Below are positions 1-33,520 of a DNA stretch of 33,520 nucleotides, in pieces. Location of the stretch: contig WGEY01000074.1 of the NCBI GenBank assembly GCA_015492495.1, forward strand, positions 1-33,520. Direction: 5' to 3'. Source of the DNA: Deltaproteobacteria bacterium (lineage in GTDB: Bacteria; Desulfobacterota; GWC2-55-46; DRQE01). A program made the position numbers and the translations under genes. Every line of letters begins with the position of its first letter. Within the stretch, counting starts at the first letter, position 1. Below the pieces are notes generated by a model that was not told the DNA's origin, searched no databases, and saw nothing but the letters and a program-made list of their open reading frames with translations.

Positions 1-1314
1 GATGAAAGGCGGCTTTCGCTGATCCTCAAGGATGCCGAACGCTGCGAGGGGCTTTCGCTCGAACAATGCGCGGCGTTGCTCTCGGTGAAGGATCCGCGGC
101 TCCTTGAAAGGCTTGCGAGGTGCGCCGGCAGGGTCAAGCAGAAGGTCTTCGGCAAAAGGATAGTGCTCTTCGCACCGCTCTATCTGTCGAATCACTGCGC
201 GAACTCTTGCCTTTACTGCGGCTTCAGGAGCGCGAACAAGGAGTTGCCGAGAAAGGCGCTCTCGGAAGAGGAGGTCATCCGCGAGGCGGCGGCCCTCGAG
301 AAGATGGGCTTCAAGAGGGTGCTTCTCGTAACCGGCGAAGATCCGCTTCGCAGGCTCGATTATATCATGGACTCGGTGCGGGCCATATACAGGGATACCG
401 GAATCAGGATAGTCCATGTGAACGCCCCTCCCATGGACGTTGACGAACTCAGGGAGCTCAAAAAATCCGGCGTGGGTGTGTACCAGGTCTTCCAGGAGAC
501 TTACCACCGCCCGACCTACGCGGCCATGCACCCCGCCGGCCCGAAGAGCGACTACGGTTACCGGCTGAGGGCCATGGACAGGGCTATCCTGGCCGGATTC
601 GGTGATGTGGGGATCGGGGCGCTGCTCGGCCTGTACGACCACCGCTTCGACGCGCTATCGGCCATCGCCCACTCCAGGCACCTCTACAGCCGTTACGGCA
701 CCCACGCGCACACGCTGTCGGTGCCGAGGCTGCGTCCGGCCGCCGGCTCCGCCTTGATCCCCGAAGATGCGGCCCGCCACGCGGTCAGCGACGAGGAGTT
801 CAAAAAGGTCGTAGCCGTCTACCGGCTGGCCGTGCCGTCGGCAGGGGTGGTCGTCTCCACGAGGGAGCCGGTTCGGTTGCGTAACGAGCTCATACACGCG
901 GGGGCCTCACAGCTCAGCGCCGCCTCGCGCACCGATCCGGGGGGCTACACCGCCGATGAAAAGACCATCGAACAGTTCTCGACAAGCGACAGGCGCACCC
1001 TTGTGGAGGTGATGGTCTCGGTCCTCGAGGAAGGGGGGCTTCCGAGCCTCTGCACCACCTGTTACCGCACGGGCCGTGTGGGACCGGGCTTCACGGAGAT
1101 AACGAGCCGCGGGGAGATGCAGAAGTACTGCCAGGCGAACGCCCTCCTGACGCTCAAGGAATACATGCTCGACCATCCGGCGAAGGGCGGCAACGAGATC
1201 TTCGACGAGATCATCACCAAGGCCCTCGACGACATAAAGGAGCCGGAGATCAGGAAGAAGGTGACAAAGAGGCTTAAGGAACTCGAAAAGGGAAAGAGGG
1301 ATCTGTACCTGTAG
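1..1314 (+). CDS. hydG: HydG/ThiH-type radical SAM tyrosine lyase, 5' end cut by window
   Basis: The frame is open from base 1, so the true start lies outside; at least 437 residues are visible. A radical SAM CX3CX2C motif is encoded at 196-219 (Cys codons at 196, 208, 217). Near the C-terminus there is CX2CX22C (Cys codons at 1051, 1060, 1129). In HydG this second motif binds the auxiliary Fe-S cluster that forms CO and CN for the [FeFe]-hydrogenase H-cluster; E. coli-type ThiH lacks it. Both families split tyrosine with SAM to p-cresol and dehydroglycine, and ThiH passes dehydroglycine to ThiG. The gene lies 4 bases before thiS and leads a thiamine cluster, so context says ThiH role while sequence says HydG. 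No hydrogenase gene is visible here. Either it is a HydG-like enzyme serving thiazole synthesis, or a hydrogenase locus lies just upstream. The family is certain; the exact role is not. Confidence 0.82.
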   Translation, partial: DERRLSLILKDAERCEGLSLEQCAALLSVKDPRLLERLARCAGRVKQKVFGKRIVLFAPLYLSNHCANSCLYCGFRSANKELPRKALSEEEVIREAAALEKMGFKRVLLVTGEDPLRRLDYIMDSVRAIYRDTGIRIVHVNAPPMDVDELRELKKSGVGVYQVFQETYHRPTYAAMHPAGPKSDYGYRLRAMDRAILAGFGDVGIGALLGLYDHRFDALSAIAHSRHLYSRYGTHAHTLSVPRLRPAAGSALIPEDAARHAVSDEEFKKVVAVYRLAVPSAGVVVSTREPVRLRNELIHAGASQLSAASRTDPGGYTADEKTIEQFSTSDRRTLVEVMVSVLEEGGLPSLCTTCYRTGRVGPGFTEITSRGEMQKYCQANALLTLKEYMLDHPAKGGNEIFDEIITKALDDIKEPEIRKKVTKRLKELEKGKRDLYL

Positions 1315-1318
1315 GACG

Positions 1319-1519
1319 ATGAAGGTTCGCGTAAACGGCGAAGACATGGATATTGAAGAGGGGACTACCGTTGAATCCCTTCTCAGGAGACTCGGTGTCA
1401 ACACCCGGGGCGTCGCGGTCGAACGGAACGGGGAGATAGTGCCGCGTACAAGGCACTCCGCCACCGTGATAGAAGAGGGCGACTCGGTCGAGATAGTACG
1501 CATGGTCGGCGGCGGCTGA
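1319..1519 (+). CDS. thiS: Thiamine biosynthesis sulfur carrier protein ThiS
   Basis: 66-residue ubiquitin-fold protein ending in Gly-Gly-Gly. The C-terminal diglycine is adenylated and thiocarboxylated and then donates sulfur to ThiG for the thiazole ring. Size (about 65 residues), the N-terminal beta strand starting MKVRVNG, and the VEIVRMVGGG tail fit the family. It begins 4 bases after the HydG-like stop, which indicates co-transcription and probably translational coupling. No ThiF adenylyltransferase is seen in the window, so activation must come from a gene elsewhere. Confidence 0.95.
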   Translation: MKVRVNGEDMDIEEGTTVESLLRRLGVNTRGVAVERNGEIVPRTRHSATVIEEGDSVEIVRMVGGG

Positions 1520-1567
1520 CCCTTTTCTTTTCATGCACGGAAAATGCACACAAGGAGGATGTATACG

Positions 1568-2338
1568 ATGTCGGACAGACTGAAGATCGGAAACAGGGAG
1601 TTCGGCTCCCGCCTTATGGTGGGCACCGGCAAGTACGCCACCAACGAGGAGATGAAAGAGGCCCTCCGCGAATCGGGTGCAGAGGTCGTAACCGTGGCCG
1701 TAAGGAGGGTGAACCTCGACGGTTCGGGAGAATCACTCCTCGACCACATAGACACATCGAGGTACACGCTTCTTCCGAACACCGCGGGATGCTACACCGC
1801 TGAGGAGGCGGTAAGGACCGCACGGCTTGCAAGGGAGGCCCTGGAGACGGATCTTGTAAAGCTCGAGGTGATAGGGGATGAAAAGACGCTCTTTCCGGAC
1901 AACGAGGCCTTGCTCGAAGCGGCGAAGGTGCTCGTCAAGGAGGGTTTTACGGTTCTGCCCTATACAAACGACGACCCCATAATGGCGAAGAAGCTCGAGG
2001 ACCTGGGGTGCGCGGCGGTGATGCCGCTTGCAGCCCCCATCGGGAGCGGGCTGGGGATAAGGAACCCCTACAACATCCGCATAATACTCGAGACCGTGAA
2101 GGTGCCGGTTATAGTCGATGCCGGGGTCGGCACGGCGTCGGATGCGGCCGTCGCCATGGAGCTCGGCTGTGACGGTGTGCTCATGAATACCGGGATCGCC
2201 GGGGCCAAGGACCCGGTGAGGATGGCAAGGGCCATGAGGCTTGCCGTGGAGGCCGGCAGGCTCGCATACCTCTCCGGCAGGATCCCCAAAAAGCTCTATG
2301 CAACCGCCTCGAGCCCGCTGGAGGGGCTCATAGAATGA
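1568..2338 (+). CDS. thiG: Thiazole synthase ThiG
   Basis: 256-residue TIM-barrel enzyme that joins 1-deoxy-xylulose 5-phosphate, ThiS-thiocarboxylate sulfur and dehydroglycine into thiazole phosphate. The Schiff-base lysine lies in LVKLEVIGD, and the phosphate-binding segments [10 protein letters not shown] and [11 protein letters not shown] are intact. In-frame ATGs exist at 1544 and 1559. I chose 1568 because AAGGAGG at 1552-1558 sits 9 bases before it, whereas the ATG at 1559 directly follows the Shine-Dalgarno. The gene is 48 bases after thiS and shares its strand and codon style (AGG, ATA). The following 237 bases before lgt hold no gene. Confidence 0.96.
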
Positions 2339-2575
2339 ACCCAGCCGCCTGCGGCAGCGGGGTATCAGAAACCTCTATAAGTATGGTCGTGACGCAAGCG
2401 GCGGGGAATCGGACCCGCCCTGCGGGATTGAAGACCGTATTCCGCTTGTTGCGGCGCACTTCGTGCGGCCATGCCGGGGTGCGCGGATACGTGCAACGGG
2501 TGGGGACGATCAAGCCTTTTACACCTGAGGTCCACCTGCCGCATGCCGTGGAAGACCTCGGGAACGGAGGTAAGT
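2339..2575 (+). repeat. Gene-free spacer with palindromic dispersed-repeat-like sequence
   Basis: No convincing gene lies between thiG and lgt. The segment has short palindromes: CCGCctGCGG near 2345-2354, and an imperfect inverted pair in which CAAGCGG...GAAT near 2397-2410 is answered by ATTCCGCTTG near 2439-2448. The core GCAAGC.GCGGGGAAT recalls the CCGCAGCTTGCTGCGGGAAT palindrome at 15263-15282 in the other repeat-rich spacer, so both may belong to one dispersed family. It splits the thi cluster, but lgt has its own Shine-Dalgarno. I saw no TPP-riboswitch core here. The assignment as a repeat is by eye. Confidence 0.4.
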
Positions 2576-3346
2576 TTGCATCCGGTACTTTTTGAGTTCG
2601 GCCCCATACAGGTGCGCTTCTACGGCCTCATGTACGTGGTCGCCATAATAGTCGCCAGCTACCTCATAAGGTCGGAGGTGAGGAGAAAGGGTATCCCGCT
2701 TGTGGACGAAGAGGTGATGAACCTGATGCTGTGGACGGTCGTCGGCGGGATACTGGTTGCACGGCTCTACTACGTCGTCTTCAACTGGGGCTATTACAGC
2801 GCTTATCCACGCGAGATCCCGGCGGTATGGCACGGGGGATTGGCGATACACGGCGGCATACTCGGCGGCGTATCCGCGGCATGGCTCTATCTCAGGAGAA
2901 AGAAGGTGGCCTTCTGGAGGATGGCAGACGCCGTTGCACCTTCGCTCATCCTCGGACAGGCCTTCGGGCGCTTCGGAAACTTCATGAACGGCGATGCGCA
3001 CGGAAGACCGACCTCCATGCCCTGGGGGATCGTCTTCCCCCAGGAGAGCATAGCCGGAAGGGAGTTCCCCGGGATACCGATACACCCCACGATGCTCTAC
3101 GAGCTCGTGATCAACGTGGCGATATTCTGCTACCTCTGGTTCGTGATGAGAAAGAGGGAGCACAAGGACGGCTGTATATTCGCACTGTACATAATCCTGT
3201 ACTCGGCCGGAAGGTTCTTTGTGGAACACTTCAGGGCCGACAGCCTCATGATAGGACCCTTCAGGGCCGCCCAGGTGGTGAGTGCTGTGTTGATACTCAC
3301 GGCAGGCTCGATAATGGTTCGGAAAAGGCTCTGGACGACCGTATGA
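2576..3346 (+). CDS. lgt: Prolipoprotein diacylglyceryl transferase Lgt
   Basis: 256-residue inner-membrane enzyme that transfers diacylglyceryl from phosphatidylglycerol to the lipobox cysteine of prolipoproteins. It has several hydrophobic segments plus family motifs: HGGLAIHGGILGG, the signature GRFGNFMNGDAHGRPTSMPW, and HPTMLYE. The frame is open further upstream, but that extension is not Lgt-like. I place the start at TTG 2576 because GGAGG at 2566-2570 lies 5 bases before it and the product then begins with the typical LHPVLFEFGPIQVRFYG. Its stop overlaps the thiE start (ATGA). It has no thiamine role, so it is a passenger in the thi operon. Confidence 0.95.
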   Translation: MHPVLFEFGPIQVRFYGLMYVVAIIVASYLIRSEVRRKGIPLVDEEVMNLMLWTVVGGILVARLYYVVFNWGYYSAYPREIPAVWHGGLAIHGGILGGVSAAWLYLRRKKVAFWRMADAVAPSLILGQAFGRFGNFMNGDAHGRPTSMPWGIVFPQESIAGREFPGIPIHPTMLYELVINVAIFCYLWFVMRKREHKDGCIFALYIILYSAGRFFVEHFRADSLMIGPFRAAQVVSAVLILTAGSIMVRKRLWTTV

Positions 3347-3993
3347 CGAGGGACGTGGACTTCGGGCTCTACCTCATAACTGACAGGCGCCGGATCGGTG
3401 GAAGGGACCTCTGCGAGGTATTGAAGCAGGCCCTCGACGGCGGGATAAGGGCCGTCCAGTTGAGGGAAAAGGACCTTCCGGGCGGAGAGCTCTTCAGGCT
3501 CGCGGAACGGTTGAGGGCGTTGACCTTGAGCTACACCGCAAGGCTCTTCGTCAACGACAGGGTCGATGTGGCGCTTGCGGTGGATGCGGACGGCGTGCAC
3601 CTCGGACAGAGGAGTTTCTCGGCGACGGATGCGAGGCGACTCGTCGGGAAAGAGAGGCTCATCGGGGTTTCGACCCACAACATCGAAGAGGCGTTGAAGG
3701 CAGAGAGAGACGGCGCGGACTTCGTCACATTCGGCCCGGTCTACCATACGCCGTCAAAGGCGGCCTACGGGGAGCCGGTGGGGCTCGAACCCCTGGAGAG
3801 GGTCGTGAAGCTCCTCAAGATACCGGTCTTCGCCATAGGCGGGATCAAAAAGGACAATATCCGCGAGGTGCTCAATGCCGGAGCAGGCGGTGTGGCCCTC
3901 ATATCGGCTGTGCTGGAGAGCCCCGAGGTCCGTGGGAGCGCCGCAGGGATGATCGGGGAGTTGGGAATAAAAACACAAAGGAGTGGATCATGA
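3343..3993 (+). CDS. thiE: Thiamine phosphate synthase ThiE
   Basis: 216-residue TIM-barrel enzyme that condenses hydroxymethylpyrimidine pyrophosphate with thiazole phosphate to give thiamine monophosphate. Family motifs are YLITDRR at the N-terminus, VQLREKDLPGGEL, LFVNDRVDVALAVDADGVHLGQ split over two strands, GPVYHTPSKAAYG and the phosphate-binding AIGGIKKDNIREV. The frame continues far upstream as a shadow of lgt. The ATG at 3343 overlaps the lgt stop by ATGA and gives the normal length, so it is the start. It overlaps thiC in the same ATGA way, so lgt, thiE and thiC are translationally coupled. Confidence 0.95.
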   Translation: MTRDVDFGLYLITDRRRIGGRDLCEVLKQALDGGIRAVQLREKDLPGGELFRLAERLRALTLSYTARLFVNDRVDVALAVDADGVHLGQRSFSATDARRLVGKERLIGVSTHNIEEALKAERDGADFVTFGPVYHTPSKAAYGEPVGLEPLERVVKLLKIPVFAIGGIKKDNIREVLNAGAGGVALISAVLESPEVRGSAAGMIGELGIKTQRSGS

Positions 3994-5270
3994 CAAGGCT
4001 TGAGGAGGCCCGCCGGGGCAATATCACGGAGGAGATGAAGGAGGCGGCCCTGGCCGAGGGCGTTTGCGCCGAGCACATACGTGACGCCATGGCCGACGGC
4101 ACCGTCATCATAACCAGAAACCGGCTCCGTAGCCACATAAGGCCGCTTGCGATAGGCAGGGGGCTGAGGACCAAGATAAACGCCAACATAGGCTCTTCCG
4201 AGGACTGTGCAAGCCCCGAAGAGGAGCTTGAAAAGCTCCTGGCCGCGACGGAGGCCGGGGCCGACGCGGTCATGGACCTGTCGACGGGCGGAGACGTGAA
4301 CGCCATAAGAAGGCTCATACTGGACAACTCGCCCGTGCCGGTAGGAACCGTGCCCATATACCAGGCGGCCCTGGAGGCCAAGAACAAGGGGAAGTCGTTC
4401 GTTGAGCTCGAAGGCGAGGAGTTCTTCGAGGCGATAGAACGGCACGCCGCAGACGGCGTGGACTTCGTCACCGTTCACTGCGGCGTGACCATGGCCGCGG
4501 TGGACAGGATGGAAAAAGACGGCAGGATAATGGGTATCGTAAGCCGCGGTGGCGCGCTCACGGCCGAGTGGATGAAGTACAACAAAAAGGAGAACCCGCT
4601 CTACGAGGACTTTTCCCGCCTCGTCAAGATAGCGAAGAACTACGACATGGTCCTGAGCCTCGGCGACGGGATGAGGCCGGGCTGCCTTAAGGACGCCACC
4701 GACGGCGCCCAGATAGAGGAGCTCTCCACGCTCGGAGAGCTTGCGGCCGAGGCCGTCAAGGAGGGGGTGCAGGTCATGATAGAGGGACCGGGGCATGTGC
4801 CCATAGACCAGATAGAGGCCAACATACTTCTCCAGAAGCGGCTCTGCCACGGGGCGCCGTTCTATGTCCTCGGACCCCTTGTAACCGACATAGCGCCCGG
4901 CTATGACCATATCACATCCGCGATAGGCGGGGCGCTGGCGGCGGCCAAGGGGGCCGATTTTCTCTGCTACGTCACGCCCAGCGAGCACCTGAGGCTTCCT
5001 ACCGTGGATGACGTGAGAGAGGGGGTCATAGCATCGAGGATCGCGGCGCACGCCGGGGACATCGCAAAGAAGGTGCCAGGCGCCTTCGAGAGGGACGCAA
5101 GAATGAGCAGGGCGCGGAAGGCCCTTGACTGGGACGAGCAGATAAGGCTTTCGATAGACCCGGAAAGGGCCAGGACCCTGAGGGAGTCAAGCCCTCCCAT
5201 GGATACTGATGTGTGCACGATGTGCGGCAGCCTCTGTGCGATAAAGATCACGGCTTCAGGCGGAGATTAG
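3990..5270 (+). CDS. thiC: Phosphomethylpyrimidine synthase ThiC (short form)
   Basis: 426-residue radical SAM enzyme that rearranges aminoimidazole ribotide to HMP-phosphate. It has the ThiC core (VDFVTVHCGV, LSLGDGMRPGCL, EGPGHVP) and a C-terminal Fe-S motif encoded at 5213-5236. That motif reads C-TM-C-GSL-C, i.e. CX2CX3C, one residue shorter than the CX2CX4C of E. coli ThiC. It lacks the long N-terminal domain of the E. coli type. The ATG at 3990 overlaps the thiE stop and has AAGGAG upstream near 3977. Paralogues of this size (BzaA/B/F) make hydroxybenzimidazole for B12, but position in the thi cluster favours ThiC. The cluster ends here, convergent with the next gene. Confidence 0.93.
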   Translation: MTRLEEARRGNITEEMKEAALAEGVCAEHIRDAMADGTVIITRNRLRSHIRPLAIGRGLRTKINANIGSSEDCASPEEELEKLLAATEAGADAVMDLSTGGDVNAIRRLILDNSPVPVGTVPIYQAALEAKNKGKSFVELEGEEFFEAIERHAADGVDFVTVHCGVTMAAVDRMEKDGRIMGIVSRGGALTAEWMKYNKKENPLYEDFSRLVKIAKNYDMVLSLGDGMRPGCLKDATDGAQIEELSTLGELAAEAVKEGVQVMIEGPGHVPIDQIEANILLQKRLCHGAPFYVLGPLVTDIAPGYDHITSAIGGALAAAKGADFLCYVTPSEHLRLPTVDDVREGVIASRIAAHAGDIAKKVPGAFERDARMSRARKALDWDEQIRLSIDPERARTLRESSPPMDTDVCTMCGSLCAIKITASGGD

Positions 5271-5304
5271 GGGGCGCTGTTACGCCGCGGCGAAGGTACA
5301 CCGG

Positions 5305-6756
5305 CTAGGTGTTTTCATGAAGGGGGGAGACAACCACCCGGTTCTTCCCCGTACTCTTGGCCTCGTAGAGCGCCCTGTCGGCCGAGTTCACGAGGTCTTC
5401 GGGCTTCCGCATCCTTTCGTGCGGATACGAGGCCACGCCGATGCTCACGGTTATCCTTTCATCGGTAAGCCCTCCATAGCTCTGGGCCTCGACCGACCGC
5501 CTTATCCTCTCGGCCTCCTCGGCGGCGCCGCTCATGGGCGTCTGGGGAAGTATCACCGCGATCTCCTCGCCGCCGTAGCGCGCGGCGAGGTCTATCTTCC
5601 TTACGCTTCTCTTTATAAGCGCGGATATCTCCTTGAGTACGGCGTCGCCCTTTCTGTGGCCGTAACTGTCGTTTATGCGCTTGAAGTCGTCTATGTCCAT
5701 CAATATGAGCGAGAGGTCGGTCTTGTACCGCATGGCCCTCTCGAACTCCTCTTCGAGCCTGGTGTAGAAGAAGTTGTGGTTGTAGAGGGTCGTGAGCTGG
5801 TCGGTTATGGACAGCTCGCGGAGGTATTCCTTCTCCTTGACCACCTTCTCGAAGAGCTTTGCGTTCTTGAGCGCCTGGCACGAGGCGTTCGCTACTATCT
5901 GGCAGAACTCTATCTCACGCTTGGTGAAGCCTCCGTCCCTTCTCCTCGCCCGCAGAAACAGGGTCCCGAGCACCCTCTCCTTGAAGACTATGGGCACGAC
6001 CAGGATGCTCGTGCTCTCAAGCTCCTTTATCAGCCCCTTCACCTCGTGCATCAGCGGGTGGTTTACCATGTCGGTGAGGGCGAGCGTGGTCCGCGTCCTT
6101 ATGACCTCGCGGATCTCCGGATACTTTCTCAGGTCGATCTTTAGATCCCTTACGTTGGGGTCTTCGTGCGATACGAGCACGTACCCCTCTTCGTCGTCCG
6201 CGATCAGGACTATGGAACACCGCGTGGCGCCTATTACGTCGGCGACCTTGTCCACTATGACTTCGAGTATCTGTGAGGCATCGAGCGTGCCCCCTATGGC
6301 CGTGGTTATCTCGAGTATGGTCTCGAGATCCCTGTTGTCCCGTTCGACCTCCTCGTAGAACTCCACGATCCTCAGCTGGGCCCTTATCCTGGCGAGGAGC
6401 TCGAGCTCGTCCACGGGCTTCACTATGAAGTCATCGGCCCCCTTTGCGAGCGCGTCCGCTATCACGCTCTTCTCGTCCCTGCTCGAAACGATCACCACCG
6501 AAGGCCTCGACGGCAGGTCCATGGACCTGACGGCCTCGCATACCTCCACGCCCCCGATGCCAGGCATTACGAGGTCGAGCAGGATCAGGTCGGGGTGCCA
6601 CTCCTGTGCGGCCTCGATCGCCTCCCTGCCGTCCCTTGCACGCCGTGTGACAAAACCGCTGGAACGAACCGTGTTCTCCAGCATCGTACCGGTCAGCTCG
6701 TCGTCCTCGACTATGAGAATCTTTCTCGCGGTACCGTCCATCGTCATATCAGCCAC
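5305..6756 (-). CDS. Response regulator diguanylate cyclase (REC-GAF-GGDEF)
   Basis: 483-residue cytoplasmic signalling protein. Residues about 12-130 form a receiver domain (acidic pair ED at 17-18, phospho-acceptor Asp61 in LILLDLVMPG, Lys in FIVKPVDE). About 145-300 form a GAF-like sensor and 320-480 a GGDEF domain with active-site GGEEI and an RxxD product-inhibition site (RKID) five residues before it. It should make cyclic di-GMP under control of an unlinked sensor kinase; no kinase is adjacent. Starts are uncertain: GTG 6756, ATG 6747 and ATG 6741 are in frame and none has a strong Shine-Dalgarno (AAGTGG lies just before 6747). It is convergent with thiC and divergent from tRNA-Thr. 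Confidence 0.93.
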   Translation of the reverse strand: MADMTMDGTARKILIVEDDELTGTMLENTVRSSGFVTRRARDGREAIEAAQEWHPDLILLDLVMPGIGGVEVCEAVRSMDLPSRPSVVIVSSRDEKSVIADALAKGADDFIVKPVDELELLARIRAQLRIVEFYEEVERDNRDLETILEITTAIGGTLDASQILEVIVDKVADVIGATRCSIVLIADDEEGYVLVSHEDPNVRDLKIDLRKYPEIREVIRTRTTLALTDMVNHPLMHEVKGLIKELESTSILVVPIVFKERVLGTLFLRARRRDGGFTKREIEFCQIVANASCQALKNAKLFEKVVKEKEYLRELSITDQLTTLYNHNFFYTRLEEEFERAMRYKTDLSLILMDIDDFKRINDSYGHRKGDAVLKEISALIKRSVRKIDLAARYGGEEIAVILPQTPMSGAAEEAERIRRSVEAQSYGGLTDERITVSIGVASYPHERMRKPEDLVNSADRALYEAKSTGKNRVVVSPLHENT

Positions 6757-6785
6757 TTATATATATCGCGCAACATACACGGAAC

Positions 6786-6814
6786 TTGACAAAAACCCTT
6801 CATTAACTTACTCT
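6786..6814 (+). promoter_or_regulatory. Sigma70-type promoter of tRNA-Thr
   Basis: TTGACA at 6786-6791, a 17-base spacer, and TACTCT at 6809-6814. Transcription would start about 6820, a few bases before the tRNA. The -35 is perfect and the -10 is weak, as in many tRNA promoters. Confidence 0.6.
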
Positions 6815-6825
6815 ATATCTCTGAA

Positions 6826-6900
<75 letters not shown>

Positions 6901-6915
6901 TAATTCCGATCACAG

Positions 6916-6963
6916 AAAAAGGGGTACGGCTCCTCCGGGTATCCCCGGGCCGTCCCCCCTTTT
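6916..6963 (+). terminator. Bidirectional intrinsic terminator
   Basis: AAAAGGGG (6917-6924) pairs with CCCCTTTT (6956-6963), and inside it ACGGC pairs with GCCGT (6949-6953). The T-run at the right serves tRNA-Thr. The A-run at the left becomes a T-run on the minus strand and can end the operon that finishes at 7025. Confidence 0.8.
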
Positions 6964-7024
6964 CAGTGTCATTCCTCTTTTGTTCGTCTTGCAGCCATTT
7001 TGTTCGTTCAGAGCTCTTTCAGAT

Positions 7025-7795
7025 CTACTCCTCCTTCATCTCAAGGAGCTGTAAGAGGTCCTTGGCATCCAGGTAGCCCGGAAACAGCCTGCCGTCCGGG
7101 AATATGACCGCAGGTGTGCCCCTGATGCCGAGCTCCTTGGCAAGCCTTATGTTGTCGTCGACGGCCTCTGTATCGCACTCCGCAGGGGGCAGTTTCTTGC
7201 CCGCAAAGGCGTCCTCAAGGAGCTTTACCGACTTCGCGCAGACGATGGCCTTTGATTTGCTGTACGCCTCCGGGTGGGTCGGCAGGGGATAGAGCTTTAT
7301 GAAGAAGGCGATGTCCTTCCTCTCCTTAACTATCTTTTTTATCTCCTTGTGGAACTTGGCGCAGTATGGGCAGTCGGGGTCGTCGAAGACGATGAACCTG
7401 TTTGCGGCATTCCTGTCACCTACCACGATGGCGTCATCGAGCGGGATCTTCTGCGTGTCGACCTTTCTCAGCTTCGGGGGCTTCCCTATCTCGGCAAGCG
7501 GCACGAAGCTTATCCTGCCCTGGACAAGGTACTCCTTCCCGTAGTCTATGAATACCTTGAACTTCTGATCACCCTGCATTATCTCGACGGCCCACAGCCC
7601 CTTCACGGGGCTCGTCCTTATGTCGGTCACCTGTGCATTGAACTTTCGTGTCTTCAGGAGCTCGTCGGCCTCCTTGCGCGTGAGCGAGTGACAGTCCCTG
7701 CAGTCCCCGGCGCAACCCTTGCCCTGAAAGGCGAGGGCAGGGGTCGATGCGAGGAGCAAAACCAGCAACACCGTACCTGCCATGTATCTGAGCAT
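7025..7795 (-). CDS. DsbC-like thiol-disulfide isomerase with CXXCH motif
   Basis: 256-residue exported protein. A signal peptide (hydrophobic core about 6-20, cut near ALA-F at 22) is followed at once by C28 and a CRDCH motif (C32, C35, H36), which matches the c-type heme attachment signature. A DsbC/G-type N-terminal region leads to a thioredoxin fold with CPYC (142-145) and the cis-Pro loop GIRGTP. The family reshuffles or oxidises periplasmic disulfides. ATG 7795 was chosen because GGAGG lies just before it and the signal peptide then starts at residue 1. It is last in the dap operon, 93 bases after dapB. The CXXCH may bind heme or may be an extra redox pair. Confidence 0.88.
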   Translation of the reverse strand: MLRYMAGTVLLVLLLASTPALAFQGKGCAGDCRDCHSLTRKEADELLKTRKFNAQVTDIRTSPVKGLWAVEIMQGDQKFKVFIDYGKEYLVQGRISFVPLAEIGKPPKLRKVDTQKIPLDDAIVVGDRNAANRFIVFDDPDCPYCAKFHKEIKKIVKERKDIAFFIKLYPLPTHPEAYSKSKAIVCAKSVKLLEDAFAGKKLPPAECDTEAVDDNIRLAKELGIRGTPAVIFPDGRLFPGYLDAKDLLQLLEMKEE

Positions 7796-7888
7796 CGTAC
7801 CTCCATCTCTGTTCCGGCCGTCACAGGCGCTTGTCCCGCGCGGCCTCGTTTGATAACCTCGCGGCATGCAACTCCGTTGCACACCGCC

Positions 7889-8692
7889 CTACTTCAACCC
7901 TAACACATCCTGCATGTCATAGAGCCCCCTGGGCTTGTCCACGAGCCATAGGGCGGCCCTTACCGCGCCCCTTGCGAAGGTGCTCCTCGAGTGCGCCCTG
8001 TGCACGAGCTCTATCCTCTCGCCGGTGCCGCCGAAGATCACGATATGATCCCCCACTATGTCACCGGCGCGCACGCTTTGAATGCCGATCTCCCCTGTCT
8101 TGCGCTCTCCAAGGATCCCCTTCCTCTCATACACGGCCACCTCGTCGAGGTCTCTGCCGATCGTATGCGCGGCCACCTCGGCTATCCTCAGGGCCGTGCC
8201 CGAGGGAGCGTCTACCTTGTGGCGGTGGTGAAGCTCTACTATCTCGATGTCGTAATCATCGCCCAGGACCCTTGCGGCATCGCTTACGAGCTTGAAAAGA
8301 AGGTTCACCCCAACGCTCATGTTCGGGGCGAGAACGATCCTCGTCCGCGAGGATAGCTCCTTTATCCTTTCCCTGTGCTGCGGGGAAAAACCTGTTGTGC
8401 CGACCACAATCGCCTTTTCGAGCTCGGCTGTGGCCTCGATGTTCCTTATGGACGCATCCGGGGCGGAGAAGTCTATTATGACATCCGCATCCTCGAATGC
8501 GCTCTGCGGGTCATCGGTCACCGTAACGCCGGTCTTTTCACCCCTTATGACCTCGCCTACGTCCTTCCCCAGGCAGGCGTGTCCCGGTCTTTCGAGCGCG
8601 CCTGCAAGCTCTGTGGCCGGGTTCTCAATGACGGCCGAGACTATGTTCTGCCCCATCCTGCCGGCGACCCCTGTAACGCTTACGGCTATCAT
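7889..8692 (-). CDS. dapB: 4-hydroxy-tetrahydrodipicolinate reductase DapB
   Basis: 267-residue NAD(P)H-dependent enzyme, the step after DapA in DAP/lysine synthesis. It shows the nucleotide-binding GVAGRMGQ at the N-terminus, FSAPDA, VVGTTGF, and the catalytic and substrate-binding HHRHKVDAPSGTA. The open frame extends upstream, but ATG 8692 (MIAVSVTG) has AAGGGAG at a 6-base spacing and gives the family's usual length. ATG 8698, two codons earlier, is the alternative. It lies 44 bases after dapA. Confidence 0.97.
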   Translation of the reverse strand: MIAVSVTGVAGRMGQNIVSAVIENPATELAGALERPGHACLGKDVGEVIRGEKTGVTVTDDPQSAFEDADVIIDFSAPDASIRNIEATAELEKAIVVGTTGFSPQHRERIKELSSRTRIVLAPNMSVGVNLLFKLVSDAARVLGDDYDIEIVELHHRHKVDAPSGTALRIAEVAAHTIGRDLDEVAVYERKGILGERKTGEIGIQSVRAGDIVGDHIVIFGGTGERIELVHRAHSRSTFARGAVRAALWLVDKPRGLYDMQDVLGLK

Positions 8693-8736
8693 CTCCATCT
8701 CCCTTCGCTGTATTCGTAGAAACCCTGTATGCGGGC

Positions 8737-9609
8737 TCATATGAGCCCGTAACCTTTTAAGGCCTTTTCCACCCTGGCCCTGTTCTCCTCTCCTATCGCG
8801 ACGAGCGGAAGCCTGAACTCCTCCTCCATGAGCCCCATGGCCGAGAGCGCCGTCTTTACCGGGATCGGGTTTGTCTCGACGAACATCGCACGGTGAAGAC
8901 GCTGAAGCCTGTAATGGAGCCTCCTGCTCTCTTCGAGCCTTCCCTCGAAAAAGAGCCGGCACATCTTTGACATGTCCCGCGGGGCTATGTTCGAGGTGAC
9001 GGATATCACCCCGTGGCCGCCGAGCGCAAGGAGCGGATAGGTTATGAAGTCGTCTCCCGACAGGACCGCGAACCCCTCCCTGGAGAACTCTATCACATCG
9101 CTCACCTGCCTGAGATCACCGGTCGCCTCCTTGATGCCGACGATGTTATCGGTCTCGGAGAGCCTCGCCACCGTTTCGGGCAGGAGGTTGACCCCGGTCC
9201 TCGACGGCACGTTGTACAGTACAAGCGGTATGTCGGTCTCTTCGGCCACCCTCTTGTAGTGCTCGTAAAGGCCGGCCTGGGTGGGCTTGTTGTAATACGG
9301 CGTTATGAGAAGCGCCGCATCCGCACCGGCCCTGCGCGCATGCTCGGTGAGCATGATCGTCTCGGAGGTCGAGTTCGAACCCGTGCCGGCTATGACCTTG
9401 ATTCTTCCGGCCGCGACCTCCACGGCCATGTCGATGACCATTCCGTGCTCCTCGTACGAGAGGGTCGCGGACTCACCTGTGGTGCCGCACGGAACAATAC
9501 CGTCCACGCCGTTCTCTATCTGGAACTCTATGAGCCTTCTGAAGGCCTCTTCATCGAGTCTGCCGTCCTTGAACGGTGTTACAAGGGCGGTGAAGCAACC
9601 TCTGAACAT
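8737..9609 (-). CDS. dapA: 4-hydroxy-tetrahydrodipicolinate synthase DapA
   Basis: 290-residue TIM-barrel aldolase that condenses pyruvate with aspartate semialdehyde. Signatures are GTTGESATL, PYYNKPTQ with the catalytic Tyr, YNVPSRTG, and the Schiff-base Lys in GIKEATGD. A TTG four codons upstream is also in frame, but ATG 9609 is preceded by GGAGG at good spacing and starts the typical MFRGCFTALVTPF. It sits in the order dapF-dapA-dapB of one operon. Confidence 0.97.
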   Translation of the reverse strand: MFRGCFTALVTPFKDGRLDEEAFRRLIEFQIENGVDGIVPCGTTGESATLSYEEHGMVIDMAVEVAAGRIKVIAGTGSNSTSETIMLTEHARRAGADAALLITPYYNKPTQAGLYEHYKRVAEETDIPLVLYNVPSRTGVNLLPETVARLSETDNIVGIKEATGDLRQVSDVIEFSREGFAVLSGDDFITYPLLALGGHGVISVTSNIAPRDMSKMCRLFFEGRLEESRRLHYRLQRLHRAMFVETNPIPVKTALSAMGLMEEEFRLPLVAIGEENRARVEKALKGYGLI

Positions 9610-9675
9610 CCTTACCTCCAAGGTTGATTGTGCTGCATGTACAGCCGGATGGGGTCGAAGCCCCGGCGGGAGGCC

Positions 9676-10503
9676 TCAGACATCTATCGTTCCCTCGAAG
9701 ACCTCTTCTGCCGGCCCGGTCATGTAGACGTGGCCGTCCCTGGCACGGGTTATTTGGAGCTTTCCCCCCTTAAGCATCACGCTTACGGAGCGCTGTGTGA
9801 GCCCCTTGATGTTGGCGGCGACCACCGCGGCCGAGGCCCCGGTGCCGCAGGCAAGGGTTTCGCCGGCACCGCGCTCCCATACGCGCATCTTTATGCGCTT
9901 GCTGTTTACAACCTCTATGAACTCAACGTTCGTCCTCTGCGGGAAGAATCCGTTCGTCTCTATGAGCGGGCCGTATTTTTCCACGGGAAAGGCGTCCACG
10001 TCCTTGACGAATATGACGCAGTGCGGGTTGCCCATGGATACGCATGTTATGCGGAAGGTCCTGCCCGCGGCCTTCAGGCGTCGGTCTATGACCACGCCCT
10101 TGGCCCTGACCGGTATGAGCTGCCCTTCGAGCACGGGCTCGCCCATGTCCACGGTCACGAGGCTTGCGTTCTCGCTCGACCTCTCGGGCCTTATTATGCC
10201 CGCCGGTGTCTCTATCTCCAGGCGGTTTTTCTTCTTGAGGCCCCTCTTCCAGATGTAGGTGGCCAGGCACCTTATGCCGTTGCCGCACATCTCGACCATG
10301 CCGCCATCGCTGTTGTATATATCCATCCTGAAGTCGGCCTTGTCCGAGTTCCTGAGCACCAGGGCCTGGTCGAAGCCTATGCCGAACCTCCTGTCGGAGA
10401 ACTTCTTTACCAGCGCGGGAAGATTCTTTATATCCCGCTTCCTCAGGTCGAGCACTATGAAGTCATTGCCCAACCCCTGCATCTTGGTAAACCTTATCTT
10501 CAT
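9676..10503 (-). CDS. dapF: Diaminopimelate epimerase DapF
   Basis: 275-residue PLP-independent racemase converting LL-DAP to meso-DAP for peptidoglycan and lysine. The two catalytic cysteines are in EMCGNGIRC and LACGTGASA, and the N-terminus MKIRFTKMQGLGNDF is typical. ATG 10503 follows AGGTGATAGG. The upstream open frame is noncoding spacer (about 139 bases from lysA, nothing recognisable in it). A long open frame on the opposite strand is a GC-driven shadow. Confidence 0.97.
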   Translation of the reverse strand: MKIRFTKMQGLGNDFIVLDLRKRDIKNLPALVKKFSDRRFGIGFDQALVLRNSDKADFRMDIYNSDGGMVEMCGNGIRCLATYIWKRGLKKKNRLEIETPAGIIRPERSSENASLVTVDMGEPVLEGQLIPVRAKGVVIDRRLKAAGRTFRITCVSMGNPHCVIFVKDVDAFPVEKYGPLIETNGFFPQRTNVEFIEVVNSKRIKMRVWERGAGETLACGTGASAAVVAANIKGLTQRSVSVMLKGGKLQITRARDGHVYMTGPAEEVFEGTIDV

Positions 10504-10642
10504 AAACCTATCACCTTGGCGGCGAGACCGTGGTCGAGACGCCCCGGGGAGCGGAACAGCGCCGTGTACCTGATCAAGTCCCTTTGGGCCGCCTCCCGGA
10601 TGCATGCAGCGGTCCGCTGCCGTCACACCCGGACAGGAGCAG

Positions 10643-11902
10643 TCAGAAGAGCCCCTGCGGCAAGACCTCGCCCCTCGTGAGGTCCCGGACGGTCTCCCGT
10701 TTCCTTATTACAAAGAAGTCCCTGCCCTTGACCATGACCTCCGCGGCCCTTGTCCTGGAGTTGTAGTTGCTTGACATGGAAAAACAATACGCCCCCGCGC
10801 TCATGACCACGAGAAGGTCCCCTGGTTCAACCGCGGAGAGTTCCCTGTCCCGGGCCAGGAAGTCGCCAGACTCGCATATGGGGCCCACGACATCGGCTGT
10901 TATCTCCTCTGAGGCCTTGATCCTGGCCGGCTTGATCGCGTGGTATGAGCCGTACAGGCTCGGTCTCGGAAGATCGTTCATCGCGGCGTCCGTGATGATG
11001 AAGTTCTTGAGCGAGCCCTTCTTTGTGTAGAGCACCCTCGTTACGAGTATCCCGGCGTTGCCCACGATGCTTCTTCCCGGCTCGAATATCAATGTCACGT
11101 CGAGCCCCTCTGCGTTCTTTATGACCTCCCTTCCGTACTTGGACGGGTGCGGCGGCTCTTCCGTGTCATAGGTGATTCCGAGCCCGCCGCCCATGTTGAG
11201 GTAACGGATGTCTATCCCCTCTTTCCTCAGAACCCCGATGAGCTTCTTGGTCTTTTTAAGCGCGTCTATGAAAGGTGCAAGCTCTGTTATCTGTGAGCCT
11301 ATGTGGCAGTCCACCCCCATGAGCTCGATGTTTTTGAGGTTGTCCCTGGCATGGACATACACCTTTACGGCCTCTTCTGTCTCTATGCCGAACTTGTTCT
11401 TTTTGAGCCCCGTGGATATGTAGGGGTGGGTCTTGGGATCCACATCCGGGTTGACCCTTATAGCCACCCCGGCCCTCTTTTTGAGCCTACCTGCTATACA
11501 GTCGATCCTCCCGAGCTCCTGCGGGGACTCGACGTTGAACATGAGGATCCTTTTCCTTATGGCGTACTCTATCTCGTCGTCCCTCTTGCCCACGCCGGAG
11601 AAGACGACCTTGCGCACATCACCACCGGCCTTTACGACCCTGAAAAGCTCCCCCCCGGAGACTATGTCAAAGCCGCTCCCGGCCCGGGCGAAGGTCTTCA
11701 GGACGGCGATGTTGGAGTTCGCCTTTACAGAATAACATATTAGGTGCGGCACCCTCTTGAACGCACCGTCGAAGGCCTTATAGTGCCTGACGAGCGTTCT
11801 GTGGCTGTATACGAAAACCGGGGTGCCGACCTCCTCTGCAATCCGCTCGACCGGTACCCCTTCCGCATGAAACCTCTTGCCCCTGTATCTGAAAAAGTGC
11901 AC
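10643..11902 (-). CDS. lysA: Diaminopimelate decarboxylase LysA
   Basis: 419-residue PLP enzyme making lysine from meso-DAP. It has the PLP lysine in CYSVKANSN, HIGSQI, the glycine-rich GGGLGI, EPGRSIVGNAG, CESGDFLA with the catalytic Cys, and SAGAYCFSMSSNYN near the end. GTG 11902 was chosen because AGGAGG precedes it by 8 bases. That Shine-Dalgarno lies inside the last codons of the LptM-like gene, whose stop is only two bases upstream, so the two are coupled. Confidence 0.97.
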   Translation of the reverse strand: MHFFRYRGKRFHAEGVPVERIAEEVGTPVFVYSHRTLVRHYKAFDGAFKRVPHLICYSVKANSNIAVLKTFARAGSGFDIVSGGELFRVVKAGGDVRKVVFSGVGKRDDEIEYAIRKRILMFNVESPQELGRIDCIAGRLKKRAGVAIRVNPDVDPKTHPYISTGLKKNKFGIETEEAVKVYVHARDNLKNIELMGVDCHIGSQITELAPFIDALKKTKKLIGVLRKEGIDIRYLNMGGGLGITYDTEEPPHPSKYGREVIKNAEGLDVTLIFEPGRSIVGNAGILVTRVLYTKKGSLKNFIITDAAMNDLPRPSLYGSYHAIKPARIKASEEITADVVGPICESGDFLARDRELSAVEPGDLLVVMSAGAYCFSMSSNYNSRTRAAEVMVKGRDFFVIRKRETVRDLTRGEVLPQGLF

Positions 11903-11904
11903 TG

Positions 11905-12072
11905 TCAGGACCTCCTGTCGGATACTTCGTGTTGGAATGCGTCGGCGGACCGGGACGGACCGTCCTGCAATACCTGGGCGGGAGGTTTGGGCGGCCCCTT
12001 TCTCCCACACCCCGCGACAACCATGCCCGCCATGGAGATCAACAACAAGACGATCAGGAATCCGCGCTTCAT
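11905..12072 (-). CDS. lptM: LptM-like small outer-membrane lipoprotein
   Basis: 55-residue lipoprotein: Lys-Arg at positions 2-3, a hydrophobic stretch about 4-19, lipobox VAGC, then GRKGPPKPP, which matches the CGxKGPLxxP signature of YifL/LptM and PF13627-type lipoproteins. In E. coli LptM helps mature the LPS translocon LptD/E and is encoded next to dapF; here it precedes lysA-dapF, so the neighbourhood is conserved. ATG 12072 follows GGGGAAAGGA with a short spacer; GTG 12090 would add six residues before the Lys-Arg. The tail after the motif is short and polar. Confidence 0.8.
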   Translation of the reverse strand: MKRGFLIVLLLISMAGMVVAGCGRKGPPKPPAQVLQDGPSRSADAFQHEVSDRRS

Positions 12073-12108
12073 AAGTCCTTTCCCCGTCACAGCCTTTAAA
12101 TGATTATT

Positions 12109-13503
12109 CTAACCCTTTTTGAGCTCGCGTTCCACCATTTCGAGCTGTTTTTTCACTGACTCCACCGAGGTGCCTCCGCGGACCTTCCTTGAGTTGAGCG
12201 ACCTCTCGACCGCCACGACGTCCTTGATGTCGGCTTCAAAGAGCGGCGAAAATCTCTGCCATTCGCCGAGGTCGAGCTCCTCGAGCCCCTTGCCCCTTTC
12301 AATGCAGTACGCGACGGCCTTGCCCACCACCTCGTGCGCCTTGCGGAAAGGAACCCCTTTGGCCGCGAGGTAGTCCGCGGCATCCGTCGCCGTAAGAAAC
12401 CCTTCGACCGTGGCCTTTCTCATCTTCGACCTCCGGACCTTCATGGTCCTGAGCATGCGCGCAAAGACGGCGAGGACGGCCTTGAGCGTGTCCACGGTAT
12501 CGAAGAGCGGCTCCTTGTCCTCCTGCATGTCCTTGTTGTAGGCGAGGGGAAGGGCCTTCATCACCGTAAGGACAGCCATGAGGTTGCCGTAGACCCTACC
12601 GGTCTTACCCCTTGCGAGCTCCGCGAGGTCCGGGTTCTTCTTCTGCGGCATTATGGAAGAGCCCGTTGAGTACTTGTCCGACAGCTCTATGAAGCCGAAC
12701 TCCTGCGAGGACCAAAGCACGATCTCCTCTGCGAGGCGTGAAAGGTGCATCATCAGTATGGCCGCGCACGAGAGGAACTCCAGTACGAAGTCCCTGTCGG
12801 AAACACCGTCCATGCTGTTCTCCGTGACCGAGGAAAAGCCCAGGAGCCTTCTTGCGTACTCCCTGTCGAGGTTGTAGGGGCTGCCTGCGAGCGCCCCCGA
12901 GCCCAGCGGCATGACGTCCACCCTCTTCAGGCAGTCGAGAAGCCTTTCACCGTCCCTTTTGAGCATCTGGTAGTAGGCGAGAAGGTGGTGGCTGAGTAAA
13001 ACCGGTTGGGCCCTCTGAAGGTGGGTGTAGCCTGGCATGACGGTTTCGGTGTGCCTCTTGGCAAGTACGTAAAGCGCCTTTTTAAACTTCCCGACGAGCT
13101 TGAGGATCTCCCGGATCTCGTCCTTGAGGTAGAGCCTCACATCGAGCGCCACCTGGTCGTTTCTCGACCTCCCGGTATGGAGCTTTCCGCCGAGCGGGCC
13201 TATCTTCTCTGTGAGCCTCTTTTCAACGGCCATGTGTATGTCTTCAAGCTCCGGGCTCAGGACGAACCCGCCCCCGGCTATCTCTGACTCCACCTCGCGG
13301 AGCCCCCTTATTATGGTATCGGCCTCCTTCCTCGTCAGTATCCCGGCCCTCTGGAGAACCTTCGTGTGCGCGATGGAACCTCTTATGTCGTGTCTGAAAA
13401 GACGCGCATCGAACGACAGGGAGGCGTTGAGCTTCTCTGCGAGCTCGTCCACCTCGGCCTTGAACCTCCCTGACCATGGCTTCTTCGTCGATTCGGTGCT
13501 CAT
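12109..13503 (-). CDS. argH: Argininosuccinate lyase ArgH
   Basis: 464-residue tetrameric lyase that splits argininosuccinate to arginine and fumarate, the last step of arginine synthesis. It starts with the typical KPWSGRF, has HTGRSRNDQVALD, PGYTHLQRAQP, and the fumarase/aspartase-family signature GSSIMPQKKNPD. ATG 13503 overlaps the preceding stop as ATGA with GAGGAG about 10 bases upstream. Length is normal. It shares the operon with dap/lys genes rather than other arg genes. Confidence 0.97.
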   Translation of the reverse strand: MSTESTKKPWSGRFKAEVDELAEKLNASLSFDARLFRHDIRGSIAHTKVLQRAGILTRKEADTIIRGLREVESEIAGGGFVLSPELEDIHMAVEKRLTEKIGPLGGKLHTGRSRNDQVALDVRLYLKDEIREILKLVGKFKKALYVLAKRHTETVMPGYTHLQRAQPVLLSHHLLAYYQMLKRDGERLLDCLKRVDVMPLGSGALAGSPYNLDREYARRLLGFSSVTENSMDGVSDRDFVLEFLSCAAILMMHLSRLAEEIVLWSSQEFGFIELSDKYSTGSSIMPQKKNPDLAELARGKTGRVYGNLMAVLTVMKALPLAYNKDMQEDKEPLFDTVDTLKAVLAVFARMLRTMKVRRSKMRKATVEGFLTATDAADYLAAKGVPFRKAHEVVGKAVAYCIERGKGLEELDLGEWQRFSPLFEADIKDVVAVERSLNSRKVRGGTSVESVKKQLEMVERELKKG

Positions 13504-14444
13504 AGGTCAAGCTCCTCCATGATACCCGCGTAAAGAAGCGGTACCATTATCTCATGGTGTCCGGTAAGCACATAGCCCCTGCCCCCCTGCATCGTGGGCC
13601 TTCTGACGACATTGGTGGTGGGCCGGTAGTGCTGTATGAAGTCCATGTTCACGGTGGTGAAGTTCCTGACGGTGTGCCCCAGGTTCCTTGCCAGCGTGAG
13701 CGCCTTGAGGAAGACCTCGGGGATGACGACGGCCGAGCCTATGTTCAGGAAGACCCCGCCCTCGAGGCTGCTTACGACCGACGCAAGGAGCCTGAAGTCC
13801 AGGTGTGAGCCCTTGCCCGTGGCGCTGCCGTCCATCTGCGGGTGGATGTGTATTATGTCGGTTCCAAGCGCCACGTGCACCGTTACCGGCACCCCCAACC
13901 TCGCACCGGCTGCAAGGATGCTCAGCTCCTTGTTGGGAAAGCGCGAGCGTGCTATCATCTCGCCCACGGACCGGCCTATGCCCATGTTTTTCCTGGCCCC
14001 GGCCTTTATCGCCTTGTTCAGGAGCCTGCCCGTCTCCTCGGCCATTCCGAATCCGCCCTCGCCGAGTTCGCTGTCAACGTCCTCGGAGGTACAGCCCGCG
14101 TACGCAAGCTCGAAGTCGTGCACGATGCAGGCGCCGTTCATGGCCACGGCGTTTATGACGCCGCGCTCCATGAGGTCTATGACGAGCGGGCTCAGGCCCA
14201 CCTTGATGACATGCGCCCCCATGCCCACGGCCACGGTCTTCCCTCCCCTGTGAGCATCGGCCACGGCCGAGATTACTGCCCTCAGGTCCCTTGCCGCGAG
14301 TATCCGCGGCAGCCCTTCCAGAAGATCCCGGACCGTCCCGCCCTTCTTCGGTACGGCGGCCAGGTCTTTCAGGGAGACCTTGCTCTTTCTGTCCTTGATG
14401 GAGTATGTCTTGATACCCCTTGTGGAGATGGGCTTGAACTTCAT
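13500..14444 (-). CDS. Deoxyhypusine synthase-like protein of unknown reaction
   Basis: 314 residues related to deoxyhypusine synthase: a Rossmann-like fold with GAHVIKVGLSP, MNGACIVHDFE and GTDIIHIHPQMDGSATGKG. The lysine-containing SWGKI motif that forms the enzyme intermediate in true DHS is not visible; the corresponding C-terminal region reads NFTTVNMDFIQHYRP. Bacteria lack eIF5A, so a hypusine role is unlikely, and it may be a NAD-dependent enzyme of another polyamine or sugar reaction. ATG 14444 overlaps the gmhA stop (ATGA) with AAAAAGG upstream, and its stop overlaps argH. It is therefore locked between gmhA and argH. Superfamily is fairly sure; function is unknown. Confidence 0.75.
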   Translation of the reverse strand: MKFKPISTRGIKTYSIKDRKSKVSLKDLAAVPKKGGTVRDLLEGLPRILAARDLRAVISAVADAHRGGKTVAVGMGAHVIKVGLSPLVIDLMERGVINAVAMNGACIVHDFELAYAGCTSEDVDSELGEGGFGMAEETGRLLNKAIKAGARKNMGIGRSVGEMIARSRFPNKELSILAAGARLGVPVTVHVALGTDIIHIHPQMDGSATGKGSHLDFRLLASVVSSLEGGVFLNIGSAVVIPEVFLKALTLARNLGHTVRNFTTVNMDFIQHYRPTTNVVRRPTMQGGRGYVLTGHHEIMVPLLYAGIMEELDL

Positions 14445-15025
14445 GCCGAGACCTTTTTGAAGAGGATGTGGTCGACGAGCTCGCATATGATGTGGCAGAC
14501 CGTTATGTGCACCTCCTGGATCCTGGGGGTCGATACGGCGTCGACGTTCAATACTATGTCGGACCTTGCCGAGAGCTCACCGCCGCCTGCGCCGGTGAGC
14601 GCGATCGTCTTTATGCCGAGCGCCCTGCAGGTTGCGACCGCCTCCACGACGTTCGCGGAGTCGCCGCTTGTGGATATCGCAAGTAGCACGTCGTTTTCAC
14701 GGCCGAGGGCCTTTATCTGCTTCGAAAAGAGGAGGTTGAAGTCATAGTCATTGCCTATGCTCGTGAGGACCGAGGAGTCGGTTGTGAGCGCGACGGCCGG
14801 AAGCGGCGGCCTTTCTATCTCGAAGCGGTTCACGAACTCCGCGGCCACATGCTGCGCGTCCGCGGCCGAGCCGCCGTTGCCTATCACCATGAGCTTTCCA
14901 CCGGACTTCAGCGCCTCGGCGATCAGCTCCGAGGCCTCGATGACCGCGGAGATGTTCCGTTCAGTAAAGAACCGCTCCTTTGCCTTGATGCTCTCATTGA
15001 ATGAATTCAAGACGAGTTCTTCCAT
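14441..15025 (-). CDS. gmhA: Sedoheptulose 7-phosphate isomerase GmhA
   Basis: 194-residue SIS-domain enzyme that converts sedoheptulose 7-phosphate to D-glycero-D-manno-heptose 7-phosphate, the first step of LPS heptose synthesis. Signatures are VIGNGGSAADAQHVAAE, LTTDSSVLTSIGND, STSGDSANVVEA and the C-terminal HITVCHIICELVD. The open frame runs 29 codons further up into repeat DNA; ATG 15025 (MEELVLNSF) gives the family length, although its Shine-Dalgarno is weak. It is first in a nine-gene run and supports a Gram-negative host. Its promoter may lie far upstream (15464-15493), beyond the repeats. Confidence 0.94.
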   Translation of the reverse strand: MEELVLNSFNESIKAKERFFTERNISAVIEASELIAEALKSGGKLMVIGNGGSAADAQHVAAEFVNRFEIERPPLPAVALTTDSSVLTSIGNDYDFNLLFSKQIKALGRENDVLLAISTSGDSANVVEAVATCRALGIKTIALTGAGGGELSARSDIVLNVDAVSTPRIQEVHITVCHIICELVDHILFKKVSA

Positions 15026-15070
15026 GTGACCCGTAGTGACGATACTCCTTCCCTGCCCATGTGAAGATTC

Positions 15071-15104
15071 CTTGGCTGCGAAAAAAATCTTCGAAGCAGC
15101 CAAG
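15071..15104. repeat. Hairpin at edge of repeat cluster
   Basis: CTTGGCTGC (15071-15079) and GCAGCCAAG (15096-15104) form a perfect 9-base stem around a 16-base loop. It lies between the GTCATTGCGA element and gmhA. There is no T-run, so it is not a standard terminator. Confidence 0.6.
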
Positions 15105-15107
15105 GCA

Positions 15108-15200
15108 GTCATTGCGAGGGCCTTTGGCCCGAAGCAATCTCCAAGTAATCGATTTCTTTCAATGACTCATCGCTGGATGCTTCACTTCATTCGCAATGAC
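15108..15200. repeat. GTCATTGCGA / TCGCAATGAC dispersed repeat element
   Basis: GTCATTGCGA (15108-15117) and TCGCAATGAC (15191-15200) are perfect 10-base inverted ends of a 93-base element that also contains GAAGCAATCTC (15131-15141). This GTCATTGCGAG...GAAGCAATCTC pattern is a repeat I recognise as widespread in several unrelated bacterial groups. It encodes nothing. A further CACAATGAC at 15425-15433 looks like the right end of a second, diverged copy. Confidence 0.75.
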
Positions 15201-15225
15201 GATTCGGCTAAAATGCACAGCGTGC

Positions 15226-15257
15226 GCCTGTCTGCCGTGACTACGGCACAGGCAGGC
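15226..15257. repeat. GCCTGTCTG...CAGGCAGGC palindromic repeat, copy 1
   Basis: Palindrome beginning GCCTGTCTGCCGT and ending ACGGCACAGGCAGGC, with TGCCGT/ACGGCA as the inner stem. A related copy is at 15378-15406. A separate perfect hairpin, CCGCAGC/GCTGCGG, follows at 15263-15278. Confidence 0.7.
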
Positions 15258-15377
15258 ATTATCCGCAGCTTGCTGCGGGAATGCGAGCGAATACAAAAGA
15301 TATATTCCTTACATTTGAAGATTCACGCGGCTTGCCACGATGAACTTCAATTAACAGAGTATCCTTAAAGTATTGTC

Positions 15378-15406
15378 GCCTGTCTGACGTCACTGCACAG
15401 GCAGGC
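15378..15406. repeat. GCCTGTCTG...CAGGCAGGC palindromic repeat, copy 2
   Basis: Shares GCCTGTCTG at the left and GCACAGGCAGGC at the right with the copy at 15226-15257, with a different centre (ACGTCACT). Two copies 120 bases apart in the same orientation, plus the GTCATTGCGA element, make this spacer a composite of mobile-like repeats. Confidence 0.7.
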
Positions 15407-15463
15407 GCCGCGCCCTCCGCGGCTCACAATGACTACTTTTCCGCACCCTGTCAGGGGTATCTG

Positions 15464-15493
15464 ATATTATCTTTCGTCCAAGGTGGGTGTCAA
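15464..15493 (-). promoter_or_regulatory. Candidate sigma70 promoter for the gmhA-dap operon
   Basis: On the minus strand TTGACA (15493-15488) is followed by GATAAT (15471-15466, 16-base spacer) or TAATAT (15469-15464, 18-base spacer). It lies just after the M29 peptidase stop and points to gmhA, whose start is about 440 bases downstream. The repeats fall in the resulting 5' UTR. A closer promoter cannot be excluded. Confidence 0.55.
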
Positions 15494-15536
15494 GTATTTA
15501 TACGGTGCGGCGGGCTCCGGTCCATGGGCCACGTGG

Positions 15537-16607
15537 CTATATCCTGAACCTGCCGTCCTTCTGGACGAGCCTTCCGTCTATGTACAGTTTGCCGCCTTTT
15601 CTGAGGTCCTTTATCATGTCCCAGTGTATGGCGGACCTGTTCTTGCCGCCCGCCTCCTCGTAGGACCTCCCTATGGCAAGGTGCACCGTGCCGCCTATCT
15701 TCTCGTCGAAGAGTATGTCCTTTGAAAACCGGCTTATCCCGTAATTGACGCCGATGCCTAACTCCCCGAGGTACCTTGCACCCCTGTCCGTGTCGAGCAT
15801 GGAGAGGAGAAACTCTTCGTTCTTATCGGCACTGGCCTCGACGACCTTGCCCTTCCTGAACCTGAGCCTTATGCCCGTGACCTCCCTGGCCTGGTATATC
15901 GCGGGCATCTCGTAGTATATGTACCCCTCGGCCGAGTTCTCCACCGGAGACATGAAGACCTCGCCGTCCGGCATGTTGTTCGATCCGTAGCAGGCGATCG
16001 CCTTTCTTCCCCGTATGCTCAACGTTAAGTCCGTGTCCTCTCCGACGATCCTTACCTCGCTTCCCTTGTCAAGGAGCCTCTTGAGCTTCATCTCCTCCTT
16101 CTTGACGCTTTTCCAGTCTATGTTGGTCGCGCCGAAGAGAAAGTCCTCGTACTCGGCGAGGCTCATGTCCGCCTCCTGGGCGAGGGCGTTCGTGGGGTAG
16201 TTGCACAGGACCCAGCGCTTCTTGTTGACGATCGTCTCCATTATCGGCATGAGCACCTTGCTCCTTGCGCCTACCTTCCCGGGGTCGATGTTTGAAAGCG
16301 CCTTCTTGTTCAGCGGCGCCCTTATGTTCACGACACAGTCTATGTTCTTCGCCTCGTAGTGCTTTATCCTGGGGAAGTTGAGGAGCTGCTGCTCCGAGGC
16401 CTTCTCATAGAAGATGTTCTGCGTCTCCTCGAAGGATATGCTGGTCATGGGATGGGCCCCGGCCTCCATGACCTCCCTGTAGACCTCCAGGACGAGGGGC
16501 TTTGCAAGCTCGCTCGACGAGCTTATGAGAACGGTCTCGCCCCTTTTGACACCCAGCGAATGACGGACAAGGATGCGTGCAAGCTCTTCAACCCTTGGAT
16601 CAGCCAT
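15537..16607 (-). CDS. M29-family aminopeptidase
   Basis: 356-residue cytoplasmic metallopeptidase of the M29 (AmpS/AmpT/thermophilic aminopeptidase) family, removing N-terminal residues from peptides. Metal-ligand regions are recognisable: GEVFMSPVENSAEGYIYYE, the ELGIGVN segment, and the C-terminal HLAIGRSYEEAGGKNRSAIH with HWDMI. The length is slightly shorter than the usual 370-410. ATG 16607 has GGAGG four bases upstream. A spacer of about 110 bases separates it from the radical SAM gene upstream, and it may share that transcript. Confidence 0.9.
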   Translation of the reverse strand: MADPRVEELARILVRHSLGVKRGETVLISSSSELAKPLVLEVYREVMEAGAHPMTSISFEETQNIFYEKASEQQLLNFPRIKHYEAKNIDCVVNIRAPLNKKALSNIDPGKVGARSKVLMPIMETIVNKKRWVLCNYPTNALAQEADMSLAEYEDFLFGATNIDWKSVKKEEMKLKRLLDKGSEVRIVGEDTDLTLSIRGRKAIACYGSNNMPDGEVFMSPVENSAEGYIYYEMPAIYQAREVTGIRLRFRKGKVVEASADKNEEFLLSMLDTDRGARYLGELGIGVNYGISRFSKDILFDEKIGGTVHLAIGRSYEEAGGKNRSAIHWDMIKDLRKGGKLYIDGRLVQKDGRFRI

Positions 16608-16719
16608 CTTCCCTCCCTTTTCTTCCGAAGTGTGCAGCGCGGTACAGGCCGCCGCGAAGCGTCCCCCTGCACGCATGCGCGCTGCCCGCAGCCCTTCCTG
16701 CAGGCTGCGAAGGGGGCTC

Positions 16720-17634
16720 TCAGCCGCGCCACCTCACACCCTGGCGGGTGTCCCTGGCCTCGAGGAGCCCCTCTATCCTTTCCTTTATGATGAACTTGTT
16801 CACACCCCACCGGGGTGCCACGACGTATCGTGCCGGCGCATCCCCGGAGAGCCTGTGAACCACGACCCGGGGCGGCAGGAGTTCAAGCGATTCTACCACG
16901 AGCCGCACGTATTCTTCAAGGCCGAGGGGCTTGAGCCCGCCTTTCAGGTACGTATCTTCCAGGGGCGTGCCGCAGAGGACCGTAAGCTGGTGGAACTTGA
17001 TGCCCCATACCCCGAGCTCCGAGACGAACCTTACGGTGCCGAGCATGTCATCTTCCTTCTCCCCGGGAAGCCCGAAGATGACGTGCGCGCAGACGTCTAT
17101 GCCGCGTCCCCTGGCCCTTTCGACGGCATCCCTGAAGTCGGCGGAGGTGTGCCCCCTTCCTATGCGCTCGAGTGTCGCGTCGTTTGCGGACTGAAGCCCC
17201 ATCTCGAGCCACAGCGCCTTCCTGGAGCCTATCTCCTCGAGGAGGTCGAGCACATCGTCCGGAACGCAGTCCGGCCTTGTGGATATGCAGAGGCCCGCCA
17301 CCTCGGGATGACGGACCGCTTCTTCATAGAGGTCCCTCAGGCGGCCCGTATCCGAGTAGGTATTGGTGTTCAACTGGAAGTACGCTATGAACCTCTCGGC
17401 CCCGTGCCTCTTTCTTACCCATTCCACGCCGGAGTCGATCTGTTCGGTTACGGTGCGCCTGCCCTTGTGGGCCTTGGGCACCAGGCCCGCCGGGTTGCAG
17501 TAGGCGCATCCGCCGCGTGACTTCGTGCCGTCGCGCGTGGGGCATGTAAAGCCCCCGTCCACGGTGACCTTGTAGACCTTGCAGCCGAAACGCCTTCTCA
17601 GATAGGCGGAAAGGGTGTTGTACCGTTCAGTCAT
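16720..17634 (-). CDS. TIGR01212-family (YhcC-like) radical SAM protein
   Basis: 304-residue radical SAM protein. The cluster cysteines are C31, C43 and C46 in CPTRDGTKSRGGCAYC, an unusual CX11CX2C spacing typical of this family. FQLNTNTYS, LCISTRPDCVPDDVLDLL, WLEMGLQSAND and HVIFGLPGE are family segments. The exact reaction is not known to me; the family is often linked to RNA modification. The ATG at 17634 overlaps the end of rqcH by 8 bases, so the two are coupled, which is suggestive of a translation-related role. Confidence 0.88.
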   Translation of the reverse strand: MTERYNTLSAYLRRRFGCKVYKVTVDGGFTCPTRDGTKSRGGCAYCNPAGLVPKAHKGRRTVTEQIDSGVEWVRKRHGAERFIAYFQLNTNTYSDTGRLRDLYEEAVRHPEVAGLCISTRPDCVPDDVLDLLEEIGSRKALWLEMGLQSANDATLERIGRGHTSADFRDAVERARGRGIDVCAHVIFGLPGEKEDDMLGTVRFVSELGVWGIKFHQLTVLCGTPLEDTYLKGGLKPLGLEEYVRLVVESLELLPPRVVVHRLSGDAPARYVVAPRWGVNKFIIKERIEGLLEARDTRQGVRWRG

Positions 17635-19084
17635 GTCGTCCCCGTCCTTTCGAAGCTCCCGGGGCGGGCCTTACCACGACCGTCCTGTACTCCCTGACCG
17701 AGACCGTACCGGGCCTTGCGCCCTTGGGCTTCTGTACATCCGCTGCATCGGCACAGATGACCTCCACCTTCGCCGATGAGCGCGCCTTGCTGTAGTACGC
17801 AGCGATGCAAGCCGCCTCTTCCACGGCCTCCTCCGTCGGCCTCCTGCCCCCTGTCTTCAAAAGGACGTGCGCGCCCGGGACCCCCTTTGCGTGGAACCAG
17901 AGGTCTCCCCGGCTTGCGTACCTCCTCGTAAGAAGGTCGTTACCCCTGCCGCTCTTGCCGCAGAGTATCTCGAAGCCGTCCTTTGAAAGGAACCTCCTCA
18001 CGGGCTCGGCGAGCGGCCTTCCCGTTCCTTCCCCGGCGGGTGGCCTGAGGTAGCCCGCCTCCATGAGCTCCTCTCTCAGGGCCTCAGCGTCCTCCTTGGT
18101 CTCCATGCACTCCCACTCGCAGAGGAGCCCTTCCGTGTACTCGATCTCCCGCTCGACCTCGGGTATGCGGTCTTTGAGCATCTCGAGCGCGGTCTTCGCC
18201 TTCCTGGCGCGCTTGAAGTACCTGTCCACGTTCTCGCGGGGCGAGAGAGCCGGGTCGAGCGGTATCCTGACCCTTTGCGGTGGTGTTGCGTAGTAGTCCT
18301 CCACCTCTATCCCGGTCACGCCCTTCTCGACCCTCTTGAAGTTGGCGAGAAGGAGCTCTCCGAGCCTGGAACACTGGATATCGGCCTCTGCCTTCCGCCT
18401 GTCGCCGATAAGGTTCTCGAGCTTTCTTTTCGCTCTTTGAGCCGCCCTTTTTATCACCTGCCTGAAGCGTCTTTTCTCGGCCTCGAGCTCTTCTGCGTCG
18501 ACGAGCCTCGAGTAGTAACGGTCAGCGGCCTGGTTCCATGTCTCGCCCTCTAGGGGTGTGATCTCCTCTTCCCTCATCGAAAGGCCCTCTGGCAGCGTGA
18601 GCGGGGTAAGCCTCACCCCGGGCACCACGGTCCTTGCTGCCCCCTGGGGGAAGTAACGCAGGGCGTCCAGTACCACGCCGTCCTCGTCGAGGAGTATCAC
18701 GTTGGATGATTTGCCCGTAAGCTCCGCAACGAGGGTGTAGCGGTGCCTCGTCTCTCTGTCCTCTTTGTCCCGCTTGACGAACCCGATACGCACTATCCTC
18801 TCGTCGTCGAGCTGGCTTACCCCCTCGATCCTCGCATCGTTGAGCCTGCTTCTCAAAAAGGCGCAGAAACGCAGGGGCACCGGCGGGTTCGGGTATCTTC
18901 TCGCGGTAAGGTGTATCCTCGAAAGGGTGGGGTGGGTCGATATGATGAGGTTGTGTTGCCTTCCCCTTGCGAAGACCTTGAAGATTATGTTCCTTGCATC
19001 CGGCTGATGGACCCTGGAGACCACGCCGCCGCGAAGTGTAGAGTCGAGCTCTGAGACTATCCTTTTAAGGAGCCTTGGACCCAT
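17627..19084 (-). CDS. rqcH: RqcH/NFACT ribosome-quality-control protein
   Basis: 485-residue NFACT protein. The N-terminal NFACT-N domain covers about 1-200, a long charged coiled coil about 200-345, and a C-terminal NFACT-R domain contains DLWFHAKGVPGAHVLLK and the PKGARPGTV...YRTVVV end motif. RqcH binds stalled 50S subunits with peptidyl-tRNA and adds C-terminal alanine tails for degradation; older annotations say fibronectin-binding. The Asp-Arg pair needed in B. subtilis RqcH (about 97-98) appears here as Glu95-Arg96. It is shorter than the 570-residue B. subtilis protein, mainly in the middle. No Shine-Dalgarno is clear at ATG 19084; TAAAAT 13-18 bases upstream might be a -10. Confidence 0.9.
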   Translation of the reverse strand: MGPRLLKRIVSELDSTLRGGVVSRVHQPDARNIIFKVFARGRQHNLIISTHPTLSRIHLTARRYPNPPVPLRFCAFLRSRLNDARIEGVSQLDDERIVRIGFVKRDKEDRETRHRYTLVAELTGKSSNVILLDEDGVVLDALRYFPQGAARTVVPGVRLTPLTLPEGLSMREEEITPLEGETWNQAADRYYSRLVDAEELEAEKRRFRQVIKRAAQRAKRKLENLIGDRRKAEADIQCSRLGELLLANFKRVEKGVTGIEVEDYYATPPQRVRIPLDPALSPRENVDRYFKRARKAKTALEMLKDRIPEVEREIEYTEGLLCEWECMETKEDAEALREELMEAGYLRPPAGEGTGRPLAEPVRRFLSKDGFEILCGKSGRGNDLLTRRYASRGDLWFHAKGVPGAHVLLKTGGRRPTEEAVEEAACIAAYYSKARSSAKVEVICADAADVQKPKGARPGTVSVREYRTVVVRPAPGASKGRGRHD

Positions 19085-19249
19085 GGTATGGATTTTAGCA
19101 CAGTAGCGTGGAGAAGGTGAGGATCTTTTGCACTACAGTGGCCCGGAGGCGCACCGGACCGGAACCCCGCGGGCTTGAGGCCAAGGGAAGAGCATGGCCA
19201 AGACGTTCTCTGCAGGGAACAATCAAGGTCACCCCTGAAAAACTCCCTT

Positions 19250-19278
19250 TTGACATGCTTCATACTCTCTGGTATATT
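19250..19278 (+). promoter_or_regulatory. Strong sigma70-type promoter
   Basis: TTGACA at 19250-19255, a 17-base spacer, and TATATT at 19273-19278. This is the best promoter match in the window. It points to the structured leader and the small gene at 19465, away from rqcH. Confidence 0.75.
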
Positions 19279-19284
19279 TGGACT

Positions 19285-19430
19285 GCTAAAAAATTCCGAG
19301 GGGCTGCCTCTGTCTTTACGGACAGGGCGGTCATTGCTACGGGTGCATGCGCGCCCGCAGATGCCCTGTACCGTGAGGTACCGGGGTGGCCTCCTCGGAA
19401 GCCACTAGCACATCTGCGGGCGCTTTTTTG
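19285..19430 (+). ncRNA. Structured leader or small RNA of unknown class
   Basis: Begins at the expected start of the 19250 promoter and ends in an intrinsic terminator. An upstream hairpin pairs CTGTC with GACAG plus GCC with GGC (about 19304-19329). Then a 13-base stem, GCGCCCGCAGATG (19351-19363) with CATCTGCGGGCGC (19411-19423), encloses two hairpins: GTACC/GGTAC and GTGGC/GCCAC. The result is a three-way junction followed by TTTTTT. It could be a riboswitch or attenuator for the gene at 19465, or a free sRNA of about 145 bases. It lacks the SRP-RNA tetraloop region, and I could not match it to a riboswitch class. Confidence 0.6.
19351..19429 (+). terminator. Intrinsic terminator closing the leader RNA
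   Basis: Perfect 13-base GC-rich stem (19351-19363 with 19411-19423) followed immediately by six T (19424-19429). The large loop holds two further hairpins, so the terminator is also the outer helix of the RNA, an arrangement that suits ligand- or factor-controlled termination. Confidence 0.75.
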
Positions 19431-19464
19431 TGCCCTTTGCTGAAAATCCGGGGAGGCGGGTGTT

Positions 19465-19734
19465 ATGGACGTCAATAACAACGGAAGACATAACGGTGTC
19501 CATGGTATCTTGCGGATCGGCGAGCACATCGCGGCCATACAGGAGGCGAGGGACAAGATCATGCCGGTCATAATGCTCATGTGCAGTACCGCGGGGCTGA
19601 ATCCGGATATGGGGGAGGTGCTTACAAAGGAACAGCTCGGAAACCTGGGCATCCTCCTCAAGGGGCTGCTGGACGAGGTCTTCAGTGCCGTGGACGGGAT
19701 AGACGATATATACAGGCGAAGTATCTGTATCTGA
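19465..19734 (+). CDS. Small helical protein of unknown function
   Basis: 89 residues, not recognised. GGGGAGG at 19450-19456 lies 8 bases before the ATG, and codon use (AGG, ATA) matches the core genes rather than the island, so it is probably real. The N-terminus is Asn/His-rich (DVNNNGRHN); the rest is predicted mostly helical with a hydrophobic patch (PVIMLMCSTAG) too short and mixed for a clear membrane span. It follows a promoter and a terminated leader RNA, so expression may be attenuated. It is convergent with the helicase gene, 38 bases away, and marks the core side of the island boundary. Confidence 0.65.
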   Translation: MDVNNNGRHNGVHGILRIGEHIAAIQEARDKIMPVIMLMCSTAGLNPDMGEVLTKEQLGNLGILLKGLLDEVFSAVDGIDDIYRRSICI

Positions 19735-19772
19735 AGCGGTCAGCTTGGACACCGGCTGATAATCATATAACC

Positions 19773-22700
19773 TTATTCTATAGGGGGCTCCAATGATATC
19801 TGCCACTGGCTCAGGTCGCTTTCTGAAAAAGTATTGTTCATTTGATTGGTCAGATACTCAAGAAGATCCTCTTGTCTTGGTTGACCGAATACAAGGCGGT
19901 AGACGGCAAGCATTCGTTTAAGTCGATGGAAATGCGGCACTTCCCTACTGAAGGCCAGGAGTGGAACACGCCTTTCTATTTGAGCACCTCCTTCAATTTC
20001 GTATAACCAATACGGTACGAGATCGCTTGCACCACTCGGCCGATCCTTTTTCGCCAGCTCAAACATAAAGCTCCAGGGGTCACCATTCCCGTCCCAAGCG
20101 CCTTTCAAGGCACTCAGGCCGTAAGACTTAGCCACGTTCTTTCGAATCGCATGGCCCTTGTATCTGTGAACACGCCCTTCGCGTTGCTCCAAGTCAACAG
20201 GATTACGTGGCAAGTTCCAGTGGATCACGGAGTGGCACCATGTGTGAAAGTCCAGGCCTTCCTGACCGATGGAAGTGGATGCCAAGATAAACGGCCTGAA
20301 AGGGGAGTTGAACGCCTCCCGAACAGTGTCGGCTCTAGCGACCGTCGCACCCGTTTCATCTTTCAACTCCGCGAATCGCAAGGCAAACCGGCAACGCATG
20401 TTGTAGCCTTCAAACTCTACCTTGCGGAGTTTCGGGCGCACAACGATTTCGTCAATCTGGAGCTGTGAAGTGCGGATCGAAAGAGATGAACCGATTGAAT
20501 CACCAATTGCTTTTGCCCGCTCAGTCTCGGCCTCATCAATGACGCCGAGTGATTCAACCAAGCAATGCGCTTGCTCATCAAGTAGTGACTGAATATTGCC
20601 TTGGAGGCAATACCTTAGGGTAAGCTTCCAGTAAGATGTCTCCGGCTCGTTTCCCCGCAAGAGTGCGATGGTTTCAGGTAGATTGAACAACGTTCTGAAA
20701 CCTTCTGAAATCCGCACAGCGCCGTAAAGCAATTCCGGAGCATCCCAATCAAGCGAGAAAGCAATTCGATGGAGTGCCCGAAGTGCACATACCCCTGGCC
20801 CAGCCACAGCCATTTGGGCAAGAACATGCATCAAATCCGCAGGAGGTCGTCCAAGAGGAGGATCAAGCTCACCATCCATGGCTTGACGGAAAAGCTCAAG
20901 GTGGTCCTTGAAACGTTCTCCACGCTCACCTGATCCATCTAAATTAACCGATGTCCATCCCATCTTCTCATCAACCATCCATTGGCGAAGAGCAGGGAAA
21001 CTTGCCGCGTCCAGCATGGCGGGCACTGCCCAATGCCACCGTTGGTCCTCCGGCCCGCTGTCAGGGGCCCCCTTCAACAGCATCTGAATATGAGGCTTGA
21101 GTACCTCTGCAACTTGATCCAACAGCACGTCGGATGATATCAATCCACTCTCTGCACGGTCCAATGCCAGCTTCAAAGGGTCTACAAAGGATGCCAGAGT
21201 TGGGCATGGATACAAAAGGAGAAGCATCGACATTCCAGTCAGCCGCCCGTCAGCACTTCGTGTGAATCGTAGAAGAGGTCGTAACTCCTTGTACAATTGG
21301 TCGTGACTTAGTTGCTTGGGTAACGCAGCAAGCATCCTGCGCTCTGCTTCATACGAACATAGAGAAGCAATTGCATCAGGAACCACATTCCATGCTGAGA
21401 ATACCAGGGCTTTTGTTACATCATGATTAATTTCGGCGTACGGTCCTTCCGGCTTGCTGTATGGCATGGAGGGCGGCATCCATAATGCTTTCCACAGCCC
21501 GTTGTCAATCGTATGGAAAAGTAAGTCGCGCATTCTTGGATTGGCTGGGTCCATCTCTCGGTAGGCTTGGATGTCGGCCTTCCGGAGAAGACGGCCGTTG
21601 TCGGCATTCAATGCCGCTAACAGTTCATTCGAGGCATTCTCACATTGTTCTTCAAGCTTTCGCCGGAATTCATATCGTCTGAGGAAGTTGATGAGATAGG
21701 GGCTTGATTTCCAATATTCGATAATATCTCGCGCTCCTACGATCGAGGCGACTCGATCCGCAAGAACGGCCTCATGCAGATCGCGTGGTTGCAAAGAGGG
21801 CTTCTCACGAGTTTCATGTAACATGGCATCTTGTGCCTGAGTCATACTTATCCGTTCGGTACGTGACATGACGCGACGAAGCTGAGACTGCAGGCGATCC
21901 CGTGCATGACTGATGTCTGATCCTTTGTCCGGCACAAGAAGGTAAAGCGCCCGCCTGAATGCCTGGATTTCTCTCTTGACCTCCTCAACTGCAGCATCAG
22001 ACTCAAACAAAAACCGTAAAGTATTCAAAAAGTCTGGATAATGATCGTCCTCCTGTTCGTTGTCGAACGAAAGCATCTTGTATGGCGTAGCCGACAAAAG
22101 CAGGGTTTTGACGCCTGGATACTGGAATAGCCTCTGAGCTAGTCGAGCCTCTGGATTGCTATAATCGAGCAGGTTCTTGAACCGCTGAAACTCATCAAGG
22201 ATGATCAAGTCAGGCTCAAGCATTTCGAGGCTCATTTCGGCTAAACGAAATCGGAGCTCTGAAACTAGTTCAAGTCGCTCAGGATCATCCCACAAAACCC
22301 TCCGTTTGGATCGGGCGCAGAAGTCAGTTATTCGTTGGTGCAGCGCGTTGTCGGAGAGAATAATCTTCACGAAGCCATCCGCGATATTCTTATCCACGCT
22401 CTCCGGTTTCCATTCATGTGTCCACCACTGCCAGTTGTCGTCACTCACTCGGCACTGAAGTAGTCGACGTAAACCGGCGGGGCTGACCCTAAGGCGTTTT
22501 TTGAGAAGGTGATGGATTAGGGCTCGCTCCTGGACGTGGCCGTCCCGCGATTTCGGATCAAAACTCGTTCCAGGGGTCAGGCTGACGTAGTTCACATGGT
22601 TTCTACGGATATCAGCTATTTCCATCGGCAGCAGGGACAGCCGTGTTGGTCTTACAAATTCCTGCACTCCAGAAACGTTCAACCGGTGAATATTCTGAGA

Positions 22701-22952
22701 TGCAATGCTGACGTTAGAACAAATATATACGATATCGACCCGGTCCACTTTACCCCGCAAGTGCTCTATCGCTTTAGCAATAATGCCGCGAGCAACAAGC
22801 GTTTTACCAAGGCCTACCTCATCAGCCACGAGAAATCGGTTAGTCGGATCAGGATCGAGATAGAAACGGCGAAATACATATTCCACGGTACGCCGCTGGA
22901 AATCCTTCAACCTGGCGAGAACGCGCTCGGTATCGTGCCTTTCCGTGCTCAC
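19773..22952 (-). CDS. SNF2-like helicase of a DUF6361-PLD-helicase operon
   Basis: About 1059 residues. The ATPase core has Walker A ADEVGLGKT (about 43-51), Walker B DEFQRF (about 253-258, replacing DEAH), SATP (about 287-290), and late motifs STSIGQEGLDF and LEQREGRVHRYKGH, an SF2/SNF2 arrangement. Some 550-600 residues sit between the lobes, far more than in a minimal helicase. It should translocate on nucleic acid using ATP. GTG 22952 overlaps the PLD stop (GTGA) and has GGAGG 7 bases upstream; an upstream ATG at 22991 is less likely. GC is visibly lower than in flanking genes and AGG/ATA use is reduced, which suggests transfer. The fold of the insert is unknown to me. Confidence 0.85.
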   Translation of the reverse strand: MSTERHDTERVLARLKDFQRRTVEYVFRRFYLDPDPTNRFLVADEVGLGKTLVARGIIAKAIEHLRGKVDRVDIVYICSNVSIASQNIHRLNVSGVQEFVRPTRLSLLPMEIADIRRNHVNYVSLTPGTSFDPKSRDGHVQERALIHHLLKKRLRVSPAGLRRLLQCRVSDDNWQWWTHEWKPESVDKNIADGFVKIILSDNALHQRITDFCARSKRRVLWDDPERLELVSELRFRLAEMSLEMLEPDLIILDEFQRFKNLLDYSNPEARLAQRLFQYPGVKTLLLSATPYKMLSFDNEQEDDHYPDFLNTLRFLFESDAAVEEVKREIQAFRRALYLLVPDKGSDISHARDRLQSQLRRVMSRTERISMTQAQDAMLHETREKPSLQPRDLHEAVLADRVASIVGARDIIEYWKSSPYLINFLRRYEFRRKLEEQCENASNELLAALNADNGRLLRKADIQAYREMDPANPRMRDLLFHTIDNGLWKALWMPPSMPYSKPEGPYAEINHDVTKALVFSAWNVVPDAIASLCSYEAERRMLAALPKQLSHDQLYKELRPLLRFTRSADGRLTGMSMLLLLYPCPTLASFVDPLKLALDRAESGLISSDVLLDQVAEVLKPHIQMLLKGAPDSGPEDQRWHWAVPAMLDAASFPALRQWMVDEKMGWTSVNLDGSGERGERFKDHLELFRQAMDGELDPPLGRPPADLMHVLAQMAVAGPGVCALRALHRIAFSLDWDAPELLYGAVRISEGFRTLFNLPETIALLRGNEPETSYWKLTLRYCLQGNIQSLLDEQAHCLVESLGVIDEAETERAKAIGDSIGSSLSIRTSQLQIDEIVVRPKLRKVEFEGYNMRCRFALRFAELKDETGATVARADTVREAFNSPFRPFILASTSIGQEGLDFHTWCHSVIHWNLPRNPVDLEQREGRVHRYKGHAIRKNVAKSYGLSALKGAWDGNGDPWSFMFELAKKDRPSGASDLVPYWLYEIEGGAQIERRVPLLAFSREVPHFHRLKRMLAVYRLVFGQPRQEDLLEYLTNQMNNTFSESDLSQWQISLEPPIE

Positions 22953-24751
22953 GTGTTGGCCTCCGCCATAGCATCCTCGAAGATGTTCCACAATGCGATG
23001 AACTGTGGAGGCACAATCGATGCGGTTGTTTCATCACGCATCAATCGTCGTATAACCGCCTCCACGTCCTTGAGTTTCTTTGGGTTGCGGCTAAAGGCCC
23101 TGGTAAGTTCTTCGAGAATCGGTATCTCCCCTACAAAGGCTTCCGTCCACGAACTGGTACCACGCCCGTCATTGAACAAACTTCTGGTTTCGAGAACATC
23201 GCCAGCATACTCTCCGAGCAGCAAGAGAATGTATCGCAAGAACCCCTCACGATTATTAAGGACGAGCCTAAAAATGGCTTCATCTCGTTTTTCAGGAAGG
23301 CCATCTACCGGAAGATTCAGGACCATACGAAGCGATATTTTCTTAGCCTCTGCGACAAGATCGAAGGCAATGAGACCTGTAACAGACTCTGTGGCATATC
23401 GTCCAAGTCCAGCGGGTTCTCCGCGGGCCAAACCGCTCGAATCCGCTGCCCGGTCCTCTGAGACAGTGATTGGCCAGGCCCGGACCTGGGAAATCCCATC
23501 CATGGGAAGCTTTTCGGGGGACATGAGAGCTAACTCCCACGCATCCTCGCACGCTTGGCAGACAACCTTCAAGCGCGCTTCAGCCAAACGGTCTCGTGCT
23601 GTCTCGAGCGCTTTGCGCGCGCGTATCTCGTCATCATCAGGTTGTGCCGCTTCATCCGTTTGAACGTACTTTGAAAGGAGTGGGCCAAGACCACCTTCTT
23701 CCAGAAGCGATCCAACGCCGCCAATGCGGCTGGTCCTACCAATCAGCTCAACGAGTATCTCGGTATTGGAACGTTGAAGGAGAGCCGCGGCAGTTGCGTT
23801 TGCCGAACCAAGATAAAGGTGCGTCCGCCACCCTTTTTCGAGAACATATACTTTGGCATGGAGGCCAATGGTGTCACGCTGTTCCGCTTCCTCGCCATCC
23901 TCTGTCTCAGCAGCTTCGTCAAGCGTATACCACTGGTCGACTTCTTTGAGCACAACCGGTGTAAGTTGTTTCAGCTCGTCCGGCCTGGAGATAACGGCGG
24001 AAAACTCATCCGTCAGCTTGCTCAACCATGTAAGAGCATCCGCCGTCAAGAAAGGTGAAATGACGGCCATTCGTTTTGACCACGGTGGCGTCCATGATTT
24101 GCCATCGATTCCCAGGACATGAAAAGCCACACTCTCGAATCCATCAGGCAGTTCCCATGATACCTTCCTGACCTCCTCGGCAAGCCGTTTGGCCTGACGT
24201 TTTCTTGACCGCGAAACAGGTCGAGTACACATGGACGGAAGGGCCTGCAAGAACTCACCCAATCTGCGGTTGGCCGCGATGTAACGGCCTCCCGGCCTGC
24301 CTTCAAGTTGGAGCGAGATATCCCAAGAGCGGTCATAGGTTATGTTTCGCGATAAGACAAGGACCCTGATTAGCGGTGGTTCGTTGATTTCTGGTTGCAC
24401 AAAACGCAGAACCCATATTTTCGGATGAAACGCTCCGCCACGCGGTGCCTTGACCGGCATGACCATGGACTCGAGTAAGCCGAATAGAACATTATCGCCT
24501 GATGGAGGTCTCATCCCGGTATGATCCACGTACACACTAAAGCGATCTGATAATCGGCGAAGGGATTCCAGCAGACGTATCGGATCGGCGTTTGTTATAG
24601 ACGTGCGGTCTGCAAGCGCCAGGTTAGTCGGAAGAGAAAGTAAAGCGGCCGGGTCAAGGGAGTATGTGGTGGCCAAAGCCTGATCAAATACATATCCGGG
24701 CGGCGGGGTAACGGCGGCTGTATACAAGCTTCTCGCGTCAGGATTCAACAT
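22949..24751 (-). CDS. Phospholipase D-family protein with two HKD-like motifs
   Basis: 600 residues with two PLD half-sites. The first is H109-x-K111 (AFHPKIW) with SRNIT at 134-138; the second is H298-x-K300 (GLHAKVYV) with GSANAT at 315-320 and E331. In defence loci such as DISARM (DrmC) and Dpd (DpdK), PLD-family partners accompany helicases and are thought to act as nucleases; lipid hydrolysis is less likely here because there is no signal peptide. About 345-600 has no motif I know. ATG 24751 overlaps the DUF6361 gene by 14 bases and its stop overlaps the helicase start by 4, so the three are translationally coupled. Confidence 0.85.
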   Translation of the reverse strand: MLNPDARSLYTAAVTPPPGYVFDQALATTYSLDPAALLSLPTNLALADRTSITNADPIRLLESLRRLSDRFSVYVDHTGMRPPSGDNVLFGLLESMVMPVKAPRGGAFHPKIWVLRFVQPEINEPPLIRVLVLSRNITYDRSWDISLQLEGRPGGRYIAANRRLGEFLQALPSMCTRPVSRSRKRQAKRLAEEVRKVSWELPDGFESVAFHVLGIDGKSWTPPWSKRMAVISPFLTADALTWLSKLTDEFSAVISRPDELKQLTPVVLKEVDQWYTLDEAAETEDGEEAEQRDTIGLHAKVYVLEKGWRTHLYLGSANATAAALLQRSNTEILVELIGRTSRIGGVGSLLEEGGLGPLLSKYVQTDEAAQPDDDEIRARKALETARDRLAEARLKVVCQACEDAWELALMSPEKLPMDGISQVRAWPITVSEDRAADSSGLARGEPAGLGRYATESVTGLIAFDLVAEAKKISLRMVLNLPVDGLPEKRDEAIFRLVLNNREGFLRYILLLLGEYAGDVLETRSLFNDGRGTSSWTEAFVGEIPILEELTRAFSRNPKKLKDVEAVIRRLMRDETTASIVPPQFIALWNIFEDAMAEANT

Positions 24752-25958
24752 GGCCGCCCCCGTTTAATCCAGCATGAAGGTCAGCGAGCAGCCTTTTCAC
24801 ATTAGGCCACCGGTACGCCATCTGGCCAACACCGGCATAACCCTTCCACTGATCCCTCGCCCGAGAATTCGTGAAGCGAGACCGTACGCCCTTAAGCTGT
24901 CGTTCGCGCGAGCTTACAATATTTCTGCACTCGACATCATCGGTCACGTCGCCCCCGGTAGCTCGAACACGACGGATCCAAGCTGTAACAAATTCTTTTG
25001 TCCGCCTGGTGATGGTGTGCCCTCTTCCGATTATCAACTCCCATAAACCTTCAAGAGGAAGATCCCGTCTTTGGCAGTTCAGCAGCCGGGCCTTCCACTC
25101 GACCAAATTATCGCGGTGCTCTTTCTTTAGTTTCTTCCGGCCGGCTAGTTCCGCCAGCATAAGGTTGTACAGGAATGCTGCCCCATGCATGATAGTTGAA
25201 AAGAATTCCGCATAGTTCAGAATCTCTTTATGTTCTCTTGAAAACCCCCCGCAATCAGGATGCTGCCACGGAAAATCGCATTCAACAGGTTTAAAGCTCA
25301 GTGCTAAATGAGCTAAAAGGCTCTCCTTCTGGGATTTCAGAATGCGATCCAGCAGAAAGCTTGCTTCGTCCGGCTCCAGATTAAAGCTTAGGCCTTCGAT
25401 CTTATCGGGGAAGCCGTCAGGGGGTTCAGGTAGTCGCGGATGCCATGTGAGGGTTTCAGACTCTGTAAAGTCGTCTTCCTCGTACCGACCTCGGATAGAA
25501 TCACGACGCCGGTATACTTCGTCAATATAGCGATGATACTCATCCTGGGAACAGGATACCAAGCGAATACCCCAAACTCCCAGCCCGTTCCAGTAGACAG
25601 AACTGGGTAATCGCTTCAGAGCCTTCCCCGCAACTCTGCCAAAGATTCCTGCCTGATCCTCGTTTTCCAACAATGGTTCAACCAGAGCCATTTCCATCTG
25701 ACGCGCTTTGATTGCAAAGTGAGGTGGCGCGATTCGCTTTCTTTCCAGTTCACGGTAGACCCATGGAACGAACAGCATGTACCGCAGTCTGGTCTGGATG
25801 GTACTAGTGCCTGGAAACAGCGTATCAGCAAACGAATCCCTAATCGCGCCCAGGCCAAGTTCATCCCGACTCTCCTTCTCCTGGAAGAGCGAGAGGATGC
25901 GTAACGCTCTATCTCGAGCAGTTGGATCATGGTCTATCCATGTCAAGGTAGACGGCAT
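24738..25958 (-). CDS. DUF6361-family protein
   Basis: 406 residues. The N-terminus carries the DUF6361 pattern: TWIDHDP, RDELGLGAIRDSFAD, LFPGTSTIQTRLRY and MLFVPWVYRELE. No catalytic motif, membrane segment or zinc site is evident; the C-terminal third is basic. The function is not known to me. The conserved part resembles a recognition or scaffold domain more than an enzyme, but that is inference. ATG 25958 follows AAAGGT at a 6-base spacing. It is first in the three-gene operon. The spacer upstream (25959-26120) has TATAAT at 26113-26108 on this strand but no convincing -35. Confidence 0.8.
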   Translation of the reverse strand: MPSTLTWIDHDPTARDRALRILSLFQEKESRDELGLGAIRDSFADTLFPGTSTIQTRLRYMLFVPWVYRELERKRIAPPHFAIKARQMEMALVEPLLENEDQAGIFGRVAGKALKRLPSSVYWNGLGVWGIRLVSCSQDEYHRYIDEVYRRRDSIRGRYEEDDFTESETLTWHPRLPEPPDGFPDKIEGLSFNLEPDEASFLLDRILKSQKESLLAHLALSFKPVECDFPWQHPDCGGFSREHKEILNYAEFFSTIMHGAAFLYNLMLAELAGRKKLKKEHRDNLVEWKARLLNCQRRDLPLEGLWELIIGRGHTITRRTKEFVTAWIRRVRATGGDVTDDVECRNIVSSRERQLKGVRSRFTNSRARDQWKGYAGVGQMAYRWPNVKRLLADLHAGLNGGGHVES

Positions 25959-26120
25959 TTGGCAAACCTTTGTTGTCCTCTTCGGGAATCGGGAGAAAAA
26001 CCCTCGCCTTTAGTACGCCCGCAGGGCCGAAAGTAAATTTCTCAGGGGGATGTAATAGACGTGCGGATTTTAAGGTGCGTACCCGTTTTGCAGGTTTTGG
26101 CGGCTGGATTATAGAGGTTT

Positions 26121-26349
26121 TTAAGCCGCAACGTACTGACGGACATCCACCTGGACACCCTTTTTTGCCGCCTCTTCCGCTGTGCTCATGAGCCGTGCCG
26201 TAACCTCCTCAACCCACCTATGCTTCTCCGCGGTTTGAGCAGACCTCCGCAGGGACACCCTTGATAACCAGGGTCATCTCACCTCGCTCAAGGATAACCG
26301 TTGCCTTGCCGGGCTTGGTTTCACCATTTTTACAGATTACGCACATCAT
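26121..26349 (-). pseudogene. Decayed YgiT-type zinc-finger antitoxin gene
   Basis: From ATG 26349 the frame gives MMCVICKNGETKPG, then TVILERGEMTLVIKGVPAEV and CSNRGEA, and stops at TAG (26220-26218) after 43 residues. YgiT-type proteins have two CxxC zinc sites. The first is intact (C3, C6), but the second reads C37-x-x-R40, a single-base TGC to CGC change. Shifting frame by one at 26221 recovers the rest of the family (RWVEEV, then EEAAKKGVQVDVRQYVAA) down to TAA at 26121. A 2-base loss from GCATATAGG would explain it. The ATG overlaps the DUF4258 stop (ATGA), with GGAG upstream, the normal order of a toxin-antitoxin pair. Confidence 0.82.
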
Positions 26350-26612
26350 GGCTTCTTTCTCCTTTTAAAACCAAGCTCCCATTCATTAAGATCCGGCTCG
26401 TGTACCGTGACAATGATAGTTTCCTCGACGTTATCTGCTGCAACTACATGCAAGGGCCGTTTTCCGGACCATGTCAGGACCAGCCTGCTGGGATATGGCC
26501 TGTCATTATCATACTCTTCTATCACTTCACCTGTCAATAGTGCCTAACGCACGTCTTCACGGCTTATCCCGCACTCGAACATGCGCTGGATTGCATGGAT
26601 CCTGAAAACCAA
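26346..26612 (-). pseudogene. DUF4258 toxin-like gene interrupted by in-frame TAG
   Basis: Reading from about TTG 26612 gives VFRIHAIQRMFECGISREDVR, then TAG at 26546-26544, then ALLTGEVIEEYDNDRPYPSR and a C-terminus with RPLHVVAADN and TVHEPDLNEWELGFKRRKKP. Both halves match one continuous DUF4258 protein (His-Ala-x-x-Arg-Met helix, EEY..DRPYPS, PLHVV, W-x-x-x-FK-x-RK), so the TAG replaces a single residue. DUF4258 proteins are commonly paired with YgiT zinc fingers as toxin-antitoxin modules. The C-terminal part alone could start at TTG 26537, but it would lack the N-terminal helix. The remaining alternatives are a sequencing error or TAG readthrough. Confidence 0.8.
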
Positions 26613-26770
26613 CCTGTTTGAGGAGATGCTGGCTACAAAGAATTATTTGTCGCTTTGCTTTTTAAGACGGGTCTGTCGTGACAACCCCGTAACCCCGCCT
26701 TGCTTGCTGAAGGCGATACCCTGCTCCTTGGGCTGGAACGGACGTGTTCGGAGAGTAATTCTTAAAGTTC

Positions 26771-26856
26771 TGGCGGAGGGCAAGGGACTCGAACCCTCAA
26801 GGGCGTTAACCCGGCGGTTTTCAAGACCGCTGCCTTACCAATTAGGCTAACCCTCC
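26771..26856 (-). tRNA. tRNA-Ser (anticodon TGA)
   Basis: Class II tRNA: acceptor GGAGGGT with GCCCTCC, discriminator G, encoded CCA (26773-26771), D arm TAGCCTAATTGGTAAGGCA, anticodon stem GCGGT/ACCGC closing CTTGAAA (anticodon TGA), and a long variable arm GGGTTAACGCCC before GGGTTCGAGTCCC. It lies directly after serS on the same strand. Its 3' end faces the accessory island. Confidence 0.97.
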
Positions 26857-26913
26857 TTGCATGAAGATTCGCGGCAGGCCGGGGCCTCCGCGCAGAAGGC
26901 CCCATAAAAAACA

Positions 26914-28329
<1,416 letters not shown>

Positions 28330-28941
28330 TTAAACCTTTTTCCATCTCTTGTAAAGGTTGTTTTCAACGCCGAGGGAGTCGAGTACCTTGCCGACGACGA
28401 AACACACCATATCATCGACCGATGCGGGCCCGTGGTAGAAGGCGGGCATTGCGGGCAGTACGGTGACCCCCATCCTTGCGAGCTTCAGCATGTTTTCGAG
28501 GTGTATGGCATTCAAGGGGGTTTCCCTGGGCACAACGACCAGCCTGCCCCCTTCTTTCAGCATGCAGTCCGCGGCCCGTTCTATGAGGTTCGTTGATGCA
28601 CCCGAGGCGATCCTCGCCAGCGTACCCATGGAGCACGGGCAGATCACCATGGCCCTGTGCTGGGAGGATCCGCTCGCAAGCGGGGATGAAAGCTCGTCCG
28701 AGGGGGTGTAGGAGAGCGTGCCCTCGAGCCGTTCGGTTCCGTGCCGCTCGAGGTATCCCCTTATGATACCTGCCACGTCACCTCCCTTGCAGTCGACCCC
28801 GGCCTCCTCTTCAAGGAGCAGAAAACCGCAAGGGGAGATGAGCATATCCACACGATCCCCCCTCCTCAAAAGTTCCCCCACGAGCCTGAGCCCGTAGGCC
28901 GCCCCGCTTGCGCCCGTAAGCGCCACCGTATAAGAAGCCAA
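28330..28941 (-). CDS. ubiX: UbiX-family flavin prenyltransferase
   Basis: 203-residue flavoprotein that joins dimethylallyl phosphate to FMN to make prenyl-FMN, cofactor of UbiD-type decarboxylases. It shows VALTGASGAAYGLRL at the N-terminus, AMVICPCSMGTLARIASGAS, VVVPRETPLNAIHLENM and PAMPAFYHGP, all family signatures. No ATG is available near the N-terminus; TTG 28941 follows GGGAGG with a short spacer. No ubiD is seen in the window, so its client enzyme is elsewhere. It lies between degP and serS on one strand. Confidence 0.95.
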   Translation of the reverse strand: MASYTVALTGASGAAYGLRLVGELLRRGDRVDMLISPCGFLLLEEEAGVDCKGGDVAGIIRGYLERHGTERLEGTLSYTPSDELSSPLASGSSQHRAMVICPCSMGTLARIASGASTNLIERAADCMLKEGGRLVVVPRETPLNAIHLENMLKLARMGVTVLPAMPAFYHGPASVDDMVCFVVGKVLDSLGVENNLYKRWKKV

Positions 28942-29003
28942 AGACCCTCCCGTCGTTTAAAGGTTGTGCGGACAGGTCCCCTAGGACCGGCAGGCAGAAA
29001 TTT

Positions 29004-29027
29004 GCCCGGTACCAGGCGGTACCGGGC
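29004..29027. other. Perfect GC-rich palindrome between degP and ubiX
   Basis: GCCCGGTACC and GGTACCGGGC form a 10-base perfect stem with a 4-base loop just after the degP stop. No T-run follows on the minus strand, so at most it is a weak terminator or an mRNA-stabilising 3' hairpin. Confidence 0.6.
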
Positions 29028-29057
29028 CTGTAGACTCAGGGCTCTTTCCCCTGGATA

Positions 29058-30551
29058 TCATTCCTTCAGGTCTATCGCCACGTAAAGGACACTGGATCCT
29101 CTCCGGATGAGGAAGAGCACCACGTCTTTCTTCTTGAGGACCTCCTTGAGCCGGCGCTTGAACTCCCTGACATCCGACACAGGGCGCCGGTTCACCTCCT
29201 TGATGATGTCGCCGCGCCTGATACCGGCGTTTGCGGCCGGACTGCCGCGCCTTACGGTGTGAACCAGGACCCCGCTCGTTTCCTTGAGGTTGAACCTTTC
29301 CGCGAACTCCGGTGTGATGTCCTGGACGATGATGCCGAGCTTCTTGCCCGAGGCGAGCTCGTCGGCCTCTTCCACCCTGGCCTCCTTGTCCTCACGTTTC
29401 TTGCCGATCTTTACGAAGAGGACCTTTTCCTTGCCGTCCCTTATGACCTTGACCTTGACCTTCTTGCCCGGCGGTGTTGCGGCGACCGTTCTGGGCAGGT
29501 CGTTGAGCTCGCCTATCGGCTTGCCGTCGAACTCGATTATGATATCCCCGGGCTTTATGCCGGCCTTCTCCGCGGGATCGCCCGGTACGACCGAGGAGAC
29601 GAGCGCGCCCTTGATCTCCTTGAGCCCGAAGGACTGTGCCAGCTCCGGCGTCACATCCTGTATGGTGACACCGATCCAGCCCCTGGTGACCCTGCCCTCC
29701 TCCTTGAGCTGGACCAGGACCTCCTTCACCATGTTTATGGGGGTTGCGAAACCTATGCCCTGGCCGCCGGCGATTATGGCGGTGTTTATGCCCACGACCT
29801 CGCCCTTCTGGTTGAAGAGCGGTCCGCCGCTGTTACCAGGGTTGATGGACGCATCGGTCTGGATGAAGTTGTCGTAAGGGCCTGCGCCGATGACCCTGCC
29901 CTTCTGGCTCACTATCCCGGCGGTCACGGTGCCGCCCAGGCCGAAGGGGTTGCCTATGGCAAGCACCCACTCGCCTATCTCGAGCCGGTCCGAGTCGCCG
30001 AGGGTCGCCGCGGGCAGGTCCTCTCCGGCGTCTATCTTTATGAGCGCCACGTCGAGCTTGGCATCCTTGCCGATGACCTTGGCCTTGTACTCCTTCTTGC
30101 TGTTTGCGGAGAGCGTGACGATGATCTCGGTGGCGTTCTCGATGACGTGGTTGTTCGTGAGTATGTAGCCTTCCTTGTTTATTATGAACCCCGAGCCGAG
30201 GCTCTGCCTCTTGAACTCCCTCTCCCGGTCTCCGAAGAACCTGAAGAACTCGTCGCCGAAGAACTCCTCGAACGGTGTCCTGAACTCGGGGAACGGCACC
30301 ATGGGCCTCCCCTTGACCACCTGTGTCGTGGATATGTTGACCACCGTGGGCATGAGCCTCTTCGCCAGTGCGACGAACGACGGAAGCCCGGCGGAAGACA
30401 CCTCCTTTGCCGAAGGCTCCTTCCAGAAGTCCTGTGCGTCGGTCGGACCGATTATGTCGAGCCTTGTCGTGACCGCCACGCCCACAAAGACAGAGACGAG
30501 GGCCACGAGCACAAGCGTCTTTATTCCGAACCTTTTATGTTTCGTATCCAT
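29058..30551 (-). CDS. degP: DegP/HtrA-family periplasmic serine protease
   Basis: 497 residues. An N-terminal signal or anchor (about 10-27) directs it to the periplasm. The trypsin-like domain has the full triad: H135 (TNNHVI), D167 (LDVALI) and S241 (GNSGGP). Two PDZ domains follow (about 290-380 and 405-490), as in DegP/DegQ. It degrades or holds misfolded envelope proteins. A phenylalanine-rich loop (about 93-106) lies before the active site, as in many family members. The start ATG 30551 has no strong Shine-Dalgarno. It is downstream of hsp20 and the DUF1844 gene in a proteostasis operon. Confidence 0.96.
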   Translation of the reverse strand: MDTKHKRFGIKTLVLVALVSVFVGVAVTTRLDIIGPTDAQDFWKEPSAKEVSSAGLPSFVALAKRLMPTVVNISTTQVVKGRPMVPFPEFRTPFEEFFGDEFFRFFGDREREFKRQSLGSGFIINKEGYILTNNHVIENATEIIVTLSANSKKEYKAKVIGKDAKLDVALIKIDAGEDLPAATLGDSDRLEIGEWVLAIGNPFGLGGTVTAGIVSQKGRVIGAGPYDNFIQTDASINPGNSGGPLFNQKGEVVGINTAIIAGGQGIGFATPINMVKEVLVQLKEEGRVTRGWIGVTIQDVTPELAQSFGLKEIKGALVSSVVPGDPAEKAGIKPGDIIIEFDGKPIGELNDLPRTVAATPPGKKVKVKVIRDGKEKVLFVKIGKKREDKEARVEEADELASGKKLGIIVQDITPEFAERFNLKETSGVLVHTVRRGSPAANAGIRRGDIIKEVNRRPVSDVREFKRRLKEVLKKKDVVLFLIRRGSSVLYVAIDLKE

Positions 30552-30585
30552 TGATAGTGTCCTTGTGAAAAGGGGAAGGCTGCCC

Positions 30586-30936
30586 CTAACCGGCCTTTGC
30601 GCAGAACTTCATGCGAAGGTCGTAGAGGATGTTTTCGATGAGGGCCGACTCGGCCTCGGTAAGGTTTCCCTTTGTCTTCTCCTCAAGCATAGCGAGTATG
30701 TCGATGGTATGCCTGGCAAGCGTCCGGTTTACTTCTTTCTTTTTTGTCTCCGGGTTTTCTATCTCGCCGAGGTGCATGAGAGCGGATGTGGACAGGGAAA
30801 GGATAAAGGTGGAAAAGTCTGCCGGAGGAAGCGACTGCTCTTCCGGGCCAGGCTGCTCCCCTGTGCGGGCCTTCTCCGTACCGGCCCCTGCGGCGCCCTC
30901 GCCTTGTTTTTCTGTGGACCTCTTCTCTTCTTCCAT
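30586..30936 (-). CDS. DUF1844-family protein
   Basis: 116 residues from ATG 30936 (TTG 30948 would add four; neither has a clear Shine-Dalgarno). The first about 40 residues are charged and low-complexity (Glu, Gly, Pro). The rest is the DUF1844 helical domain: DFSTFILSLSTSALMHLGEI, TIDILAMLEEKTKGNLTEAE and a LYDLRM end. The family is widespread in Desulfobacterota and similar groups and its function is unknown. It sits between hsp20 and degP, which hints at a stress link but does not prove it. Confidence 0.88.
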   Translation of the reverse strand: MEEEKRSTEKQGEGAAGAGTEKARTGEQPGPEEQSLPPADFSTFILSLSTSALMHLGEIENPETKKKEVNRTLARHTIDILAMLEEKTKGNLTEAESALIENILYDLRMKFCAKAG

Positions 30937-30957
30937 GACCACGAACAAACCGGCAGG

Positions 30958-31404
30958 CTACTCTACATCCACCTTGATATGTCTCGAAACCGGTTCCTTT
31001 GCCTTGGGTGCGACTATCTCGAGCACGCCGTCACAGTAGCTCGCCTTCACACCGTTCTTGTCTATCACGGCCGGAAGGGTAAAGGTCCTCTGGAAGGTGC
31101 CGTAGGAGCATTCCATCCTGTGATAGTGCTCGTCTTCAAACTCCGTCCGGAGTTTCCTCTCGCCCCTGAGGCTCAGGACGTCGTCCTTTATCTCAACATC
31201 CACCCCGTCGATATCGATCCCGGGCAGTTCGATCTTCAGTATGACGGCATCGTCCGTCTCGTAGATGTCGGTAGGAGGAGACCACACGCACGTTGACGGC
31301 TCCTCAAGGCCCTCGCACATCGAGAGCGCCTCGTCGAATATGCGCGTGATCCTTTCCTGCAGGAAGAGAAGGTCCTTAAAGGGTGTTCTCTTAACAAAAG
31401 CCAA
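30958..31404 (-). CDS. Small heat-shock protein (Hsp20/alpha-crystallin)
   Basis: 148-residue ATP-independent chaperone that holds unfolding proteins. The alpha-crystallin domain covers about 40-140, from the IYETDDAVILKIELPGID strand through GTFQRTFTLP to the GVLEIVAPK segment, with basic C-terminal tail RHIKVDVE. The open frame extends to 31464, but the product is Hsp20-like only from TTG 31404 (LAFVKRTPFKDL), which is 8 bases after CAGGGAGG. It is first in the operon hsp20-DUF1844-degP-ubiX-serS. Its leader can fold over the Shine-Dalgarno. Confidence 0.93.
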   Translation of the reverse strand: MAFVKRTPFKDLLFLQERITRIFDEALSMCEGLEEPSTCVWSPPTDIYETDDAVILKIELPGIDIDGVDVEIKDDVLSLRGERKLRTEFEDEHYHRMECSYGTFQRTFTLPAVIDKNGVKASYCDGVLEIVAPKAKEPVSRHIKVDVE

Positions 31405-31452
31405 GCAAAGCCCCTCCCTGAGACGTAAGCGGGGTCTTAGGGTGCAGGGAAG
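31405..31452 (-). promoter_or_regulatory. Candidate RNA thermometer in the hsp20 5' UTR
   Basis: On the minus strand CTTCCCTG (31452-31445) can pair over eight consecutive bases, one of them G-U, with CAGGGAGG (31420-31413), the Shine-Dalgarno of hsp20. The 24-base loop has an inner TAAG/CTTA stem. Such Shine-Dalgarno sequestration upstream of a small heat-shock gene is how ROSE- and fourU-type thermometers work. A second pairing, GGGGTCT (about 31509-31503) with AGACCCC (about 31436-31430), could shape the UTR. The folding is by eye only. Confidence 0.5.
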
Positions 31453-31517
31453 TTCAGATCCCATGCGCCGGATAACCCGGCGGCAATATACGGGAAGTAC
31501 TCAGACCCCGTAACTTC

Positions 31518-31546
31518 ATGATATTTGATTTCTCGCCGCTTGTCAA
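31518..31546 (-). promoter_or_regulatory. Sigma70-type promoter of the hsp20-degP-serS operon
   Basis: On the minus strand TTGACA (31546-31541), a 17-base spacer, and TATCAT (31523-31518). Transcription would start about 31511, giving a 5' UTR of about 107 bases. I see no CIRCE element or sigma32-type CCCCAT box, so heat control may be post-transcriptional. Confidence 0.7.
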
Positions 31547-31559
31547 GAAAAGGGCTCGC

Positions 31560-33520
31560 TCAGACACCGGCCTTCTCCGCGACCCCGGTCCCGGCCTTTG
31601 ACAACACGACCTTGCCGTCGACCACGTCCACGACCACGGTGTCCTCCTCCCGGAACTCGCCCTCGAGGATCTTTGTTGCAAGGGGGTCCTGTATCTCGCG
31701 CTGCAGGAGCCTCTTAAGCGCCCTTGCGCCGTATGTCGGATCGTAACCCGTATCGGCAAAGTGCTCGCGGGCCCTGTCCGTGAGATCAAGTTTTATCTTC
31801 TTGTCCTTGAGGAGCTTCCTTATGCGTTCCACCTGGATGTCGACGATGTCCTTCATCTGTTTCCGCGTAAGCGGATGGAAGATTATCGTATCGTCGACCC
31901 TGTTGAGGAACTCGGGCTTGAATGTGCTGCGCAGGACCTCCATGACCCTCTGCCTTATCTCCTCGTAGTCCTTCTCCTCGAGCTCGGTTATGTACTGGCT
32001 GCCGAGGTTGGAGGTCATGATTATGACCGTATTCCTGAAGTCCACGGTCCTGCCGTGGCCGTCTGTGAGCCTTCCGTCGTCGAGTATCTGAAGGAGTATG
32101 TTGAACACCTCGGGGTGGGCCTTCTCTATCTCGTCGAAGAGAACCACCGAGTACGGCCTCCTCCTTACGGCCTCGGTCAGGTAGCCGCCTTCCTCGTATC
32201 CCACGTACCCCGGAGGAGCACCTATAAGCCGCGCCACGGTATGCTTCTCCATGAATTCGCTCATATCGAGCCTGACCATGGCCCGCTCGTCGTCGAAGAG
32301 AAACTCTGCAAGCGCCCTCGCGGTCTCGGTCTTTCCCACGCCTGTGGGGCCGAGGAAGATGAAGGATCCTATGGGACGGTTCGTATCCTGCAGCCCGGCC
32401 CTCGCCCTTCTGACCGCGTTGGCAACCTTCTGAAGGGCCTGGTCCTGGCCCACGACCCTCTTGCGCAGCTCGTCCTCCATCCTCAGGAGCTTCTCCCGTT
32501 CGCCCTCCATCATCCTTGACACGGGTATGCCGGTCCACTTGGAGACGACCTCCGCCACGTCCTCGGCGTCCACCTCCTCCTTGAGCATCCTCTGGGCGCC
32601 CTGGAGCTTTTCGAGCTCCTTCTGGTCCTCTGAAAAGGCCTTCTCGAGCTCGGCCAGGCGTCCGTACTTAAGCTCGGCGGCCCTGCCCAGGTCACCGGCC
32701 CTCTCTGCCTGCGCCGCCTGGACCTTGACCTCCTCTATCTCCTTCTTCCTCTTCCTTATGCGGTCTATTATCTCCTTCTCCTTCTTCCACTGAGCCTTGA
32801 GCACCTCGCTCTTGCCCCTGAGCTCCTCGAGCTCCTCCTCTATCTTCCGGAGCCTCTCCATGGACTGCTTGTCGGTCTCCTTCTTGAGCGCCTCGCGCTC
32901 TATCTCGAGCTGTATTATGCGCCTTTCGATTTCGTCTATCTCTGTGGGCATGCTGTCTATCTCTATCCTCAGGCGCGAGGCCGCCTCGTCTATGAGGTCT
33001 ATGGCCTTGTCCGGAAGGAACCTGTCGGTTATGTACCTGTTCGAGAGCGTGGCAGCCGCGACTATCGCGGAGTCGGCTATCCTCACGCCGTGGTGCACCT
33101 CGTAGCGCTCCTTGAGCCCCCGCAGTATGGCGATCGTGTCCTCCACCGACGGCTCGCCCACGTAGATGGGCTGGAACCTCCTCTCTAGCGCCGCGTCCTT
33201 TTCGATGTACTTGCGGTATTCATCGACGGTCGTTGCGCCCACGCACTTGAGCTCGCCCCTGGCGAGCGCGGGCTTGAGCATGTTGGAGGCGTCCATCGCG
33301 CCCTCGGCCGCCCCGGCCCCGACCAGTGTATGGAGCTCGTCTATAAAGAGGATCACCTCCCCGCCGGCGTCCGCTATCTCCCTCAGGAGCGCCTTGAGCC
33401 TGTCCTCGAACTCGCCGCGGTACTTGGTCCCGGCAATGAGCGCGCCCAGGTCCAGGGCAAGGAGCCTCTTGTCCTTGAGCGCATCCGGGACGTCACCCGC
33501 CACTATCCTCTGTGCAAGAC
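31560..33520 (-). CDS. clpB: ClpB disaggregase, N-terminal part beyond the window
   Basis: The frame is open to the window edge ([11 protein letters not shown] before the first in-frame GTG), so the N domain and first Walker A are missing. About 653 residues are visible. They include the first-ring Walker B ([19 protein letters not shown]), the long coiled-coil M domain that distinguishes ClpB from ClpA/C, the second-ring Walker [11 protein letters not shown], Walker [14 protein letters not shown], and the C-terminal small domain with [20 protein letters not shown]. ClpB dissolves aggregates with DnaK in the cytoplasm. It stops about 14 bases upstream of the hsp20 promoter, so disaggregase and small chaperone are neighbours. 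Confidence 0.97.

Follow-up and report, generated by a model that had tools for sequence, protein, structure and literature searches.

A three-gene operon beside a serine tRNA gene matches the named anti-phage defence system Azaca in full

Introduction

Azaca was named as an anti-phage defence system in 2022 by Millman et al., as cited in PMC10952713 and PMC12278908, the former of which places it among the systems with a PLD-like domain. "Azaca (ZacC)" also appears among the DefenseFinder helicases (PMC12278908), Azaca has been called by PADLOC in Halococcus and is reported to be rare in archaea (PMC13321033), and a 2026 review enters its mechanism as unknown (PMC12926258). The name is linked to sequence here through the PADLOC models and these secondary papers. 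We analyzed a stretch of 33,520 nucleotides (hereafter the window) in which an earlier note had singled out a three-gene operon as a candidate undescribed defence system. Judged by its protein sequences, the locus is almost certainly Azaca, and it is very probably a complete, horizontally acquired operon of this system.

Results

The window carries zacA, zacB, and zacC next to each other, in that order and on a single strand, as in Azaca (Table 1). ZacA matched its PADLOC model with an E value of 1e-136 (residues 1-399 on model positions 1-395 of 396), ZacB with an E value of 1e-175 (model positions 1-584 of 586), and ZacC with an E value of 0 and 1162 bits (residues 19-1069 on model positions 4-1016 of 1019), compared to 63 bits for the second-best PADLOC helicase match to ZacC. 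For the trio, Pfam returned only DUF6361, one weak match to PLD, and fragmentary SF2 helicase matches. The window copy is complete and apparently intact. The full zacABC set, its conserved order, and its defence-gene neighbourhoods in other genomes bear out the earlier reading of the locus as a three-gene defence operon. That reading went further and took the system to be undescribed, a proposal that by its own account would not survive a match to a named system. Since the trio matches the named ZacA, ZacB, and ZacC, the novelty claim is refuted; the trio is a member of an already known system, not a new one.

Table 1. Azaca genes and adjoining features in the window
Feature	Coordinates	Strand	Size	Assignment
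zacA, DUF6361 protein, first operon gene	24738..25958	-	406 aa	PF19888; PADLOC PDLC03828
zacB, PLD-family protein, predicted nuclease	22949..24751	-	600 aa	PADLOC PDLC03829
zacC, SNF2-like SF2 helicase/translocase	19773..22952	-	1059 aa from GTG at 22952	PADLOC PDLC03830
DUF4258 fragment, toxin-antitoxin-like remnant, between tRNA-Ser and zacA	26349..26537	-		PF14076, E 2e-12
tRNA-Ser(TGA), boundary of variable slot	26771..26856	-		ARAGORN

Two overlaps join the genes, one of 14 bases between zacA and zacB (24738-24751) and one of 4 bases between zacB and zacC (22949-22952, GTGA). The zacC open reading frame could also begin at an upstream GTG (19773-22991, 1072 amino acids); the start given in Table 1 is most likely the right one according to the alignment, in which the homologues begin there. 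GC3 is 0.52-0.53 in the three genes versus 0.77-0.84 in six further genes of the window, serS and rqcH among them, and the GC content is 0.50-0.54 across 19-27 kb versus 0.54-0.63 elsewhere. The earlier description of minus-strand genes overlapping by 14 and 4 bases, with a composition unlike that of both flanks, thus agrees with the open reading frame coordinates and the GC3 values.

The protein features described earlier, namely, DUF6361 in the first gene, a PLD protein with two HKD-like sites, and an SNF2-like helicase of about 1059 residues, were likewise recovered. DUF6361 was found in ZacA with an E value of 8e-74. A profile search of solved structures gave no credible relative of known function for ZacA, and its AlphaFold model, built from a two-sequence alignment, was too poor to use (mean pLDDT of 35). 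ZacA may serve as an adaptor/regulator or a sensor.

In ZacB, the Pfam PLDc_2 match is weak (E 0.005), but two half-sites, H109-x-K111...(S/T)RN136 and H298-x-K300...GSxN318, are both kept in the homologues (15 homologues were considered). The predicted PLD assignment is therefore weak by Pfam alone and firm by residue conservation, and the two half-sites can be enough for one putative PLD active site. "HKD-like" is the right wording for them because both lack the acidic residue that a classical HKD motif carries and have R116 and E305 instead. Among solved chains, the ZacB profile best matched PDB 7clg, deposited as a putative helicase (E 2e-5), and weakly matched the restriction endonuclease PDB 2c1l (E 0.27); the match of ZacB to RE_NgoFVII had an E value of 0.07. 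The AlphaFold model of ZacB, again from a two-sequence alignment, was also too poor to use (mean pLDDT of 31).

The best outside relatives of ZacC include DrmD, BrxHI, DpdE, and RapA. Motifs I (GLGKT), II (DEFQ), III (SAT), V, and VI are invariant across 18 aligned homologues, with the exception of one whose annotation is shortened at its start codon. The window proteins agree with the conserved Walker A, DEFQ, SAT, and motif V/VI residues of ZacC and with both HxK...N half-sites of ZacB, and the predicted catalytic motifs of both are intact. The "very large inter-lobe insert" reported earlier for the helicase holds as to the large amount of extra sequence but not as to a single insert: it is split into about 225 residues from motif III to motif IV and about 370 residues from motif IV (about 514-520) to motif V (893-902).

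Adjacency of the three genes in other genomes, which had been proposed as a check, was observed in all of the loci compared: order A-B-C and a single strand are shared by 28/28, ZacC being cut by a contig end in one of them. These loci span Thermodesulfobacteriota, Pseudomonadota, Bacteroidota, and one haloarchaeon. They were taken from Desulfocarbo indianensis and eight other genomes of its phylum, from plasmids of Cronobacter, Bradyrhizobium, Rhizobium, Agrobacterium, Shinella, Mesorhizobium, Methylocystis, Phaeobacter, Janthinobacterium, Niveispirillum, Haliscomenobacter, and the archaeon Halomarina, and from one gut contig labelled as phage; an archaeal plasmid, Cronobacter pESA3, Bacteroidota, and a Ti plasmid are thus represented. 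Across 15 loci, the pairwise distances of ZacA, ZacB, and ZacC correlate at 0.972-0.985, a measure that by itself takes no account of shared history, and none of 5000 permutations reached these values. Given the constant order and the correlated distances, zacABC seem to move and evolve together.

Within the phylum Thermodesulfobacteriota, to which Desulfocarbo belongs and in which the window is placed by way of Desulfocarbo, ZacA is present in 10 of 297 genomes. Among the nearest-relative genomes searched, full-length ZacC occurs only in the window's own genome; in the 58 others, no full-length ZacC was found, and the matches were helicase-motif fragments. The window zacABC are 68-75% identical to those of Desulfocarbo indianensis.

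On Cronobacter sakazakii pESA3 (10932-18189), as on Cronobacter IncFIB plasmids, a tyrosine recombinase gene is followed by Azaca, and zacA is found in 19 Cronobacter plasmid records; the annotation of the genes goes no further than DUF6361, phospholipase D, and helicase related. A search of E. coli genomes for DNA similarity to Cronobacter zacA and zacB gave no match, a search that more diverged copies could escape. One stop lies in zacA of locus L027 (3863-5086) and one in zacB of the Ti plasmid pTiL-11 (13154-15010), which suggests that some Azaca copies may be decaying in their hosts. No relative of Azaca was found in the viral contigs scanned, and phage carriage is without support beyond the one unannotated gut contig, MT835621.

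In the window, the gene order is serS, tRNA-Ser, Azaca, and rqcH (19085-26914). In the relatives G297 and G300 (loci L072 and L073), serS-tRNA-Ser and rqcH are kept with other genes between them. In G297, these encode a GGDEF-like protein together with a nucleotidyltransferase/HEPN-like pair; in G300, they encode an RNA helicase along with a SulP-like transporter, all named from their translations rather than by family search. The interval between serS-tRNA-Ser and rqcH is thus a variable slot. The low GC3, this slot, and the absence of full-length ZacC from the 58 nearest relatives searched uphold the view that the operon was acquired horizontally, beside the serine tRNA gene. No att-like direct repeat linked with the tRNA emerged when positions 19000-27000 were searched for repeats. 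Toxin-antitoxin remnants, which the earlier note had placed next to the trio, are plausible on one side, where the DUF4258 fragment lies; the 43-residue stretch that follows it matches the YokU antitoxin below threshold (E 0.06). The two are probably a decayed toxin-antitoxin pair.

Enrichment of defence genes near the trio, another check proposed earlier, was observed at nine chromosomal Azaca copies: at an E value of ≤1e-30, their neighbours matched 69 PADLOC families (87 proteins) versus 10 for controls (80 proteins from four of the same genomes), a count that redundancy among the type I restriction models inflates. The neighbours include type I restriction-modification, DrmD-like helicase, TmtA-like (Tiamat), MkoC-like (Mokosh), and DpdJ-like proteins, and the annotations next to the plasmid copies include AbiE pairs, restriction-modification genes, and ubiquitin-like modules.

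In 11 of the 28 loci, an AddAB-like pair consisting of a PD-(D/E)XK nuclease and a UvrD helicase, sometimes with a WYL regulator, directly adjoins Azaca. The pair lies upstream of zacA on rhizobial and Niveispirillum plasmids (L033, L037, L075-L079, and L083) and downstream of Azaca in Desulfocarbo, Methylocystis, and genome G267, the last being less resolved because the stretch read there takes in no more than the beginning of the UvrD gene. Examples of its coordinates are 14381-19338 in L002, 17695-23119 in L081, and 716-4328 in L024. One alphaproteobacterial lineage accounts for 8 of the 11 pairs, and Desulfocarbo and Methylocystis carry another. The UvrD protein of the rhizobial type shows a likeness to AddA that falls short of the curated cutoff, the PD-(D/E)XK proteins tested had no PADLOC match, and the pair is absent beside the window's copy. 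On six rhizobial plasmids (L037 and L075-L079), genes for Multiubiquitin, ThiF, and mostly also DUF6527 lie at about 800-5700, upstream of the AddAB-like pair and Azaca, making this a recurrent multisystem block on conjugative plasmids. As an observation, AddAB-like pairs beside Azaca may be less familiar. They could provide Azaca with DNA ends or process such ends for it, or they could form a defence module of their own that has not been described; a functional link between the two is unlikely.

Discussion

For a system listed with its mechanism as unknown, a comparison of 28 loci with invariant residues makes pointed mutants possible. On the basis of its predicted domains, Azaca more probably than otherwise acts by DNA-targeting, ATP-driven helicase-nuclease interference. 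ZacC has the SF2 motifs required for ATP-driven movement on DNA, and a translocase that would engage DNA and feed a nuclease is the simplest reading. ZacA, ZacB, and ZacC would work as one unit in which ZacC spends ATP to engage invading DNA and move along it. Its target would be some property of phage DNA that is entering the cell or replicating, and not missing methylation, because the operon has no methylase. The half-sites of ZacB would form one PLD active site that cuts the DNA presented by ZacC, and ZacA may couple or restrain ZacB and ZacC, as coupler or sensor.

Azaca could instead act by abortive infection in the manner of Hachiman, with the helicase sensing damaged or aberrant DNA and freeing ZacB to destroy all the DNA of the cell. 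We regard this as unlikely, if the most serious of the alternatives. The combination of helicase sensor and nuclease effector has been shown for Hachiman (PMC12278908), and Azaca, like Hachiman, has no modification enzyme to mark self DNA. However, ZacB carries a PLD site in place of the HamA nuclease, and the best relatives of ZacC mark it as SNF2-like whereas HamB is Ski2-like; sequence does not separate cell-sparing from cell-killing action.

The initial claim of an undescribed system is now very improbable. DUF6361 is the sole Pfam name of ZacA, we found no paper mentioning DUF6361, and neither ZacA nor ZacB is covered by an NCBIfam model, but all three genes fit the named models almost end to end, and the name Azaca is already in use in the phage-defence literature. 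A false lead is thereby removed, with a trio annotated no further than DUF6361 turning out to be named. Even less credible is a divergent DISARM or Dpd remnant: PADLOC shows partial similarity of ZacC to the DrmD and DpdE helicases and of ZacB to DrmC, but DrmD reaches ≤54 bits and DpdE ≤41 bits versus 1162 for ZacC, only short helicase and PLD motifs are covered, and the full-length ZacABC matches rule this reading out and, with DrmB, methylase, and DpdA absent beside the trio, confirm the earlier judgment that it is neither system.

Among described systems, DISARM (DrmC PLD protein with DrmD/DrmA helicases) resembles Azaca in having a PLD protein and an SNF2-like helicase, but the trio has a DUF6361 protein instead of DrmB (DUF1998) or a methylase, and the similarity is motif confined. 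No DrmB, DrmA core, or methylase gene lies between serS and rqcH, and the trio only weakly matches the DrmD/DrmC motifs. Dpd shares a weak likeness of its SNF2-like helicase DpdE to ZacC (56 bits with the NCBIfam DpdE model, against a cutoff of 500), but neither DpdA nor 7-deazaguanine genes lie near the trio, and the interval from serS to rqcH, with the trio in it, leaves no room for DpdA and 7-deazaguanine synthesis genes. Hachiman (HamAB) also combines a helicase with a nuclease of a formerly unknown family and lacks a modification enzyme, but its helicase family and nuclease differ, and it has two genes where Azaca has three; the PADLOC matches listed for ZacA, ZacB, and ZacC include neither HamA nor HamB. 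The BfiI/NgoFVII-type PLD restriction nucleases share the HxK...N half-site with ZacB, with weak similarity, but ZacB has two half-sites per chain and no recognisable specificity domain. With Azaca itself, from which nothing diagnostic differs, the likeness extends to all three genes, the near full-length model matches, the gene order, the PLD domain, and the helicase in ZacC, here in a copy from a Thermodesulfobacteriota genome.
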